From Asticcacaulis benevestitus DSM 16100 = ATCC BAA-896 (lineage in GTDB: Bacteria > Pseudomonadota > Alphaproteobacteria > Caulobacterales > Caulobacteraceae): 64,000 bases of DNA. The notes beneath the pieces are model-generated. The model saw nothing but the letters and a program-made list of their open reading frames with translations. It was not told the origin of the DNA and made no database searches. Shown here piece after piece: positions 1 to 64,000 of the stretch (position 1 is its first letter; every line of letters begins with the position of its first letter). Position numbers and translations under genes: made by a program. The stretch covers positions 186,001 through 250,000 of the forward strand of contig NZ_AQWM01000003.1 of assembly GCF_000376105.1 (NCBI RefSeq), written 5' to 3'.

Positions 1-57
1 CAGGGCGGCGGCTCAAAGGACACCTGGGTGCTTGAAGATGAAGCGGAGGCAAACTGA
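1..57 (+). CDS. Circularly permuted ATP-grasp protein, C-terminal end only
   Basis: The window opens inside this gene; only 18 codons and the stop remain, ending in GGGSKDTWVLEDEAEAN. The GGGSKDTWVL tail is typical of the circularly permuted type-2 ATP-grasp family (DUF404/DUF407), whose members are usually paired with an alpha-E gene. The TGA overlaps the ATG of the next gene (TGATG at 55-59), so the two are translationally coupled. The family is thought to form peptide-type bonds in an uncharacterised small-molecule or peptide modification; the substrate is unknown. The identification rests on a short tail plus the neighbour. Confidence 0.7.
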   Translation, partial: QGGGSKDTWVLEDEAEAN

Positions 58-995
58 TGCTGAGCCGTGTCGCCAACTCCATCTACTGGATGGCCCGCTA
101 TCTCGAACGCGCCGATTGCGTGGCGCGCTTCATCGACGTCAACACCCATCTGATGCTCGATCTGGCGCTCGATCAGAACTCGGCCCAGTGGTATCCTCTG
201 ATCGCCACCTCCGGCGACGACGAGGACTTCACCCGCCGCTACAAGCAGGCGGATGAAAGCACCGTGGTCAAGTTCATGACCTTCGATCGCAATAATCCCA
301 ATTCGATCCTGCAATGTATCTTCCGCGCCCGCGAAAACGCCCGCACGGTGCGCGAGGTCATTCCGGTCGAGATGTGGGAGAAGATCAACGAGCTTTACCA
401 CCTGACGCAAAGCCAGAGCCGCAAGCGCTCCGTGGCCGATCTGCAGGACTATTACCGCGAGGTGCGCCAGTCCGGCCACCTGTTCACCGGCCTGATGCAC
501 AACACGATGAGCCGTGACATGGGCTGGCAGTTCGCCCACCTCGGCCAGATGCTGGAGCGCGCCGACAAGACCGCCCGCCTGCTCGATGTGAAATACTTCC
601 TGCTGCTGCCGCACAATGACGTCTGGAAGGACAGCGCCTATGACGCCGTGCAGTGGGGCGCCGTGCTCAAATCGGTCAATGCGCTGGAAATGTACCGCCA
701 GCAGTTCCACACCATCAACTACAAGGACGTGACGCAGTTCCTGCTGTTCTCCAAGGCCTTCCCGCGCTCGGTCCTCTTCTGTCTGGAAGACGCCTCCGCC
801 GCGCTCGATACCCTGACGCACGACAAGGCCGAGGCCAACAAGGCGACACGCGAAATGGCGATCCTGTGCAAGACCATCCATAGCTCCGACGCCAGCCATA
901 TCATCTCGGCCGGCCTGCACGAGTTCATCGATATCTTCCAGTACAACCTCAACCTGGTCGACGAAGCGATCTACGAAAGCTATTTCAAGGATTAG
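57..995 (+). CDS. Alpha-E domain protein (DUF403)
   Basis: A 312-residue, largely alpha-helical protein beginning MLSRVANSIYWMARYLERAD, the characteristic opening of the alpha-E (DUF403) family; the later repeat of this pattern (GQMLERADKTARLLDVKY, about residues 162-179) is also typical. The length fits the family (about 310). It follows a circularly permuted ATP-grasp gene with a TGATG overlap, the standard genomic pair, often accompanied by transglutaminase and proteasome-like peptidase genes; those are not downstream here. The biochemical role is unknown; context analysis of the family suggests a peptide-synthesis or modification system. The TAG stop is also the first three bases of a palindromic repeat (993-1096). 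Confidence 0.9.
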   Translation: MLSRVANSIYWMARYLERADCVARFIDVNTHLMLDLALDQNSAQWYPLIATSGDDEDFTRRYKQADESTVVKFMTFDRNNPNSILQCIFRARENARTVREVIPVEMWEKINELYHLTQSQSRKRSVADLQDYYREVRQSGHLFTGLMHNTMSRDMGWQFAHLGQMLERADKTARLLDVKYFLLLPHNDVWKDSAYDAVQWGAVLKSVNALEMYRQQFHTINYKDVTQFLLFSKAFPRSVLFCLEDASAALDTLTHDKAEANKATREMAILCKTIHSSDASHIISAGLHEFIDIFQYNLNLVDEAIYESYFKD

Positions 996-1096
996 AGCGT
1001 CTTCCGATCTGATTGGATCAGATCGGCGCTCTAAATTTTTGTTTTGACGCACTTTTTAATCCGAAAAATGCGCCACACTTTTCGGAAAGCGCTCTG
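993..1096 (+). repeat. Palindromic extragenic repeat, copy A
   Basis: A roughly 105-bp element with two parts: a large imperfect inverted repeat centred on GATTGGATC (arms carrying AGAGCG and CGCTCT), then a T-rich stretch and a second small hairpin around CCGAAAAATGCG / ACTTTTCGG. The same arrangement in the same orientation recurs at 40124-40230. Elements of this build (AGAGC...GCTCT palindrome followed by TTTTGTTTTxACGC) are known as dispersed intergenic repeats in alphaproteobacteria. The copy begins exactly at the TAG stop of the alpha-E gene, so it may also act as a transcript end. Confidence 0.8.
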
Positions 1097-1130
1097 AGCT
1101 TCGTCTTTCAAAGCTTCCGGTTCCCGCGGT

Positions 1131-1159
1131 CATATGATACGGTATATCCTTATCATATG
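1131..1159. promoter_or_regulatory. Inverted repeat upstream of the 1168 gene, candidate operator
   Basis: Two perfect 9-bp arms, CATATGATA (1131-1139) and TATCATATG (1151-1159), flank an 11-nt AT-rich spacer (GGTATATCC within it). The right arm runs directly into the GGGGAA ribosome-binding sequence of the gene starting at 1168. Placement and symmetry suggest a repressor site, or an mRNA hairpin that would occlude the ribosome site. No regulator can be assigned from sequence alone. Confidence 0.5.
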
Positions 1160-1167
1160 GGGAAATC

Positions 1168-2220
1168 ATGCGTTATCCGGCCTGTTTAATCGTCCTTGCC
1201 GCCAGCCTTGCCTTTCCGGCTCTCGCTCAGGATAATGCCGACATCGAAGCCCTCAAGGCGGCGGTGACGCAAAACGCCGATCCGGATTATCATGTCCTGC
1301 CATTGGCGCTTGAAGAGAGCGGCAAGATGCTCCAGCATTTTACCCAGACCAAGAGCACCACACGCGGCAGTGTCACCCAAAGCGGCACCGGCACGGCGGA
1401 TTACAGCCTTGTCTATGCGCAGACTGAAGATGGCTACCGCGTCACCAAGACCCTGCTCAAGTTCGCGATCTCCGATGTCACCGATCCGGCCATCAAAGAG
1501 GGTATGAAGGACCCGGCCGCGGCGAAGATGATGGAAAACCTGACCTCCGCCCTGTCGCCGCTCAGCTACAGCGCCGATGAAAGCCTGTCACCGGTCCTGA
1601 TCGAGGACTGGGAAGGCACGAAGGCGCGCGTCATGAAGGCCGTGAACGACATGGCGGCGAGTGTCGGTGCCTCGCCTCAGGAAGCCGCGCAACTCAAACA
1701 AGCCATGAATGCCGTCTATGGCCAGCTCACGCCGGAAACCGCCACCGGCATGTTCCTTGAAACCGATCGCATGATGGCGCTGCCGCACAATATCGGCCTA
1801 AGCCTGAACAAGCCGATCACCGCCACCAGCCAGATCCAGATGCCGCTGGGCGGTCAGCCGATCGACGCTCAGGTAAGCATCGCCCTCATAAGCTGGAATG
1901 ATGCCGGCAATACGGCGCATGTCAGCTATGACTACGCCCCGACACCGGAGTCATTGAAGACCTACCTTACCACCTTCCTGCCCACATTCATGAAACAGGC
2001 GGGCGCGCCCGCCGCCGCCATTGCCGAGCTGGAAACCGCGATGTCGTCCGCGTCGCCAGATGACTATATGAAGATCACCACGCACTGCGATTACGACATG
2101 GCCATCGATACAGGCGTCGTGACCAAGGGCGTCTGTGACAAGATCGTGGCGATGAATTTGATGGGTGAAAAAGGCGGCTCAACCGAGCGTCAGGTATACA
2201 GCGAATCCTTCGTCGACTGA
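1168..2220 (+). CDS. Secreted hypothetical protein, 350 aa
   Basis: I do not recognise this family. The N-terminus MRYPACLIVLAASLAFPALAQ is a clear Sec signal peptide with likely cleavage after ALA (about residue 20), so the mature protein is periplasmic or outer-membrane associated. The mature part is soluble-looking, with no further membrane segments; two cysteines near the C-terminus (THCDYDM and KGVCDKI) could form a disulfide. A GGGGAAATC ribosome site precedes the ATG. The gene stands alone, with a palindromic candidate operator just upstream and a regulator gene, probably unrelated, downstream. Confidence 0.75.
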   Translation: MRYPACLIVLAASLAFPALAQDNADIEALKAAVTQNADPDYHVLPLALEESGKMLQHFTQTKSTTRGSVTQSGTGTADYSLVYAQTEDGYRVTKTLLKFAISDVTDPAIKEGMKDPAAAKMMENLTSALSPLSYSADESLSPVLIEDWEGTKARVMKAVNDMAASVGASPQEAAQLKQAMNAVYGQLTPETATGMFLETDRMMALPHNIGLSLNKPITATSQIQMPLGGQPIDAQVSIALISWNDAGNTAHVSYDYAPTPESLKTYLTTFLPTFMKQAGAPAAAIAELETAMSSASPDDYMKITTHCDYDMAIDTGVVTKGVCDKIVAMNLMGEKGGSTERQVYSESFVD

Positions 2221-2426
2221 CAAAAACGCACGCTCACAGCCCTAAGATTAGTCTTACAATTTAAGGCGATACGTCCTATAGAATAAAAGTGAGGCAAGGC
2301 GTTGCCGGTTAAGGGAATGGCCGGAAAATCTTACCGCATAAGCGCCACCAGGGCGTGCATAGAAACGGCCTGTAGCGGAAATATCCGCACGGGGAAATGC
2401 TGATACTTACCCCGGAGGGGTTGCAA

Positions 2427-3689
2427 ATGGGTGCGGATAACACAGGTGCGGATCATAGAGATGCAGATGGGCGCACGGTTGCGGGCAAATCGGAACCCAG
2501 GGTGCATACCCTTGGTGACTCGCTGTCAGGCACCAATCTGGAGCGCGCCGGCGACCATAATCAGCGCGTCACCCTGCAGGCCGTGCGCGCCGCTGGCGCC
2601 CCCATCACCCGCGCCGATATCGCCGATCTGACCGGGCTGACCGCCCCGGCCATCGCCAACATCACCAAGCGCCTGCTCAATGACGGCATGATCCTCAAGG
2701 CCGGACGGCAATTCGGCGGGCGCGGCCAGCCGGCCACCAAGCTGGTGGTCAATCCCGACGGTGCCTTCTCCATCGGCCTCAATATCGATCGCGACCACAT
2801 CGCCATCGTGGCGCTCGATTTCCTCGGCAATGTGCGCGCCCGCGCCTGCCGCGAAGTCCATTTCGCCATGCCCGATGAGGTCGTGGCCTTCTTCAAAGCC
2901 GAAGTCGACAAGATCGTCGCCGACAAGATCATCGATCTGGAGCGCCTCGTCGGTATCGGCATCGGCCTGCCCGATGATCTCGGCCGTGTGCCGGTGGCCA
3001 ATCGCCCGGACGCCTATCAGGTGTGGTCGGAGATTGACGTCGCCGCGCTGTTTAATGAAGTGCTGCCGGTGCCGGTCTACATCGAAAACGACGCCGCCGC
3101 CGCCTCGATCGGCGAGATGCAGTTCGGCCATGGCCTGCGCAACCGCAGTTTCATCTACACCATCATCAGCGCGGGTCTGGGCGGTGGTCTGGTCATTGAC
3201 GGCCACTATTATCGCGGCGCCGATGGCCGTTCGGGCGAGATCGGTTTCCTGCCGGTGAAGGACGAAAACGGTCAATCGCAATCGCTGGAAGACATGGTGT
3301 CGCTCTATGCGCTCTATGATTATCTGCGCAAGGCCGGCTTCGAGGTTTCGACACCGGAGGATCTGGAAAACCTGCCCGCGGAAGCGCAAAGTCGGGTCGA
3401 TGCCTGGCTTGACCGCGCCGCCAACCATCTGTTCGAGCCGTTTCTGGTCATGAGTTGCGCCATCAATCCGGAAGCGCACTTTATCGGCGGCCGCCTGCCC
3501 GCCACCTATATCGAGGCTCTGTGTACGCGTCTGAACAGGAAGTTTGAATCCTATCACGGCCGGATCAAGACGCTTGCGCCGGTCAAGCGCGCCGAACTGG
3601 CGGTCGATGCCGCCGCGCGCGGCGCCGGTATCCTGCCGTTCAATGACCGCTATCTGCCGATCCGCGAAGCCCTGATGAAGACGAGCTGA
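2427..3689 (+). CDS. ROK-family transcriptional regulator
   Basis: A 420-residue protein with an N-terminal winged-helix DNA-binding part (ITRADIADLTGLTAPAIANITKRLLNDGMI, roughly residues 50-85) and a ROK sugar-kinase-like domain (GAFSIGLNIDRDHIAIVALD onward; GLGGGLVIDGHYYRGADGRSGEIG near residue 265). The CxCGxxGC zinc motif of ROK kinases is absent, as in some regulatory members, so it is read as a sugar-sensing repressor rather than a kinase. I chose ATG 2427 because GGAGGGG sits 6 nt upstream; the ATG at 2397 has no correctly spaced site. No sugar genes adjoin it, so the ligand is unknown. Its stop overlaps a 40-codon membrane peptide gene. Confidence 0.85.
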   Translation: MGADNTGADHRDADGRTVAGKSEPRVHTLGDSLSGTNLERAGDHNQRVTLQAVRAAGAPITRADIADLTGLTAPAIANITKRLLNDGMILKAGRQFGGRGQPATKLVVNPDGAFSIGLNIDRDHIAIVALDFLGNVRARACREVHFAMPDEVVAFFKAEVDKIVADKIIDLERLVGIGIGLPDDLGRVPVANRPDAYQVWSEIDVAALFNEVLPVPVYIENDAAAASIGEMQFGHGLRNRSFIYTIISAGLGGGLVIDGHYYRGADGRSGEIGFLPVKDENGQSQSLEDMVSLYALYDYLRKAGFEVSTPEDLENLPAEAQSRVDAWLDRAANHLFEPFLVMSCAINPEAHFIGGRLPATYIEALCTRLNRKFESYHGRIKTLAPVKRAELAVDAAARGAGILPFNDRYLPIREALMKTS

Positions 3690-3811
3690 TGGGAAAGCTT
3701 AAGCTCCGCGCCATTGAGCTACTTTGGTTTGCAGCCATTATTGCCGCCGCCGCGACGACGTTTTTTCTGGCAAACAAGTTGATTGAACCTTTAATAATCT
3801 ACTCGTTTTAG
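3689..3811 (+). CDS. Small single-span membrane peptide, 40 aa
   Basis: A 40-codon frame whose ATG overlaps the ROK regulator's TGA (TGATG), implying coupled translation. It encodes a basic N-terminus (MGKLKLR), one strongly hydrophobic helix (LLWFAAIIAAAATTFFLA, about residues 11-28) and a short tail ending in IIYSF. The positive-inside charge pattern favours an inner-membrane peptide with its N-terminus in the cytoplasm. It ends 12 nt from the convergent nrsF stop. No family recognised; support is the overlap and the clean membrane-helix composition, so it remains a prediction. Confidence 0.5.
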   Translation: MGKLKLRAIELLWFAAIIAAAATTFFLANKLIEPLIIYSF

Positions 3812-3823
3812 ATTTTCCTGGGC

Positions 3824-4486
3824 TTACCATTTTAGAAGCTTCGCGCCCAACAGCGCCGCGATGGCGCTGGAAACTGCCACGGCCGTGCCGTAAAACAGCA
3901 GAAGATAGATCGCCGCATCCATATTGCAGTGGATCGCATAGGCCGCCGCCATCAGGGACGCCGCCGCCAGACCGCTCATGGCGCCCAGCAGCACCGGATG
4001 CGAGGTCGCCGTCCGGCGCAACCACAACCGCCACATCGCGACCAGCCCCGCCATACCACCACAAAGAATGGTGATGAAACAGACATGGCCGCCGCCGTTA
4101 AGCTGGCGGGCAAAATTGTCGGTGCCGAAAATCGCCATCTCCGACAACAGATTGCCCAGAACCAACCCAAAAACGGCCAATACCGGCAGCAGATGCAGCA
4201 GTTTCAAGCGCCCTTCCGGACGGGCCAGATCCGCAACCGCCCATAGTGCGCTGAAACCCATCACCAGAAAGATCGCAGGCTTGCCGATCACCATCGGATT
4301 GACCAGCGCGCCACCGCGCATCAGGGCGACGATATCGCCACGCGGACCGTAGAACACAAAAATGTAGATAAGCGCCACCACGAGACCGACCGCCGCGCCG
4401 ATCCACAGCGGGGCGCTGCGCAACCGCTTCACCGGTGTCAGGCCAGAGGTCAGGCTATCGAGCAAGACGTCGTCAGGACTACTCAT
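3824..4486 (-). CDS. nrsF: NrsF-type anti-sigma factor (DUF1109)
   Basis: A 220-residue inner-membrane protein with about six predicted helices after a short cytoplasmic N-terminus (MSSPDDVLLDSLTSGLTPVKRL), matching the NrsF/DUF1109 family. Conserved cysteines are seen at HVCFITILCGG and in the family-typical AYAIHCNMDAAIYLLLFYGTA near the C-terminus; in Caulobacter NrsF, paired cysteines are reported to be needed to respond to metal and oxidant stress. It overlaps the end of sigF by 8 bp, the expected sigma/anti-sigma arrangement. It should hold SigF inactive at the membrane until stress. Length is normal. Confidence 0.88.
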   Translation of the reverse strand: MSSPDDVLLDSLTSGLTPVKRLRSAPLWIGAAVGLVVALIYIFVFYGPRGDIVALMRGGALVNPMVIGKPAIFLVMGFSALWAVADLARPEGRLKLLHLLPVLAVFGLVLGNLLSEMAIFGTDNFARQLNGGGHVCFITILCGGMAGLVAMWRLWLRRTATSHPVLLGAMSGLAAASLMAAAYAIHCNMDAAIYLLLFYGTAVAVSSAIAALLGAKLLKW

Positions 4487-5027
4487 CCGCCGCCTCCCGC
4501 TTTGACACGCCGACCAGGGCCTGCAATTTCTTGAGCCCGCGATGCACGATCACCTTGACCGCCGAGGGGCTCTTGCCGGTGGCGCGAGACACCTCGTCGA
4601 CGCTCATATCCTGCAGTTTGTGCAGGCTGATCACCCGCGCCTGATCCTTCGGCAACTGCGCCAGCAGCACCGCCACATCGCGCGCCGCCAGATCTGGCTG
4701 CATGCCATCGGCGAGACCCAGTTCCTCATTCAACTCGACATGGACGTGACGGCCGGTCTTACGCACATAGTCGATCAGCTTGTGACGCGCCACCGCGGCG
4801 ATCCACGGCATGAACGGCGCGTCAGGATTATAGGTGTGGCGTTTCTCGTGTAAGCTCAACAGGGTCATTTGTACCAGATCTTCACCCTCGCTGCCGTGCA
4901 GGCGGCGTCGGAAATAGGAAAGCAGCCAGGGCCGCAAAGCGCTGAGCAGCGATCTGTACGCCTGCGCATCACCGGCTTGTGCGGCGCGCATCAGATCCTG
5001 CCATTCCTGAGAGTTATACGTCGGCAT
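4479..5027 (-). CDS. sigF: ECF RNA polymerase sigma factor, SigF type
   Basis: A 182-residue ECF sigma factor: region 2 at about residues 15-85 (LRPWLLSYFRRRLHGSEGEDLVQMTLLSLHEKRHTYNP, then PWIAAVARHKLIDYVRK) and region 4 at about 118-170 (LPKDQARVISLHKLQDMSVDEVSRATGKSPSAVKVIVHRGLKKLQ). Linkage to nrsF assigns it to the SigF group, which in Caulobacter drives a small metal/oxidative-stress regulon. The start at 5027 has no clear ribosome site; an internal Met at residue 13 (MRAAQAGD) is an alternative, made more interesting by a SigF-like promoter at 5017-5042. The gene follows a flagellin by only 27 bp. Confidence 0.88.
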   Translation of the reverse strand: MPTYNSQEWQDLMRAAQAGDAQAYRSLLSALRPWLLSYFRRRLHGSEGEDLVQMTLLSLHEKRHTYNPDAPFMPWIAAVARHKLIDYVRKTGRHVHVELNEELGLADGMQPDLAARDVAVLLAQLPKDQARVISLHKLQDMSVDEVSRATGKSPSAVKVIVHRGLKKLQALVGVSKREAADE

Positions 5028-5042
5028 GGGGCCTATGGTTAC
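5017..5042 (-). promoter_or_regulatory. sigF: Candidate SigF-type promoter (GTAACC-N16-CGTA)
   Basis: On the minus strand GTAACC (5042-5037) is followed by 16 nt and CGTA (5020-5017). This resembles the Caulobacter SigF promoter pattern as I recall it (GTAACC, 16-nt spacer, CGAA) and would give autoregulation. It overlaps the annotated sigF start, so if it is used, translation of the short transcript would begin at the internal Met near 4991. It is a pattern match only. Confidence 0.35.
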
Positions 5043-5054
5043 AATCGCGCGGCA

Positions 5055-6197
5055 TCAGTTGAACAACTGCAGCAAGACACGCGGCGCCGAATTGGCAATG
5101 GCGAGGCTTTGCTGGATCAGACTCTGCTGTGTCTGATCTGCCTGCCACAGAGCGGACTGCTTTGCAAGGTCGGCATCGACCAGGTCACCGTGGGCGGTCT
5201 CCAGAACATCGGCGCGTTTCACGCTGGACGCTGACATCCGCTCCAGCCTGTTTTGCAGGGTGCCGAAATAGGCCGCGCTGTCGAGGGTGGTCGATAGCGC
5301 CGCCTCGACCGTACTGAGAACCGTAGCGGCATCGAGACTATTCAGATCATTCAGGCCCAGATCGGCCGAGCCCATGGGCTTGTGGGTCATGGACACGGTT
5401 TCGCCCGAAGCGTAGGCGGTAATCTCGGTCGTGTCGGCCGGAATAAAATTGACCCCCGGAATATGGAAGCCGCTCGTGCCCCCGGCCCCGCCTGGCCCCG
5501 AGGCGGAAATAGAATAGGTCATGGTATGGTTATCCCAACCGGCCTCATAGTCGTGCTGGATGACCTTGTTGTCGGTGAACGCCGGTCCCGAACTGTAGTT
5601 GAACGTGTACTGGCTGCCGTCCCCCCAGTCTATATTGACGTTGGCACTGTTGACGTTATGGAGATTAAGGTAAAAGTCCATGCGACCGGCGCCATTACCC
5701 GCATCATAATTGACGTAGGATGACCCGCCGCCGACAATGCCCCCATAGGGTCGACCCCAGTTCTTCGTGGCCTTGCCGCTGGTTTGCAGCAGATTAATGC
5801 CGTTGAAATCACTGGTTTTGGCCGTGCTGTCGAGCTGGCTGTTGAGGGCGTTCAGATCATCCCTGACCGATTGCAGGGCCTCAGGCGACAGCGATGTGTC
5901 ATTGAGCATGGGCGCGCGCTCGTGCATCTGGCCCAGCAGATCCGTGATCGTCTCGGCCGAACCCCGCGCGACATCCACAATGGACTGCGCGCGGGAGAGG
6001 TTGTTCTGCACCACACCTTGCGACATCTGATCGCTTTTGACGCGGGTGGCGATGGCGTAGGCGGCGCCATTATCGCGGGCTGACTGCACCTTGAGGCCCG
6101 AAGCGATCTGGGCGCGGGTTGTATCCATCTTCTGATTCAGGCTGGCCAGTCCCTGACGGGCTGACATCGAACCTTCATTGCTCAGGAGGGATAACAT
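5055..6197 (-). CDS. Flagellin with a PKD-like central insert
   Basis: A 380-residue flagellin. The N-terminal helices (residues 1-140, e.g. ARQGLASLNQKMDTTRAQIASGLKVQ and NNLSRAQSIVDVARGSAETI) and C-terminal helices (about 285-380, ending SLAIANSAPRVLLQLFN) form the conserved D0/D1 core of filament subunits, secreted by the flagellar type III apparatus without a signal peptide. Residues about 174-233 carry VNIDWGDGSQYTF and, 20 residues on, HDYEAG...MTYSISASG, the layout of a PKD beta-sandwich. Ordinary Caulobacter flagellins are about 270 residues, so roughly 100 residues are extra. No flagellar genes adjoin it; sigF-nrsF follow on the same strand. It may be an accessory or surface-exposed variant flagellin. 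Confidence 0.85.
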   Translation of the reverse strand: MLSLLSNEGSMSARQGLASLNQKMDTTRAQIASGLKVQSARDNGAAYAIATRVKSDQMSQGVVQNNLSRAQSIVDVARGSAETITDLLGQMHERAPMLNDTSLSPEALQSVRDDLNALNSQLDSTAKTSDFNGINLLQTSGKATKNWGRPYGGIVGGGSSYVNYDAGNGAGRMDFYLNLHNVNSANVNIDWGDGSQYTFNYSSGPAFTDNKVIQHDYEAGWDNHTMTYSISASGPGGAGGTSGFHIPGVNFIPADTTEITAYASGETVSMTHKPMGSADLGLNDLNSLDAATVLSTVEAALSTTLDSAAYFGTLQNRLERMSASSVKRADVLETAHGDLVDADLAKQSALWQADQTQQSLIQQSLAIANSAPRVLLQLFN

Positions 6198-6337
6198 AAA
6201 ACGCGCGTTCCTAACGTCATCTCCAGAAACGCGGAGTCAGAAAAATACCTTTCCTAAATTTACCTAACAAATTTTAAATGTGAATTAAAACATATCCAGA
6301 AAACGCAGGCGCCTTACAAGACGATGAGGAGCAACGC

Positions 6338-7372
6338 CTAGGAATCGAACAGGTCCGACGTCGGTGCGGCCTGCGCCGGCGGCGTCAGGCCGAGATGCAG
6401 ATAGGCGCGCGCGCAGGCCGTGCGGCCGCGCTGGGTGCGCTGGATAAAGCCCTGCTGCAACAGGTAGGGCTCGATCATGTCCTCGACCGCGTCCTTGGCC
6501 TCGGCGATCGCCGCCGCCAGGGTTTCCAGCCCCACCGGTCCGCCGCCATAGTTCTCGATGAGGGCGCGCAGATAACGCCGGTCTGAGTGATCAAGCCCAA
6601 CCGCATCGACTTCGAGACGCGCCAAAGCCTTGGCCGCCGCCTTCTTGTCGATCACCGCCGTGCCATCGGCCGCCGCGAAATCTCGCACGCGGCGCAGCAA
6701 ACGCCCGGCCACGCGCGGTGTGCCGCGTGAGCGCGAGGCGATCTCGAGTGCGCCGTCTTCCGAGACCTGGGCGCCCATCTTGCGGCCGGTGCCCATGACC
6801 ACGCGCACCAGTTCTTCAGGCGTATAGAATTCGAGCCTAAGCGGTATGCCGAAGCGATCACGCAAGGGGGTCGACAGCAGACCAGCCCGCGTCGTGGCGC
6901 CCACCAGCGTGAACGGCGCCAGATCGATGCGCACCGTGCGCGCCGCCGGCCCGTCACCGATGATCAGGTCGAGCACATAGTCTTCCATAGCCGGATAGAG
7001 GATTTCCTCGACCACCGGATGCAGGCGGTGGATTTCATCGATAAACAGCACATCGTTGGGTTCGAGATTGGAAAGGATCGCCGCCAGATCGCCCGCCTTG
7101 GCCAGCACCGGCCCGGACGTGGCGCGAAAACCAACACCCAGTTCACGCGCCACGATCTGCGCCAGCGTCGTCTTGCCCAGCCCCGGCGGCCCATAAAACA
7201 GCACGTGATCAAGCGCCTCGGCGCGCTGCGCCGCCGCCGCCACAAAGACCTTCAGATTGGCCTTGAGCGGCGCCTGCCCGACGAAATCGTCGAAATTCTG
7301 CGGCCGCAGCGCACGATCCTGTGCGCGCTCCTCGAAATCGCTATCGGATTCGCCTGAAATAAGCCTCGCCAT
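6338..7372 (-). CDS. ruvB: Holliday junction branch migration DNA helicase RuvB
   Basis: A 344-residue AAA+ motor that, loaded by RuvA, drives branch migration at Holliday junctions. Begins near the family landmark [12 protein letters not shown]; Walker A is [13 protein letters not shown] (about residues 60-72), Walker [10 protein letters not shown], sensor ATTRAG, and the C-terminal winged helix ends in [20 protein letters not shown]. Length is standard. It starts directly after the ruvA stop, completing ruvC-ruvA-ruvB. Confidence 0.97.
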
Positions 7373-7984
7373 TTACTTGCCCAACGCCTTCAGCGAGGCA
7401 CGGATCACCGCCGCCAGCTCCGCCTCAGGCCCCAGAGTCTTCAAGGCGGTGTCGACCGCGATGCGTGATTGCTGCTCGGAAACGCCCAGCCCCATCAAGG
7501 CGGCGACGCTCTCGCCATTGACCGTCGGCGTCACGGCCGCCGGCGCATAACCGCCAGAGGCGATCGGCGCAAATTCGGCGCTCATCAGCACCTTGCCCTT
7601 AAGTTCGATAACGATGCGCTGCGCCAGCTTGGGCCCGACGCCATTGGCGCGCCCCACCGCCGTCTTGTCCTCATGCGCCACCGCCTGCGCCAGTTGCTGC
7701 GGCGTCAGGATATCGAGCACGCTCAGCGCTGCCTTCGGCCCCACGCCCTGCACGCCCTGCAGCACCACATAGGCCTTGCGCTCATCCTTGTTGAGGAAGC
7801 CGTAAAGCCGAGTGCCATCCTCGCGCGTCTGGCTTTCGATATGCAGGATCACCTCGGCGCCCAGTTCGGGCATGTTGGCGATGGTGCGGATACCGCAGCG
7901 CACGACGTAACCAACGCCGCCACATTCGACCAGCACCTCCTCGTCGGTGGTTTCCAGCAAAAGTCCGCGCAAACGCCCGATCAT
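7373..7984 (-). CDS. ruvA: Holliday junction branch migration protein RuvA
   Basis: A 203-residue junction-binding protein: an OB-fold start (MIGRLRGLLLETTDEEVLVECGGVGYVV), two helix-hairpin-helix regions (LQGVQGVGPKAALSVLDIL and ANGVGPKLAQRIVIELK, about residues 70-125) and the flexible-linked C-terminal domain that regulates RuvB (about 155-203). Its start overlaps the ruvC stop by 4 bp (ATGA) and it abuts ruvB, so the three should be one transcript. Confidence 0.97.
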   Translation of the reverse strand: MIGRLRGLLLETTDEEVLVECGGVGYVVRCGIRTIANMPELGAEVILHIESQTREDGTRLYGFLNKDERKAYVVLQGVQGVGPKAALSVLDILTPQQLAQAVAHEDKTAVGRANGVGPKLAQRIVIELKGKVLMSAEFAPIASGGYAPAAVTPTVNGESVAALMGLGVSEQQSRIAVDTALKTLGPEAELAAVIRASLKALGK

Positions 7985-8490
7985 GCGACACTCCGTTTCA
8001 AACTCGCCATCTTGCGCTTATGGGCGTGCGTGATGGCGCACGCAAGCGCATCGGCCGCATCGGCCTTCATCTTCGGATCGGCCTTGGGCAGCAGGCGCTT
8101 GACCATGAACAACACCTGATCCTTGTCGGCGCGGCCGGCGCCCACCACCGATTTCTTGATATCGAGCGCGGCGTATTCCGCTACCAGCATACCGGCCTTC
8201 GCGGGCGCCAGCATGGCGGCGGCACGCGCGTGACCGAGCTTGAGCGTCGAGGCCGGGTTCACATTGACGAACACCTCTTCAATGGCCGCCTCATCGGGCG
8301 TCCATTCGGCAATGACATCGCTCAGGCGATCGAACAGCTCCAGCAGGCGCACCGACAGATCGGCGTCCGTCGCCGGCTCGATGACGCCATGCGCCACCCA
8401 GCTCAGGCGCGCGCCCTCGACATCGATCAGCCCCCAGCCGAGCCGTCTCAAACCGGGATCGAGCCCTAATATCCGCACTACGTTCTTCAT
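7981..8490 (-). CDS. ruvC: Crossover junction endodeoxyribonuclease RuvC
   Basis: The Holliday junction resolvase of the RNase H fold. Acidic active-site residues are visible in RILGLDPGLRRLGWG (D10), AAIEEVFVNVNP (EE near 70) and the C-terminal MKADAADALACAITHAH. I start at ATG 8490 (MKNVVRILGLDPG), giving the usual 169 residues; the frame stays open a further 24 codons upstream to 8562 but that part has no family similarity. First gene of ruvCAB. Confidence 0.95.
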   Translation of the reverse strand: MKNVVRILGLDPGLRRLGWGLIDVEGARLSWVAHGVIEPATDADLSVRLLELFDRLSDVIAEWTPDEAAIEEVFVNVNPASTLKLGHARAAAMLAPAKAGMLVAEYAALDIKKSVVGAGRADKDQVLFMVKRLLPKADPKMKADAADALACAITHAHKRKMASLKRSVA

Positions 8491-8687
8491 ATGTTCGCTT
8501 TTATCCGCAAGTTCTGACTCGCGCAATGGCCAAGCCGGCAGTTTGGCCGCAAAGTTGCACAACAGCCTCTTATCAGGCCAGAAATCGTCTTTCTGGCACA
8601 GGTTTTAGAGATAAGCCCCACGAGAGCATTGCCATAAGGCCAAAGCTGGGGTTAATGTTTTATGAAGATTAGCGTTGCGGGGGCCGC

Positions 8688-10508
8688 ATGAGCAGTTCGA
8701 ACTTGACCTTGAATGCCGATAACCGTGGGACGAGCACGACACGCAAGCCCGGCGCTGCGGGGTTTCTGATTCTCGCCGTGCTGGCCGCCGCCCTGAGCGC
8801 CTTCGCGCTCTACAAGGGTCAGGCCCCGGTTCGCACCCCCTTCCCCGAAGACTGGATCATCTGGGCGCGCGGCACCGCTGCCTGGGCTGGCATCCTGGCG
8901 CTGGGTGCCTTTCTGCTGCTGATCGGCGTGATCGGCACCCTCCGCAACCTGCTGCCTGCGCCCAAACCCGCCGTGTCTGCGCCGCGCCGTAAATCCAGAC
9001 CGGAAGCCGTCGAGGCCGCGCCCGCGCCGGTCATGGCCGTGGCTGAGGACATGCAGGAGGACATGCAGTCGGCCACCCGCGCCGCCGAGAGCCGCGGCAC
9101 CCTGCATTTCAACGCCCATACGCTGGAGAGGGCTCCGGCTTTTGAAAGCCCTCAGGCCGTTGAGGCGATGCCTGACAATGTCCATATCGAAGCAGCCGCC
9201 GTCGCTGTCGAGCCGCCGCACATCGAGGTTCAGTCGCTGGAGCCTGCCATCTTCACCGATCACGCCGCCTTCTCCGATAACGCGTCGGACAGCTTCATGA
9301 CGCGCCACCCTGAAGTCGTGGTCGAGACCGTCGCCGAGGTGCCTGTTTTCGATTCCAGCGCCGCCCTGGCCGATACCCACGGCCTGACCATCACCACGCC
9401 CACGGCGCAGATCATTCCGCTGCATCCGCCTGTCGAAACCGTGGCCGCGCAGGATGAGGATCACGATCCGCTGGCCGCCGCCCTGCTGCGCGAAACCCCC
9501 GATGTCGTGACGCACGCCCCGCAAGGCGATATCAACGCCGTTATCAGTTCGGCCATGCGTTTCGCCCCGCAAAGCGAACCGCACGTCGCTGTCGTGCCGG
9601 CAGCCGCACCTGAGGCCGCGCCAGAGGCCATACCGGTCGCGCTGACAGAGGTCGTGACACAGGAAATCGCCTCTGCCGAAATCGTCGCTGATGTCCAGCC
9701 CGCGCCGGTCGTGCCCGTGCCCGTTGTCATCGACGATGAAGCGGAAATCCGTCAGGCCGTACAAACCGCCCTGTCGGTCTGGCCCGACGCCACCCGCGCC
9801 ATCGCCGCCGACGAACTGAGCACGCGCATTTCACGCCTCTATTATGATAAGTCGGCTGCCAGCCAGAAGGCCTTCCAGCTTATCGCTTCCGGTGACCTGT
9901 CCGCCGCTTCCGCCGCCCTGGCCAATCACGCCGATGCCCTGGCGCTGGCGGGCAACCATGCCGAGGCCGCCGAGTTGTGGCGCGTATCTGGCGCACTCCA
10001 TATGGGCCGCGATGACAGCAAGGCCATGGCTGCCTATGAGCATGTGTCCGAACTTGACCCGAACGACGCCAACATCCACCTCTACCTGACGCGCCGGTAT
10101 CAGATGTCGGGCGACACCGCCAAACTGCCTGCCGTCATCGGCCGTGCACTCGGCGCCATTAGCGATCCGGCCACGCGCGCCGAACTGCTGGCGCCCTATG
10201 CCGATCTCAAGCTCAAGGCGGGCGATGCCAGGGCCGCCGGCGATGCCTTTGAGGAGCTGAGCCGCCTGCACGAAACCACCGCCTATCTCAAGCCCGATGA
10301 TGTCGGGGCGCGCTCGACCCACGCCATCACCCTGGCGCGTTACGCCCAGGCGCGCGAAATGCAGGGCGCTTTCGATCAGGCCGGTCCGCTCTACAAGAAG
10401 GCCTATGGGGTTTTCGCCGATCTCTCGGCCCTGAAACCGGAGCATCCCGGCCTGCGCGCCATGGCGGAAAACGCCCTGAAAGACGCCCAGCGCTTCAATA
10501 TGGCATAA
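8688..10508 (+). CDS. TPR-containing inner-membrane protein, unassigned
   Basis: A 606-residue protein with two N-terminal transmembrane helices (about residues 24-43 and 64-87) separated by a short loop, a long low-complexity Ala/Val/Pro/Glu-rich stretch (about 90-350) and a helical C-terminal third with tetratricopeptide-like repeats (e.g. AAALANHADALALAGNHAEAAELWRVSGALHMGRDDSKAMAAYEHVSELDPNDANIHLYL, about 400-470). The repeats suggest a protein-interaction module on the cytoplasmic side. GGGGG precedes the ATG. It is divergent from ruvC; no functional partner is nearby. I do not recognise a named family. Confidence 0.8.
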   Translation: MSSSNLTLNADNRGTSTTRKPGAAGFLILAVLAAALSAFALYKGQAPVRTPFPEDWIIWARGTAAWAGILALGAFLLLIGVIGTLRNLLPAPKPAVSAPRRKSRPEAVEAAPAPVMAVAEDMQEDMQSATRAAESRGTLHFNAHTLERAPAFESPQAVEAMPDNVHIEAAAVAVEPPHIEVQSLEPAIFTDHAAFSDNASDSFMTRHPEVVVETVAEVPVFDSSAALADTHGLTITTPTAQIIPLHPPVETVAAQDEDHDPLAAALLRETPDVVTHAPQGDINAVISSAMRFAPQSEPHVAVVPAAAPEAAPEAIPVALTEVVTQEIASAEIVADVQPAPVVPVPVVIDDEAEIRQAVQTALSVWPDATRAIAADELSTRISRLYYDKSAASQKAFQLIASGDLSAASAALANHADALALAGNHAEAAELWRVSGALHMGRDDSKAMAAYEHVSELDPNDANIHLYLTRRYQMSGDTAKLPAVIGRALGAISDPATRAELLAPYADLKLKAGDARAAGDAFEELSRLHETTAYLKPDDVGARSTHAITLARYAQAREMQGAFDQAGPLYKKAYGVFADLSALKPEHPGLRAMAENALKDAQRFNMA

Positions 10509-10558
10509 GGCCTGCTTGGATTTTATTTGCGCCGCGCTAACAACGTGAGAATGTCTGC

Positions 10559-10789
10559 GTGAATCCCTGGAGCCTCCCCTTCTTTGAATACTGCTTTCAG
10601 GTGCCGGCCAACCGTATCGGTTACAGCACCTTTTCAGCCGCCCAGCTCAAGACCATCCAGGAAGTCATTATCCTGGTGGTTTTCGTCATCTTTTCCGCGC
10701 TTTATCTTGGCGAACCGCTGAAATGGCAGACCGCCATCGGCTTCACCCTGATCGCCTGTGGCGCCGGGTTTGTGTTCTACATGCCCTAA
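10559..10789 (+). pseudogene. DUF486 membrane protein, 5'-truncated remnant
   Basis: The 76 readable residues (PWSLPFFEYCFQVPANRIG, then AAQLKTIQEVIILVVFVIFSALYLGEPL and a last helix to the stop) match the C-terminal two thirds of DUF486 proteins, small four-helix membrane proteins of about 110 residues. The first helix and part of the second are missing: the frame opens at a GTG and an in-frame TAA lies about 20 bp upstream. The adjacent TPR gene ends at 10508, leaving no room for the rest. I read it as a decayed or deleted gene; expression as a short protein cannot be excluded. Confidence 0.65.
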
Positions 10790-10867
10790 AAAACAGCCCA
10801 GATAACAGCGTCATCAATTTGCCTGTTTTCGCGCCGATCCTCGGTAAATAGCAAGGGAGGCGCGGTT

Positions 10868-11926
10868 ATGAGCTCAGGACTTACACGTTTCAGCTTTCTC
10901 TCCGGCGGACTGGCCTTTGCGGCCCTTCCCGCCCTGGCGGCAACAGCAAGCCGGACAGAGGCACGCACTATTGCCTCGAAACACTTTATCCATAACAAGA
11001 TCGGCCTGAGTCCGGATCGCGCGATTAGCGTCTACCTGCCGGCCGGTTATGATACCGGCAAGCAACGCTATCCGGTCATCTATATCCTGCCCAATCTCTT
11101 CGATACCGATACGACGCTTTTCGCCACCTATGGCGCGCAGGCGGTCTTCGATGCCGCCATCACCAAAGGCCTGATCGGCGAGGTCATCATCGTCTCGGCC
11201 GATTTCAGCACGCCGCTCGGTTCCTCGCTCTATGTCAATTCCCCCGTCACCGGCAACTGGGAAGACTATATGGTCAGCGAACTGGTGCCCTATATCGACA
11301 GAACCTACCGCACCCTGCCCGCCGCCGCCTCACGCGGTGTGGCCGGCGATCGCATGGGCGGTCACGGCGCCATCCGTTTCGGCATGAAGCATCCCGATAT
11401 GTTCGGCTCGATCTATGCGCTCCATCCGGTCGGTACAGGCAACGGCGTCCAGATCATGCAAGGGCGGCCGAACTGGGATCTCCTCAGTCAGGCGACATCA
11501 CTCGAAGACGTCAAGGCCGATATTTTCTCGCAGATCTTCACCGCCATCTATCAGGCCCATCTGCCCAATCCGGGCAAGGCGCCGCTGTTCGTTGATCTGC
11601 CCGCTAAAAAGGTCAACGGCGAACTGGTGATCGATACCGCCCTCACCGCCAAGCTCCAGGACGGTTTTTTCCTCGAACGCATGATCCCGGCCTATGCCGA
11701 CAATCTGAAACGCCTGCGCGGTTTCAAGTTCGACTGGGGCCGCAATGATGGCAATTTCGACCATGTCTATTCCAATCAGGCCTTCGCCCATAAGCTCGAC
11801 GAATTCGGCGTCGCTTACGAGGCCGAGGAATATCGCGGATCATGGGGTGAGCGCCATTGGGGACCGAACGGCCGCGTTATGACCGACGTGCTGCCCTTCT
11901 TCGCGCAGCATCTGGCCTTCGCATAA
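10868..11926 (+). CDS. Secreted esterase-D-fold protein lacking the nucleophile serine
   Basis: A 352-residue alpha/beta hydrolase of the putative esterase (esterase D / antigen-85-like) family, with a signal-like N-terminus (FSFLSGGLAFAALPALAATA). Fold landmarks: ISVYLPAGYDTGKQRYPVIYILP, SELVPYIDRTYRTLP, and GHGAIRFGMKHPDMFGSIYALHP. At the nucleophile elbow, where the family has GxSMGG, the sequence reads GDRMGG (residues 160-165): Arg162 replaces the catalytic Ser. A C-terminal His (GERHWG) is kept. If this is real the protein is probably not a serine hydrolase and may be a binding protein. AAGGGAGG precedes the ATG. It stands alone upstream of the PadR module. Confidence 0.8.
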   Translation: MSSGLTRFSFLSGGLAFAALPALAATASRTEARTIASKHFIHNKIGLSPDRAISVYLPAGYDTGKQRYPVIYILPNLFDTDTTLFATYGAQAVFDAAITKGLIGEVIIVSADFSTPLGSSLYVNSPVTGNWEDYMVSELVPYIDRTYRTLPAAASRGVAGDRMGGHGAIRFGMKHPDMFGSIYALHPVGTGNGVQIMQGRPNWDLLSQATSLEDVKADIFSQIFTAIYQAHLPNPGKAPLFVDLPAKKVNGELVIDTALTAKLQDGFFLERMIPAYADNLKRLRGFKFDWGRNDGNFDHVYSNQAFAHKLDEFGVAYEAEEYRGSWGERHWGPNGRVMTDVLPFFAQHLAFA

Positions 11927-11993
11927 ACCGTCTAAAAGCTGAAACCCTTACAGAGACAGCGTTCGCCAAACCTTACTACTATTTAATGATATA

Positions 11994-12012
11994 TACCTTG
12001 CATCAATAGGTA
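11994..12012. promoter_or_regulatory. Short inverted repeat upstream of padR
   Basis: TACCT (11994-11998) and AGGTA (12008-12012) are mirror-complementary arms in an AT-rich stretch otherwise unlike its high-GC surroundings, about 70 bp before the PadR gene. PadR regulators usually repress their own operon from such a position. The arms are only 5 bp, so this is a weak candidate. Confidence 0.25.
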
Positions 12013-12082
12013 GCTTGTCATATTCAATGACCAAGCGGCCTCCTCCCCGGCCGCGACACTTTCAGCGCGTCGAGGACTTCGA

Positions 12083-12436
12083 ATGCCGGAAACCATTGAT
12101 ATACAATTGAAAAAAGGCGTGCTTGGCCTGTGCGTCCTGGCCGTCCTGGCGCGCAATGAGAGCTATGCCTACGAGATCGCCAGCCACCTCTCCGATGCCA
12201 TTGGCATGGGAGAGGGCACGATTTACCCGCTGATGCGCCGCATGCAGACCGACGGCCTGGTCACCACCTATCTGGTGGAATCCTCATCCGGCCCTTCGCG
12301 CAAATATTACAAACTGACCGATGCCGGTCGCGCCGCCCTGGACGCCCAGGCCGCCGAATGGCGCGGTTTCGCCGCAGCTGTCGACGCCCTGCTAGAGCCC
12401 GTTCCCGTCGCCAACGCTCCCTTAGAAGAGGCCTGA
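12083..12436 (+). CDS. PadR-family transcriptional regulator
   Basis: A 117-residue winged-helix regulator: QLKKGVLGLCVLAVLARNESYAYEIASHL begins the DNA-binding domain, then GEGTIYPLMRRMQTDGLVTTYLVESSSGPSRKYYKLTDAGRAAL, the family's recognition helix and wing. Length is that of short PadR proteins. It is first of three close genes, with a HAAS-domain protein and a secreted GIN-domain protein following within 3 and 10 bp, so it most likely controls that operon. The signal sensed is unknown. Confidence 0.92.
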   Translation: MPETIDIQLKKGVLGLCVLAVLARNESYAYEIASHLSDAIGMGEGTIYPLMRRMQTDGLVTTYLVESSSGPSRKYYKLTDAGRAALDAQAAEWRGFAAAVDALLEPVPVANAPLEEA

Positions 12437-12439
12437 ATC

Positions 12440-13000
12440 ATGACCCGTATCGAATTTCTGGACCGGCTGTGCAAGGGCCTGACCGGGCTCCCGCCCGCCA
12501 CGCTCAAAGAAATCATGGCCGACTATGAGGCCCACTTCAAGGATGCCGCCGCCGAAGGGCGCTCCGAATCCGAAGTGGCCGCCGCCCTCGGCGATCCCGA
12601 ACGTCTCGCCCGCGAACTGAAGGCCGAAGCCGGCGTCAAAAGCTGGGATGAGGCCAAGACGCCCTCCAACGCCACCGCCGCCATCGTCGGTATCCTGGGG
12701 CTCGGCGCGCTCGATATCCTGATCCTGCTGCCGCTGCTCGGCGGTGTGGTCGGCACGCTGATCGGCATCTTCGCCGCAGCGATCGGCGGCTTTATCGCCG
12801 GCGGTGTCGTCTTCGCGGCCGGTCCTTTCCTCGGCTTCCCCGGTGGGATCTTCGCCGCCCTGCTCGGTGGTTTCGGCGTCATGCTGCTGTCCGCCGCCGT
12901 CGGCGCCATCACCCTGGCCCTGACCATCTGGATGGTCAACGGTGTGGTCTGGTTCGCCCGCCTGCATTACCGCGTGCTCAAGCCCGCGCTTGAATCTTAA
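12440..13000 (+). CDS. HAAS-domain membrane protein (DUF1700)
   Basis: A 186-residue protein with an N-terminal helical HAAS domain (RIEFLDRLCKGLTGLPPATLKEIMADYEAHFKDAAAEGRSESEVAAALGDPERLAREL, residues about 3-60) and then several hydrophobic glycine/alanine-rich helices (about 75-170) that make it an integral membrane protein. In other bacteria HAAS proteins sit between a PadR regulator and a DUF4097/GIN adhesin-like protein, exactly as here, and are viewed as part of an envelope-sensing unit. Function not established. Confidence 0.88.
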   Translation: MTRIEFLDRLCKGLTGLPPATLKEIMADYEAHFKDAAAEGRSESEVAAALGDPERLARELKAEAGVKSWDEAKTPSNATAAIVGILGLGALDILILLPLLGGVVGTLIGIFAAAIGGFIAGGVVFAAGPFLGFPGGIFAALLGGFGVMLLSAAVGAITLALTIWMVNGVVWFARLHYRVLKPALES

Positions 13001-13010
13001 GGAGACGACC

Positions 13011-13799
13011 ATGATCCGCAAACTTTTTCTCTTCTCCGGTGGCGCCTTCGTTCTGTCGCTGGTCTGCCTGGCCGGGGCCGCCGCCCTTGTCTCCAATGAA
13101 GTCGGCACCAAGGGCTGGAACTGGGGCTGGATACAGGATGGCGACACCGTCCGTTTCCGCAACGGCCCCTCGGCCAAGCCCGAACCGAACACCAGCAAGA
13201 CGCTGGCCTGGTCCGGCGGTGACCTTCTGGCCGTCGATCTGCCCGCCGATGTCGTCTATACCCAAGGCCCTGCTGCTTCGGTGACGATCACCGGCCCGCA
13301 GTCGCTCGTCGATCGCATCAAGCTGGAAAACGGCCGCCTGTCGATCGCCGATGGCGCTGACCACAAGGAAAGCATCAACTTCACCTGGGGCAAGGACGGC
13401 TTCGACGCCCGCACCAGCCATGAAGGTGCCCGCATCACCGTCACCGCACCGGCGGTCAAGCGCTTCGAGATGACCGGCAGCGGCGATCTCGACCTGCGCG
13501 GCTATGATCAGCCGTCGATCGATATCAATATCGCCGGCTCCGGTTCGGTCCATGCTGTCGGCCGCACCCAGACGCTCAAGCTCAATGTATCGGGCAGTGG
13601 CGACGCCGATCTGGCCGCCCTTCAGGCCAAGGACGCCGACGTCTCGGTCAGCGGTTCGGGCGGCGCCGATGTCTACGCCACCGACAAGGCCAAGATCGAT
13701 ATTTCCGGCTCCGGCAATGTCGATCTGGCCACCAAGCCGGCCAAGGTCGACACCACGATCTCGGGCTCCGGCACGGTCGATCAGGATGATGACAACTAG
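13011..13799 (+). CDS. Secreted GIN-domain protein (DUF2807, putative auto-transporter adhesin head)
   Basis: A 262-residue protein with an N-terminal membrane or signal segment (MIRKLFLFSGGAFVLSLVCLAGAAALV) and a C-terminal beta-repeat domain built on the recurring SGSG pattern (MTGSGDLDLRG, IAGSGSVHAVG, VSGSGDADLAAL, VSGSGGADVYA, ISGSGNVDLATKP, ISGSGTVDQ; about residues 150-260), the hallmark of GIN/DUF2807 parallel beta domains. It is third in the PadR-HAAS-GIN operon. The start at ATG 13011 follows GGAG; the frame opens earlier (12942) inside the HAAS gene but that extension is not protein-like. It probably resides in the periplasm or at the cell surface. Confidence 0.85.
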   Translation: MIRKLFLFSGGAFVLSLVCLAGAAALVSNEVGTKGWNWGWIQDGDTVRFRNGPSAKPEPNTSKTLAWSGGDLLAVDLPADVVYTQGPAASVTITGPQSLVDRIKLENGRLSIADGADHKESINFTWGKDGFDARTSHEGARITVTAPAVKRFEMTGSGDLDLRGYDQPSIDINIAGSGSVHAVGRTQTLKLNVSGSGDADLAALQAKDADVSVSGSGGADVYATDKAKIDISGSGNVDLATKPAKVDTTISGSGTVDQDDDN

Positions 13800-13830
13800 A
13801 GCAGCACTTTAGGAGCGCGTTCTGTTAACC

Positions 13831-13856
13831 CCTCTCCCCATGACCATGGGGAGAGG
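13831..13856. repeat. Perfect GC-rich stem-loop (CCTCTCCCCATG / CATGGGGAGAGG)
   Basis: Twelve-base-pair perfect arms around a 2-nt centre, between the GIN gene and the convergent DUF429 gene. There is no T-tract, so it is not a canonical terminator, but its place between convergent genes would suit a bidirectional transcript end. Related CCTCCCC...GGGGAGG sequences occur at 16930-16952 and, degenerate, near 20830-20862, which suggests a dispersed intergenic motif. Confidence 0.6.
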
Positions 13857-13907
13857 CAAGCTTGAAGCCAGCCCGTGTCCTTATGCGCTAAATGAAAACG
13901 CCGGTTC

Positions 13908-14702
13908 TTAAGGAATCGGCGCTTTTCGTGGAATCCATATGGCAGATTCCGAGTCGCCAAAGGGAATAGCCCTTCCTTCAAGCGCGCAAATACCCACCCA
14001 CGCACAAATTATCGCGTCTAGTGTATCTTCGTAGGCCTTTAGCTGCGCAACTTTACTGGACAGGGTTATTTTGGGCAGCGACATGCTGACACCAGATATC
14101 TCAGGCTCAAGAAGATTTTCGATCGTTTGCCAAGTTTTGAATAGCTTATACCGCCGCTTCTCGGCACTTAAGTCTTTCCAATACTTCCCCATATTCCCAG
14201 CTTTATACTCAAGACGTCGCGGAGCATCTGCCAGTTCGACGAGCGCCGGATGGGGATAAACCTCTATCAAGGCTTGAGACCTTAACTCTTGAGTACACAA
14301 ACCATAACCAACTTCAGTAAAATCCTTACGCAGGTTGTCGCTTATCGCTCCGGGCCTGACAGCGCTCGGTGAATGTGTCGAGCAATGCTTTGCGCCATAA
14401 CAACGCGATACTTCGTTATCAGAATAACGCCGAGCAAGGATAGGCGAATGCGCCAAGGGCATATCCACGGCCACCAACGTGACCGAATATCCGGCCAATT
14501 GCTTTGCCGTTGTTATCAGGACATCTGCCTTTGGTAAGGATGTCGGGCAATTGCTTTCAGAGCTATAGGCAAGATGATGAAAGGTCGCGTAAGATTCGGA
14601 CGCTGCTACAAGTTTCCAGCCGGCATGGGTTTCTAAAGCCAGCGCAAAACCGCTTGGATTTTTCGTGGTCCATGCCGCATCTATCCCTAAAACCACTCTC
14701 AT
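13908..14702 (-). CDS. DUF429 protein, predicted RNase H-fold nuclease
   Basis: A 264-residue DUF429 protein: it opens MRVVLGIDAAWTTKNPSGFALALE (the DxAWT pattern of the family), and has VTLVAVDMPLAHSP and LIEVYPHPALVELA further on, acidic positions consistent with the predicted RNase H-like nuclease fold. Ends DAIICAWVGICALEGRAIPFG, also family-typical. GGAGG precedes the ATG. The gene has visibly lower GC and less biased third positions than its neighbours, suggesting acquisition by transfer. Some DUF429 genes lie in defence or mobile contexts, but no partner gene is present here. Confidence 0.82.
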   Translation of the reverse strand: MRVVLGIDAAWTTKNPSGFALALETHAGWKLVAASESYATFHHLAYSSESNCPTSLPKADVLITTAKQLAGYSVTLVAVDMPLAHSPILARRYSDNEVSRCYGAKHCSTHSPSAVRPGAISDNLRKDFTEVGYGLCTQELRSQALIEVYPHPALVELADAPRRLEYKAGNMGKYWKDLSAEKRRYKLFKTWQTIENLLEPEISGVSMSLPKITLSSKVAQLKAYEDTLDAIICAWVGICALEGRAIPFGDSESAIWIPRKAPIP

Positions 14703-14744
14703 ATTCCCAACCTCCGGATTGGCATTATGATAATCAAGGGTAAA

Positions 14745-14774
14745 GAAAAAGCGCCGGCCTTGCGACCGACGCTC
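14745..14774 (-). terminator. Rho-independent terminator of ettA
   Basis: On the minus strand AGCGTCGGTC, loop GCAA, GGCCGGCGCT forms a 10-bp stem (two G-U pairs) followed by TTTTTC. It lies 33 nt beyond the ettA stop and separates it from the DUF429 gene. Confidence 0.8.
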
Positions 14775-14806
14775 TTAAACTTCTAGGTGCAGTTGCGTGC
14801 CCCTGC

Positions 14807-16474
14807 TTAACGCGAGAACTTCTGGAACTTGATCCGATGCGGGATCAACGAATCCACGCCCAGGCGGCGCTTCTTGTCTTCCTCATACATTTCGAAGTTA
14901 CCTTCAAACCATTCGACATGGCTATCGCCTTCGAAGGCCAGGATGTGCGTGGCCAGACGATCGAGGAACCAGCGATCGTGGGAGATGACCACGGCGCAGC
15001 CCGCGAATTCTTCCAGCGCCTCTTCGAGGGCCTGCAAGGTTTCGATATCCAGGTCGTTGGTCGGTTCGTCGAGCAGGATGACGTTGCCGCCGGCCGCCAG
15101 GGTCTTGGCCAGGTGGACGCGGTTGCGCTCACCGCCGGAGAGCAGGCCCACCTTCTTCTGCTGGTCGCCGCCCTTGAAGTTGAACCCGCCAACATAGGCA
15201 CGGCTGTTGATTTCGCGCTTACCGACCAGCATGATGTCAGTGCCGCCCGAGATCGCCTGCCACACCGTGTCGTTCGGCTGCAGGTCATCGCGCGACTGAT
15301 CGACATAGGCGAGCTTGACCGTTTCGCCGAGGCGCACCGTGCCGGCATCGGGCTTTTCCTGCCCGGTGATCAGCTTGAACAGGGTCGATTTACCGGCGCC
15401 GTTGGGGCCGATGACGCCGACGATACCGTTGGGCGGCAGCTTGAAGGTCAGGCCCTTGAAGAGCACCTTGTCGCCGAATTCCTTTTCAAGATCGGTGACT
15501 TCAAGCACCAGATTGCCGAGGCGCGGCCCGGGCGGGATCTGGATGGTGGCGAAGCTTTGGGCGCCACGCGAATTTTCCTGTTCGCGCACCATGTCCTCAT
15601 AGGCCGCCAGACGGGCCTTGGACTTGGACTGACGGGCCTTGGCGCCGGAACGTACCCATTCCAGTTCCTTGGTGAGCGCGCGCTGGCGGGCTTCGGATTC
15701 CGATTGCTCCTGCACGACGCGCTTTTGCTTCTGCTCCAGCCAGCCGGAATAGTTGCCTTCATAGGGAACGCCCTTGCCGCGGTCGAGTTCGAGCGTCCAC
15801 TTGGTCACCTGATCGAGGAAGTAACGATCGTGGGTGACGAGGATGACGCAGCCGGGGAAGCTCTCCAGGTGGTGCTGCAGCCAGGCCACGGACTCGGCGT
15901 CCAGGTGGTTGGTCGGCTCATCGAGCAGCAGCATGTCGGGCTTGGAAAGCAGCAGGCGGGCCAGCGCGACACGGCGCTTTTCACCACCGGAAAGCTTGTC
16001 GACGGCTGAATCGTTCGGCGGACAACGTAAGGCGTCCATGGCCATTTCGATGCGCGAGTCGATGTCCCACAGGTCACCGGCGTCGATCTTTTCCTGGAGC
16101 TTGTTCATCTCCTCCATCAGCTCATCGGTGTATTCCTCACCCATAAGTTCGGCCACCTTGTTGAAGCGGTCGAAGATCTTCTTTTCCTCGCACCACGAGA
16201 TGACGTTTTCCCAGACATTGAGGCTGTCATCGAGGTGAGGCTCCTGTTCCAGGTAGCCCATCTTGGTGCCGTCGGCAGCCTTGGCCTCGCCGGAAAATTC
16301 CTTGTCGATACCGGCCATGATCTTCAGCAGGGTCGATTTACCCGAACCGTTGACACCGACCACGCCGATCTTGGCGTCGGAATAGAAGCTGAGCCAGATG
16401 TTTTCAAAGACCTTCTTACCGCCGGGGTAATGCTTGGTCAGGCCTTGCATCTGATAGATATATTGTTGCGCCAT
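14807..16474 (-). CDS. ettA: Energy-dependent translational throttle protein EttA (ABC-F ATPase)
   Basis: A 555-residue ABC-F protein with two ATPase halves: Walker [13 protein letters not shown] (about residue 38) and signature [18 protein letters not shown] in the first; [12 protein letters not shown] (about 355) and [17 protein letters not shown] in the second, separated by the P-site tRNA interaction motif linker (about 240-310, [28 protein letters not shown]). It has no transmembrane part. EttA binds the ribosomal E site and gates elongation according to ATP/ADP. Length and C-terminus ([12 protein letters not shown]) fit the family. Monocistronic, with its own terminator. Confidence 0.95.
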
Positions 16475-16569
16475 GGAGTCGCAGAGCCTTTATTTGTTAT
16501 ATATAAAAGGGATGGGCGCGGTTTAGCCGAGCAGGCCTAAAATCGCAAGGTGAAATACGGGAGGGACCT

Positions 16570-16863
16570 GTGAGCGACTACATCCTGCTGATGCATAAAA
16601 CGCCGGACGGGGAGCCAGCCGAGGCCTGGGATCGTTATATTGCCACGCTGGAACAGGCCGGTCATTTGCGCGGCGGCAGTGCGATCGGCGGCGGGATCGC
16701 CTGCCACAAGGACGGGGCTGATGCCGCAATCACCGCCCATCTGACGGGGTTTATCCGTATCGAGGCCGAGAGCTTTGAAGCCGCGCGCGGCTTGCTGGCC
16801 GGCAATCCGGTCTATGAGGCCGGCGGCATTGTCGAGATACGCGAACTGCCCAAGACGAACTGA
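16570..16863 (+). CDS. YCII/DGPF-domain protein
   Basis: A 97-residue protein of the YCII-related (DGPF) superfamily: SDYILLMHKTPDGEPAEAWDRYIATLEQAGHLRGGSAIGGG, followed by LTGFIRIEAESFEAARGLLAGNPVYEAGGIVEIRELP, the usual ferredoxin-like dimeric alpha-beta fold. The start is a GTG at 16570 with GGGAGGG a few bases upstream. Members are often annotated as sigma-factor accessory or unknown enzymes; no function can be given. Divergent from ettA. Confidence 0.85.
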   Translation: MSDYILLMHKTPDGEPAEAWDRYIATLEQAGHLRGGSAIGGGIACHKDGADAAITAHLTGFIRIEAESFEAARGLLAGNPVYEAGGIVEIRELPKTN

Positions 16864-16929
16864 CAGGCATTGATGTTGTCCCTTCTCCAAACGCTTCGCA
16901 TTCAGGGAGGTATAAATATTTTTCTTGTA

Positions 16930-16952
16930 CCTCCCCACCTTTGGTGGGGAGG
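16930..16952. repeat. GC-rich stem-loop (CCTCCCCACC / GGTGGGGAGG)
   Basis: Ten-base-pair perfect arms around TTT, followed by a purine-rich GGTGGTGGGG stretch at about 16967-16976. It lies between the convergent YCII and fRMsr genes. Similar hairpins are found at 13831-13856 and, degenerate, near 20830. It is most likely a dispersed intergenic repeat that can also act as a transcript end. Confidence 0.55.
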
Positions 16953-16994
16953 GGGACCGCGCCTCTCTTGAGGCGTGGTGGTGGGGTTTGTTAC

Positions 16995-17474
16995 TTAAAC
17001 CGCAAACACCGCCTTCATCAGCTTTTCGAGATTGACCGCGTCTTCCTCATCATAGGTGCCGAAGCTCTCGGAATCGGAATCAAACACCGCGATCAGGTCA
17101 CCCGCAGCATCGAACACCGGCACCACGATCTCCGAATTGGAGCGGGAATCGCAGGCGATATGATCGGCGAAGGCGTACACATCGGGCACCACCTGTGTGA
17201 CGCCGGTCGTCGCCGCGGCCCCGCAAACCCCACGCCCGAAAGCGATGCGCAGACATCCCAGAGTGCCATTATACGGCCCGACCACCAGTTCATTGACGCC
17301 GGCGGCTTTCTTAACCATATCCACGACATAAAAGCCGGTCCAGAACCAGGCGTCGAACGCCTGATTGAGCAGGGAGACGGTCGTGGCCATGCGCGCCACC
17401 CTATCGGGCTCGCCCTCAAGCACCGCCAGAACGTCCCTTATAACTTCTTGATATTTTTCGGCTTTACTCATCAT
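16995..17474 (-). CDS. msrC: Free methionine-(R)-sulfoxide reductase (GAF domain)
   Basis: A single GAF domain of 159 residues that reduces free methionine-R-sulfoxide. Family landmarks: FDAWFWTGFYVVD, VVGPYNGTLGCLRIAFGRGVCGAAATTGVTQVVPDV, and HIACDSRSNSEIVVPVFDAAGDLIAVFDSDS; the three conserved cysteines (GCLRI, GVCGA, IACDS) that perform catalysis and disulfide exchange are all present. I start at one of the paired ATGs at 17474/17471 because the family is about 160 residues; the frame extends to 17567 with a basic, unlike segment. No ribosome site is obvious for either choice. Confidence 0.88.
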   Translation of the reverse strand: MMSKAEKYQEVIRDVLAVLEGEPDRVARMATTVSLLNQAFDAWFWTGFYVVDMVKKAAGVNELVVGPYNGTLGCLRIAFGRGVCGAAATTGVTQVVPDVYAFADHIACDSRSNSEIVVPVFDAAGDLIAVFDSDSESFGTYDEEDAVNLEKLMKAVFAV

Positions 17475-17769
17475 TGCAACAGCCGGTTTAACCACGTAAC
17501 TCAACTTCAACTCCTGATTTTTCCCCTGAGCCGGGCATTTAGGGGCATTCTTGGCGGACTTTGGCACGCAGGGCGCGAAACTCAGCCCTTGCTGACATGA
17601 TTAACACTTTTTTCTGGCCAAGGCATGGCTTTTGAAGCATGATGATAAATGTGTGCTTCGGCACGCAGGGGTTCGGATTACGAGGGGGTTTCGCGCGCGT
17701 ATCGGCGCGACAATCCGGCAACGCTCACCGAAATTGGGGTGAGCTTTTGAGAGCATGGGGGGCCAAAGC

Positions 17770-17798
17770 TTGACAGTCTTCGTAATCCTTCACAATAA
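17770..17798 (+). promoter_or_regulatory. Sigma70-type promoter upstream of the SEL1 lipoprotein, with CtrA-like half-site
   Basis: TTGACA (17770-17775), a 17-nt spacer and CAATAA (17793-17798) make a good housekeeping promoter; the expected transcript start near 17805 coincides with TTAACCAT (17804-17811), which matches a half-site of the cell-cycle regulator CtrA. A leader of about 40 nt would precede the ATG at 17843. CtrA bound there would be expected to repress. Confidence 0.45.
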
Positions 17799-17842
17799 CT
17801 ACGTTAACCATATTTATACCGACGTCGTCGGAGCGTTTACTG

Positions 17843-19315
17843 ATGTCAGAATGTGATCAGACGAGATCATCCTGGCGCGCCTTGAAACAGGCTGCGGCGG
17901 GGATCTTCGCAGGCCAGAGAGTGCCCGCCCGCATGGGTGTCGCGCTGATGGCGGGTCTGTGCCTGAGCACCTCCCTGTCGGGTTGCGACAATATGGACTG
18001 GCGCTGGTTGCAAGGCCGCAAGGCCGGCGTCGATGGCCAATACGCCTGCCCGCGTCCGCCCGAACCGTTCCAGACGCAAGGTTTCAACGGCCAGGAACGC
18101 GAAATCCGCTATTATCGCCACCTCGCCTTCTCCAATGACTTCTTCGCCCAGCTTGAGCTGGCCAATCGCTATTCGGCGGCCGATGCCTCCGACAAGAACC
18201 TTGAGGATCACATCGAATCCTCGGTCTGGCTGGTGATGGCCCTCGCCAACCAGCAGGGTTACGCGCCGATGAGCCGTGCCATGGACCCGCGCGGCGGCGT
18301 TCTGGCGTCGCGCTACGATAAATGCCGCGCCTTCGAGCGTGAACGCGCCTACCGCATCCTCAACAACGAACTGTCGATGATGGATTCCGGTGAGCGCGAC
18401 AAGGTGCGCGATCGCGTCATCTATATCCAGTCGACGCTCGGCGCCGATGGCTTCCGCACGCTTGGCCGTCTCTATGACGATCAATACGGCCCGATGGGTG
18501 AGCCGGCCGATAACCAGCAGGCCATCCGCGCCATGATGCGCGGCCGCAATTACGGCACCTCCAATGTCCGCACGCTGTTCGAGCGCTCGGACGTCGACGC
18601 CTATCTCTATAACTATAAAGCCTCGGAAACCGGCGATGTCGGCGCCTATGTGCTGCTGAAGGATTTCGAGAAGTCCGCGCCCTCGCGCACGCGCTACGCT
18701 TCCTTCGTTGAATCGAAGGCGCGCCGCTGGACCTCGCCTTACGAATTCTATCCGCCCGACGCGCCTCCGGGCGGCGTGCCCCATTCCGACGAAAGCCGTC
18801 CGGACGATGGCGCCTCCTACGCCCTGTCGCGCATGGAGGAACTGCCGTTCATCCACGTCGTGCGCGCGCTCGACTATCTCAATCTGCTCAATGTCGCCTG
18901 TTTCGAGCCGAAGGACGTGCCGAAGCAAACGATCGACGCCCTGCGCTCGATGATCGGCATGCCGGGCGGCGAACGCCTGACCTATCTCGATCGCGTTCGC
19001 GCCATCCAGCTTGCCGCCGTCAACGGCGACTCGCGGTCGCAACTGGTGCTGGCGGTCATGTATTCCGAAGGCGTCGGCGTCGAGGTCGATTATGCCCGCG
19101 CCTTCTACTGGTATCAGCAGGCCGAAAAGCAGGGCTCGCCCGAGGCGCGCTACGCCATGTCGACCTATTTCGATCTCGGTGTGAAGGGCGTGGCCGATCA
19201 GGACAAGGCCGAATCGGTCGTGATGCAGCTCGACGCCGCCCTCGCCGGCTTCAAGCCGTCGGCCGGTCGTTTGCAGGCCGTGCTGGCGCAAGTATCGCGT
19301 ACACCGGAAAACTAG
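17843..19315 (+). CDS. SEL1-repeat lipoprotein
   Basis: A 490-residue exported protein. After a basic 30-residue N-region comes MGVALMAGLCLSTSLSGC, a lipoprotein signal with lipobox LSGC at Cys48, so the protein should be lipid-anchored. The C-terminal part holds SEL1-type TPR units (AIQLAAVNGDSRSQLVLAVMYSEGVGVEVDYARAFYWYQQAEKQGSPEARYAMSTYFDLGVKG, about residues 395-460), which mediate protein contacts. ATG 17843 follows CGGAG; ATG 17933 (residue 31) would give a standard-length signal and is a real alternative. A beta-helix protein follows 55 bp later on the same strand; the pair recalls periplasmic lipoprotein/beta-helix partners such as AlgK-AlgG by architecture only. Confidence 0.82.
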   Translation: MSECDQTRSSWRALKQAAAGIFAGQRVPARMGVALMAGLCLSTSLSGCDNMDWRWLQGRKAGVDGQYACPRPPEPFQTQGFNGQEREIRYYRHLAFSNDFFAQLELANRYSAADASDKNLEDHIESSVWLVMALANQQGYAPMSRAMDPRGGVLASRYDKCRAFERERAYRILNNELSMMDSGERDKVRDRVIYIQSTLGADGFRTLGRLYDDQYGPMGEPADNQQAIRAMMRGRNYGTSNVRTLFERSDVDAYLYNYKASETGDVGAYVLLKDFEKSAPSRTRYASFVESKARRWTSPYEFYPPDAPPGGVPHSDESRPDDGASYALSRMEELPFIHVVRALDYLNLLNVACFEPKDVPKQTIDALRSMIGMPGGERLTYLDRVRAIQLAAVNGDSRSQLVLAVMYSEGVGVEVDYARAFYWYQQAEKQGSPEARYAMSTYFDLGVKGVADQDKAESVVMQLDAALAGFKPSAGRLQAVLAQVSRTPEN

Positions 19316-19370
19316 AGTTTTTACCGCTCAGTCGCCATCAGAGGGGGCATGAGGTTTAAGGAAAACGAGC

Positions 19371-20768
19371 ATGTGGATGCGTAAAGATCGTCAGATAGGT
19401 GCAAAAGGCCAGGGCCTAGTCCTTGGCATGGCCGCGCTTTTGCTGAGCGGCGTCGCGCCCCACGCCGCCCAGGCCGATGACGCCTATCGCGGCAACAACG
19501 CCGCCCGCGTGAATTCGACCATCCGTCCGTGTTTCGGCATGTTGCTCGATGCCCAGCTCCGCACCTGCGGCTCGCAACGCCATTATCGCCAGAACGGTCA
19601 CTATTACGGCTATCGCGGCGGCAACCGCTATGACGCCACGATCGATTGCGACCGCGCCCCTCAGGGCTATGTCGAGCGCGTGGCCGAAAGCATCCGTTCC
19701 GGCGGCGTGTTGTATCTCAAGGCGCGCAACCGTTCCTGCGTCGCCAGCCTCGATATCAAGCGCTCGATCACCATCGTTGGCCAGGGCTATGGCCCGCAAC
19801 AGATTCCGGTCCTGATCGCGCCGACCGGCCAAAACTGCCTGCGCATCTCGCCGCAGGCCGACAAGGTCATCCTCAAGGACGTCTATTTCTCCAGCCCGCG
19901 TGGCGAGGAAGCGGCCTGTATCGAAGGCTCCGGCGGCGAACTGACGCTGCAAAATTCGCAGATCCGCTATCAGGGCAATAATGCCGCCGTTCATCAGTCC
20001 GGCGGCCGCCTCAACCTGATCGAAAATACCCACATCATCGCCAAGACGCGCTCGGTCGCCGTGGCGGTCAACAATTCGGCGCTCTACGCTGAAAACTCCG
20101 AAATCGCCACCACCGCCGGCGGTCTTTACGCCGTGCTCGATGGCGATTCGTCCATCCTCGGCGTCAGCGTTCAGCAACTGGCCGATTGGCACGGTTTCGA
20201 GCGCGGCGATGGCGCCATCGGCCTGGACATCAAGCTCGATAGCGCCGGTTCGATCCTGACCATGAACGACATGAAGGTGCTGTACTTCGCCGACGCCATC
20301 GCGCTTGACGGCGCCGGTGAGGCCCTGCTGTCGCACACCCTGATCTCGCGCAGCGACCACGGCATCGTGTCATCGCTCAACCGTACGCGCATCATCGAAA
20401 ACACCATCATCGCCAGCGAAATCGGCATCAATGTCGAGCGTGGCGAGGCCTTCATCGGCCGCAATCAGATCGCCAATATGCGCACCGCCGGTATCCTGGC
20501 CGGCAGCCGCGGTGAAATCCGCGCCGTCGATAACCGGATTGATCCCAATGGTGCCGGCTGCCCGACGCTGAAATGGGGCAATCTCGATCCGGCGCAGCGC
20601 ACCTGCACGCCGTGGTACAAGGGCTCGGAATTCGATGTGCCGGGCGATGCCGACGATCAGTATCTCTTCGATCAGTACTGGCCGCGCCTCAACAGCGTGG
20701 CGATGAACACCAGCGAGATGTCCTATAAGGTGCCGGGCCAAAATACCGGCAATGCCGCCAAGCCTTAG
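19371..20768 (+). CDS. Secreted right-handed parallel beta-helix protein
   Basis: A 465-residue protein with a signal peptide (about residues 12-35, GLVLGMAALLLSGVAPHAAQA). From about residue 95 on the sequence is a series of short repeats of inward Val/Ile/Leu and Asn positions (KARNRSCVASLDIKRSITIVG, GGELTLQNSQIRYQG, GGRLNLIENTHIIAKT, NSALYAENSEIATT, GEALLSHTLISRSDHGIVSS, RTRIIENTIIASEIGINVERG), typical of pectate-lyase/NosD-like beta-helices. No polysaccharide-lyase active site can be assigned. It is downstream of the SEL1 lipoprotein and ends at a strong terminator, so the two form a unit acting in the periplasm or at the surface. Confidence 0.82.
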   Translation: MWMRKDRQIGAKGQGLVLGMAALLLSGVAPHAAQADDAYRGNNAARVNSTIRPCFGMLLDAQLRTCGSQRHYRQNGHYYGYRGGNRYDATIDCDRAPQGYVERVAESIRSGGVLYLKARNRSCVASLDIKRSITIVGQGYGPQQIPVLIAPTGQNCLRISPQADKVILKDVYFSSPRGEEAACIEGSGGELTLQNSQIRYQGNNAAVHQSGGRLNLIENTHIIAKTRSVAVAVNNSALYAENSEIATTAGGLYAVLDGDSSILGVSVQQLADWHGFERGDGAIGLDIKLDSAGSILTMNDMKVLYFADAIALDGAGEALLSHTLISRSDHGIVSSLNRTRIIENTIIASEIGINVERGEAFIGRNQIANMRTAGILAGSRGEIRAVDNRIDPNGAGCPTLKWGNLDPAQRTCTPWYKGSEFDVPGDADDQYLFDQYWPRLNSVAMNTSEMSYKVPGQNTGNAAKP

Positions 20769-20787
20769 GCCGCCACTCTACCGCCAA

Positions 20788-20823
20788 TAAAAAAGCCCCG
20801 GATGTCGCCATCCGGGGCTTTTT
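20788..20823. terminator. Bidirectional rho-independent terminator
   Basis: AGCCCCGGAT (20794-20803) and ATCCGGGGCT (20810-20819) form a perfect 10-bp stem with loop GTCGCC, flanked by an A-run on the left and TTTTT on the right. It ends the SEL1/beta-helix transcript on the plus strand and can serve the convergent lipoprotein gene on the minus strand. Confidence 0.92.
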
Positions 20824-20874
20824 CAATCTTCCCCCCCTCCCCGTGAAAATGGGCAGAGGTAAGTTATGCTCGTC

Positions 20875-21270
20875 TTAGTGCTGCGAATTCCACTGTGTCT
20901 TGTAACGGCGGTCCTTCGGCAGGGCCGAGCCCGGGATCGGATCGGCGTCGGTGCAGGCTTCAGGAATACGGCCGCCCACCTTGCCGCCCATACCCATGGC
21001 GGTATTGTCCTCGGCGTTCTGGGCCGTGACGTCGACGCGCTTGCCGTCAGTGTTCATATGGACTTCGGTCTTGGTGTCGCTGTCATAGGTCATGATCTGC
21101 GGGGCCTGACCATTGGGCTCAAAGGCGGCCACGCATTGCGCCGCCTTTTCCTTCTGGGTGCGCACATCGACATAGCGCGTGCTGTAGCGGTCGCCGCGAT
21201 AGGTCTCGCAACCGCCAAGACCCGCACAGACAACCCCCAGCCCGGCTAAAATCAGGATTGAAGCTCTCAT
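20875..21270 (-). CDS. Small hypothetical lipoprotein, 131 aa
   Basis: MRASILILAGLGVVCAGLGGC is a lipoprotein signal with lipobox LGGC (Cys21). The mature 110 residues are polar, with two further cysteines (AAQCVAAF and EACTDAD) that could form a disulfide, and a TETKTEVHMN-type beta stretch. No family recognised. It stands between a bidirectional terminator and the yebC transcript end. Confidence 0.75.
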   Translation of the reverse strand: MRASILILAGLGVVCAGLGGCETYRGDRYSTRYVDVRTQKEKAAQCVAAFEPNGQAPQIMTYDSDTKTEVHMNTDGKRVDVTAQNAEDNTAMGMGGKVGGRIPEACTDADPIPGSALPKDRRYKTQWNSQH

Positions 21271-21354
21271 TTTAATCCCCCACCCAACGGTGCTAAAACA
21301 TGGTTAACGCCGATAATCGCATAGATCACGACATAAACAAAGTCTTGAATTCAT

Positions 21355-21383
21355 GACAAAGCCCACTTGTGGCGGGCTTCGTC
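21355..21383 (-). terminator. Hairpin downstream of yebC
   Basis: On the minus strand GACGAAGCCC, a 9-nt loop, and GGGCTTTGTC form a 10-bp stem with one G-U pair, about 40 nt after the yebC stop. The G-U pair exists only on the minus transcript, which supports that direction. There is no T-run, so termination would be weak or Rho-assisted. Confidence 0.4.
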
Positions 21384-21424
21384 ACTTAATGATCACGCTT
21401 TTACAAAAGGGACGATAAACCGGC

Positions 21425-22180
21425 CTAGCCCAGGGCTTCCAGCTCTTCGTCCGAGATATCGAAATTGGCGTAGACGTTCTGCACGTCGTCGTCGTCATTC
21501 AGCGCATCGATCAGTTTCATCAGCGTCTTGACCGGATCTCCGGTCAGCGGCGTCAGGGTCTGCGGCTTCCAGACGAACTTGGTCGCCTTCGGATCGCCCA
21601 GCGCCTTGCCGAGGCTTTCGGCCACGGCGTTCAGGTCTTCATAGGCGGTGTAGATGATGTGGCCGCCCTCTTCCGGATCTTCATCGGTCTCGACATCGGC
21701 GGCGCCGGCGTCGATGGCCGCTTCCATGATGGCGTCGGCGCTGCCGGCCTTGAGCGGATATTCGATCTGACCCAGGCGATCCCACATGAAGCTGACCGAG
21801 TTCGATTCACCCATATTGCCGTTGTACTTCGAGAAGTAGCTGCGCACGTTCGAGGCCGAACGGTTGCGGTTGTCGGTCAGGACCTCGACGATGATGCCGA
21901 CGCCGCCGGGGCCAAAGCCTTCGTAGCGGATGTCTTCGTAGGTATCGGCTTCGCCCATGGCGCCCTTCTTGATGGCGCGTTCGATATTGTCCTTGGGCAT
22001 GGATTCGGCGCGGGCGTTATTGACCGCCAGGCGCAGGCGCGGGTTCATGTTCGGGTCGGGCATGCCCGACTTGGCCGCCACGGTGATATCGCGCGACAGC
22101 TTGGAGAACAGCTTGGAGCGCACCTTATCGGCGCGGCCCTTGCGGTGCATGATGTTCTTGAATTTGGAATGGCCGGCCAT
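21425..22180 (-). CDS. yebC: YebC/PmpR (TACO1) family protein
   Basis: A 251-residue member of the YebC family, starting [20 protein letters not shown] (the family-defining N-terminus) at 22180. The three-domain alpha/beta build is visible: helical domain 1 with [17 protein letters not shown], then IERAIKKGA and [52 protein letters not shown], and the acidic C-terminal domain ending [10 protein letters not shown]. The family is described both as DNA-binding regulators and as ribosome-associated factors easing proline-rich translation. The open frame continues upstream to 22294 but lacks similarity. Confidence 0.95.
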
Positions 22181-22362
22181 GGTAGTCCTGGATAGAAACA
22201 TTTGATGCCATCCGTCCTTCACACGTGAAGTCCGGCAAGCACGACTGCACGCCCGAGCCGTTGCGAGGTAAGCCCGCGCGGCGTTTGAACGCAAAAAGGG
22301 GTTTTAGCCTGAAAGCAGAAGCGGTGGCAAGTCCTGGCTTTCTGTGCCACCCTGCCCCGATC

Positions 22363-22587
22363 ATGCTGACACACTCTATACTTCCGGCAATTCTGGCGGC
22401 CCTCAGCCTGTGGCTGCTGGTCCATTTCGACCGCCTGAATCGTGGCAATATCGACCACATCCGCGGCCAGCATGGCGCGCACAGCCCGGTCTATGCGTGG
22501 TTTGAAAAGACCTGCGGATCGGCCAGGTTCGCCCTGACCGCTATCGGCTGGATCGCCTTTAACCGGCCTGGAATTCAGCGACCTTGA
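22363..22587 (+). CDS. Small membrane protein, 74 aa
   Basis: A 74-codon frame with strong GC3 bias in this frame: MLTHSILPAILAALSLWLLVHFDRLNRG (one membrane helix), a polar middle (IRGQHGAHSPVYAWFEKTCG) and a second mildly hydrophobic segment (FALTAIGWIAF). It is divergent from yebC and its last 29 bp overlap the end of the convergent phosphoesterase gene. No family recognised. Codon bias rather than homology supports it. Confidence 0.45.
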   Translation: MLTHSILPAILAALSLWLLVHFDRLNRGNIDHIRGQHGAHSPVYAWFEKTCGSARFALTAIGWIAFNRPGIQRP

Positions 22588-23404
22588 GCGACGGGATGCT
22601 CTGGCTTAAGCGCCCCCCGATGCGGATGGGCTCGATACGCGTGGCAAGGCCAGTGCGGTCATCGCTCTCGACATAGACGCCGCAGATCGTGGCTGGCCCC
22701 GAGGCCGGCCGGTAGCGCTCCTTGCCGATCCGCGTGGTGAAGCGGCGCAAGGGTTCTTCCTTGTCCATGCCTATCACGCTATCATAGTCGGCGCAGGCGC
22801 CGGCATCGGTCTGGTAGGCTGTGCCACCCGGCAGGATCTGGTGGTCACCGGTGGGGACGTGGGTGTGCGTGCCGACAACCAGCGTGGCGCGGCCATCGCA
22901 GAAGTGGCCCATGGCCATCTTTTCCGACGTCGCCTCGGCGTGCATATCGACCACGATAGCATCGCAGGCCATGCCGATCGGGCAGGATTCCAGTTGCTTA
23001 TCCACGGCCGCGAAGGGATCATCCATCGAGGCCATGTTGACGAGGCCCAGCACATTCATCACCAGAATGCGCTTGCCCGACGCCGTTTCAAACAGGTTGG
23101 CGCCGCGCCCCGGCGCATCGGCCAGCGGCGGATAGTTGATCGGGCGGATCAGGCGCGGTTCGCGCACAATATAGGTCAGCGCCTCTTTCTGATCCCACGA
23201 ATGGTTGCCCAGCGTCAGGCAATCGGCGCCGGCATCGAACAACTGACGCGCCGAATTTTCCGACACGCCGAAGCCGGCCGAGGCATTTTCCGCGTTGATA
23301 ATGACGAATTCGAGGTCGAGCTTGCGCTTCAGACCGGGCAGGTGTTCAGCGAGGGCATCGCGTCCGGCGCGACCCACCACATCACCAAAAAAAGCAAAAC
23401 GCAT
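22559..23404 (-). CDS. TIGR00282/YmdB-type metallophosphoesterase
   Basis: A 281-residue calcineurin-like phosphoesterase of the YmdB family. Metal ligands are visible: FFGDVVGRAGRD (Asp8), VIINAENASAGFG (Glu/Asn), TLGNHSWD (Asn/His), VVDMHAEATSEK (His) and VGTHTHVPTGD (His pair). Bacillus YmdB is a 2',3'-cyclic nucleotide phosphodiesterase; substrate here is unproven. It lies 35 bp downstream of 5-formyltetrahydrofolate cyclo-ligase, a common alphaproteobacterial pairing. Confidence 0.9.
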   Translation of the reverse strand: MRFAFFGDVVGRAGRDALAEHLPGLKRKLDLEFVIINAENASAGFGVSENSARQLFDAGADCLTLGNHSWDQKEALTYIVREPRLIRPINYPPLADAPGRGANLFETASGKRILVMNVLGLVNMASMDDPFAAVDKQLESCPIGMACDAIVVDMHAEATSEKMAMGHFCDGRATLVVGTHTHVPTGDHQILPGGTAYQTDAGACADYDSVIGMDKEEPLRRFTTRIGKERYRPASGPATICGVYVESDDRTGLATRIEPIRIGGRLSQSIPSLKVAEFQAG

Positions 23405-23439
23405 AATAATCCAGTTTCTAAGCCCCGCTAAGGTGGGGG

Positions 23440-24063
23440 CTAGACCGTCGGGCGCGCTTCAATCACGCCCTTATCGGTAAAAATACCGTCCAAGGGCTGA
23501 TCATGCACCTCAAACGGAATTTCGGCAAGTTGCTGACCGGAAAAAGCGACTCCGTAGGTGCGGATCGCCTTGTCGGTGTTAAGGCGAGCCAGCGTGCGGT
23601 CGTAATAGCCGCCGCCATAGCCCAGCCGCCAGCCTTGCGCATCGAAGGCCAGAAGCGGCACCAGCACGACATCGGGCAGGATTTCATCGGCGGTTTCATC
23701 GGGCTGCTGGATGCCATAAGGCCCGTCCACCAGCTCATCACCGAGGCTGAAACGGCGGAAGATCATGGTGAAACCATCGCCCTCCCCCACCAGACACGGC
23801 AGGGCCACGGCATAGCCGCGCTCCTCGAAAATCTGCAACAGGGGAAAGGGATTGATCTCGCTCTGGATCGGCCAGTAACCGGCGATGATCGCGTCCTTGT
23901 CAGGCCAGCTCTGGCTGCCATCGAGCGTATCGGCGGCGATTTCGGCCAGCATGTCCCCCGCCAGAGGCGAGGCCTGAGCCATAGCGACGCGCCGCGTTTT
24001 CATCTCGGCCCGCAACAGGGACTTATGCACGACAAGACCGTTGAGATCATCCATTTTGGACAC
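23440..24063 (-). CDS. 5-formyltetrahydrofolate cyclo-ligase
   Basis: A 207-residue enzyme that converts 5-formyl-THF to 5,10-methenyl-THF using ATP. Family features: KSLLRAEMKTRRVAMAQ near the N-terminus, IAGYWPIQSEINPFPLL, ALPCLVGEGDGFTMIFR, PDVVLVPLLAFDAQGWRLGYGGGYYDRTLARL (the GxGGGYYDR ATP/folate motif, about residues 140-172). Start at 24063 or the second Met at 24054. In many proteobacteria this gene lies directly downstream of the 6S RNA gene (see 24095-24275). Confidence 0.93.
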   Translation of the reverse strand: MSKMDDLNGLVVHKSLLRAEMKTRRVAMAQASPLAGDMLAEIAADTLDGSQSWPDKDAIIAGYWPIQSEINPFPLLQIFEERGYAVALPCLVGEGDGFTMIFRRFSLGDELVDGPYGIQQPDETADEILPDVVLVPLLAFDAQGWRLGYGGGYYDRTLARLNTDKAIRTYGVAFSGQQLAEIPFEVHDQPLDGIFTDKGVIEARPTV

Positions 24064-24094
24064 GCCTGTGAAGCCTCTAAGAGGTTATAGGGCC

Positions 24095-24275
24095 ATAAAA
24101 ATTGTCAGGAGTCGATATACACCGTTGTCACGATGGAAAAGAGGTTGGCGGCGCCATGAAGAGTCGTGTCGATGCGGTTAAATCCTCTCAGACCTGACTA
24201 GTCAGGTGGGAACCAGGTAACTAGGACCACGGTCCAGATCAGAGCCAGTCCCCGTTCTAAGTGATTAAGGTCAGA
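24095..24275 (-). ncRNA. ssrS: Possible 6S RNA (ssrS) locus, by position and structure
   Basis: This stretch has no open frame, lower GC than the genes, and much self-complementarity: on the minus strand GGACCGTGGTCC, a 16-bp palindrome ACCTGACTAGTCAGGT (24192-24207), CTAGTT...GACTAG enclosing it, and CACGA...TCGTG pairing at a distance. 6S RNA in gamma- and alphaproteobacteria is encoded immediately upstream of the 5-FCL gene on the same strand, exactly this place. I cannot verify the covariance-model match, some hairpins fold as well on the plus strand, and the ends are approximate. Confidence 0.35.
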
Positions 24276-24645
24276 AGGAATAGTGATCGCCACGGAAGCC
24301 ACAGCAAGACCCGCCGTCAACAGATATAGGCCTCTATGGCGCGAAACTCAAGGGAAGCGTCAGGTAATTCACGTCTTCGCCACAACTTATCCCCGCCGCT
24401 AGAACAATGGCGTGAGCGTCTGGCGCCTTTGCCGACCGTGTGCTGATCCAGCTTTACAGCAAGGTCAGCGCGTCAAAGCCCCCGTCCAGCCTCTTGTGAG
24501 CAGCGCGCCCGCCTATCGGCCTTAGGACAGGTCTGCCCGCGGCTCGATTGGCGTCAGCGGCGACAAGATGATCGACGGCCTGTGCTTCCAGCGGCAGGCC
24601 GAAGCCTACAAGCCCTACTACATCACCAAGTTTCAGTTCGAATAG
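24276..24645. other. Region without an intact gene; short coding-like fragments
   Basis: About 370 bp with no complete gene. Two plus-strand pieces read like protein ends: one ending SKVSASKPPSSLL at a TGA near 24500, another reading DKMIDGLCFQRQAEAYKPYYITKFQFE to a TAG at 24646, each closed upstream by stops. They look like debris of decayed genes. No zapA gene, the usual neighbour upstream of 6S RNA, is recognisable. Confidence 0.4.
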
Positions 24646-25152
24646 TCAGCCGCGATGGCGTTTTTTCCAGTTCTTAAATGTAAGATCACGCCACCAGTCC
24701 GCGATACTATCTACTGATGATGGCCCACCCCCATCGTCATGATATTCACCGTCCCAAGTTTCAGGCTTTAGCACATACTGAAACGGCCACACTCTTCGCC
24801 TGCTGCGCCCGCAGATGTAACACCACTGGGCACTTGGACCACCGCGCCAGCGCTGTTCTCGCGTCGCAATGTGCATAGAGCAACGTGGGCAGCGCGCAGC
24901 GACGCCCACCATTAATAAAAACGTCGCCACAATATGCAGTACCGCAGACACGGCATTTATATCATTGAGCAACAGACGCGCCACCAAAACGCCGATGGTA
25001 CTGATCACCAGCAACCGCAGTTGCCCTAAGGCCGCAGGCAGGAAAACGGCTGGAATAACTATCAAAAACAGCCATGCAATGTGCGAGCTGGACGCTGCGC
25101 CGAACAACAGAAACATTCCGGGCAAGATGAAAAAGGCTGGATAGATAATCAT
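24646..25152 (-). CDS. Membrane protein with C-terminal zinc-ribbon-like motif
   Basis: A 168-residue protein: three or four hydrophobic helices (IIYPAFFILPGMFLLFGAA, IAWLFLIVIPAVFLPAAL, LLVISTIGVLVARLLL, VLHIVATFLLMVGVAA) followed by a polar tail with two CxxC pairs (ARCPRCSMH and WCYICGRSRR, about residues 97-130) that could bind zinc. I start at ATG 25152, preceded by GGGGGG; the frame opens further back at 25194. No family recognised. It is divergent from the aminopeptidase gene. Confidence 0.72.
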   Translation of the reverse strand: MIIYPAFFILPGMFLLFGAASSSHIAWLFLIVIPAVFLPAALGQLRLLVISTIGVLVARLLLNDINAVSAVLHIVATFLLMVGVAARCPRCSMHIATREQRWRGGPSAQWCYICGRSRRRVWPFQYVLKPETWDGEYHDDGGGPSSVDSIADWWRDLTFKNWKKRHRG

Positions 25153-25283
25153 AGTCCCCCCGTGCGCGGTCTCCGCCGCTCTGCGCCTGATCACGATAAA
25201 GCATGTGCTGCCATATTGCCATTGAAACCCGTTTCCGCGAGCCTATAGTGGCGCGATAATTTCCGCTGCAACGAGACTTCCAC

Positions 25284-27152
25284 ATGACCGCCGATACGCT
25301 TCAAGCGACCGCATCCTTCCAGCATTTCGATGTCACCACCCAGCCGTCGCAGGGGGTAACCCACGTCCGCGCCTTACGCGACGAAATGCGTAAGCTGGGG
25401 CTCGACGGTTTTATCGTGCCGCACGAGGACGAGCATCAGAACGAATATCTGCCGGACGCCAATGAGCGCCTAGCCTGGGTATCGGGCTTCACCGGCTCGG
25501 CCGGCGCCGCGATCATCTTCATGGACCGCGCCATCCTCTTCGCCGATGGCCGCTACACCCTGCAATCGCGTGAACAGACCGATCCGTCGGTTTTTGCGGT
25601 CGAGGATTTCCACGCCACGGCCCTGGCTGATACGGTTTCGGTCGCGCCCAGAGGTTCGGTCATCGGCTATGATCCCGGCCTTGTCAGCTCATTCGGCCTG
25701 AACGCCCTGCAAGCCGCCGCCGATGGCGCCGGCGTCACGCTGAAAGCCGTTTCGCCCAATCCGCTCGATCTGGCATGGCAGTCTTCTGGGGGAAGCGCAC
25801 GCCCGGCGCAGCCCATGGCTCTGATCGTGCCGCAGCCGCTCGACTATGCCGGCGTGGCCTCTGGTGACAAGCGCACCCACCTCGCCAACGTGCTGAAAAG
25901 CAACCACATCGCCGCGGCCCTGATCACCGCGCCGTCATCGCTGGCCTGGCTGTTCAATATCCGCGGCGGCGACGTCATCCGCTCGCCCCTGCCGCTCGGA
26001 CAGGCGATCCTGAAAGCCGATGGCTCGGCCGAACTGTTCATCGAACCCGCCAAGATCAGCGAGGGCCTGCTCGAATGGCTGGGCAATGAGGTCAGCGTCG
26101 GCGGACCAAACGATGTGCAGGCCAGCCTGAAAGTCTTCGCCGGCCAAAACGTGCTGATCGACGCCGATCTCTCCTCGGCCTACTGGCTGGAGGCCATCCA
26201 AACGGCCGGCGCGGCGCCCCTTCTCGCCGATGATCCGTGCCTGCTGCCGCGCGCCTGCAAGAACGATGTCGAAATCGCCGGCACCACCGCCGCCCATATC
26301 CGCGACGGCGCACTGCTGACCACCTTCCTGCACTGGGTAGCGACCGAAGCGCAAGAGACGCTGCCGACCGAGATCGAGGTGGCGCAGAAGCTGGAGAGCG
26401 TCCGCAAAGCCGGACCAAAAAACAAAGGAAGCGATATCCGTGACCTGTCGTTTGATACCATTTCCGGCTTCGGCCCGCATGGCGCGCTGCCGCATTACAA
26501 GGTCAATGTGGCGAGCGATCTCAAGACCGCCAAGGGCAATCTGCTGCTGGTCGATTCCGGCGGCCAGTTTCTCGATGGCACCACCGACGTGACGCGCACC
26601 ATGGCCATGGGCGAGCCTACCCTTGAGCACAAGCGCATGTTCACCCTGGTGCTTAAGGGCCATATCGCGCTGGCCACGGTGAAATTCCCCGCCGGCACCA
26701 CCGGCACCCATCTCGATGCCCTGGCGCGCCAGTTCCTATGGGCCGAGGGCTTTGACTATGATCACGGCACCGGCCACGGCGTCGGGGTCTATCTGGGCGT
26801 TCATGAGGGGCCACAGCGCATCGCGAAGGCACTCAACCGCTACGCCCTGCAAACCGGCATGATTGTCTCCAACGAGCCCGGCTTCTACAAGGCCGGCGAA
26901 TTCGGCATCCGTATCGAGAACCTGCAATATGTCACAGAGGCGGAAATCCCCGAAGGCGGCGAACGCCCGATGCACCGCTTTGAAAACCTGACGTGGGCGC
27001 CCATCGACCGCAAGCTGATCGACGTCGCCCTGCTCACCCCGACTGAGCGCGCCTATATGGACCGCTACCATGCGCGCTGCGTCGAGCTGCTCAGCCCTCT
27101 GGTTACCCCTGAGGTGCGAGACTGGCTGATCGAGGTGTGCAAGCCGCTATAG
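25284..27152 (+). CDS. Aminopeptidase P family metallopeptidase (M24B)
   Basis: A 622-residue Xaa-Pro aminopeptidase of the long, eukaryote-like type with two creatinase N-terminal domains (about residues 25-160 and 185-320), the pitta-bread M24 catalytic domain (about 335-555) and the C-terminal M24C extension (ending VTPEVRDWLIEVCKPL). Metal ligands: LLLVDSGGQFLDGTTDVTRT (two Asp), DHGTGHGVGVYLGVHEGP (His), SNEPGFYKAGEFGIRIEN (two Glu). It removes N-terminal residues preceding proline in the cytoplasm. Start ATG 25284 fits; no signal peptide. Confidence 0.93.
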   Translation: MTADTLQATASFQHFDVTTQPSQGVTHVRALRDEMRKLGLDGFIVPHEDEHQNEYLPDANERLAWVSGFTGSAGAAIIFMDRAILFADGRYTLQSREQTDPSVFAVEDFHATALADTVSVAPRGSVIGYDPGLVSSFGLNALQAAADGAGVTLKAVSPNPLDLAWQSSGGSARPAQPMALIVPQPLDYAGVASGDKRTHLANVLKSNHIAAALITAPSSLAWLFNIRGGDVIRSPLPLGQAILKADGSAELFIEPAKISEGLLEWLGNEVSVGGPNDVQASLKVFAGQNVLIDADLSSAYWLEAIQTAGAAPLLADDPCLLPRACKNDVEIAGTTAAHIRDGALLTTFLHWVATEAQETLPTEIEVAQKLESVRKAGPKNKGSDIRDLSFDTISGFGPHGALPHYKVNVASDLKTAKGNLLLVDSGGQFLDGTTDVTRTMAMGEPTLEHKRMFTLVLKGHIALATVKFPAGTTGTHLDALARQFLWAEGFDYDHGTGHGVGVYLGVHEGPQRIAKALNRYALQTGMIVSNEPGFYKAGEFGIRIENLQYVTEAEIPEGGERPMHRFENLTWAPIDRKLIDVALLTPTERAYMDRYHARCVELLSPLVTPEVRDWLIEVCKPL

Positions 27153-27210
27153 TAGACTTATGCGGGTGGTATGATAACGTACGTCGTTGAAATATGACGA
27201 GGGGGCCATA

Positions 27211-27678
27211 TTGTCTATCATCCGCGCAGTCACCGCCGCCGCCGTGTTTCTGGCGACCATCCCGGCGGCCACAGCCTATGCAGCCGCGCCTGCAGCACCG
27301 CGAGCCGGCGTTTACGAGAACGTCACCTCCTTTACGGAAAACGGTGACTTTGTAGGCATGGCCGTCGAACTGAAAATCAACCCGAAACCGTCTATCGTTG
27401 TGACGACCTGCGAAGGCACGTGTTATGGCGGAAAAACCTGGCCGGTTAAAATAAAGGGCGCCAACATTGCTTTCACAGTTTGCGATGGTGGCTATGTGGA
27501 CAATAAGGGGCGTACATTGCCATGCACACCTTTGCACTACAGCGGCACATTTCGTACCAGCAATACACTTGAACTTGTCATAGATGGCGCGCCTGACACC
27601 CGGTTCGTCCTCAAACGTGTGCCTCACCCACAACCGCGTCAAGTCGAAGCCTTGGCGTGTCTATTCCATGATTGCTAG
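27211..27678 (+). CDS. Secreted hypothetical protein, 155 aa
   Basis: Begins at TTG 27211, chosen because GAGGGGG lies 5 nt upstream and the signal peptide then starts at once (SIIRAVTAAAVFLATIPAATAYA). The mature part has four closely placed cysteines (TTCEGTCYGG, TVCDGG, LPCTP) suggesting disulfides, and an APRAGVYENVTSF beginning. No family recognised. Codon use is somewhat less biased than neighbours. It stands alone after the aminopeptidase. Confidence 0.65.
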   Translation: MSIIRAVTAAAVFLATIPAATAYAAAPAAPRAGVYENVTSFTENGDFVGMAVELKINPKPSIVVTTCEGTCYGGKTWPVKIKGANIAFTVCDGGYVDNKGRTLPCTPLHYSGTFRTSNTLELVIDGAPDTRFVLKRVPHPQPRQVEALACLFHDC

Positions 27679-27801
27679 TCCAACCGGACTAAAAATCTGA
27701 AAGACCTCATTCCGATTATTGACGATCATGATGGTTTCAGACTGTTGAACTTGCCTTGCCGGGATGGCTGCCGGCGCGCTGGGACAGGATCTTGATCAGC
27801 G

Positions 27802-28407
27802 TTACCGCCGAGGAAGTCCAGCAGGGCTTAATGAGCACGCCTTGTAGCCGGCGGCATGGAGACGGCCGGCCCTCATGCCGATAGCGCCGGGAATATGCCC
27901 GATGTGCGCGACCTCCAGATCGCCGGCGATGGCCAGCGCCACACGGCCGCACATCTCCGCATCCTCCGCTGCGTTGTGGTGTTTGAAGCGAAGCCCGATA
28001 TGCGCCGATAAATCCGAGAGCCGGTGCGAGGCCAGCCTGTGCCAGACCTTGCGCGACATTTGCAGCGTGCACAGATAGTCGAATTCGGGGTAGCCGAGGC
28101 CATACTGATCGCAGGCCTTGCGTATCACGCTCATATCGAAGGCGGCGTTATGCGCAATCATGATCGCCGACGCGAAATCCTGCCGGAACTCCTCCATAAC
28201 GGCCGGAAATTGCGGCGCATCCTCCACATGTTCGGGACGGATGCCATGGATGGCGATGTTCATGCCGGAAAAGCGCATATCCTTCGGACGGATCAGGCGC
28301 TCCTCGACGCGCGTCACCTGATTGTTCTCGATCCAGGCCAGCCCGACCGAGCAGGCGCTGCCTCTCTGCTCATTGGCCGTCTCGAAGTCGATCGCTATAA
28401 ATTTCAT
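27802..28407 (-). CDS. 3'-5' exonuclease, DnaQ-like DEDDh family
   Basis: A 201-residue exonuclease: KFIAIDFETANEQRGSACSVGLAWIE (Exo I, DxE), IMIAHNAAFDMSVIRKAC (Exo II, D), and LRFKHHNAAEDAEMCGRVALAI (Exo III, HxxxxD), giving the complete DEDDh set. I start at ATG 28407 because similarity begins there; the frame reaches 28470. It resembles the short stand-alone epsilon-like exonucleases rather than PolIII epsilon itself. It follows ligA by 35 bp on the same strand, so both act in DNA repair and may be cotranscribed. Confidence 0.88.
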   Translation of the reverse strand: MKFIAIDFETANEQRGSACSVGLAWIENNQVTRVEERLIRPKDMRFSGMNIAIHGIRPEHVEDAPQFPAVMEEFRQDFASAIMIAHNAAFDMSVIRKACDQYGLGYPEFDYLCTLQMSRKVWHRLASHRLSDLSAHIGLRFKHHNAAEDAEMCGRVALAIAGDLEVAHIGHIPGAIGMRAGRLHAAGYKACSLSPAGLPRR

Positions 28408-28442
28408 CAGGGGGCGCTTTTTCAGATCAGGAAAGCACCCGT

Positions 28443-30569
<2,127 letters not shown>

Positions 30570-30584
30570 CTACTGCCACACTGT

Positions 30585-30857
30585 TCAAATGTTGTCAGGA
30601 TTATTCCAGGGCGTATCACCAGGTTCCTGCAGGGTTTTACGCGTCAGGTGGTAACACAGCAGGATCAGGCAAAAGAGCGCGCCCGCCGCCACCCCCGCCT
30701 TGATATAGATCATCAAGGTGGCGTGAAATTCCGGCGTGCTGCTGTAGGGCATGCCGCGGTGATAAAGCGTCACCGCCACGGCGCCGATCACCACAACGAG
30801 CGCGGCACCCACGAACTGTAGCATGAAAAAGAAGGTATGCCGGATGAGGTTCATCAT
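30585..30857 (-). CDS. Small two-helix membrane protein, 90 aa
   Basis: A 90-residue protein with two clear membrane segments (FFFMLQFVGAALVVVIGAVAVTLY, about 9-32, and LMIYIKAGVAAGALFCLILLCYHL, about 47-70) and a polar C-terminus ending NNPDNI. No family recognised. It lies between recN and ligA, with gaps of 33 and 42 bp, and is probably in the same transcript. Confidence 0.65.
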   Translation of the reverse strand: MMNLIRHTFFFMLQFVGAALVVVIGAVAVTLYHRGMPYSSTPEFHATLMIYIKAGVAAGALFCLILLCYHLTRKTLQEPGDTPWNNPDNI

Positions 30858-30890
30858 GGCGAGGTATCCTTAAGCCCCCGTCCGATTATA

Positions 30891-32609
30891 TCACACAGCC
30901 TCGGCGCTTTTAAGCCTGATCGCTGCGGCACGCGCTTCGGGCGTGATTTCCGCGCCGGAGAGCATCCGCGCCAGTTCTTCCAGCGCTTCATCCGGCGCCA
31001 GCATGGTCACGGTCGAGCGCACGCTGTCCTGATGCTCGGCCTTCGAGACCTTGAGGTGCTGATCGCCGCGCGCCGCCACTTGCGGGCTATGCGTCACCAC
31101 GATGACCTGCTGGTTCTGCGCCAGGCGCTTGAGGCGCAGGCCCACCGCATCGGCCACGGCGCCGCCGACGCCCTGATCGACTTCATCGAAAATCATGACA
31201 GGACCAACAGTATCTTCGCCGCCGCGTGACGCCAGCGCGGCTTTCAAAGCCAAAGCAAAGCGCGCCAGTTCGCCGCCGGATGCGATGGCGCCAAGGCCGC
31301 CCCATTCGGCACCGGGATTGGTCTTGACCTCGAATTCGACGACATCGCCGCCGTTCAGGCTATAGCGTTCCGGCTCCAGCGCCTTAACACTGACGCGGAA
31401 GCGCGCCTTGTCGAGCTTGAGCGGCACCAGTTCGTCCATCACCGCCGCCGCCAGCGTCACGCCGGCCTGCTCACGTTTGACATGGAGCGCTTCGACCGCC
31501 GCATAGAAGGTCTTTTGCGCCTCGTGCATGGCGATGGTCAGGCGCGCCAGATGGGCATCGAGATCCTCGATCTGGTTCAGGCTGGCGGCGATGCGCACGC
31601 GCTCCTTCGGCAAATCCTCGACCAGTACACTTAACTTGCGCGCCATGGCCCGCAAAGCGAACAGGCGCTCCTCGCAGCGGTCAAGCTGACCGGGTTCGAC
31701 ATCCAGGCTATCGGCCGCCTGATCCATCAGGGCCAAGGCCTCATCGGCCGCGATCAGGGTGCGGTCAAGCGCATCGGCAGCCAGGGTCAGGCGCTTCAAA
31801 ACCTCATCCTCGGAGGTGGCACCGGCCTGCATGGCGCGCGTGCGAGCGTGATCGAGCGCACGGAACGCCTTGACCAGACGCTGCGACAACTGATCGCCAC
31901 CCACCGCATTGCGCGCCTCGGAAATATCCTCCAGCGCCCGCTCACCAGCGCCCAGAAGCGCGCGTTCGGACGCCAGCGTCGCCTCCTCGTCGGCTTGCGG
32001 ATTGAGGCGATCCAGTTCCTGTAAACGTAAGGTAAGAGTTTCCAGTTCGGCCTTGTCGGCATGTGCGCGCTTCATCAGGTCGCGGTGTTCGTCGCGGATG
32101 GCTTTCAGCGCCTTCCAGCTTTCCGATACCCTGGCCAGTTCGCGGCTATTGGCGCCGTAAGTATCGAGCATCCCCAGATGCGAACGGGCATCGAGCAGGC
32201 CCACGGTTTCGTGCTGGCCATGCACTTCCAGCAGGCTGTCGCCCAGCGCCTTGAGCACGGCGACGCTGACCGCCTGATCGTTGACAAAGGCCTTGGAGCG
32301 GCCATCGCGCGACACCACGCGGCGCAGCAGCAAGGGCTCACCGGCTTCCAGCGCCAGCCCCTTGTCTTCTAGGAAATCATAAAGCGGATGCCTGGCGGCG
32401 ATCTCGAATTCGGCGGTAACCGAGGCCTGCGCCGCGCCCGCACGGATCAGGCCGGCATCGGCGCGCGCACCGGTGGCCAGACCCAGCGAATCGAGCAGGA
32501 TCGATTTGCCCGCGCCGGTTTCGCCGGTCAGCACACTTAAGCCGGAACGGATATCCAGTTCCAGGCGATCGACCAGGACCACATCGGCAATCGTCAGACG
32601 AGTTAACAT
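30891..32609 (-). CDS. recN: DNA repair protein RecN
   Basis: A 572-residue SMC-like ATPase for double-strand-break repair. Walker A is LTGETGAGKSILLDSLGLA (about residues 28-46); QVSVTAEFEI, then the arms of coiled coil (about 150-370), and the ATPase C-terminal half with LGAIASGGELARFALALK (signature), MIFDEVDQGVGGAVADAVG (Walker B) and VIVVTHSPQVAARGDQHL. Length is normal. It follows bamD on the minus strand, the usual alphaproteobacterial order. Confidence 0.96.
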   Translation of the reverse strand: MLTRLTIADVVLVDRLELDIRSGLSVLTGETGAGKSILLDSLGLATGARADAGLIRAGAAQASVTAEFEIAARHPLYDFLEDKGLALEAGEPLLLRRVVSRDGRSKAFVNDQAVSVAVLKALGDSLLEVHGQHETVGLLDARSHLGMLDTYGANSRELARVSESWKALKAIRDEHRDLMKRAHADKAELETLTLRLQELDRLNPQADEEATLASERALLGAGERALEDISEARNAVGGDQLSQRLVKAFRALDHARTRAMQAGATSEDEVLKRLTLAADALDRTLIAADEALALMDQAADSLDVEPGQLDRCEERLFALRAMARKLSVLVEDLPKERVRIAASLNQIEDLDAHLARLTIAMHEAQKTFYAAVEALHVKREQAGVTLAAAVMDELVPLKLDKARFRVSVKALEPERYSLNGGDVVEFEVKTNPGAEWGGLGAIASGGELARFALALKAALASRGGEDTVGPVMIFDEVDQGVGGAVADAVGLRLKRLAQNQQVIVVTHSPQVAARGDQHLKVSKAEHQDSVRSTVTMLAPDEALEELARMLSGAEITPEARAAAIRLKSAEAV

Positions 32610-32717
32610 GCGTGACCAACCAAAAAGGCGACCACCGATTCATCGGCAGCCGCCCCATTAAACCCTATTTCTTACGTTTCGCCAAGAACATTTAGCGAAC
32701 AAATTTCAAAAAACAGC

Positions 32718-33602
32718 CTAGGCCTGAGGCTTTTTCAGGCTGAACCAGCTCTTTTTCTTCTTGGTGTCGGGCGCTTCCGGGCCCTTCTTGCCGTTCGGAT
32801 CAGGCTTAATGGCCGGCTTTTCACCCTTTTCCGTCATCAGCTTGTAGGCCGCCGAATACCAGCGGTCGCCCGGATAGTTATAGCCCAGCACGGCGGCGTC
32901 GCGTGTCGCCTCTTCGTGCAAGCCCATCATTTCGTTGGCTTCGACCAGACGATAGAGCGCCTCAGGCGTATGGCTGGTGGTCTGGTAATCGCTGGCGACG
33001 GTCTTGAAGCGGCCGATGGCAGCGAGCGGCTGATTGTCGTTCAGATACCAGCGTCCGACGTCCATTTCCTTGCCTGCGAGCTGGTCCTGCACCATGTCGA
33101 GCTTGACGCGCGCATCCTTGGCGTACTCGGTGGTCGGGTAGCGGCGCACAACATCGTTCAGCAGGGCCTTGGCGCTGTCGGTATAGGCCTGATCGCGGCC
33201 GACATCGACAATCTGTTCAAAGGAGCAGATGGCCTTCATATAATAGGCGTAAGGTGTCAGTTCGCTGCCCGGATAGAGCTTGATGAATTGATCGGCGGCG
33301 GCGGTGGCCTCGACATACTTATCGGACTGATAGTTGGCGTAGATGATCATGACGATGGCGCGGCGCGACCATTCCGAATAAGGGTGCTGGCGCTGCACTT
33401 CCTCGAAATAGCTGACCGCATCGCTCCAGGATTTGTCGTCGAGCTTTTGCATGCCGGTTTCGTACAACTGTTCCACCGGACGCTCTTCGTAGACCAGATG
33501 CTCGGTTTTCGACTTGCCGGCGCAGGCGGTCAGGCCCGCAACAGAGACGCTGGCCAACAGCACGACAATGGCCGATTTCTTGAGAAGCCCCACAACGCTC
33601 AC
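32718..33602 (-). CDS. bamD: Outer membrane protein assembly factor BamD
   Basis: A 294-residue outer-membrane lipoprotein of the BAM complex that helps fold beta-barrel proteins. The signal (VVGLLKKSAIVVLLASVSVAGLTAC) ends in a lipobox with Cys near 27. TPR-type repeats follow (PVEQLYETGMQKLDDKSWSDAVSYFEEVQRQHPYSEWSRRAIVM and later). I start at GTG 33602, preceded 7 nt upstream by AGAGGG; an ATG at 33662 would add 20 non-signal residues. The C-terminal tail is lysine/proline-rich. Between lpxC and recN. Confidence 0.93.
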   Translation of the reverse strand: MSVVGLLKKSAIVVLLASVSVAGLTACAGKSKTEHLVYEERPVEQLYETGMQKLDDKSWSDAVSYFEEVQRQHPYSEWSRRAIVMIIYANYQSDKYVEATAAADQFIKLYPGSELTPYAYYMKAICSFEQIVDVGRDQAYTDSAKALLNDVVRRYPTTEYAKDARVKLDMVQDQLAGKEMDVGRWYLNDNQPLAAIGRFKTVASDYQTTSHTPEALYRLVEANEMMGLHEEATRDAAVLGYNYPGDRWYSAAYKLMTEKGEKPAIKPDPNGKKGPEAPDTKKKKSWFSLKKPQA

Positions 33603-33702
33603 GTAATAACCCTCTTCTAGGCGACCGCTTTCCGGCGCTGACTCATTATCTGGAGGATACATCTACACGAGCGCAACGCGCACGCCAACCGTAATTAACC
33701 AG

Positions 33703-34596
33703 TCAGCCGACATCCGCCAGAGCCGCGCCGCGGGTGACGATGCGGTAGGCATCCGGACGCGACAGTAGTGCGCGGACCAAGGCATTATTAAGGCCATGGC
33801 CAGCCCGGATTCCTTCAAACCTGCCAAGAATGGGCATGCCCAGGACGTACAGGTCGCCAATGGCGTCGAGCGCCTTGTGACGGACGAATTCATCAACAAA
33901 ACGCAGACCGCCTTCGTTGAGGATGACGTCACCATCGATGACGATGGCATTATCGAGCGAGCCGCCACGGGCCAGACCGGCCTTACGTAAGGCTTCGACG
34001 CCATCGAGGAAGCCGAAGGTGCGGGCGGCGGCCAGTTCTTCGCGGAAGGACTGTTCGGTGATGGCGAGGTCGACGACCTGATGGCCGATCGGGGTGCCGG
34101 GGAAATCGATCTCGAAACGGACTTCAAACTGATCCGCCGGGGTCAGCGAGGCGCGCTTGTCGTCTTCGATCACTTCGACCGGCGACAGGATTTCGATATA
34201 GCTTTGCGGCATGACCTGACGGCGGAAACCGGCCTGATCGAGCAACTGCACGAACGGCAGGGCCGAACCATCCATGATCGGCACTTCAGGACCGTCGAGT
34301 TCGACATAGACGTTGTCGATGCTCAGGGCGGCGAAGGCAGCCATGGCGTGCTCGATGGTCGAGACGGAAACGCCGGCGGCGTTGGTGATGACGGTGCCAA
34401 GGCGCGTTTGCGTGACGAGGTGGGCGAGCGCCGGCACCTTGTTGTCGCGGTCGGTGATATCGGAGCGCACAAAGACGACGCCGGTGCCCGAAGGCGCGGG
34501 ACGCACGACCATGCGCACGGGCACGCCCGTATGCAGGCCCATGCCGGCAATAATGGCCGCGTGAGCCAAGGTCTGTTCGTTCTGATCAGGTAACAT
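33703..34596 (-). CDS. lpxC: UDP-3-O-acyl-N-acetylglucosamine deacetylase LpxC
   Basis: The committed zinc enzyme of lipid A synthesis, 297 residues. Two repeated alpha-beta halves: QTLAHAAIIAGMGLHTGVPVRMVVRPAPSGTGVVF, and zinc ligands in VSTIEHAMAAFAAL (His) and FVDEFVRHKALDAIGDLYVLG (His, Asp); FEGIRAGHGLNNALVRALL near the C-terminus carries the catalytic His. Start ATG 34596 (MLPDQNEQTL) agrees with homologues. A strong terminator hairpin (34637-34670) ends only about 40 nt upstream, so transcription reaching lpxC must either start inside that gap or pass it. Confidence 0.96.
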   Translation of the reverse strand: MLPDQNEQTLAHAAIIAGMGLHTGVPVRMVVRPAPSGTGVVFVRSDITDRDNKVPALAHLVTQTRLGTVITNAAGVSVSTIEHAMAAFAALSIDNVYVELDGPEVPIMDGSALPFVQLLDQAGFRRQVMPQSYIEILSPVEVIEDDKRASLTPADQFEVRFEIDFPGTPIGHQVVDLAITEQSFREELAAARTFGFLDGVEALRKAGLARGGSLDNAIVIDGDVILNEGGLRFVDEFVRHKALDAIGDLYVLGMPILGRFEGIRAGHGLNNALVRALLSRPDAYRIVTRGAALADVG

Positions 34597-34636
34597 TAGA
34601 CGCAACCCATACAAACTTGCACCGCCCCCACAGGCG

Positions 34637-34670
34637 TAAAAAAATGCGGGCGCATTTCTGGCCCGCATCC
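34637..34670 (-). terminator. Intrinsic terminator / possible attenuator just upstream of lpxC
   Basis: On the minus strand ATGCGGGC, a 9-nt loop, GCCCGCAT and seven T residues: a complete intrinsic terminator ending about 40 nt before the lpxC start codon and oriented with it. Upstream on the same strand lies an inverted repeat ACAAACG...CGTTTGT (34696-34721). It could stop ftsZ readthrough, or act as a conditional attenuator for lpxC. Confidence 0.8.
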
Positions 34671-34695
34671 TGTATCTCATTTTCGGCGTCCGCGA

Positions 34696-34721
34696 ACAAA
34701 CGAACTTGTATTTCCGTTTGT
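34696..34721. promoter_or_regulatory. Inverted repeat ACAAACG / CGTTTGT in the lpxC leader
   Basis: Perfect 7-bp arms at 34696-34702 and 34715-34721 with an AT-rich centre, 100 bp upstream of lpxC and just before the terminator hairpin. It could be an operator, a promoter-associated site, or an alternative RNA stem in a leader. No known protein site is recognised. Confidence 0.35.
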
Positions 34722-34806
34722 AACGCTTTGCTTAACAGGGCTTTAAGCATGTCAAACACAGCCTTTGCGTCGTGGCCGGCGCATCCTTTTCACCGCCTCT
34801 TACACG

Positions 34807-34835
34807 AAAAAATCCAGACCAACGGCCTGGATTTT
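34807..34835 (-). terminator. Second terminator-like hairpin between ftsZ and lpxC
   Basis: AAAATCCAG and CTGGATTTT arms continue to ACC/GGC with one mismatch around AAC; on the minus strand the stem is followed by TTTTTT. It backs up the ftsZ terminator at 34884-34911. Confidence 0.65.
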
Positions 34836-34883
34836 CTTCTGTTTAGAACTTGTTAGCTGCGCCCTAAAGACAACCTGCTAACA

Positions 34884-34911
34884 GAAAAGGCTCCGGACAT
34901 GTCCGAAGCCC
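34884..34911 (-). terminator. Rho-independent terminator of ftsZ
   Basis: On the minus strand GGCTTCGGAC, centre AT, GTCCGGAGCC (one T-G pair) followed by TTTTCTG, starting 10 nt after the ftsZ stop. It is the first of three hairpins separating ftsZ from lpxC. Confidence 0.82.
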
Positions 34912-34919
34912 TTCTGATA

Positions 34920-36596
34920 TCAGTTAGCGAGGCGCCGTAAGAAAGACGGGATTTCCAGATCGTCTTCGCTGTCCATCGAAGGCTGGACCTCGGCACGTGT
35001 GGCCGGGTTCAGGTTGGACTTGGCCGACGAACCGGCGACATAACGATCAGCTTCATCCTCAACCGGACGGCTGGGCGCGATCGGCGCCGAAGCCACGGGT
35101 GCGCTCTGACGCTGCGGGAACAGGCCGCGCCAGAAAGATTCACGCCCCTCCTCTTCGGTATTCAGACGCGGTGCAGGTGCCGGCGTATTCGGACGCGGCG
35201 CGGCGGTGCCGGCATAAGGGTTTGGACGCGATATCTGCGGCGACGCCGGACGCGCGGCGGGCGCGGCGGCAGCCGGAGCCGGCATGACGAAGTTTTCGTC
35301 CTCGACCGAAGGATCGACGATCTTCGGCACGACACGCTCTTCAACCGGGGCGGCGGCCGCAGGGGCAGTGGCGCTACGGTCTTCAAACAGGCTGGAACGC
35401 GGAGCAACCGGGGTGACGGGGGCGCTGACAGGTGCAGCAGCAGGAGCGCTATAGGGCGCGGACGCCGCAACCGTCGGGGTTACCGGGGCGGTTGCGGCCG
35501 GACGCGCTTCAACGACGGGCGCAGGCGCCGGTGCGGCGGCGGCAGGCGTTTCGGTACGGCCATAGCCGAGGCCGAAGGTCGGATTCTGCGGGGTGGCCTT
35601 GGCGGGCACGTTCAGCGGGGTTTGCAGCGCCACACCGTCCATGCCGGTGGCGACGACGGAGACGCGCAGCTTGCCTTCGAGGTTCGGATCGAACGCGGCG
35701 CCGAAGATGATGTTGGCTTCCGGATCGACTTCCGACGAGATGGCGTTGGCCGCTTCGTCGACTTCATGCAGGGTCATGTCGAGACCGCCGGTGACGTTCA
35801 CCAGAACAGCCTTGGCGCCCTTGAGAGAGGTTTCGTCGAGCAGCGGGTTCTGAATGGCGTTTTGCGCCGCGAGCAGCGCGCGGTCTTCACCCGAAGCCTC
35901 GCCGGTGCCCATCATGGCCTTGCCCATATCGGACATGACCGAACGGACGTCGGCGAAATCAAGGTTGATCAGGCCGGGCAGGACCATCAGGTCGGTGATC
36001 GAGCGAACGCCGGCGTGCAGCACCTGGTCGGCCATGCCAAAGGCTTCGGCGAAAGTGGTGCGCTCGTTGGCGATGCGGAACAGGTTCTGGTTCGGTATGA
36101 CGATCAGGGTATCGACGTAGCGTTGCAGCTCGGAGATACCGGCATCGGCCAGACGCATACGGTGGCGGCCTTCAAAGGTGAAGGGCTTGGTGACCACGCC
36201 GACCGTCAGGATGCCGCGTTCGCGCGCGCACTTGGCGATGATGGGGGCCGCACCGGTGCCGGTGCCACCGCCCATACCGGCGGTGATGAAGACCATGTGC
36301 GCACCTTCGAGGTGCTCGGCGATGATGTCGCCCGACTCTTCGGCAGCCGTCATACCCACTTCGGGATGCGCGCCGGCGCCAAGGCCCTGCGTGATGCCGA
36401 CACCCAGCTGGATGCGGGCGTCTGTGCGCGAGAACTGAAGCTGCTGCGCGTCGGTGTTCGCAACCACGAACTCCACGCCTTCGAGCCCGGCTTCGATCAT
36501 GTTGTTAACGGCGTTGCCTCCGGCACCACCGACACCAAACACGACAATGCGCGGTTTCAATTCCGTTGCGCGTGGCGCAGAAAGATGAATAGCCAT
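34920..36596 (-). CDS. ftsZ: Cell division protein FtsZ
   Basis: A 558-residue tubulin-like GTPase forming the division ring. The GTPase domain starts [19 protein letters not shown] and holds the tubulin signature [14 protein letters not shown] (about residue 105-118) and the T7 loop [16 protein letters not shown] Pro/Ala-rich disordered linker of about 200 residues (from about 330) precedes the conserved C-terminal peptide [13 protein letters not shown] that contacts FtsA and other partners; the long linker is typical of Caulobacterales. Start ATG 36596 ([16 protein letters not shown]); the open frame to 36860 is leader sequence. A 389-bp gap with three GANTC sites precedes it. Confidence 0.97.
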
Positions 36597-36985
36597 GGTT
36601 TCGGACCAACCTTTCACAATCTCTCCCTTCGGGGACGCGTTGAACGCTTCGGACCCCAGTGTCAGGATCCATGAGACTACAATTATGCTTAACGATTGGT
36701 TACCCGATAACTTGAGTCGGGTAAAAATGAAGCTGTTTTGGTAATATTTTTTAACAGAGATTACCGAAGTGTGACTTTTTACCGAAACATTGAGTCCGAA
36801 AGGAGTCACGCAAGTTGTCTTTTTCGCGCAAAGCGTGAATGAGGCCAATTTGCGGCACAAAAAGTCCTAATGAAAGACTAACCGGCGATGGTAAGCGGTT
36901 AGTGATTTGCAGGGGCATTTTTCAACTCAGGCGACGGGCATTGCCCTTGCTAAGGCGCGATAAGTAAGATTATCGCGCCTTGTAT
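36597..36985 (-). promoter_or_regulatory. ftsZ leader/promoter region with three GANTC sites
   Basis: 389 bp between ftsA and ftsZ, AT-richer than the genes. GAGTC (a GANTC site for CcrM methylation) occurs at 36714-36718, 36792-36796 and 36803-36807. GGTAAT (36740-36745) and ATTACC (36760-36765) form an inverted repeat around an AT-rich core. No CtrA TTAA-N7-TTAA match was found by eye. In Caulobacter, ftsZ is known to be activated through GANTC methylation and GcrA, so this region probably serves the same cell-cycle timing. Confidence 0.6.
36952..36981 (-). terminator. Perfect 12-bp hairpin after ftsA
   Basis: AAGGCGCGATAA and TTATCGCGCCTT around GTAAGA, beginning 4 nt after the ftsA stop. 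There is no T-tract, so it may be a transcript-stabilising or pausing hairpin, or a weak terminator that makes ftsZ depend mostly on its own promoter. Confidence 0.6.
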
Positions 36986-38392
36986 TCAGAGATTGCTCTT
37001 CAGCCAGTCGATGACACGTGCCAGGATATTGCCCTGCCCGGCGCTCGGCGCATCGCGCGGACCGATCTTGGCCGCCATGATCTTCTTCACCGGCACCACG
37101 TCGCGCGGACCATAGAGCGTGCGCAGGATAACGCCGGCGGTGGCGGCAAACGACGGACCCGCCGCTGCATCACCGAGGTGCGGGGTGCGCATCGGCTTGC
37201 CGAGACGGCACGGACGGTCGAAGACGCGGATCGCGAGTTCGCGCACGCCGGCCAGTTGCGAAGCGCCGCCGGTCAGCACGATACCCGCGCCGGGCTCGAT
37301 CTGGACGCCGGAAGCCTTGATCTTCTCGCGCAACAGCTCGAACGTTTCTTCGACGCGCGGGGCAATAATGCCCTTGAGGATGGAGCGCGGCACGATGATC
37401 GGCGCGCCGCCCTTATCATCGCCACGCGGCGGGGCCTCGACCGTTTCGCGGTCTTCATGGGCGCTTGCAATGGCCGAGCCGTGCAGGGTCTTGATGCGTT
37501 CGGCGCCGGCAAGCGTGGTGGAAAGACCGCGTGCGATATCGGCCGTAACATGGGCGCCGCCGACATTCAGGCAATCGACATGGACCAGGGTGCCGTTGGC
37601 GAAGATGGCCGCGGTCGTGCTCGACGCGCCCATATCGATGCAGATGCAGCCCAGCTCCTTCTCGTCCTCTTCCAGCGCCGCCACGGCAGCCGCAAGCGGG
37701 GCGCAGACAATCGCCTGCACTTCGAGGTGAGCCTGCGAAACGCAGGTATTGATGTTGTTGAAGACGCTCTCGTCGATGGTCACGACCAGCAGTTCGAGAC
37801 CGAGCGCCCGGCCGTTCAGACCACGCGGATCACGAACGCCATGCTGATCATCGACGCTCCACGCTACCGGCAGCAGGTGGATGGCGCGGCGGTTAGGGAA
37901 ACGGACCTGCGCAAGAGCCGAGGCAATGGCGCGGTTGAGATCGAAATCGGAGATCGGCTTGAGGCCGAGCGACACCTGCGCCGACACCTTGTGCGAGGCG
38001 GTCTGAGCGCCGGGAATAGTGACGCGCACGCCGTGAATCGCCACATTGGCCATGGCCTCGGCACGTTCCACCGCCTGCGCGATCGCCTGAGACGCCGCTT
38101 CCATATCGATGATCGAACCGGCGCGGATGCCCTTGGACTGCACATAGCCGACGCCGGCGATACGGATGGTCTGGTCGGCGTGACGCGCGCCTTCGGGGCG
38201 CATGATGAAGCAGCCGATCTTGGAGGCGCCGAGATCGAGCGACGCGATTAACCCTTGCGAGGCCTGCGGGCGGTTGGCCGCCTCGCCGCTCGTGGTCGGT
38301 TGCGAACGCGCTGGCTTCGCCGCCGGCGCCGGATTCTGGGCGTGATTCTGGGCCTGTTGCTTGGCGTTCTGGCGGTCTTCAAATCGTGACAT
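36986..38392 (-). CDS. ftsA: Cell division protein FtsA
   Basis: A 468-residue actin-fold membrane tether for FtsZ. After a 40-residue Pro/Gln-rich N-terminal extension comes LIASLDLGASKIGCFIMRPEG (phosphate-1 loop), the SHS2/1c domain (IAGVGYVQSKGIRAGSIIDMEAASQAIAQAVERAE), CICIDMGASSTTAAIFANGTLVHVDCLNVGG (phosphate 2), and GIVLTGGASQLAGVRELA. The C-terminus ILARVIDWLKSNL is the amphipathic membrane-targeting helix. 21 bp after ftsQ on the same strand. The N-terminal extension before the ATPase core is longer than in enterobacteria. Confidence 0.96.
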   Translation of the reverse strand: MSRFEDRQNAKQQAQNHAQNPAPAAKPARSQPTTSGEAANRPQASQGLIASLDLGASKIGCFIMRPEGARHADQTIRIAGVGYVQSKGIRAGSIIDMEAASQAIAQAVERAEAMANVAIHGVRVTIPGAQTASHKVSAQVSLGLKPISDFDLNRAIASALAQVRFPNRRAIHLLPVAWSVDDQHGVRDPRGLNGRALGLELLVVTIDESVFNNINTCVSQAHLEVQAIVCAPLAAAVAALEEDEKELGCICIDMGASSTTAAIFANGTLVHVDCLNVGGAHVTADIARGLSTTLAGAERIKTLHGSAIASAHEDRETVEAPPRGDDKGGAPIIVPRSILKGIIAPRVEETFELLREKIKASGVQIEPGAGIVLTGGASQLAGVRELAIRVFDRPCRLGKPMRTPHLGDAAAGPSFAATAGVILRTLYGPRDVVPVKKIMAAKIGPRDAPSAGQGNILARVIDWLKSNL

Positions 38393-38413
38393 GAGTTTCT
38401 ACTTTTGTCAGAC

Positions 38414-39370
38414 TCAGTGAGCAGTACTGGTGGCGGGGTGAACGGCAGGGGCGGGATGGGCTTCGAGCGGGACCACGACAAGCGCATCGGGATCGAGCAG
38501 GTCGATGGAGGCAAAGCCCTGATCCAGCACGCGTTGCTGGGCCATCAGGGCGTCGAGCTTGGCCAGCGCCTGTTCCTGATTGAGCGCCGGCAGCTTGATG
38601 ACCGCCGTGTTCTTGAGCAGGATATTCCAGCGCCGGGTATCGACGCGCTGGAGGGCATAGGTGCGCTGCAAAAGCTCAGGGCGCTGACGCATCAGTTCAA
38701 TGATTTCCGGCGCGGCTTCATTGGCGCCCTCGCCCACCACATAGGGCAGGCCGGTGAACTTGGTCGAGATCGCCTCAGGGATGATATTGCCCTGATCGTC
38801 GATGACCGTGTTCTTGCCATTGTATTGCCAGACAGCGAGACGGGGACGCTCGACCACCTCGATGATCAGCACGCCTGGAAACTGACGGCGCACGGTGGCC
38901 GACTTGACCCAGCCGACATTCTCAACGCTCTTCTGCACGGCGGCGAGATCCATCAGGGCGAACGGCTGGTTCATCTCGAAATCGAGTGCCTTGCGCACAT
39001 CCGGCGAGGCATCGGGGCTGACGCCAACGAGGGAGATTTTTTTGAGCTTCAATCCCATGGCGGCCACGCGGCCATCGGCGAAGCTGACCATGGCGCCGCC
39101 GAGCGCCTGGGCGCGGTGGCCGGTCAGGAGAACGACGCTGAGCAGGCCGGCAATGACGAGCACGGCCAGCCAGGCCGTCAGTTCGCCCGGCATATGGACC
39201 GAGCCGATGACGCGCGGCTTACCCGTGGGCGCAGCCGCCTTACGTCCCGCCGCACGCGGCTTCGCCCCGCCCTGAGACCGCGGCGTTTTCGACGCACCAC
39301 GGACTTCCGGCTTTGCAGCGGTCGGGCTGGCTTGTCGTCTGCCACCACGAACGACAGCGGGCATGGGCAC
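38414..39370 (-). CDS. ftsQ: Cell division protein FtsQ
   Basis: A 318-residue bitopic divisome protein: a long basic, low-complexity cytoplasmic N-terminus (about residues 1-65), one membrane helix (LTAWLAVLVIAGLLSVVLLTG, about 63-83), a POTRA domain (LKKISLVGVSPDASPDVRKALDFEMNQPFALMDLAAVQKSVENVGWVKSATVRRQFPGVLIIEVVERPRLA) and the beta domain. Normally preceded in the dcw cluster by ddl; here the upstream neighbour is an unrelated lipoprotein gene, so the cluster is split at this point. Confidence 0.94.
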   Translation of the reverse strand: MPMPAVVRGGRRQASPTAAKPEVRGASKTPRSQGGAKPRAAGRKAAAPTGKPRVIGSVHMPGELTAWLAVLVIAGLLSVVLLTGHRAQALGGAMVSFADGRVAAMGLKLKKISLVGVSPDASPDVRKALDFEMNQPFALMDLAAVQKSVENVGWVKSATVRRQFPGVLIIEVVERPRLAVWQYNGKNTVIDDQGNIIPEAISTKFTGLPYVVGEGANEAAPEIIELMRQRPELLQRTYALQRVDTRRWNILLKNTAVIKLPALNQEQALAKLDALMAQQRVLDQGFASIDLLDPDALVVVPLEAHPAPAVHPATSTAH

Positions 39371-39559
39371 TCTCCAATTGCATCATGACCGGAAAAAGAG
39401 CGTTCCGCCGCGCACTTGCCCTGCAAGTCCACTCCGTCAAACGCTCCCGCCCGGCTGGTTAAGCGCCCATAAAGCCTCAAACGTCCTTAATAGAGTGATA
39501 ACGTCCGGCGTTTTCGTAAGGAATTTGTAACGATATCCACCCGATTCTTCGCGTGCGGA

Positions 39560-40060
39560 TTAACCGGCTTCGTCTTGCAAATGGCACCTGACCACGGCCG
39601 CCGTCTTTCGCGCCTCAGCGATCTGGTTGATGTAATTGTTGCAGGTCAGCATGTCATTTTCGAAATTGCTGCGGTTGACCGCATGAACCGTTATCAGCAC
39701 GTAAGGCTGCTTGTCTTCAATCTGCCCGAACAGGCGGCTGTCGATGCCCTCCCCCGTCATCGCCATAGCGCGGATGCCTGCGGGAAAGGGGCTCAACTCA
39801 TAACCAAGCTGGATGCGGTTCAATTCATCCGCATTGGCCGCCTTGGGCACAACCGCACGCCCATAATAGAAGGCGTGCACATTGAGATGATAGTCCTTCT
39901 CCTTCATACGCGCCCCCGCCGCCGGCGTCATATCGAGACGAAGGGTGTAGGCAAAGAGGCCCGGCGGCGCCTTTGCCGGCTTCAAGGCGGACATGACCTT
40001 GTCGCACTGACACAGGCTCAGAAGCAGGCAGGCTGACACAACGGCTTTTGCATAGGTCAA
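39560..40060 (-). CDS. Hypothetical lipoprotein, 166 aa
   Basis: Start taken as TTG 40060, six nt after GGGGGG, which puts a lipoprotein signal at the very N-terminus (TYAKAVVSACLLLSLCQC, lipobox around Cys17-Cys19). The frame also opens at 40138, but that part lies inside a palindromic repeat. The mature region (LFAYTLRLDMTPAAGARMKEKDYHLNVHAFYYGRA onward) looks like a small beta-rich periplasmic domain. No family recognised. It sits where ddl would be expected upstream of ftsQ. Confidence 0.65.
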   Translation of the reverse strand: MTYAKAVVSACLLLSLCQCDKVMSALKPAKAPPGLFAYTLRLDMTPAAGARMKEKDYHLNVHAFYYGRAVVPKAANADELNRIQLGYELSPFPAGIRAMAMTGEGIDSRLFGQIEDKQPYVLITVHAVNRSNFENDMLTCNNYINQIAEARKTAAVVRCHLQDEAG

Positions 40061-40123
40061 GATCAGCCCCCCGTGGCTTAAACAAAAGGCTGAGCATATC
40101 AGCTTACCAGCAATCTGACAATC

Positions 40124-40230
40124 TAGAGCCCATTCCAATCTGATTGGATCAGATCGGAATGGGCTCTATATTTTTTGCTTTTACGCGCTTTTTGATCCGA
40201 AAAGTGCGTCACACTTTTCGAAAAGCGCTC
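40124..40230 (+). repeat. Palindromic extragenic repeat, copy B
   Basis: Second copy of the element at 993-1096, same orientation. Here the first palindrome is almost perfect: arms of about 22 bp (AGAGCCCATTCC... and ...GGAATGGGCTCT) around GATTGGATC with one mismatch, then TTTTTTGCTTTTACGCGC, and the second hairpin CCGAAAAGTGCG / ACTTTTCG. It fills the gap between the minus-strand rraB stop and the upstream end of the lipoprotein gene. Confidence 0.85.
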
Positions 40231-40234
40231 ACAT

Positions 40235-40606
40235 CTAGCTCAGGTCTTCGCTCTCGGCCGACACCTCGAAACAACCCCAGCCGTCATTGCGGCCGCCAAA
40301 CGGCATGGCGATGCCGCTCAGCTCTTTCTCGAACTGGGTGATAGCGGCGTGGTCAGGCACCATATGCCGCGTCACCGTCACGTCCCACTTGCCGGTATTG
40401 GCATCGTCATCCGACTGCGCCTCCCAGGGGCCAAGCTCGACCTCATAGCCTTCGGCGTCCATCATGGCCGAAAAGGTTTCCGCCGTACCTTCATCGGGGA
40501 ACAGCAGCGAGAAATCGATATCGCGCGGCTGGCTCAGGTCATCCCCCGCCGCCTGCATCCGCCGCAGCACGTCGCCGTTTTCGTCATTGGGAAAGTCGAT
40601 CGTCAT
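40235..40606 (-). CDS. RraB-family ribonuclease E inhibitor-like protein
   Basis: A 123-residue acidic protein: NDENGDVLRRMQAAGDDLSQPRDIDFSLLFPDEGTAETFSAMMDAEGYEVELGPWE, then WDVTVTRHMVPDHAAITQFEKELSGIAMPFGGRNDGWGCFEVS, the pattern of the RraB/DUF1260 family (regulator of RNase E activity B). In E. coli RraB binds RNase E and alters degradosome make-up; the same activity here is inferred. ATG 40606 is the homology-supported start. Monocistronic; its stop lies 5 nt from repeat copy B. Confidence 0.82.
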   Translation of the reverse strand: MTIDFPNDENGDVLRRMQAAGDDLSQPRDIDFSLLFPDEGTAETFSAMMDAEGYEVELGPWEAQSDDDANTGKWDVTVTRHMVPDHAAITQFEKELSGIAMPFGGRNDGWGCFEVSAESEDLS

Positions 40607-40684
40607 AGCAGGCTCCAAAAAGAAAGGCGGATGAGAGAGGCCCTCACCCGCCGCTTTTAACATAATGTGTAGGGTCGCATAGCT

Positions 40685-42604
<1,920 letters not shown>

Positions 42605-42702
42605 GCCAATGTCTATCCTCAATATGGCCCGAATCCGGAGCCACCCCTCCACGGGGTCTTCACTACGTCATTCACCCATATAGGATGTGAAACCGGGTTT
42701 CG

Positions 42703-44037
42703 CTACACGCCATTGCAAACCACAGGCCATGAATCGCTGTCAATATGGCTTTCCCGCGTGATCTGCCCCATGGCGGCGTAAAACCGCGGCGTCACCAGAC
42801 AGGTAACACGGGTTTTGTTATAGGTAGCGGGTGTTAAAGAGGTGTTGGCCGCGGCGCTATGCATCAACAGTTTCTTTTGATGGTCTTTTTCACTGACCGG
42901 CAGACTGCCGCGCAAGACCGCCGGCAGGGCGTGCAGCGCCTTGCGGTCCGCCGTGTCAAGATCGGCGCGAACGCCTTGCGATGGCAGGATGCGCATAGCC
43001 TGCGCGGCCACAAGGGCAAAGCGGCCATCCCAGACGGCTTCGACGCCGGGCTCCAGTTCCACAATGGGCGAGGTTTGCCGCCCGATATCGCCGGTTTCAC
43101 GGCTGATCGAGATGCGATTTTCCTGTCGCTGCAGACGCGCGCCGCACAGGGTCAGGGCCTTGCCGTCGGACAGGCGCGCATACAAATGTTCCAGACGCGC
43201 GCGCTTCGGCAGCCTGTCGCCGCCACCGGCGCAGACCGCCGCCGCCGACAGGAGTTTCAGCGCCGGCTCCAGCGGCAAACTATAAAACACATCGGCCCTG
43301 AAGGCGATCACGCCAAGCGCGGCGAAGGTGTCCGCGTGCAGAAGACCAGCCATATCCGGCGGCATGATGTTTTCCCGCGCCTCGATCGGCACGTCCTGCT
43401 CGCGCAACAGCCTCCGCGTCCGTGCCCGCAGCGATGCCGGATTGTCGTTCGACGGATCATCGATCCAACTCGCATCGATCTCACGCAGATAGTCGCGCAG
43501 GGCTTCGCGGCGGATATCGAGCAACGGCCGGTACAGAAACACGCCCCGCCCTTCCGGCCAGACCGGCGACGGTGACCACACCTGCGGCGTGCCGACATTG
43601 GAGCCTTGCCCGCGCATAGCCGCAGCCTCGGCAATATCATCGGCGGTATGGGCCAGGCACAGCACGGATGCGCTCTTTTGCCTCGCCGCCTGCGCCAACA
43701 GCGCATGACGCGCCAGACGCGCCGCTGCCGATAAGCCCGAGGCCGGCTTCTCGCCCTGCCAATACAGCGCGGTAAAGCCGGCGCCGACCCGCGCCGCATG
43801 ATCCGCCACCGATTGCGTCCACTGGGGGCTTAAAGGATTGAGGCCATGATCGACGCAGAAGACCTCAAGCGGTCGGCGCTTTACATTTTTTTGGTTCCAT
43901 TCGGCCAGAGCATAGAGCAGGGCTACGGAATCGCCTCCGCCGGAGACAGCGATCCCCAGCGGACCGTCGCCGTCGAGGCGTTCGGCAAAATGCGTGAAGT
44001 CAGAGCGCAGACGGGCGCGCTCTAAACCGCCCCGCAC
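42703..44037 (-). CDS. tilS: tRNA(Ile)-lysidine synthase TilS
   Basis: A 444-residue enzyme that places lysidine at C34 of tRNA-Ile(CAU). The PP-loop is LGIAVSGGGDSVALLYAL (about residues 28-45), followed by VFCVDHGLNPLSPQWTQSV and LCLAHTADDIAEAAAMR. The C-terminal tRNA-binding part is present but divergent. Its start overlaps the end of cpoB by 16 bp, so it is translated from the tail of the tol-pal-cpoB transcript. Confidence 0.93.
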   Translation of the reverse strand: MRGGLERARLRSDFTHFAERLDGDGPLGIAVSGGGDSVALLYALAEWNQKNVKRRPLEVFCVDHGLNPLSPQWTQSVADHAARVGAGFTALYWQGEKPASGLSAAARLARHALLAQAARQKSASVLCLAHTADDIAEAAAMRGQGSNVGTPQVWSPSPVWPEGRGVFLYRPLLDIRREALRDYLREIDASWIDDPSNDNPASLRARTRRLLREQDVPIEARENIMPPDMAGLLHADTFAALGVIAFRADVFYSLPLEPALKLLSAAAVCAGGGDRLPKRARLEHLYARLSDGKALTLCGARLQRQENRISISRETGDIGRQTSPIVELEPGVEAVWDGRFALVAAQAMRILPSQGVRADLDTADRKALHALPAVLRGSLPVSEKDHQKKLLMHSAAANTSLTPATYNKTRVTCLVTPRFYAAMGQITRESHIDSDSWPVVCNGV

Positions 44038-44978
44038 CTGTTCTTGTCCTTGAGCGTCTTGGCCTGACTGCGCGTCTCGCTGGTTGCGGACTTGGCGTAG
44101 ACCTTGTCAAACTGCGTCAGGGCCGAACAGGCATCGGTCGGGCGATTGCTGTCGCTTAAGGATTGCGCCAGTTTCACGGTCGCTTCCGGCGCCCATGACG
44201 TCTTGGGCCAGCCTTTGAGCGAGGTGGCGTACGCCGCCACGGCGCCCGACGAATCGGACTTCATGGCGCGGATCTGGCCCAGACGGAACCAGGCTTCCGG
44301 CAGTTGCGTGGCTTGTGGCCAGGCCGTGGTGAAGGCTTCAAAGGCGCGACCGGCGTCATCGGTCTGGCCGGAACTCATCAGGTTAAACGCCTGCTCAAAA
44401 TCGCCCTCGGCATTGCCGGTCGAGGCCGGCGGCGGCGGCGGCGGTGCGAGTTGCGCGTCGATGTCCTTGATGTGGGCGTCGGCCAGATCGGCGCGCTTGA
44501 CCAGGGTGTCCATGCGGGCGTTCTGGTTGGTAAGCTGCTGGATCAGTTGCTGGTTCTGGTGCTGCAGTTCCTCGATCTGGCCGATCAGGGTGGTGATCGT
44601 GCCGGTCTGCTCATCCTGCTTGCGCGACATGTTATCGACCGTGGCCTGCAATGCCACCACTTCGGGATCGGGCTCGATCAGGATCGGCGGTGCGCCCTTC
44701 TTGTTCTCGACGCGCGATACGGCGCGTTCGAGCTTGCGCACATTACGATCGAGCTTCTGCAGCTTCTTGGCATCCCACACCGTATTGTCGGTGGGCTGCT
44801 GGCCGGGGATTTCCTTGTCGTCTTCGTCGTCGAAAATCTGGGCATGAGCGTCTGCGGGCGTAAAGGCGGTCAGGCTTACGACGCTGAGGGGCAGCGACAG
44901 GGCCATAAGGGACAGACCGGCCACAGCCTTGCCGCGAGCAACAAAACCCAGCCGCGTGTTTTTGAAAGACTTACCCAT
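44022..44978 (-). CDS. cpoB: Tol-Pal system protein CpoB (YbgF)
   Basis: A 318-residue periplasmic protein. Signal sequence about residues 15-45 (AVAGLSLMALSLPLSVVSLTAFTPADAHA), a coiled coil (about 70-165, LDRNVRKLERAVSRVENKK ... IGQIEELQHQNQQLIQQLTNQNARMDTLVKR) and C-terminal TPRs (FEQAFNLMSSGQTDDAGRAFEAFTTAWPQATQLPEAWFRLGQI). CpoB coordinates Tol-Pal constriction with peptidoglycan synthesis. I start at ATG 44978 (MGKSFKNTRLGF). A truncated CsgG/SH3 gene lies between it and pal. Confidence 0.93.
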   Translation of the reverse strand: MGKSFKNTRLGFVARGKAVAGLSLMALSLPLSVVSLTAFTPADAHAQIFDDEDDKEIPGQQPTDNTVWDAKKLQKLDRNVRKLERAVSRVENKKGAPPILIEPDPEVVALQATVDNMSRKQDEQTGTITTLIGQIEELQHQNQQLIQQLTNQNARMDTLVKRADLADAHIKDIDAQLAPPPPPPASTGNAEGDFEQAFNLMSSGQTDDAGRAFEAFTTAWPQATQLPEAWFRLGQIRAMKSDSSGAVAAYATSLKGWPKTSWAPEATVKLAQSLSDSNRPTDACSALTQFDKVYAKSATSETRSQAKTLKDKNRCGAV

Positions 44979-45139
44979 GATCAAATCCTGCCCGCCACAA
45001 TACTCTGAAGAATGTGCCATATCGAAGCACACTTGCATTATAGTTAGCAATATAGTCTGGCTGAAATAAGACACAAAGCGTGATCAGCGCCTGAACGGGT
45101 GCGTCGGATCGCGAAACACCCGTTTTTGACGAAGCGGCT

Positions 45140-45670
45140 TTATTGCGAGGCCGAGAGGTTGTCGTTCTTCACCCAGCCGACATTGTCGTTATCGTCAGCC
45201 ACTTCCCAATACATGCCGTCCTTGGTGCCGGTGGGGTAGACCACGAGGCCGACAGGCAGCGCGCGCAGCACCTTGCCAGTGGGCGATGGCGCCGAGCGCA
45301 GGGTGGTGGCGGTCTGGACCGTGTAGCTGCGGCTCGGCGCCGCGGCCTTGCCGCCCACGTCGATGCCGCCGAGATTATTGACCATCTCGGTGTAGGCCAC
45401 CATGAAGGCCTGGGTCACGATCTTGCCGATATCGGTGTCTTCGTAACCGCCGCCAACGGCGCCGCCGAAGCCGACATAGCCACCTGCGCCCCAGCTCAGA
45501 TCGCTTTTGGCGGCATGGCCTTCAAACGTATTGGATTCCGAGGTGCGCACATCGGTCAGGGACAGAAACACGTCGGATTCGAGCTTTTTGGTGCGCAGGC
45601 CGCCCCTGGAAACACCAGCACAAAACGCATCATGCCCCCTGACCTTACGATCAGGAGGCATGATTTTCAA
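45140..45670 (-). pseudogene. CsgG-like/SH3 protein lacking its N-terminal half
   Basis: From about 45598 down, the frame reads KKLESDVFLSLTDVRTSESNTFEGHAAKSDLSWG, a glycine-rich stretch and EDTDIGKIVTQAFMVAYTEMVNNL, resembling the C-terminal part of CsgG-family lipoproteins, then a bacterial SH3 domain (YTVQTATTLRSAPSPTGKVLRALPVG...VGWVKNDNLSASQ, last 65 residues). The signal peptide, lipobox and first half of the CsgG domain are absent, and the codons before it lie in a palindrome next to pal. I read it as a 5'-truncated remnant; a short cytoplasmic product is possible but unlikely to be functional. Confidence 0.55.
45631..45662 (-). terminator. Palindrome downstream of pal
   Basis: CATGCCCCCTGA and TCAGGAGGCATG (one mismatch in 12 bp, or a G-U pair on the minus strand) around an 8-nt loop, about 30 nt after the pal stop. 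There is no clear T-tract after it on the minus strand. It may end the tolB-pal transcript and also marks the breakpoint of the truncated CsgG-like gene. Confidence 0.5.
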
Positions 45671-45693
45671 ATCAAAAAAAAGACTGTGAGGTC

Positions 45694-46251
45694 TTATTGC
45701 GCGCCCGAGGTAAGGCTGGTGTGGGCGTTACGGTTCTTTTCCCACGACGCTTCACCCGAACCATCGTCGATCGGGCTTTCCTTGCCATAGGAGATGGTCG
45801 AGATACGGCCGGGAACAACGCCCTTGCCGGTCAGGAAGTCAGACACGGCCTGCGCGCGGCGGGCGCCCAGAGCGAAGTTGTATTCGCGGGTGCCGCGTTC
45901 GTCGGCATTGCCTTCGATGCGGATATTGACGGCGGGATAGCGCACGAGCCAGGCGGCCTGGGCTGCCAGGATGCCTTGCGCGTCAGCGCGGATGCTGGAG
46001 GAATCTGTGTCGAAATAGACGCGATCACCCACATTCACGACGAAATCCTGTTGCGAACCCGGAACGATGCCCGGCAGCGGCGCGGTAGCGACAGGCTGTT
46101 GGGCAGGCGGTGGGGTCGGGGTGCTGGTAACCGGCGGAGGGGTCGGTGCCGGCGTGTCTACCACGGGCTCCTTCTTGGTACAGGCCGCGACGGAGGCCAG
46201 AATAAGGGCTGCCAAAGCAATCTTGGCGGCGGATTTGGTCGTTACCGTCAT
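45694..46251 (-). CDS. pal: Peptidoglycan-associated lipoprotein Pal
   Basis: A 185-residue outer-membrane lipoprotein with signal and lipobox (KIALAALILASVAAC), a proline-rich spacer (VVDTPAPTPPPVTSTPTPPPAQQ) and an OmpA-like peptidoglycan-binding domain (VYFDTDSSSIRADAQGIL, VNIRIEGNADERGTREYNFALGARRAQAVSDFL, ISYGKE). ATG 46251 is chosen because GAGAGGA lies 6 nt upstream; the ATG at 46266 is within that site. Last canonical tol-pal gene before the remnant and cpoB. Confidence 0.95.
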   Translation of the reverse strand: MTVTTKSAAKIALAALILASVAACTKKEPVVDTPAPTPPPVTSTPTPPPAQQPVATAPLPGIVPGSQQDFVVNVGDRVYFDTDSSSIRADAQGILAAQAAWLVRYPAVNIRIEGNADERGTREYNFALGARRAQAVSDFLTGKGVVPGRISTISYGKESPIDDGSGEASWEKNRNAHTSLTSGAQ

Positions 46252-46494
46252 AAGAAGTCCTCTCATTTTTCAATAATAATCGCGGAAGTATCCCACTGTT
46301 TTGTGACCGGATTATGCACAAAACTCACAAAAGATACGATGATATGCCTATTAACTTTTGTCAAACCCTCGTCTGGAAATTTCCATATAAATGGACCGTT
46401 TTGATCCAACCGGGGGTTTGCGCTCAATAACGAACCGGATTTACCTCAAATTTCATAAATTTTCAGTTCGTCCTTATGGTTAGCTTTTCCTGAC

Positions 46495-47823
46495 CTACTT
46501 CAGGCGAGGCGACCAGGCGGGGTCGGAGGCGCCGCCGGCATAGGTCACCGCGCGTTCCACGCGGCCCGACACCTCGACCGTCCACAAGGACGGCACACCG
46601 CTCTGGGTCTCGCGGAAGAACATGATGTAGCGACCGTTGGGCGCCCAGGTCGGGCCCTCTTCCAGATAGGACGAGGTCAGAAGCTTGGCGTTACCACCAC
46701 CGGCATCCATGACGCCGATCGAGAAACGGCCGCCCGATTGCTTGGTGAAGGCGATCATATCGCCCTTGGGCGAGAAAACAGGTGTCGAATAGGAGCCGCC
46801 GCCAAAGGTGATGCGGCGCACATTGCCGCCTGAGGCGTTCATCAGGTAGATCTGCGGCGAGCCGCCACGATCCGACGTAAAGGCGATGGTGCCGCCATCG
46901 GCCGAGAACGACGGCGAGGTGTTGATGGCCGCGCCGCTGGTCAGCTTGGTCATGGCGCGGGTGCGCAGGTCCATGACGTAGATGTGGGTGGCGCCGCCCT
47001 GGCTGACCGAGAAGGCCAGCTTGGAGCCATCGGGTGAGAAACGCGGCGCGAACGCCATGCCCTTGATCTGGCCGACGGCTTCCTGACGGCCGGTTTCCAG
47101 ATTGTAGATATAGATGCGGGCGCTGTCGGCGGTCAGGGCCATATAGGCGATTTCCTGACTGTCGGCCGAGAAGCGCGGCGTCATCACCTTGGTGTTGTTG
47201 CCGGCAACCGGCAGATAGGACGGATTGGCGCCATCCTGATCCATGATGGCCAGATGCTTGACGCGCGCCGTCTTGTAACCGCTCTCGGCCACGAAGACGA
47301 TGCGGGTATCGAAATAGCCTTCCTGACCGGTCAGTTTTTCATAGATGGCGTCGGCGATCTTGTGAGCGATGCGGCGCCAGTTTTCCGGCGTGGCGGTCAT
47401 CGACTGGCCCAGCATCTGCTTTTGCGAGAACACGTCCCACAGGCGGAAATCGACCTGCAAGCGGCCATCGGCATCGACAAATGCGCGACCATTGGCGAGG
47501 TATTGCGCGTTGATCGTCTTCCATGAGGCGAATTCGGGCTGGACCGCGACATCCATATTGGTCTGGATAAAGGCGGCCGGATTGATCGGCGCGAAATAGC
47601 CGGAGCCTTCGAGATCGCTGTTGATCACCTTGGAAATCTTGTTGCCGAGATCCCCGCCGGAAGCATCGTTGCCGCCGATGGCGACGGCGATCGGCAGGGG
47701 CTGGATATTGCCCTGATCGACGGTGCCAGTCAGTTCATCCTGCGCGCTGGCGAAGGCCGGCACGCACAACAGCAGAAGCGCGCCGGACACCGCCGCCAAA
47801 ATCTTGTTCATCAGTCGCATCAT
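46495..47823 (-). CDS. tolB: Tol-Pal system beta-propeller protein TolB
   Basis: A 442-residue periplasmic protein: signal peptide ([23 protein letters not shown]), N-terminal alpha-beta domain (about 30-160), and a six-bladed propeller with repeated [56 protein letters not shown] units that binds Pal. Standard length. 29 bp after tolA; a 243-bp gap to pal may contain a separate pal promoter. Confidence 0.96.
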
Positions 47824-47852
47824 GTAGCTCCTTTGGTCGGTCGGTCGCTGAA

Positions 47853-48722
47853 CTAGCGGCCCTGGCAGGCCTTTTGGGCATCGAAAATAATCTTGAGCGG
47901 ACGGTTATACAAACCGGACGGCAGGTCGAGATAGGCGTTGGGCTGGCCCTTGTTGACGGCCGCCAGCGCCAGATTGGCCCCGGCCTGCCAGATCGGATCG
48001 TTACGCTTGTTCACCCAGACAGGGCCATCAATAACACGGCCATTGGGCGAAAGTGTGAAGCGGATCTCCGGCGCCACGGCCTGGCTGCCCGGTACGTCGC
48101 AATTGAGCAGCCATAGCTTGTTGAGGCGCTGGGTCAGAGCCTTCATCTCGGTTGTCAGACCGGCATCGGCCGGACCGGAACCGACCGCCGACTGGCCCGT
48201 CGTCTTTTGCGTCGAGGCCGAGGCCTGACGCTTGCTCGGCGCCTGGGACGGCGTGGCGGCCAGACGGCTGAGGAAATCGTCCTGCGGCTTGGCCTTGGCT
48301 GGCGCAGGCTTGGCGGCCTGAGCGGGCGCCGGCTTCTTCACCGGTGTCGGATCGACCTTTTTCAGGCCGTTCTTATCCGGCGGCGCGGGCGTCGGTTTGG
48401 CGACAGGCTTGGGTGGCGCCGGCACAGGCTTCGGCGGTGCAGGCACGGGCTTTGGCTGAACCGGGGTCGGCACCGGCTGCGGCGTCGGGGACGGCTGCGG
48501 CGGCACAGGTTCCGGCTGTGGTATCGGTTCCGGCGTCTTGACCGCCAGTTCATCAACCGGCGCCTCGGCCATCTGGCGGCTCGGCACGTCGGATATGACC
48601 GTGACCGGCACTGACGACACCTTGAGCGGCGGCGGAGTCATTTGCCAGGTGATAAAGGCAAGCAGAGCCAGGCCGACATGCAGCAGGATCGAGAGCAGAA
48701 AGGACGGTCCGAACTTCTTCAT
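47853..48722 (-). CDS. tolA: TolA-like energy transducer
   Basis: A 289-residue inner-membrane protein: one N-terminal helix ([19 protein letters not shown], with the histidine typical of TolA/TonB), a long proline/lysine-rich stretch (about 55-170) in place of the alpha-helical domain of enterobacterial TolA, and a C-terminal TolA/TonB-type domain ([62 protein letters not shown]). It links the TolQR motor to Pal/TolB. It lies between tolR (4 bp) and tolB. Confidence 0.92.
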
Positions 48723-48726
48723 GCGT

Positions 48727-49218
48727 TTATTGCGTCACCGCGACGGGTTCGCTGGCCGTCGTCTGGCCGCTTTTTGACATGGTGTCGGTGACAAGGCTGA
48801 TCTTCGAGAACCCCGACGACGACAGTTTGCCCATCACCTTGGCGACCGAATCCCAGGTCGCCTCACCGGCACCGCGCACATAGATCTGGGTTTCGGTATC
48901 GCCACGGGTAATGGCCAGCAGACGCGGGGCCACCTGTTCGTAGGTCGCCGGATCGTCATTGACGTAGAACTGGCCGGCCTTGTCGATCGACACGGTGATG
49001 GGCTCGCCCTCGTCCTTGAGCGCGGCGGCTTCGGTCTTGGGCAGATTGATCTTAATGCCCGAATTGAGCAGCGGCGCCGAGATCATGAAGATAATCAGGA
49101 GCACGAGCATGACGTCGACCATCGGCGTGACGTTGATCTCCGACAGCGCGGCGCGGCGTCTGGTGCGTCGGTTGGAACGGCGTCCGCCGCCCGCCGATCC
49201 GGAACCTCCCATGGCCAT
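48727..49218 (-). CDS. tolR: Biopolymer transport protein TolR (ExbD family)
   Basis: A 163-residue protein with one helix (PMVDVMLVLLIIFMISAPLL, about residues 32-51) that includes the conserved membrane aspartate (VDVMLVLL) required for proton use, after a basic Gly/Arg-rich N-terminus, and a periplasmic domain. It follows tolQ by 4 bp. Confidence 0.95.
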   Translation of the reverse strand: MAMGGSGSAGGGRRSNRRTRRRAALSEINVTPMVDVMLVLLIIFMISAPLLNSGIKINLPKTEAAALKDEGEPITVSIDKAGQFYVNDDPATYEQVAPRLLAITRGDTETQIYVRGAGEATWDSVAKVMGKLSSSGFSKISLVTDTMSKSGQTTASEPVAVTQ

Positions 49219-49222
49219 GGCT

Positions 49223-49948
49223 CTAGCCCCCCAGCTTGTCGCCGAGACGGCGGGTCAGCGAGACCATCAGTTCGTCGGCGAAACCTTCCATGCGCGACGA
49301 GAAGCGCGCCACCTTGGCATTGAACAGATTGAAGGCGATATAGGCGGGAATGGCGGCGAAAAGCCCCATGGCGGTGGCGAACAGGGCTTCCGAAATGGCC
49401 GGTGCCACCGTGGTCAGGTTGGTGTCGCCCTGCGAAGCGATGGCCGAGAAGGCGTTCATGATGCCCCAGACCGTGCCGAAGAGGCCGACGAACGGCGACG
49501 CCGTGGCGATAACCGCAAGGATGCTCAGGCCGTCTTCGAGAGTATCGGCTTCGGTGGCGATGACATGGTTCAGTTCACGATCAACCTGGCCGACGAGCAG
49601 TTCGCCCTGCGCGGGGCTGATCGACTTGCCCTTGTAATCTTTCCAGCCGGCGGTGACCGTCACCAGCAGCTTCTGGAAGGCTTCCTTCGGTTGGGTGCCG
49701 AGCGTGGCGGCGATATCATCAAGAGCGCGCCCGGCATTCAGCGCGCCTTCAAAGCCATCGGCCTCCTTGTTGACGCGACCGAGCGCCATCGTCTTCTGGA
49801 TGATGATGGCCCATGACCACAAAGACGCCAGCGCCAGGCCCACCATGATGGCTTGCACCACCAGATCGGCATGCAGGAAAAGATTGACGAAATTCAAGGC
49901 GCTTGGAGCAGTACCAGAGGCTGAGCTGGCGGCGGAACTGACGCTCAT
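49223..49948 (-). CDS. tolQ: Proton-channel subunit TolQ (MotA/ExbB family)
   Basis: A 241-residue inner-membrane protein with three helices: HADLVVQAIMVGLALASLWSWAIIIQKTMAL (about 24-54), and the pair ATASPFVGLFGTVWGIMNAFSAI and ALFATAMGLFAAIPAYIAFNLFN (about 150-215), with the family's GLFGTVWGI motif. With TolR it forms the proton-driven motor. Start ATG 49948, preceded by GGGGGA; the frame opens at 50002. Confidence 0.95.
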   Translation of the reverse strand: MSVSSAASSASGTAPSALNFVNLFLHADLVVQAIMVGLALASLWSWAIIIQKTMALGRVNKEADGFEGALNAGRALDDIAATLGTQPKEAFQKLLVTVTAGWKDYKGKSISPAQGELLVGQVDRELNHVIATEADTLEDGLSILAVIATASPFVGLFGTVWGIMNAFSAIASQGDTNLTTVAPAISEALFATAMGLFAAIPAYIAFNLFNAKVARFSSRMEGFADELMVSLTRRLGDKLGG

Positions 49949-50064
49949 ATCGCATCCCCCATAAGAGTTAATCGGAATAGTGAATCTGTAATGGCGCCAC
50001 ATTGCACGACAATTGGCGACATTTCTATGGCAGATGAGGTGTAAAAGTGCCTTTTACGCCGTCT

Positions 50065-50526
50065 TTAGGCTGGGCGCGGCCCGGCCTGGGCGGCCTTGAT
50101 GCCCCTGTGAACGTGCGGGGGCATACGTTTCGGGTGGCCGTTCATGTCGATGCAAACCACCTGAACCTGGCCTTCGACCAGGATGACGCCATCGCGTTCG
50201 ATCCACTGATCCAGCAGGAAACTGGCGCCGCGCACCTCGACAACGCGGGTCTTGACGCTGATCAGATCATCGATGCGCGCCGGCGTGCGGTATTTGACAT
50301 TGACCGAGATGACGGCGAAGGCGATGGGATCCTCAAGCGCCGCCAGTTCGTGATGATGAACCCCGGCCAGACGCATATAGTCGGACCGGCCGCGTTCAAA
50401 AAACTTGAGATAGTTGGCGTAATAGACGATGCCGGAAAAATCGGTGTCTTCATAATAGATGCGCACGAGCAGGTGGTGTTCACCGTCGATGATCTGGCCG
50501 GAAATATGCGTGTCGGGGGCGTTCAT
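50065..50526 (-). CDS. ybgC: Tol-Pal-associated acyl-CoA thioesterase YbgC
   Basis: A 153-residue hotdog-fold thioesterase: VRIYYEDTDFSGIVYYANYLKFFERGRSDYMRLAG is the YbgC/4-HBT signature with the catalytic Asp in YEDTDFSG. Ends with a short tail. Start ATG 50526 with AGGGGG directly upstream. It heads the ybgC-tolQRAB-pal cluster, the classic order; its role there is linked to phospholipid or acyl-CoA metabolism. Confidence 0.92.
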   Translation of the reverse strand: MNAPDTHISGQIIDGEHHLLVRIYYEDTDFSGIVYYANYLKFFERGRSDYMRLAGVHHHELAALEDPIAFAVISVNVKYRTPARIDDLISVKTRVVEVRGASFLLDQWIERDGVILVEGQVQVVCIDMNGHPKRMPPHVHRGIKAAQAGPRPA

Positions 50527-50605
50527 ACCCCCTGTATTAAAGCGAAATAAGTTTATATTCACCCTCAAAGACGTGGAAAAAACTCACCTTATGGCGGAAA
50601 GCGCT

Positions 50606-52315
50606 CTAAGGACGGTCGAGCACGGCGCAGATATCCTGGCGCATAGCGCTTTCGACCTTGCTGCCCTTGCGGCTAAACTCGATATAGCGCCCCTTGCGGC
50701 CATAGACCGGCCAGTCATCCAGCCCCTTGCGGTTCGGATCACCGGTCGTGGCGAACTGCACCCAATAGTCCATCAGGCGCGGCCAGCGATCCGCCTTGAC
50801 GCCTTTGGGACGATCGTTGAACACAAAGCTCAGTTCGGAGCCGTGCTGCACACGCGCTTTCGGGTCCGCGTCGATATCGAGTTGATAGAGATAGGCCGTG
50901 CCGCCGGAAGCTGTGATCTGGCGCGCCATCCAGTCGGCCGGACAGCGCAGCATGATGTCGGTCGAGAGCTGGAGCGGCACGTCGCCCAGAAGGTCATCGG
51001 ACTTGGGGTTCTTCTTCACATCGAGCTTGTAGAAACGCAGCACCTTGCCGCGTTGCTCGCCAAAACGCGTAGCGATAGCGCCGTAGAGCGAGGCCCTGAC
51101 GTCCGCCAGTTCGAGCTCGCGCGCCGACACGCCGATGATCAGCGGCACCTTGGCCCCCTCGCCGGCCTTGAAAATCTCCGCAGGTGATTTCGGCAGCACG
51201 CGGCCATCAACCGTCGCCTGATCCCAGATGAAACCGGCATCCTCCATGGGCGGGACAAGCGTGTCGCCGGCCTGCTGCAGCACCATGGCCGGGGCGCGGC
51301 GCAGATCGGCCAGCGCTTTCGCGCCATCGGCCGGCGCGTTGCTGAACTGTTCGGCCAGTTGGATGCCCAGCGTTTCGTTCTGCGCCAGCGTGCGCGGGGC
51401 GAAGCCGAACTGCGGCGTGCCGCTTTGCGCGATCGCCTTGTGGAACAGGCCGCGCGCCAGCGGCGAGGCCATCAGCAGCCCGACATCCTGTCCGCCGGCG
51501 CTATGGCCGAAGATCGTCACATTGTCCGGATCGCCGCCAAAGCGCGCGATGTTGTCACGCAGCCATTGCAGCGCCTTGATCTGGTCCATCAGGGCGTAGT
51601 TGCCGGAAGCTGCGATTCCAGTTTCTTTGGCTTGCTCGGCCGTCAGCGCCGGATGCGACAGGAAGCCGAAGACGCCCAGCCGGCATTGCAGGCTGACGAC
51701 CACCACATCACGCCGGCCAAGGCTTGAAGAGATCGTGCCCGCCCCCGCACCGGCGCGGTTGGCGCCGCCGTGGATAAACACCATGACCGGCTTTTTCGCG
51801 CCATTGTTCAGCGAAGGTGTGCGGATTTCGAGATATAGGCAATCTTCCGAGCTTCGCTTAGAGATATCGTCCTGCCAGCCATAGGCCGCCTGTAGACAAC
51901 CCGGCGCGCTCTCCTTGCTGAAGCGCACGCCCGACCAGGCAGAGGCGTCCTGCGGCGCGGTCCAGCGAAGATCACCGACCGGCGGACGGGCGAACGGCAC
52001 CGCCTTGAAGGCGAAGGTGCCATCGGAGAGGGCTTCGCCGCCCAACTGGCCGCCGCTCACATTGACGATGACGTCGGCCGGCGGCCCCGGAGGTGCGGCG
52101 GGTGGATCGTAGGGTTTGAGCGCCAATACCGCCCGCGTCACCGCCGGTGCGGCTTCCGGCGCAGCGGGCGGGGTCGTCTTCGCCTTACCTGTGCCCGGAA
52201 GCACAAGATAATAACGTCCGTCAGGGCCGCGCAGGGCTTGCTGCGCCATAACGGGCATCGCTGAACACAGTAAAACGGCCATCAGACAGGAAGTTTGCGC
52301 CAGCCGTTTCATCAT
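50606..52315 (-). CDS. Secreted type-B carboxylesterase/lipase
   Basis: A 569-residue esterase with a signal peptide (MMKRLAQTSCLMAVLLCSAMPVMA). After a Pro/Ala-rich segment, the carboxylesterase family fold: FAFKAVPFARPPVGDLRWTAPQDASAWSGVRF, EDCLYLEIRTP, KPVMVFIHGGANRAGAGA (oxyanion loop), ALQWLRDNIARFGGDPDNVTIFGHSAGGQDVGLL (nucleophile Ser in GHSAGG, where GESAGG is commoner), and HGSELSFVFND with the C-terminal His. Substrate unknown. It is 25 bp upstream of, and on the same strand as, neighbours with sugar functions: it follows the ROK kinase gene at 52340. Confidence 0.9.
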   Translation of the reverse strand: MMKRLAQTSCLMAVLLCSAMPVMAQQALRGPDGRYYLVLPGTGKAKTTPPAAPEAAPAVTRAVLALKPYDPPAAPPGPPADVIVNVSGGQLGGEALSDGTFAFKAVPFARPPVGDLRWTAPQDASAWSGVRFSKESAPGCLQAAYGWQDDISKRSSEDCLYLEIRTPSLNNGAKKPVMVFIHGGANRAGAGAGTISSSLGRRDVVVVSLQCRLGVFGFLSHPALTAEQAKETGIAASGNYALMDQIKALQWLRDNIARFGGDPDNVTIFGHSAGGQDVGLLMASPLARGLFHKAIAQSGTPQFGFAPRTLAQNETLGIQLAEQFSNAPADGAKALADLRRAPAMVLQQAGDTLVPPMEDAGFIWDQATVDGRVLPKSPAEIFKAGEGAKVPLIIGVSARELELADVRASLYGAIATRFGEQRGKVLRFYKLDVKKNPKSDDLLGDVPLQLSTDIMLRCPADWMARQITASGGTAYLYQLDIDADPKARVQHGSELSFVFNDRPKGVKADRWPRLMDYWVQFATTGDPNRKGLDDWPVYGRKGRYIEFSRKGSKVESAMRQDICAVLDRP

Positions 52316-52339
52316 CTTCGTCCCCGAATGCTTCTGTAT

Positions 52340-53266
52340 TTAGTGCCCTTGCGCCCACAGATAGGCGGCGCCGCGCACACCCGACGAATCGCCCCACTTG
52401 GCCGGAACCAGCTTGGCCTGCCAACCATCGCTGAACACATAGGGCAGGATCTTGCCGGGCAGACGGTCATAGATTTCAGGCACATTGCTGAGCCCGCCGC
52501 CGAAGACGAACACGTCCGGATCGAGCGAATTGACGATCAGCGCCATGCCGCGGCCAAGGCGGTCCATCAGGCGGTCAAAGGCCGCTTCGGCCTGCGCATC
52601 ACCGGCGCGCATGGCGTTGATAATCTCTTCGCCCTTGTGCGGACGCCCCGTGACGGCGTTGAAATCGCGCGCGAAACCGGTGCCCGACACCCACATTTCC
52701 AGACAGCCCTTGTGGCCGCACCAGCATTCCGGCCCGGGGAACTCCCCTTCTTTCATCCATGGCAGGGGAATGTGTCCCCATTCGCCGGCCAGGCCATTGG
52801 CGCCTTCTACGAGGTGTCCATTGACGACCACACCGCCGCCGCAACCTGTGCCGACGATGATGGCGAACACGTTTGGCGCGCCCTTGGCGGCGCCGTCGAT
52901 GGCTTCAGACAGCGCCAGGCAGTTGGCGTCATTGGCCAGACGCACCGGACGCTGGAGCGCGGATTCGAGGTCTTCGCGGAAGGTCTTGCCATTCAGCCAG
53001 GTCGAGTTGGCATTGCGCATCACGCCGGTGCGCGGGCTGACGGAACCGGGGGCGCCGACGCCGATGGTGGCGATGCGATTGGCCAGCGAAGGGTCTTTTT
53101 CTTTGGCCTCGGCTTCAACGCGGGCGATCAGGTCGCAGACCACTTTCAGCGCGTCGGCATAGTTGCCAGGATTGGGATCGCGCTGGCGGGCCAGAAATTC
53201 ACCCGAGCCCGAAAGGGCTGCCGCCTCGATCTTCGTTCCGCCAAAATCAACACCGACGTAAAGCAT
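52340..53266 (-). CDS. ROK-family sugar kinase
   Basis: A 308-residue kinase: MLYVGVDFGGTKIEAAALS (phosphate 1), PVRLANDANCLALSEA (catalytic Asp), FAIIVGTGCGGGVVVNGHLVEGANGLAGEWGH, and the zinc motif CWCGHKGCLEMWVSG, all intact, so it should be active. Similar proteins are annotated N-acetylglucosamine kinase or fructokinase; the sequence does not decide. Start ATG 53266 fits the family; the frame opens at 53437 inside the transporter gene. The transporter gene 101 bp upstream on the same strand likely supplies its sugar. Confidence 0.9.
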   Translation of the reverse strand: MLYVGVDFGGTKIEAAALSGSGEFLARQRDPNPGNYADALKVVCDLIARVEAEAKEKDPSLANRIATIGVGAPGSVSPRTGVMRNANSTWLNGKTFREDLESALQRPVRLANDANCLALSEAIDGAAKGAPNVFAIIVGTGCGGGVVVNGHLVEGANGLAGEWGHIPLPWMKEGEFPGPECWCGHKGCLEMWVSGTGFARDFNAVTGRPHKGEEIINAMRAGDAQAEAAFDRLMDRLGRGMALIVNSLDPDVFVFGGGLSNVPEIYDRLPGKILPYVFSDGWQAKLVPAKWGDSSGVRGAAYLWAQGH

Positions 53267-53367
53267 GCTGTATCCGAATTCTATTTCGTTTTTATTTAAT
53301 CGTATAAAAACAGAAAACCCCCGGAAACGCCAGATTATGACGCTTCCAGGGGCTATCCGTTCAGGGT

Positions 53368-54720
53368 TTAGTGGCCGCCGGAGACGCCTTCTTCGATGGC
53401 ATGGATCGGCGCCTTGCGACAGGCGAACGAGAACCACAGCACGTAGACGTAGCAGATCAGCGGGGCGATGAAGCCCATCGACATGGAGCCGGTCATTTCC
53501 TGGATCTTGGCGAAGGCCAGCGGCAGAACCGCGCCACCGGCGATAGCCATGCAGAGCAGACCGGACGTTGCCGAGGTCGGCGCGGTCGAACGCTCAAGCG
53601 TCAGGGTGAAGATGGTCGGGAACATGATCGAGTTGAACAGGCCGATCAGCAAGGCCGCGAAGGCCGGGATGAGGCCGGAGGTGACAGGCACCGAGGTCAG
53701 GATGACGTTGATCATGCCGGTAGGCTCGGTCGGCACCATATCCTTGGTGAAGATAACGACGAGCGCCAGGGCGATGGCGCCCACAGCCACCAGGGTCAGC
53801 ATGACGTAGTCACGGACGAACTTCAGCAGGGCCGAACCGGCGAAACGGCCGATCATGGCGAACAGCATGTAGAAGGTGGTCAGGTGGCCGGCCGATTGCG
53901 CTTCGAGGTTCAGGATCTTGGATTGTTCGAGGAACAACAGCAGGTTCAGCGAAATGGCGACTTCGGCGCCGACGTAGAGGAAGATGCCGATCGAACCAAG
54001 GTTCGCCCACTTGGAGGTCAGGGCGGTGAACGGCGATACCAGATGGCCGGTCTTGGGAGCGGCGTCGGTGATCTTCTGACGGACGAGGAAGATCAGGAAG
54101 ATAAAGAGGACGAGGGCAACGCCGATGGCGAGATAGACATTGGTCACGAAGCCCAGAGCCTGCTGCTTCATCTCTTCGGTGATGACGACGTCCTTCTTGA
54201 AGATGTCACCGTTCAGCAGGAAGGAAGCGCCGAAGAACAGGCCACAGGCAGCGCCCAGCGAGTTAAACGACTGCGACAGGTTGAGGCGGAAGGCCGAGCC
54301 TTCGGGCTTGCCCATCGAGGCGATCAAAGGGTTGGCCGCGACCTGCAGCAGGGTCACACCCGACGCCATGGTGAACAGGGCGATCAGGAACACCGTATAG
54401 ATGTGGAGGTTGGCCGCCGCGATGGCGATGAAACAACCCGCGGCGATACCGCCCAGGCCGACCATGACCGACTTGGCGTAACCGACGCGCGACAGGAAGG
54501 CCGCCGACGGCAGGGACATGATGAAATAAGCGATGAAGAAGGCGAAGCCGGTCAGCATCGACTGAACCGGCGTCAGGGTGAAGACCGTCTTCATGGTCTT
54601 GACGAGCGGATCGAGAAGATTGGTGACCACGGCCCAGATAAAGAAGAGCACGGTCACATAGACCACGGCAAGGCCTAGGCCTCCGCCGCCGGATTTGGAA
54701 GAAGCTGAAGAGTCGGACAT
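53368..54720 (-). CDS. FucP/GluP-family sugar:proton symporter (MFS)
   Basis: A 450-residue major-facilitator transporter with 12 predicted helices, of the FHS (fucose/galactose/glucose, also N-acetylglucosamine) group: FFIWAVVTNLLDPLVKTMKTVFTLTPVQSMLTGFAFFIAYFIMSLPSA, EGSAFRLNLSQSFNSLGAACGLFFGA (family motif), and FNSIMFPTIFTLTLERS. With the ROK kinase it forms an import-phosphorylation pair; the sugar is unproven. A second, different family member lies in the fucose locus at 58803. An inverted repeat is found upstream (54793-54811). Confidence 0.92.
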   Translation of the reverse strand: MSDSSASSKSGGGGLGLAVVYVTVLFFIWAVVTNLLDPLVKTMKTVFTLTPVQSMLTGFAFFIAYFIMSLPSAAFLSRVGYAKSVMVGLGGIAAGCFIAIAAANLHIYTVFLIALFTMASGVTLLQVAANPLIASMGKPEGSAFRLNLSQSFNSLGAACGLFFGASFLLNGDIFKKDVVITEEMKQQALGFVTNVYLAIGVALVLFIFLIFLVRQKITDAAPKTGHLVSPFTALTSKWANLGSIGIFLYVGAEVAISLNLLLFLEQSKILNLEAQSAGHLTTFYMLFAMIGRFAGSALLKFVRDYVMLTLVAVGAIALALVVIFTKDMVPTEPTGMINVILTSVPVTSGLIPAFAALLIGLFNSIMFPTIFTLTLERSTAPTSATSGLLCMAIAGGAVLPLAFAKIQEMTGSMSMGFIAPLICYVYVLWFSFACRKAPIHAIEEGVSGGH

Positions 54721-55173
54721 GTTACCTGCCTGTTAAGCGTTTATGGGTGAAGGTGGCCGCAAGCTGCCTCCCCGGATTAAATAAATCAAATTGCAAAAAA
54801 CGTGTTTTTGCTGACTTGGCAAATGAAAAACATTGCGCAGTGCAGCAATTCTGCATTTGCCTGACGGTGAATGGGTAACGCGAAATTAATTGTCTGACAA
54901 GACTTTGCGCGCGCTCCCCCTGATGCAAAAGTCGCAAACACTGACACCGTCTCGATTATCGCCGTACATCTTTTTGTATAACACGCCATCAAAGGCCTTC
55001 CGAAGAATAAGTATGACAATAATTTAACGCAGAAATGCCAACAGGACCAATCAAGACAGCGCTGTCACACCTTGCAGCGCAGCATAAATTTGCACTTGAC
55101 CCAACGGGAGAATAGAGGCTTTGTCGCACGCGAAAAATACCCCCTGTAAGACAGTGCGTGTCACGCAGCCGCC
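54721..55173. promoter_or_regulatory. 453-bp divergent intergenic region with operator-like palindrome
   Basis: No gene; AT-rich. GCAAAAA (54793-54799) and TTTTTGC (54805-54811) form a perfect 7-bp inverted repeat around ACGTG, 73-91 bp upstream of the transporter start, a good position for a sugar-responsive repressor (LacI-like symmetry, not identified). The right half carries the leader of pyruvate kinase; no convincing promoter was fixed there. Confidence 0.4.
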
Positions 55174-56676
55174 ATGCTCCCGGCCCATGCTGTCGATCGC
55201 TTCCAATCCGTGAGATTCCCCTTGAAAATTCTTCGTCGCCGCAAAACCAAGATCGTCGCCACCTTAGGGCCCGCAAGCTCGAACGCCGAGATGCTGGCGC
55301 AGCTCTTCCAGGCCGGCGCCGACGTCTTCCGGCTGAACTTCTCGCACGGCAGCCACGAAGATCACGGCCGCAACATCGAACTGATCCGCGAACTGGAAGC
55401 CAAGTCGAAGCACCCGATCGGCATCCTGGCCGACGTTCAGGGACCGAAGCTGCGCGTTGGCCGTTTCATGGGCGGCGCCGTGGTGCTGACCAATGGCCAG
55501 GCCTTCCGTCTCGACCTCAACCCGACGCCGGGCGATTCGACCCGCGCCAACCTGCCCCACCCCGAAATCATCGCCGCCGCGCAGATCGGTTCGCACCTCC
55601 TGCTCGATGACGGCAAGCTGAAGCTGCGCGTCGTCCACGTCCGCGAAGACCATCTGGAAACTATCGTCGTCAATGGCGGCCGCCTGTCCGATCGCAAAGG
55701 CGTCAATGTTCCCGACGTCGTGCTGCCGATCCCGGCCCTGACGAAAAAGGACCGCGAAGACATGGCGTTTGCCCTGGAACGCGGCGTCGAATATATCGGC
55801 CTGTCGTTCGTGCAGCGTCCGGAAGACGTGCTCGAAGCCAAGGAAATCATCAAGGGCCGCGCCTGGGTGCTGTCCAAGCTGGAAAAGCCGCAAGCGCTCG
55901 ATAATCTCGAAGAAATCATCCGCCTGTCCGATGCCGTCATGGTCGCCCGCGGCGATCTCGGTGTCGAACTACCGCCGGAAGAAGTGCCGCTAGCGCAAAA
56001 GCGTATCGTGCAGGCGTCACGCGCCGCCGGCAAGCCGGTGATCGTGGCCACGCAGATGCTGGAATCGATGATCTCTGCCCCGACGCCCACCCGCGCCGAA
56101 GCCTCCGACGTCGCCACCGCCGTCTTCGATGGCGCCGACGCCGTGATGCTGTCGGCCGAAACCGCCGCCGGTCAGTTCCCGATCGAAGCCGTCACCATCA
56201 TGGACCGGATCGTCGCCCGCGTTGAACAAGACGACGGCTGGCGCACCATGACCGACCGTCGCCGTCCGGAGCCGGAAAAGACGACCTCGGGCGCCATCGC
56301 CGCCGCCGCCCGTTCGGTGGCCCAGACGATCAACGCCGTGGCCATCGCCGCCATGACCAACTCGGCCAACACCGTGCTGCGCGTCGCCCGCGAACGCCCG
56401 ACCGCACCGATCATGGGCCTGACGCCCAATATGGAAACCGCCCGCCGCCTCGCCCTGACCTGGGGCGTGCATCCGGTGCTGACTCCGATCACCCACTCGA
56501 TGACCGAGACCGTCGCCGTCGCCACCAAGCTGGCGCGCTCCGAAGGCATCGCCGAACCCGGTCAGGACATCGTCATCGTCGCCGGCATGCCGTTCGGCAA
56601 GTCGGGCTCGACCAACGCCCTGCGCGTGGCGCGCGTTTCGCGCACCAATGCCGAGGAAGCCGAGTTCGAGGACTAA
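55174..56676 (+). CDS. pyk: Pyruvate kinase
   Basis: A 500-residue glycolytic enzyme converting phosphoenolpyruvate and ADP to pyruvate and ATP. Landmarks: RRRKTKIVATLGPASSNAEMLAQLFQAGADVFRLNFSHGSHEDH, ILADVQGPKLRVG, the active-site region DNLEEIIRLSDAVMVARGDLGVELPPEEVPLAQKRIV, and VIVATQMLESMISAPTPTRAEASDVATAVFDGADAVMLSAETAAGQFP. The C-terminal allosteric domain is complete. The start is unsure: ATG 55174 lacks a ribosome site, and GTG 55210 or TTG 55222 (KILRRRKTK) are alternatives closer to the usual N-terminus. Confidence 0.95.
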   Translation: MLPAHAVDRFQSVRFPLKILRRRKTKIVATLGPASSNAEMLAQLFQAGADVFRLNFSHGSHEDHGRNIELIRELEAKSKHPIGILADVQGPKLRVGRFMGGAVVLTNGQAFRLDLNPTPGDSTRANLPHPEIIAAAQIGSHLLLDDGKLKLRVVHVREDHLETIVVNGGRLSDRKGVNVPDVVLPIPALTKKDREDMAFALERGVEYIGLSFVQRPEDVLEAKEIIKGRAWVLSKLEKPQALDNLEEIIRLSDAVMVARGDLGVELPPEEVPLAQKRIVQASRAAGKPVIVATQMLESMISAPTPTRAEASDVATAVFDGADAVMLSAETAAGQFPIEAVTIMDRIVARVEQDDGWRTMTDRRRPEPEKTTSGAIAAAARSVAQTINAVAIAAMTNSANTVLRVARERPTAPIMGLTPNMETARRLALTWGVHPVLTPITHSMTETVAVATKLARSEGIAEPGQDIVIVAGMPFGKSGSTNALRVARVSRTNAEEAEFED

Positions 56677-56679
56677 ATA

Positions 56680-57117
56680 GTGCTGATGTCAGACTGGAAT
56701 ATGATCATGGCAGCCCATGCCGATAGGGCTGTTGATATTGCTCAGCACTATTTCAGTCTGCCATTGGATTATTCACCTGAAATTATCACAAACCTTCAGC
56801 AACTAGCCAACAGCGCCGCCAGCGGCATGAGAGATCATTCGTCTGTAGAGCTCTTCAAGCAGGACGACGAGGAAACAGAAATTGATGCCGCCTGCAAGGT
56901 ATTAGGCGCTTACCTTGGTGAGGTCATTCGCAAGTTAAAAGGCGGCAATTGGGCTATGAATGAGCAGATCAAGCGCGTTGGGCTTGAAATTAAGCCACAG
57001 AACTTCTTTTTCCCAGCAAGCGCGTTTTACGGCTGCTTTAATTACGGCGAGAACGAAGGCATCCTTCTGTTTTATAAGAATGCGATTAACCCACCCGTTA
57101 GAGGACCTGGAGATTAA
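56680..57117 (+). CDS. Hypothetical protein, 145 aa, lower GC
   Basis: A soluble alpha-beta protein (AHADRAVDIAQHYFSLPLDYSPEIITNLQQLANSA; ACKVLGAYLGEVIRKLKGGNW; PQNFFFPASAFYGCFNYGENEGILLFYKNAI). It is vaguely like DUF3806-type small proteins, which are sometimes immunity-like; I do not assign it. Start is GTG 56680 or ATG 56686, 3-9 bp after the pyk stop. GC and codon bias are lower than its neighbours, hinting at recent acquisition; it is closed off by a strong terminator. Confidence 0.65.
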   Translation: MLMSDWNMIMAAHADRAVDIAQHYFSLPLDYSPEIITNLQQLANSAASGMRDHSSVELFKQDDEETEIDAACKVLGAYLGEVIRKLKGGNWAMNEQIKRVGLEIKPQNFFFPASAFYGCFNYGENEGILLFYKNAINPPVRGPGD

Positions 57118-57140
57118 GTCTAGGGCTACAATCCAGAAAC

Positions 57141-57174
57141 AGAAAAGGCGCCGTTCGCATACGGCGCCTTTTCT
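57141..57174. terminator. Bidirectional rho-independent terminator
   Basis: Perfect 14-bp arms AGAAAAGGCGCCGT and ACGGCGCCTTTTCT around TCGCAT, giving TTTT on the plus strand and, symmetrically, TTTTC on the minus strand. It ends pyk-hypothetical on one side and the Gfo/Idh/MocA gene on the other. Confidence 0.9.
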
Positions 57175-57196
57175 CATAACAACAGGTGTCCGGCGC

Positions 57197-58141
57197 CTAC
57201 TCAATATATTCCGGCGCCGCGATGCGCTTACCGAGCAGCATCGCGTCGGCGACGATGCGCAGCGGCGAGAAGTCGGCATCCGACTTGCCGGCGCGGATCA
57301 GATCGTGGAAGTGCGCGTAAAGGCCGGCGTATTCCGCTTCCTTCTGCTTGATCAGGGTGCGGCCGTCGATCTCCAGCTCGGTGCCGCCCATGGAGAGGGT
57401 CAGCTTCTCGTAGGCCGTCGACTCGACGAAGATGCTCCAGGTCTGGACGCCGGTCTGCAGGAAATCATATTCGGCGCGGATAGGGAAACCGACCTCGGTC
57501 ATCATGTCCATCTCGACCTGGATCGGCGCGTCGCAATTGACCGGGATATGCAGGTCGGCCTTTTTCACCATGACGGCGTCGGCGAGAATGCGCGTCAGGA
57601 TCGACAAAGAATTGATGCCCGGATCGAACACGCCGATGCCGCCGGCTTCAAAAATCCATGCCTGGCCGGGGTGCCACTGACGGACATTTTCCTTCCAGTG
57701 GATGGTGATGCTCTTGATCTCGCGCTCCGAAATCCACTTGCGCGTGGCCTCCACGGCGGGGGCGAAACGCGAATGCCACGAGGCCAGCAACGACACGCCC
57801 TTGGCCGCAGCCAGCGCCTTGATGGCTTCAGCTTCGCCAAGCGTGGCGGCGGGCGGCTTTTCAAGGAAGACGTGGCGGCCGATGGCGATGACCTCCTTGG
57901 CGATCTTGTGACGGATCTGCGGCGGGGTGCAGATGGCGATCGCCTCGATCTCAGGGTGCGCCGTCATCATGGCGTCCATATCGGGATAGGCCTTGACGCC
58001 TTCCGGACGGGTATGCGGCGAACAGCCGGCCACCAGTTCGAGATGCTTGTTGCCACGAATCGACGGGATATGCTGATCAACGGCGATCTTGCCGAGGCCG
58101 ATCAGGCCGATTTTCAAAGGCTTCTTACCAAATAGTCCCAT
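57197..58141 (-). CDS. Gfo/Idh/MocA aldose 1-dehydrogenase, galactose dehydrogenase-like
   Basis: A 314-residue NAD(P)-dependent oxidoreductase: PLKIGLIGLGKIAVDQHIPSIRG (Rossmann loop GLGKIA), AIAICTPPQIRHKIAKEVIAIGRHVFLEKPPAATLGEAE (EKP motif), and EAGGIGVFDPGINSLSIL. Overall this is most like D-galactose 1-dehydrogenase (Gal) rather than other members. It would oxidise an aldose (galactose, fucose or arabinose) to the lactone. 70 bp downstream of the mutarotase gene on the minus strand, divergent from fucP. It duplicates in principle the job of the aldo/keto reductase at 61772. Confidence 0.88.
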   Translation of the reverse strand: MGLFGKKPLKIGLIGLGKIAVDQHIPSIRGNKHLELVAGCSPHTRPEGVKAYPDMDAMMTAHPEIEAIAICTPPQIRHKIAKEVIAIGRHVFLEKPPAATLGEAEAIKALAAAKGVSLLASWHSRFAPAVEATRKWISEREIKSITIHWKENVRQWHPGQAWIFEAGGIGVFDPGINSLSILTRILADAVMVKKADLHIPVNCDAPIQVEMDMMTEVGFPIRAEYDFLQTGVQTWSIFVESTAYEKLTLSMGGTELEIDGRTLIKQKEAEYAGLYAHFHDLIRAGKSDADFSPLRIVADAMLLGKRIAAPEYIE

Positions 58142-58211
58142 CGTCGCGTTTCCTTAAGCACTCTTTGCGGTGTCTTACCGTGACCGCATCATCTTGTAAA
58201 TTGTAGTATAA

Positions 58212-58571
58212 TTAGTTCTGCTCAGCCAGCGAATAAATCCGCTCCATCGGCAGCCATTTCTGGCCGGGGGCAGCAAACGGCAGGGCCTGCTGGAAATCCC
58301 ACATCAGTTTTTCCCATGCCTGCACATCGGGGCTTTCGGCATCGGAGGTGGCCTTGGCGGCGGCGTCATAGTTCGGGCCGGGAGTCAGAATCATCATCAT
58401 GCGGTTGCCGACCAGATAGATTTCCAGCGCCTCGATACCGGCGGCGTGCATGGAAGCATTGATCGCGGCGGGCACCTGTCCGGGTGCGTGCCATTGCTTG
58501 TAGCGTTCGATCAGGGCCGGATCATCTTTCAGATCAAGGGCAAAGACCTGCTTTTCAGGTTGGGTCGACAT
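58212..58571 (-). CDS. L-rhamnose/L-fucose-type mutarotase (DUF718)
   Basis: A 119-residue dimeric alpha-beta barrel protein: QVFALDLKDDPALIERYKQWHAPGQVPAAINASMHAAGIEALEIYLVGNRMMMILTPGP (His and the paired Trp/His of the family visible) and LMWDFQQALPFAAPGQKWLPMERIYSL. It interconverts anomers of a 6-deoxyhexose. A homologous gene lies in the Campylobacter fucose locus. Start ATG 58571; the open frame to 58766 is promoter region. Divergent from fucP, 232 bp apart. Confidence 0.9.
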   Translation of the reverse strand: MSTQPEKQVFALDLKDDPALIERYKQWHAPGQVPAAINASMHAAGIEALEIYLVGNRMMMILTPGPNYDAAAKATSDAESPDVQAWEKLMWDFQQALPFAAPGQKWLPMERIYSLAEQN

Positions 58572-58802
58572 CAGCGTTTCCAGTTGTTCCAAATCGCCCT
58601 GACGGGCGGCAAGTGCTTGCCGTAGTCGCAAAATCCGGCAAAGGCAATCGGCCTCTTGAGGGCCATATGTCTGAGTATATAGCGGCGAATGTTTCGGGAT
58701 GCAAACCCCTGGCACAATTTCATATTTGACGCCGCCATTCATATGTGATGCAAGTAGCGGCAACAAAGCGGTCGGTCAGGCCGCGCACAGGGAAATACTA
58801 TA

Positions 58803-60086
58803 ATGCCACTCTCCGAACCCGACGCCAAGACCGCCGCACCCGCCCGCGGATTCGCCGCCCTCTGGCCGATCGTGCTGATCACCGCCCTGTTTTTCTTCTG
58901 GGGCATGGCCAACAATCTCAACGACATTCTGATTCCGCAATTCAAGAAAGCGTTTACGCTCACCGATTTTGAATCGAGCCTTGTGCAGCAGTCCTTCTAT
59001 CTTGGCTATTTCCTGATGGCTGTGCCCGCCGGCCTTCTGATGCGGCGCTTTGGCTACAAGGCTGCCGTGATCACCGGCCTGATCATCTTCGCCATCGGCG
59101 CCTTCTCCTTCTATCCGGGGGCTGAAATCCGCCAGTATCCCTGGCTGCTGGGCGCGCTGTTCGTTATCGCCGCCGGCCTCGCCTTCCTGGAAACCTCGGC
59201 CAACCCGCTGATGACCATTCTCGGTGATGAAAAAAGCGCCGCCTTCCGCCTGAACCTGGCGCAGGCCTTCAATCCGCTCGGCTCGCTGGTCGGCATCTGG
59301 GTCGGCAAAACCTTTATCCTGTCGGGCATCGAGCAGATGAACGACACGGCCGATTTTGTCCGCGAGGCCAAGGCTGTGCAGACACCTTATCTGGTCATCG
59401 GCTGCGTTATCCTGCTGTGGGCACTGCTCGTCGCCTTCAGCAAATTTCCGCAGGCCGCCACCAAGTCCACGGATGACGCCGACGAAGCCAGGATGACCAT
59501 CGGCCAGACGCTCAGCGGCCTGCTCAAGCACAAGCATTTCCTCATGGGCGTCGTGGCGCAGTTCTTCTATGTCGGCGCGCAGGTTGGGGTGTGGAGCTTC
59601 ACGATCAAATACGCCCAGTCCGAAATCGGCATCAGCGACAAGCTGGCGGCGGACTATGTGTTCGCCTCGCTCGTCCTGTTCGCCATCGGCCGCTTCATCG
59701 GTACCGCCCTATTGCGCTTCGTCTCAGCCACCAAGCTGCTCGGCGCCTTCGCCGTCATCAACGTGGCCCTGATGGCCTATGCCGCCAGCGTCGGCGGGCT
59801 TTACGGCCTCTATGCCATGGTCGGCAGTTCGCTGTTCATGTCGATCATGTTCCCGACCATCTTCGCCACCTCGGTGCGGGGTTTAGGACCGCTCACCAAG
59901 ACCGGCGCGTCCTTCCTGGTCATGAGCATCATCGGCGGCGCCGTCCTGACCGCCGCCATGGGCCATATCTCCGACATCAGCCACATCAAGACGGCCATCT
60001 TCGTGCCGCTGGTCTGTTTCGTAGTCATCGCGCTCTATGGCCTCGGCTCGAAATCTGCCACGGTCGATATGTCGAAGGGGCATTAA
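58803..60086 (+). CDS. fucP: L-fucose:proton symporter, FucP family
   Basis: A 427-residue 12-helix transporter: GFAALWPIVLITALFFFWGMANNLNDILIPQFKKAFTLTDFESSLVQQSFYLGYFLMAVPAGLLMRRFGYK is the FucP opening, including NDILIPQFKK and the Asp that couples protons; KSAAFRLNLAQAFNPLGSLVGIWVGK and FMSIMFPTIFATSVRGLGP follow. First gene of the plus-strand fucose operon; its TAA overlaps the amidohydrolase ATG (TAATG). Related to but distinct from the transporter at 53368. Confidence 0.93.
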   Translation: MPLSEPDAKTAAPARGFAALWPIVLITALFFFWGMANNLNDILIPQFKKAFTLTDFESSLVQQSFYLGYFLMAVPAGLLMRRFGYKAAVITGLIIFAIGAFSFYPGAEIRQYPWLLGALFVIAAGLAFLETSANPLMTILGDEKSAAFRLNLAQAFNPLGSLVGIWVGKTFILSGIEQMNDTADFVREAKAVQTPYLVIGCVILLWALLVAFSKFPQAATKSTDDADEARMTIGQTLSGLLKHKHFLMGVVAQFFYVGAQVGVWSFTIKYAQSEIGISDKLAADYVFASLVLFAIGRFIGTALLRFVSATKLLGAFAVINVALMAYAASVGGLYGLYAMVGSSLFMSIMFPTIFATSVRGLGPLTKTGASFLVMSIIGGAVLTAAMGHISDISHIKTAIFVPLVCFVVIALYGLGSKSATVDMSKGH

Positions 60087-60910
60087 TGATCATCGATGCC
60101 CATCAGCATCTGTGGCAGATTGGCCAGAACGGTCATGAATGGCCCACGCCGGATCTCAGCGTTATTCATCAGGACTTCCTCCCTGAAGACCTGATGACCG
60201 CGACGCAAGGCCTCGGCATAACGGGAACGATTCTGGTGCAGTCCCAGCCTTCGGCGCACGATACGGCCTGGATGCTGGAAGTCGCCGCCGCCACGCCGCT
60301 GATCAAGGCCGTGGTCGGCTGGACCGACGTGACCGCACCCGATGCCGCCGATCAGATCGCCGCCCTGGCTCGCAAGCCGAAACTCAAGGGCCTGCGCCCG
60401 ATGCTGCAAGGCCTTGAGGACGACTGGATCCTGCGGGATGCGGCGCAGGCCGGTGTGCAGGCCATGGTGACACACGGCCTGACCTTCGATGCACTGGTGT
60501 TCACACGCCATCTGCCGGCCATTGACTCTTTGGCGAAACGCTACCCGGATCTGCGCATCATCATCGATCACGGCGCCAAGCCGGCGATCGCCAGCGGCGA
60601 CACCGCGCTGTGGTTTGACCGCATCGCCGCCGTGGCGCAGAATGGCAATGTCACCTGCAAGCTGTCCGGTCTTCTGACCGAGGCCGCGCCCGGCCAATCG
60701 CCTGATGACCTGACACCTTACGCCGATCATCTGCTGACGGCTTTCGGGTCTGAGCGCCTGATGTGGGGCTCGGACTGGCCGGTGATCCGGCTCAATGGCG
60801 ATTACCGCCTGTGGTTCGACTGGACGAAGGCCTGGCTTGCCGGCAAACCCGATTCCACACATAACGCCATTATGGGCGAAACCGCCCGCAACCTGTACAG
60901 CCTGAATTAG
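60086..60910 (+). CDS. Amidohydrolase, L-fuconolactonase type
   Basis: A 274-residue metal-dependent hydrolase of amidohydrolase family 2: MIIDAHQHLWQIGQNGHEWPTPDLSVIHQDFLPEDL (HxH), AVVGWTDVTAPDAADQIAAL, LKGLRPMLQG, IIIDHGAKPAI (His) and ERLMWGSDWPVI (Asp). These are lactonase-group features; in this setting it should open the fuconolactone to fuconate. Matches Cj0487 of the Campylobacter locus in type. Coupled to fucP by a 1-bp overlap; 9 bp before the regulator. Confidence 0.92.
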   Translation: MIIDAHQHLWQIGQNGHEWPTPDLSVIHQDFLPEDLMTATQGLGITGTILVQSQPSAHDTAWMLEVAAATPLIKAVVGWTDVTAPDAADQIAALARKPKLKGLRPMLQGLEDDWILRDAAQAGVQAMVTHGLTFDALVFTRHLPAIDSLAKRYPDLRIIIDHGAKPAIASGDTALWFDRIAAVAQNGNVTCKLSGLLTEAAPGQSPDDLTPYADHLLTAFGSERLMWGSDWPVIRLNGDYRLWFDWTKAWLAGKPDSTHNAIMGETARNLYSLN

Positions 60911-60919
60911 GTCGACCTG

Positions 60920-61675
60920 ATGTCCGATAAAGCCGCCAGCAAATATCGCGCCCCCGCTCTGGAAAAAGGTCTCGATGTTCTGGAACTGCTCGCCACCGCC
61001 AAGTCGCCCATGACCCTGTCGCAGATATCGACCCGCCTGGAACGTTCGGTCAGCGAACTATTTCGCATGGTGCAGGTGCTCGAGTCGCGCGGCTATGTCG
61101 GTCTGTCGGCGAATGGTGATGGCTTCGACCTGACCAACAAACTGTTTTCGCTCGGCATTTCACGCGGACCGAGCCAGAACCTGCTGGCCACCGCCCTGCC
61201 GATGATGCAGGCCTTGAGCGAAGAAACCCGTCAGGCCTGCCATATCGCCATCGCCTCGGATGATCGCATGGTCGTTATCGCTCGTATCGAAGCGCCGGGT
61301 GATCTCGGCTTTTCGGTGCGGGTCGGCTATCAGCGTCCGCTGGCGCAAACCACATCCGGGCTTGTGCTTTATGCCTTCCAGAAGGCCAAAATTCGCGATC
61401 AGTGGCGCAAGCTGCTGCGCCCCGGCCTGACAGATGAAGCGTGGGAAACCTTTGAGGCCCATGCCGAACAGGCGGTGGACCAAGGCCATTACACCGCTGC
61501 TTCCGGCTATATCGACGGCATCACCGATATTTCCTGCCCGGTCATCAACGATGTCGGCGTCATCGCTGCCCTGACCATGCCGTGGATACATGTCGAGGAC
61601 GGGATCAGCCTTGAAGAGGCTCTTAGCCGTTTGAAAGACAGTGCCCGTGCCATCAGCAAAACGCTTGGCGGATAG
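60920..61675 (+). CDS. IclR-family transcriptional regulator
   Basis: A 251-residue regulator: winged helix (ALEKGLDVLELLATAKSPMTLSQISTRLERSVSELFRMVQVLESRGYVGLS, residues 12-62) and effector domain (QACHIAIASDDRMVVIARIEAPGDLGFSVRVGYQRPLAQTTSGLVLYAF ... DISCPVINDVGVIAALTMPWI). Likely controls the fucose genes around it, sensing a sugar acid intermediate. Within the operon, so it is cotranscribed with what it controls. Confidence 0.93.
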   Translation: MSDKAASKYRAPALEKGLDVLELLATAKSPMTLSQISTRLERSVSELFRMVQVLESRGYVGLSANGDGFDLTNKLFSLGISRGPSQNLLATALPMMQALSEETRQACHIAIASDDRMVVIARIEAPGDLGFSVRVGYQRPLAQTTSGLVLYAFQKAKIRDQWRKLLRPGLTDEAWETFEAHAEQAVDQGHYTAASGYIDGITDISCPVINDVGVIAALTMPWIHVEDGISLEEALSRLKDSARAISKTLGG

Positions 61676-61771
61676 CGCGATTGCCCTTGATTCCCGCGTG
61701 ACCGAACGCTATCTATTTTATCTATAAGAACAGTTTCAAACTTGAACAACAGAGCAGAGGACGCTCCTTAC

Positions 61772-62815
61772 GTGACATCAGCGCATCCTTTTCCCCATCG
61801 TCTTCTTGGTTCGACCTCGGTCGCGGTGAGCCGCCTCGGTTTCGGCGCTGCGGCGCTTGGCAACCTCTACCGCGTCATTTCGGACGAGTCGGCGCAATCC
61901 TCCCTCAGTGCGGCCCTTGCTGCCGGTATCGCCTATGTCGATACCGCGCCCCATTACGGACAAGGCCTTTCGGAACGCCGTGTCGGGGCAGGTCTGTCGG
62001 ATGGCATTACCCTTTCCACGAAAGTCGGCCGCGTCCTGACACCAGTAACACCGCCGCCCGCGCCGGGGACCGAGCGTCACGGTTTCATCGACGGCGATCC
62101 CTTCGAGCCGAACTTTGATTACACCTATGATGGCGTCATGCGCTCATTCGAGGCCAGTCAGGCGCGCCTGAAACGCGAGCGCATCGACATTCTGCTGGCC
62201 CATGATCTTGGCGAGGTCACGCATGGTGACGACGCCAAGGGACACATGAAGGCCTTTCTTGATGGCGGCTACAAGGCGATGCGCGCCCTGAAGGATCAGG
62301 GTCTGGTCGGCGCCATCGGTCTTGGCGTCAACGAATCCGAGGTCTGCGAAGAGGTGATGGCGCAGGTCGAGATCGACGCCATCCTGCTGGCCGGCCGCTA
62401 CACCCTGCTGGAGCAGACGACGCTGGATCGCTTCCTGCCGGCCTGTCAGGCCAAAAACATCAGCATCATACTGGGCGGCCCGTTCAATTCGGGCATCCTC
62501 GTCGAAGGTATCAAGGGGGATACTGTGCCGCACTACAATTACGAAGCGGCGCCGCCCCATATCATCCATCGCGTCAGAGCGCTGCAGAGCGTCTGCGCTT
62601 CCCACAGCGTGCCTTTGGCCGCCGCGGCCCTGCAATTCCCGCTGGCGCATCCGGCCGTGGCCTGCGTCATCCCCGGCATGGCCGATGCCGCTCAGGTCAA
62701 GGCCAATGTCGCCCTGTTCGAGACCGAGATTCCCGCCGCTCTCTGGGACGATCTCAAATCCGAAGGGCTGCTGCATGACGCGGCCCCCATTCCCAAGGCA
62801 AGGATTTTGTCATGA
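61772..62815 (+). CDS. Aldo/keto reductase, L-fucose (D-threo-aldose) 1-dehydrogenase type
   Basis: A 347-residue AKR: LGSTSVAVSRLGFGAAALGNLYRVISDESAQSSLSAALAAGIAYVDTAPHYGQGLSERRVGAGL has the active Asp and Tyr (DTAPHYG), then STKVGRVL (Lys) and LLAHDLGEV (His), and the cofactor tail FPLAHPAVACVIPGMADAAQVKANV. It belongs to the galactose/fucose dehydrogenase AKR group and should make fuconolactone. I take GTG 61772, after AGAGGA, as the start; TTG 61742 opens the frame. Its TGA overlaps the next ATG (ATGA). Confidence 0.9.
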   Translation: MTSAHPFPHRLLGSTSVAVSRLGFGAAALGNLYRVISDESAQSSLSAALAAGIAYVDTAPHYGQGLSERRVGAGLSDGITLSTKVGRVLTPVTPPPAPGTERHGFIDGDPFEPNFDYTYDGVMRSFEASQARLKRERIDILLAHDLGEVTHGDDAKGHMKAFLDGGYKAMRALKDQGLVGAIGLGVNESEVCEEVMAQVEIDAILLAGRYTLLEQTTLDRFLPACQAKNISIILGGPFNSGILVEGIKGDTVPHYNYEAAPPHIIHRVRALQSVCASHSVPLAAAALQFPLAHPAVACVIPGMADAAQVKANVALFETEIPAALWDDLKSEGLLHDAAPIPKARILS

Positions 62816-63129
62816 GCGATAACGCCACCTTCGTGAGCCCCTTCATCCTGCTGCATCCGGATGACAATGTGCTGGTCTGCCGGCAACACGCCTTTCGCGG
62901 ACAGACCATCACGCTCGACGGCGAGACCGTCATCCTGGCCGATGAGATCACCGTAGGCCACAAGATCGCCCGCCGTGCTTTGAGCGCCGGCGACAAGATC
63001 ATCAAGTACGGCGCCCCGATCGGCTCCATGAAACAAGACGTGCCGCGCGGCGCGCACGTTCACATGCACAATATGCAAAGCGACTATATCAAAAGCCATA
63101 CACGTGAGGTCACCGGCCATGGTCACTAA
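62812..63129 (+). CDS. UxaA-type dehydratase, small SAF-domain subunit
   Basis: A 105-residue SAF domain as at the N-terminus of altronate dehydratase (UxaA): FILLHPDDNVLVCRQHAFRGQTITLDGETVILADEITVGHKIARRALSAGDKIIKYGAPIGSMKQDVPRGAHVHMHNMQSDY (ending in the H-x-H metal/active-site element HVHMHN). Here it is a separate protein, overlapping the large subunit by 11 bp. The Campylobacter fucose locus has the same split pair (Cj0482/Cj0483). Expected to dehydrate the sugar acid with its partner. Confidence 0.9.
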   Translation: MSDNATFVSPFILLHPDDNVLVCRQHAFRGQTITLDGETVILADEITVGHKIARRALSAGDKIIKYGAPIGSMKQDVPRGAHVHMHNMQSDYIKSHTREVTGHGH

Positions 63130-64000
63130 AACTGGGGACACCACAACCTTCCCGTCCTTTCAGGCCTGGCTGCGTCCCGATGGCCGCAAGGGCATCCGCA
63201 ACGTCATCTGCGTCGTCTATCTGGTCGAGTGTGCCCACCACGTGGCGCGCAAGATCGTCAACACCTGCAATGACGACGAAGTTCACCTGATCGGCTTCCC
63301 CGGCTGCTATCCGAACGATTACGCCTACAAGATGATGGAGGCCCTGTGCACCCACCCGAACGTCGGCGGCGCGGTTCTGGTATCGCTCGGTTGCGAGAGC
63401 TTTAACCGCGAAGCCCTCAAGCGTCATATCGAAGCCTCCGGCCGTCCGGTCGAGACCTATGTCATTCAGAACGAAGGCGGCACCCTGGCCACCATCGAAA
63501 AGGGCGTCGCGGCGGTCCGTCGCATTCAGACCATCGCCAACCAGACGCCACGCGGTGATATGGACGTCTCCGAACTGATCGTCGGCACCATCTGCGGCGG
63601 CTCGGACGGCACCTCCGGCATCACCGCCAATCCGGCGGTCGGTCGCGCCTTCGATACGCTGGGCGCCGCCGGTGCCACCTGCATCTTCGAGGAAACCGGC
63701 GAACTGGTCGGCTGCGAAAAGATCATGGCCTCGCGCGCCGTCACGCCCGAACTGGGCGCCGAACTGGAAGCCTCTGTCGTCAAGGCCGAGCACTATTACA
63801 CCATCATGGGCTTCGGCTCTTTCGCACCCGGCAACGCCGAGGGCGGCCTGACGACGCAGGAAGAAAAGTCGATGGGCGCCTATTCGAAATCAGGCTCCGC
63901 GCCGATCTGCGGCATCATCAAGCCCGGCGATGTACCGCCTACCGGCGGCCTCTATCTGCTTGATGTCGTGCCCGATGGCGAGCCGCGCTTTGGCTTCCCG
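63119..64000 (+). CDS. UxaA-type dehydratase, large subunit (runs off window)
   Basis: 294 codons to the window end, no stop. MVTKTGDTTTFPSFQAWLRPDGRKGIRNVICVVYLVECAHHVARKI is the start of the UxaA/galactarate dehydratase C-terminal family; HLIGFPGCYPNDYAYKMMEAL, VLVSLGCESFNREAL, GTICGGSDGTSGITANPAVGRAFD and EETGELVGCE follow, with conserved cysteines for the iron centre. With the small subunit it should convert L-fuconate (or a related aldonate) to the 2-keto-3-deoxy acid. Full-length relatives are about 390 residues, so about 100 residues are outside. Confidence 0.92.
   Translation, partial: MVTKTGDTTTFPSFQAWLRPDGRKGIRNVICVVYLVECAHHVARKIVNTCNDDEVHLIGFPGCYPNDYAYKMMEALCTHPNVGGAVLVSLGCESFNREALKRHIEASGRPVETYVIQNEGGTLATIEKGVAAVRRIQTIANQTPRGDMDVSELIVGTICGGSDGTSGITANPAVGRAFDTLGAAGATCIFEETGELVGCEKIMASRAVTPELGAELEASVVKAEHYYTIMGFGSFAPGNAEGGLTTQEEKSMGAYSKSGSAPICGIIKPGDVPPTGGLYLLDVVPDGEPRFGFP

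What the first reader, a model, noticed from the sequence alone, without database searches (positions are those of the whole stretch)
5055..6197. Flagellin carrying a PKD-like beta-sandwich insert
Residues 174-233 have IDWGDGS followed by HDY and alternating beta pattern, the PKD layout, inserted between intact D0/D1 helices. Flagellin variable domains that copy a known carbohydrate- or protein-binding surface fold would decorate the filament surface. I do not know a described PKD flagellin.
Basis: partly seen in the sequence, partly recalled or inferred. Interest (0 to 1): 0.7.

Follow-up and report, generated by a model that had tools for sequence, protein, structure and literature searches.

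The report
Accessory flagellin with beta-sandwich outer domain
This bacterium carries an unusual spare flagellin gene (flagellin is the building block of the swimming filament) with an extra surface domain that probably resembles a domain type known from surface proteins, although the standard tests for that domain came back negative.

Summary
On the minus strand at 5055-6197 lies a complete 380-aa flagellin (both Pfam halves over cut-off) with a ~135-aa insert between the D1 halves. The insert holds IDWGDGS and, 20 residues after GDG, HDY. Both are kept in a 41%-identical orthologue. The insert is rare: 3 of 299 family genomes, all of this genus. Of 44 flagellin ORFs extracted from the genus, 39 are 269-277 aa, without an outer domain.

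The PKD reading is partly supported. No PKD model hits the insert at E<=10, and direct profile comparison with PKD_4 is no better than shuffles. AlphaFold (pLDDT 70) gives an all-beta domain, but Foldseek lists carbohydrate-binding jelly rolls (TM about 0.4), none titled PKD. In favour: the motif's flanks match a viral IDWGDGT...HxY family that is PKD-like (0 of 1000 shuffles; chance-motif controls 4, 14 and 31).

The gene sits between ruvB and a sigF-nrsF operon with its own conserved promoter. It lacks the sigma-54 element seen before 28 of 37 ordinary genus flagellins. Best reading: an accessory flagellin displaying a PKD-like D2 domain, function untested.

The parts
5055..6197 (-). flagellin gene, 380 aa
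   Evidence: Pfam Flagellin_N and Flagellin_C above cut-off; translation
5772..6197 (-). N-terminal D0/D1 core, residues 1-142
   Evidence: Flagellin_N 7-140; helices 5-32, 37-99, 105-128 in a low-confidence model
5367..5771 (-). inserted outer domain, residues 143-277 (folded as 145-272)
   Evidence: no Pfam family on the 130 aa tested; all-beta model pLDDT 70.4, pTM 0.70; conserved in two relatives
5499..5678 (-).
   Evidence: window insert scores 28.5 bits against the viral IDWGDGT profile, 0 of 1000 motif-fixed shuffles reach it; no direct PKD hit
5616..5633 (-). IDWGDG motif, residues 189-194
   Evidence: invariant in the three orthologues
5547..5555 (-). HDY, residues 215-217
   Evidence: H215 and Y217 invariant in the three orthologues
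5058..5366 (-). C-terminal D1/D0 core, residues 278-380
   Evidence: Flagellin_C 295-379; helices 290-337 and 343-379 in a low-confidence model
5017..5042 (-). SigF-type promoter GTAACC-N16-CGTA of the downstream sigF operon
   Evidence: GTAAC-type element at the sigF start in 13 of the 13 closest sigF loci of the genus, 17 of 23 examined; GTAACC-N16-CGAA in Caulobacter (PMC3511200, passages)
4479..5027 (-). ECF sigma factor, sigF-like, 27 bp downstream of the flagellin
   Evidence: Sigma70_r2 and r4_2 above cut-off
3824..4486 (-). NrsF, negative regulator of sigma F
   Evidence: PF06532 E 3.3e-27
6338..7372 (-). ruvB, upstream neighbour
   Evidence: RuvB_N, AAA_lid_4, RuvB_C

Best explanation
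A specialised accessory flagellin. The core polymerises into the flagellar filament like any flagellin. The ~135-residue insert forms one outer (D2) domain, a beta-sandwich whose centre is a PKD-like unit of the IDWGDG...HxY kind, so a filament containing this subunit carries it as a repeated surface. The likely role is contact with surfaces or extracellular polymers. Shown: flagellin core, insert, conservation, rarity in the genomes searched, gene setting, no sigma-54 pattern upstream. Predicted: beta-sandwich and PKD-like relation. Inferred only: incorporation into filaments and adhesion.
For: Both flagellin domains above cut-off. All-beta insert model with block pLDDT up to 87. Insert under purifying selection between the two close copies: dN/dS 0.052, 3 aa differences in 135 codons, versus 0.228 and 0.123 in the N and C cores. 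Motif flanks match the viral IDWGDGT...HxY profile: window insert 28.5 bits, G021 insert 34.3 bits, 0 of 1000 motif-fixed shuffles each, against 4, 14 and 31 of 1000 for three recombinases with the same motif. That viral family is PKD-like: 45.3 vs null maximum 22.6, 0 of 300, and 7 of 8 members that I picked match PKD models at E<=10, 3 over cut-off. No sigma-54 pattern before 4 of 4 large flagellins, present before 28 of 37 others.
Against: No PKD model hits the insert at E<=10. Direct comparison with PKD_4: 16 of 300 free shuffles and 173 or 92 of 300 motif-fixed shuffles score as high. In the profile-profile test the recombinase control did about as well as the insert (44.3 against 45.5, each 0 of 300; the insert's shuffle maximum was 45.3). 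Classical PKD has W where the insert has I189, and mostly 9 residues between GDG and HxY where it has 20. Foldseek's 50 listed hits name no PKD. The two inserts tested are orthologues, not independent. No direct evidence of expression, assembly or binding.
Confidence: 0.42

Rival explanations
1. The same accessory flagellin, but the insert is a jelly-roll domain of the carbohydrate-binding-module kind and IDWGDG is a convergent turn motif. It would bind polysaccharide through the jelly roll.
For: Foldseek of the insert model: CBM70, CBM35, CBM6 and CBM61 entries among the 50 listed, E from 2.1e-3, TM (query) 0.32-0.44; in the full-length search the first hit from outside flagellar structures is the same CBM70 entry 4d0q (rank 42). 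The 41% orthologue lies near two GH16, a GH26 and a TonB receptor gene.
Against: All 50 query TM scores are below 0.5 and 0 PDB hits have E<=0.001; the list also holds Cry toxins, viral capsid entries and MAM domains, that is, beta-sandwiches in general. No CBM family in Pfam at E<=10. No such genes beside the window copy (ORFs 1-14000 by eye; six neighbours scanned).
Confidence: 0.25
2. The D2 domain has no ligand. It acts mechanically, by contacting neighbouring D2 domains along the filament and changing its stiffness or surface, as the single D2 domain of Sinorhizobium meliloti FlaA does.
For: S. meliloti FlaA has one D2 domain and a similar length (395 aa), and its D2 dimers form a screw-like surface (PMC8931119, passages). 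It is the only full-span match among the best ten of the single-sequence PDB search.
Against: The insert shows no sequence match to a Sinorhizobium sp. K101 flagellin (best E 3.3), and no flagellin filament is among the 50 Foldseek hits listed for the insert. A purely mechanical spacer need not keep W.RPY, IDWGDG, HxY and GF.IP invariant.
Confidence: 0.25
3. A silent or decaying copy: a transferred flagellin gene that is not expressed.
For: Lone gene without the sigma-54 pattern of most other flagellins; my two patterns (sigma-54 and GTAAC) found no promoter upstream.
Against: Open reading frame kept in three genomes; dN/dS 0.127 overall between the close pair.
Confidence: 0.08

Closest known systems
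Caulobacter crescentus FljK/FljL/FljM/FljN flagellins
   Same: Closest solved sequences for the core (seven best rows, phmmer E 1.7e-32 to 5.1e-30)
   Different: 270-273 aa, no room for an outer domain; this protein has ~110 more residues
Sinorhizobium meliloti FlaA (7sn9), single-D2 flagellin
   Same: Similar length and layout, one outer domain; full-length alignment E 2.7e-23
   Different: No sequence match found for the insert, using a Sinorhizobium sp. K101 flagellin as stand-in
Flagellinolysin and other flagellins with a foreign domain in the hypervariable region (PMC5595980)
   Same: A domain inserted at the same place; that paper counts 61 putative domain families there (passages)
   Different: That domain is a metallopeptidase; the term PKD has 0 occurrences in the main text
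PKD domains (PF00801, PF18911) and the IDWGDGT...HxY domains of viral contigs
   Same: Central motif, HxY and following strand; scores above motif-fixed shuffles against the viral family
   Different: No Pfam hit; I instead of the PKD W; 20-residue gap; extra predicted strands on both sides
Azospirillum brasilense RpoE6-Asf6-FliC2 (PMC12826043, abstract and outline)
   Same: An ECF sigma and anti-sigma pair next to a minor flagellin in an alphaproteobacterium
   Different: There the sigma factor controls the flagellin. Here sigF has its own conserved promoter and lacks the flagellin beside it in 21 of 23 loci examined, so neighbourhood is no evidence of control

Membership tests
Flagellin | N- and C-terminal helical regions above Pfam cut-offs | tested here: met
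   69.9 and 34.3 bits against 26.6 and 23
Flagellin | Assembly into the filament | not testable with these tools
   needs protein from sheared filaments
PKD domain (PF00801/PF18911) | Profile match above cut-off | tested here: not met
   No hit at E<=10 on the whole protein, the insert, or the own-genome scan
PKD domain (PF00801/PF18911) | W-D-F-G-D-G type motif | tested here: inconclusive
   IDWGDG: D, aromatic, G, D, G kept, first W replaced by I; the I form recurs in viral-contig PKD-like domains
PKD domain (PF00801/PF18911) | HxY about 9 residues after GDG, then a strand | tested here: inconclusive
   HDY present but after 20 residues; of 25 PKD_4 rows printed, 15 gave 9 and one gave 10 for a loose HxY pattern, and my regex misread some others
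PKD domain (PF00801/PF18911) | Seven-stranded Ig-like sandwich | tested here: inconclusive
   All-beta model with 10 strands, pLDDT 70.4; no PKD named among 50 Foldseek hits listed
Carbohydrate-binding module, jelly-roll type | Sequence family match | tested here: not met
   No CBM in Pfam at E<=10
Carbohydrate-binding module, jelly-roll type | Jelly-roll fold | tested here: inconclusive
   CBM70/35/6/61 entries among the hits, but TM<=0.44 and E>=2.1e-3

The most novel reading that the evidence does not exclude
A flagellar filament that displays a dense array of PKD-type binding domains: an adhesive flagellum made from a dedicated, separately regulated flagellin, found so far only in three genomes of the Asticcacaulis group, and one of a pair of large accessory flagellins in this genome (the other carries EF-hand-like repeats).
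Probability: 0.22. Interest if true: 0.6.

Novelty: new variant of a known kind. Interest (0 to 1): 0.38.

Why it matters
Flagellin outer domains are known to be replaced by foreign domains, once by an active protease (PMC5595980). A binding domain of an adhesin-type fold on a filament would mean that the filament itself is a surface-contact organelle. In a stalked, holdfast-making family (recalled) whose ordinary flagellins in this genus have no outer domain, one added domain is easy to test by deletion. The insert also looks at least as constrained as the core, the reverse of the usual hypervariable outer domain.

Tried and rejected
PKD by direct search: Pfam scans of whole protein and insert, NCBIfam, PHROGs (one hit, E 0.016, to a family of unknown function, for the G021 insert only), PF18911 and PF00801 against the own genome. 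None reached the insert with a PKD model.

Solved-structure search by sequence with the insert profile: 3 matches, best E 0.22 (an adhesin), none named PKD.

First contig scans with the single sequence found no relative: 15 pattern stretches in genome contigs, 1 in viral contigs.

Two weak family-level hits (G179, G206, E 0.006, profile positions 20-82) were set aside as noise: in L044 the only ATG/GTG/TTG ORF of 300 aa or more is on the other strand; L045 was not inspected. The phylum hit in G874 has 3 stops inside.

G015's 439-residue open frame looked like another insert flagellin, but the ORF is an ordinary flagellin with a long upstream frame.

Idea that the flagellin belongs to the sigF operon: set aside, because the sigF-type promoter lies in the gap and is conserved in genomes without the flagellin there. 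Read-through is not excluded.

Idea that the 528-aa flagellin's outer domain is homologous to this insert: a local comparison with its C-terminal piece gave probability 1%.

Full report
What is there. The gene lies on the minus strand, 6197 down to 5055, and encodes 380 residues. Pfam gives Flagellin_N at residues 7-140 (E 3e-19) and Flagellin_C at 295-379 (E 3e-8), both over cut-off; the ~135 residues between match no family. NCBIfam lists 27 families; the 25 shown are flagellin or FlgL/flagellar hook-associated models and none reaches its cut-off. The closest solved sequences for the core are Caulobacter flagellins of 270-273 aa. The own genome has further flagellin matches on three other contigs.

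How rare it is. In the 25 genomes of the genus, matches spanning the insert occur in 3: the own genome, G022 (96% identical) and G021 (42%). With an insert profile, 5 of 299 family genomes match at E<=0.01; 3 are these and 2 are weak hits that I judged noise. In 385 genomes drawn across the class only the own genome matches at E<=0.001. In 398 drawn across the phylum, the G021 insert matches the own genome and one place with three stops inside. Of two scans of GTDB 220 contigs, the first (single sequence) found nothing and the second (insert alignment) found one locus, L046, an uncultured Asticcacaulis MAG contig with the same flagellin ORF and contig length as the G021 locus. The plasmid collection, searched with the G021 insert, and the phage collection, searched with the window insert, gave no match. 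I extracted 44 distinct flagellin ORFs from loci L001-L043 (not from every listed match, and only those with both ends of the core): 39 are 269-277 aa (five of these end early at about profile position 371, apparently cut by the locus end), one is 311, three are the insert type, one is 528 aa.

Conservation. Against G021, identity is 57 of 142 in the N core, 54 of 132 in the insert, and 45 of 103 in the C core. The outer domain is therefore not hypervariable here. Against G022, the insert has 3 amino-acid differences and 15 synonymous codon differences (dN/dS 0.052), the N core 9 and 11 (0.228), the C core 4 and 8 (0.123). The numbers are small, so I claim only that the insert is at least as constrained as the core. 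Invariant in all three: W147, R149-P150-Y151, IDWGDG 189-194, Y197-T198, H215, Y217, T225, T227-Y228, I230, A232-S233, G243-F244, I246-P247.

Is it PKD? Direct tests fail. No PKD model hits at E<=10, with the tools' filters on. Of 28 PKD_4 places listed in a phylum scan I took 27, leaving out one partial (L099), and dropped L084 for stops, leaving 26, of which 13 come from one reading frame in G320. An unfiltered profile of these gives the window insert -0.1 bits and the G021 insert 1.4 bits. The insert-to-PKD_4 profile-profile score was 16.5 in the right register, but 16 of 300 free column shuffles reach it, as do 173 of 300 shuffles with seven motif columns fixed; a reformatted rerun with six fixed gave 92 of 300.

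An indirect test is more favourable. 76 had a usable frame; with a minimum left flank 75 remained, of which 3 are recombinase-like (my reading of the sequence) and were set apart. The other 72 (62 non-redundant) form an IDWGDGT...HxY family. It matches PKD_4 far beyond its null (45.3 against a maximum of 22.6, 0 of 300). Of 8 members that I picked, 7 list PKD models at E<=10, 3 of them over cut-off, one with an unrelated family ranked first; the eighth, L134, has no Pfam hit. The insert scores 45.45 against this family with 0 of 300 shuffles reaching it, but the shuffle maximum is 45.3, and the recombinase control scored 44.3, also 0 of 300. So that test does not discriminate. A first version restricted to 53 members with HxY gave 48.8 against a maximum of 47.3. 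In a single-sequence HMMER test with seven motif residues fixed, the window insert scores 28.5 (null mean 12.0, maximum 25.2, 0 of 1000) and the G021 insert 34.3 (mean 17.1, maximum 33.8, 0 of 1000); the three recombinases are reached by 31, 4 and 14 of 1000 shuffles. Of 16 family members tested leave-one-out, 12 had 0 of 200 and 4 had 15 to 196 of 200. The insert thus lies between the chance controls and typical members: PKD-like is likelier than not, but not proven.

Structure. The whole protein with a two-row alignment gives pLDDT 49.8, helices for the core and strands from 159 to 252. The insert alone gives pLDDT 70.4, pTM 0.70, ten strands, and block means of 85-87 around residues 175-214. 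Foldseek against PDB: 1659 hits at E<=10, 0 at E<=0.001, 50 listed. The first is CBM70 (E 2.1e-3, TM 0.38); CBM35, a Thermococcus subtilisin, a MAM domain, CBM6 and CBM61 follow among others; no listed title names PKD. Against viral models the best of 50 listed is an uncharacterised Arthrobacter phage protein (E 5.3e-4, TM 0.42); the rest are mostly uncharacterised or unnamed, with tail and carbohydrate-binding proteins among them. This says beta-sandwich and no more.

Gene setting. Upstream is ruvB; 27 bp downstream is an ECF sigma gene followed by nrsF. Of 29 sigma matches in the genus I inspected the 23 strongest. 17 of 23 carry a GTAAC-type element at the sigF start, including the 13 closest of 13; six (L115-L120) do not. 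Caulobacter sigma-F uses GTAACC-N16-CGAA (PMC3511200, passages). Here the element lies after the flagellin stop and its -10 falls inside the annotated sigF frame. The flagellin is found between ruvB and sigF only in G000 and G022 of the 23. In G016 and G019 ruvB and sigF are about 45 and 35 bp apart, and in two more ruvB ends about 460 and 720 bp upstream; in the rest no ruvB lies within the 1500 bp held. So the flagellin looks like an addition at this junction, though loss elsewhere is not excluded. In G021 it sits elsewhere, near two GH16, a GH26 and a TonB receptor gene, with sigF on another contig. A crude sigma-54 pattern (TGGC..-TTGC) lies 86-103 bp before 28 of 37 other flagellins and before 0 of the 4 large ones, of 41 upstream regions examined. 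Rows are not independent, and 9 others lack it too.

Origin. In a core tree of 47 flagellins the three insert flagellins and the 528-aa one group together (99/97), but the branches are long, treekit warns of long branches meeting beside this group, and the G021 row has a deviating composition. This is a lead only.

Mechanism. Shown: an intact flagellin core with a conserved, rare, non-hypervariable insert. Predicted: a beta-sandwich with a PKD-like centre. Inferred: copolymerisation and a surface role. That PKD domains are adhesion- or carbohydrate-associated is recalled, not a result here. The mechanical alternative has a good precedent in S. meliloti (PMC8931119, passages), and foreign domains in flagellins in flagellinolysin (PMC5595980, passages). 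ECF control of a minor flagellin is known in Azospirillum (PMC12826043, abstract and outline), but nothing here shows that sigF controls this gene.

Literature. Nothing describing a PKD flagellin appeared in the listings. Three papers hold both flagellin and PKD domain; I did not open them, and they look unrelated by title. The library holds open-licence papers only, so absence there is weak evidence of novelty. Genus name: L046, the same contig as G021's, is titled uncultured Asticcacaulis, and the tool places G021 in the window's genus.

Noticed in passing
L132:1292-2878 (G000 contig C10, minus strand): A 528-aa flagellin whose long insert carries EF-hand-like stretches (EF-hand_7 E 1.9e-4, below cut-off). 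It groups with the window flagellin in the core tree with long branches; a 266-aa insert query matches whole only in the own genome of 249 family genomes, with two short partial matches. No paper held flagellin, EF-hand, calcium and flagellar filament together.
   Followed up: partly
L132:307-1005: Beside that flagellin, near the contig end, an ORF with DUF6538, a domain I recall from integrase N-termini.
   Followed up: no
window 5017-5042: SigF-type promoter conserved across much of the genus, with its -10 inside the annotated sigF reading frame, so the true start codon may lie further downstream.
   Followed up: partly
L131:3399-4911 (G015 contig C2): Cas9-like fragment (HNH_4, RuvC_III) whose reading frame runs into a repeat array of 66-bp period that looks like CRISPR, next to an ordinary flagellin gene.
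   Followed up: no
L134-L213: IDWGDGT...HxY PKD-like domains are frequent in viral contigs, and one of eight tested (L134) has no Pfam hit at all; three recombinase-like proteins carry the same IDWGDGT string.
   Followed up: partly
L046:1070-9286: In the uncultured Asticcacaulis MAG the orthologue lies among GH16, GH16, GH26 and a TonB-dependent receptor, which looks like a polysaccharide-use neighbourhood.
   Followed up: partly
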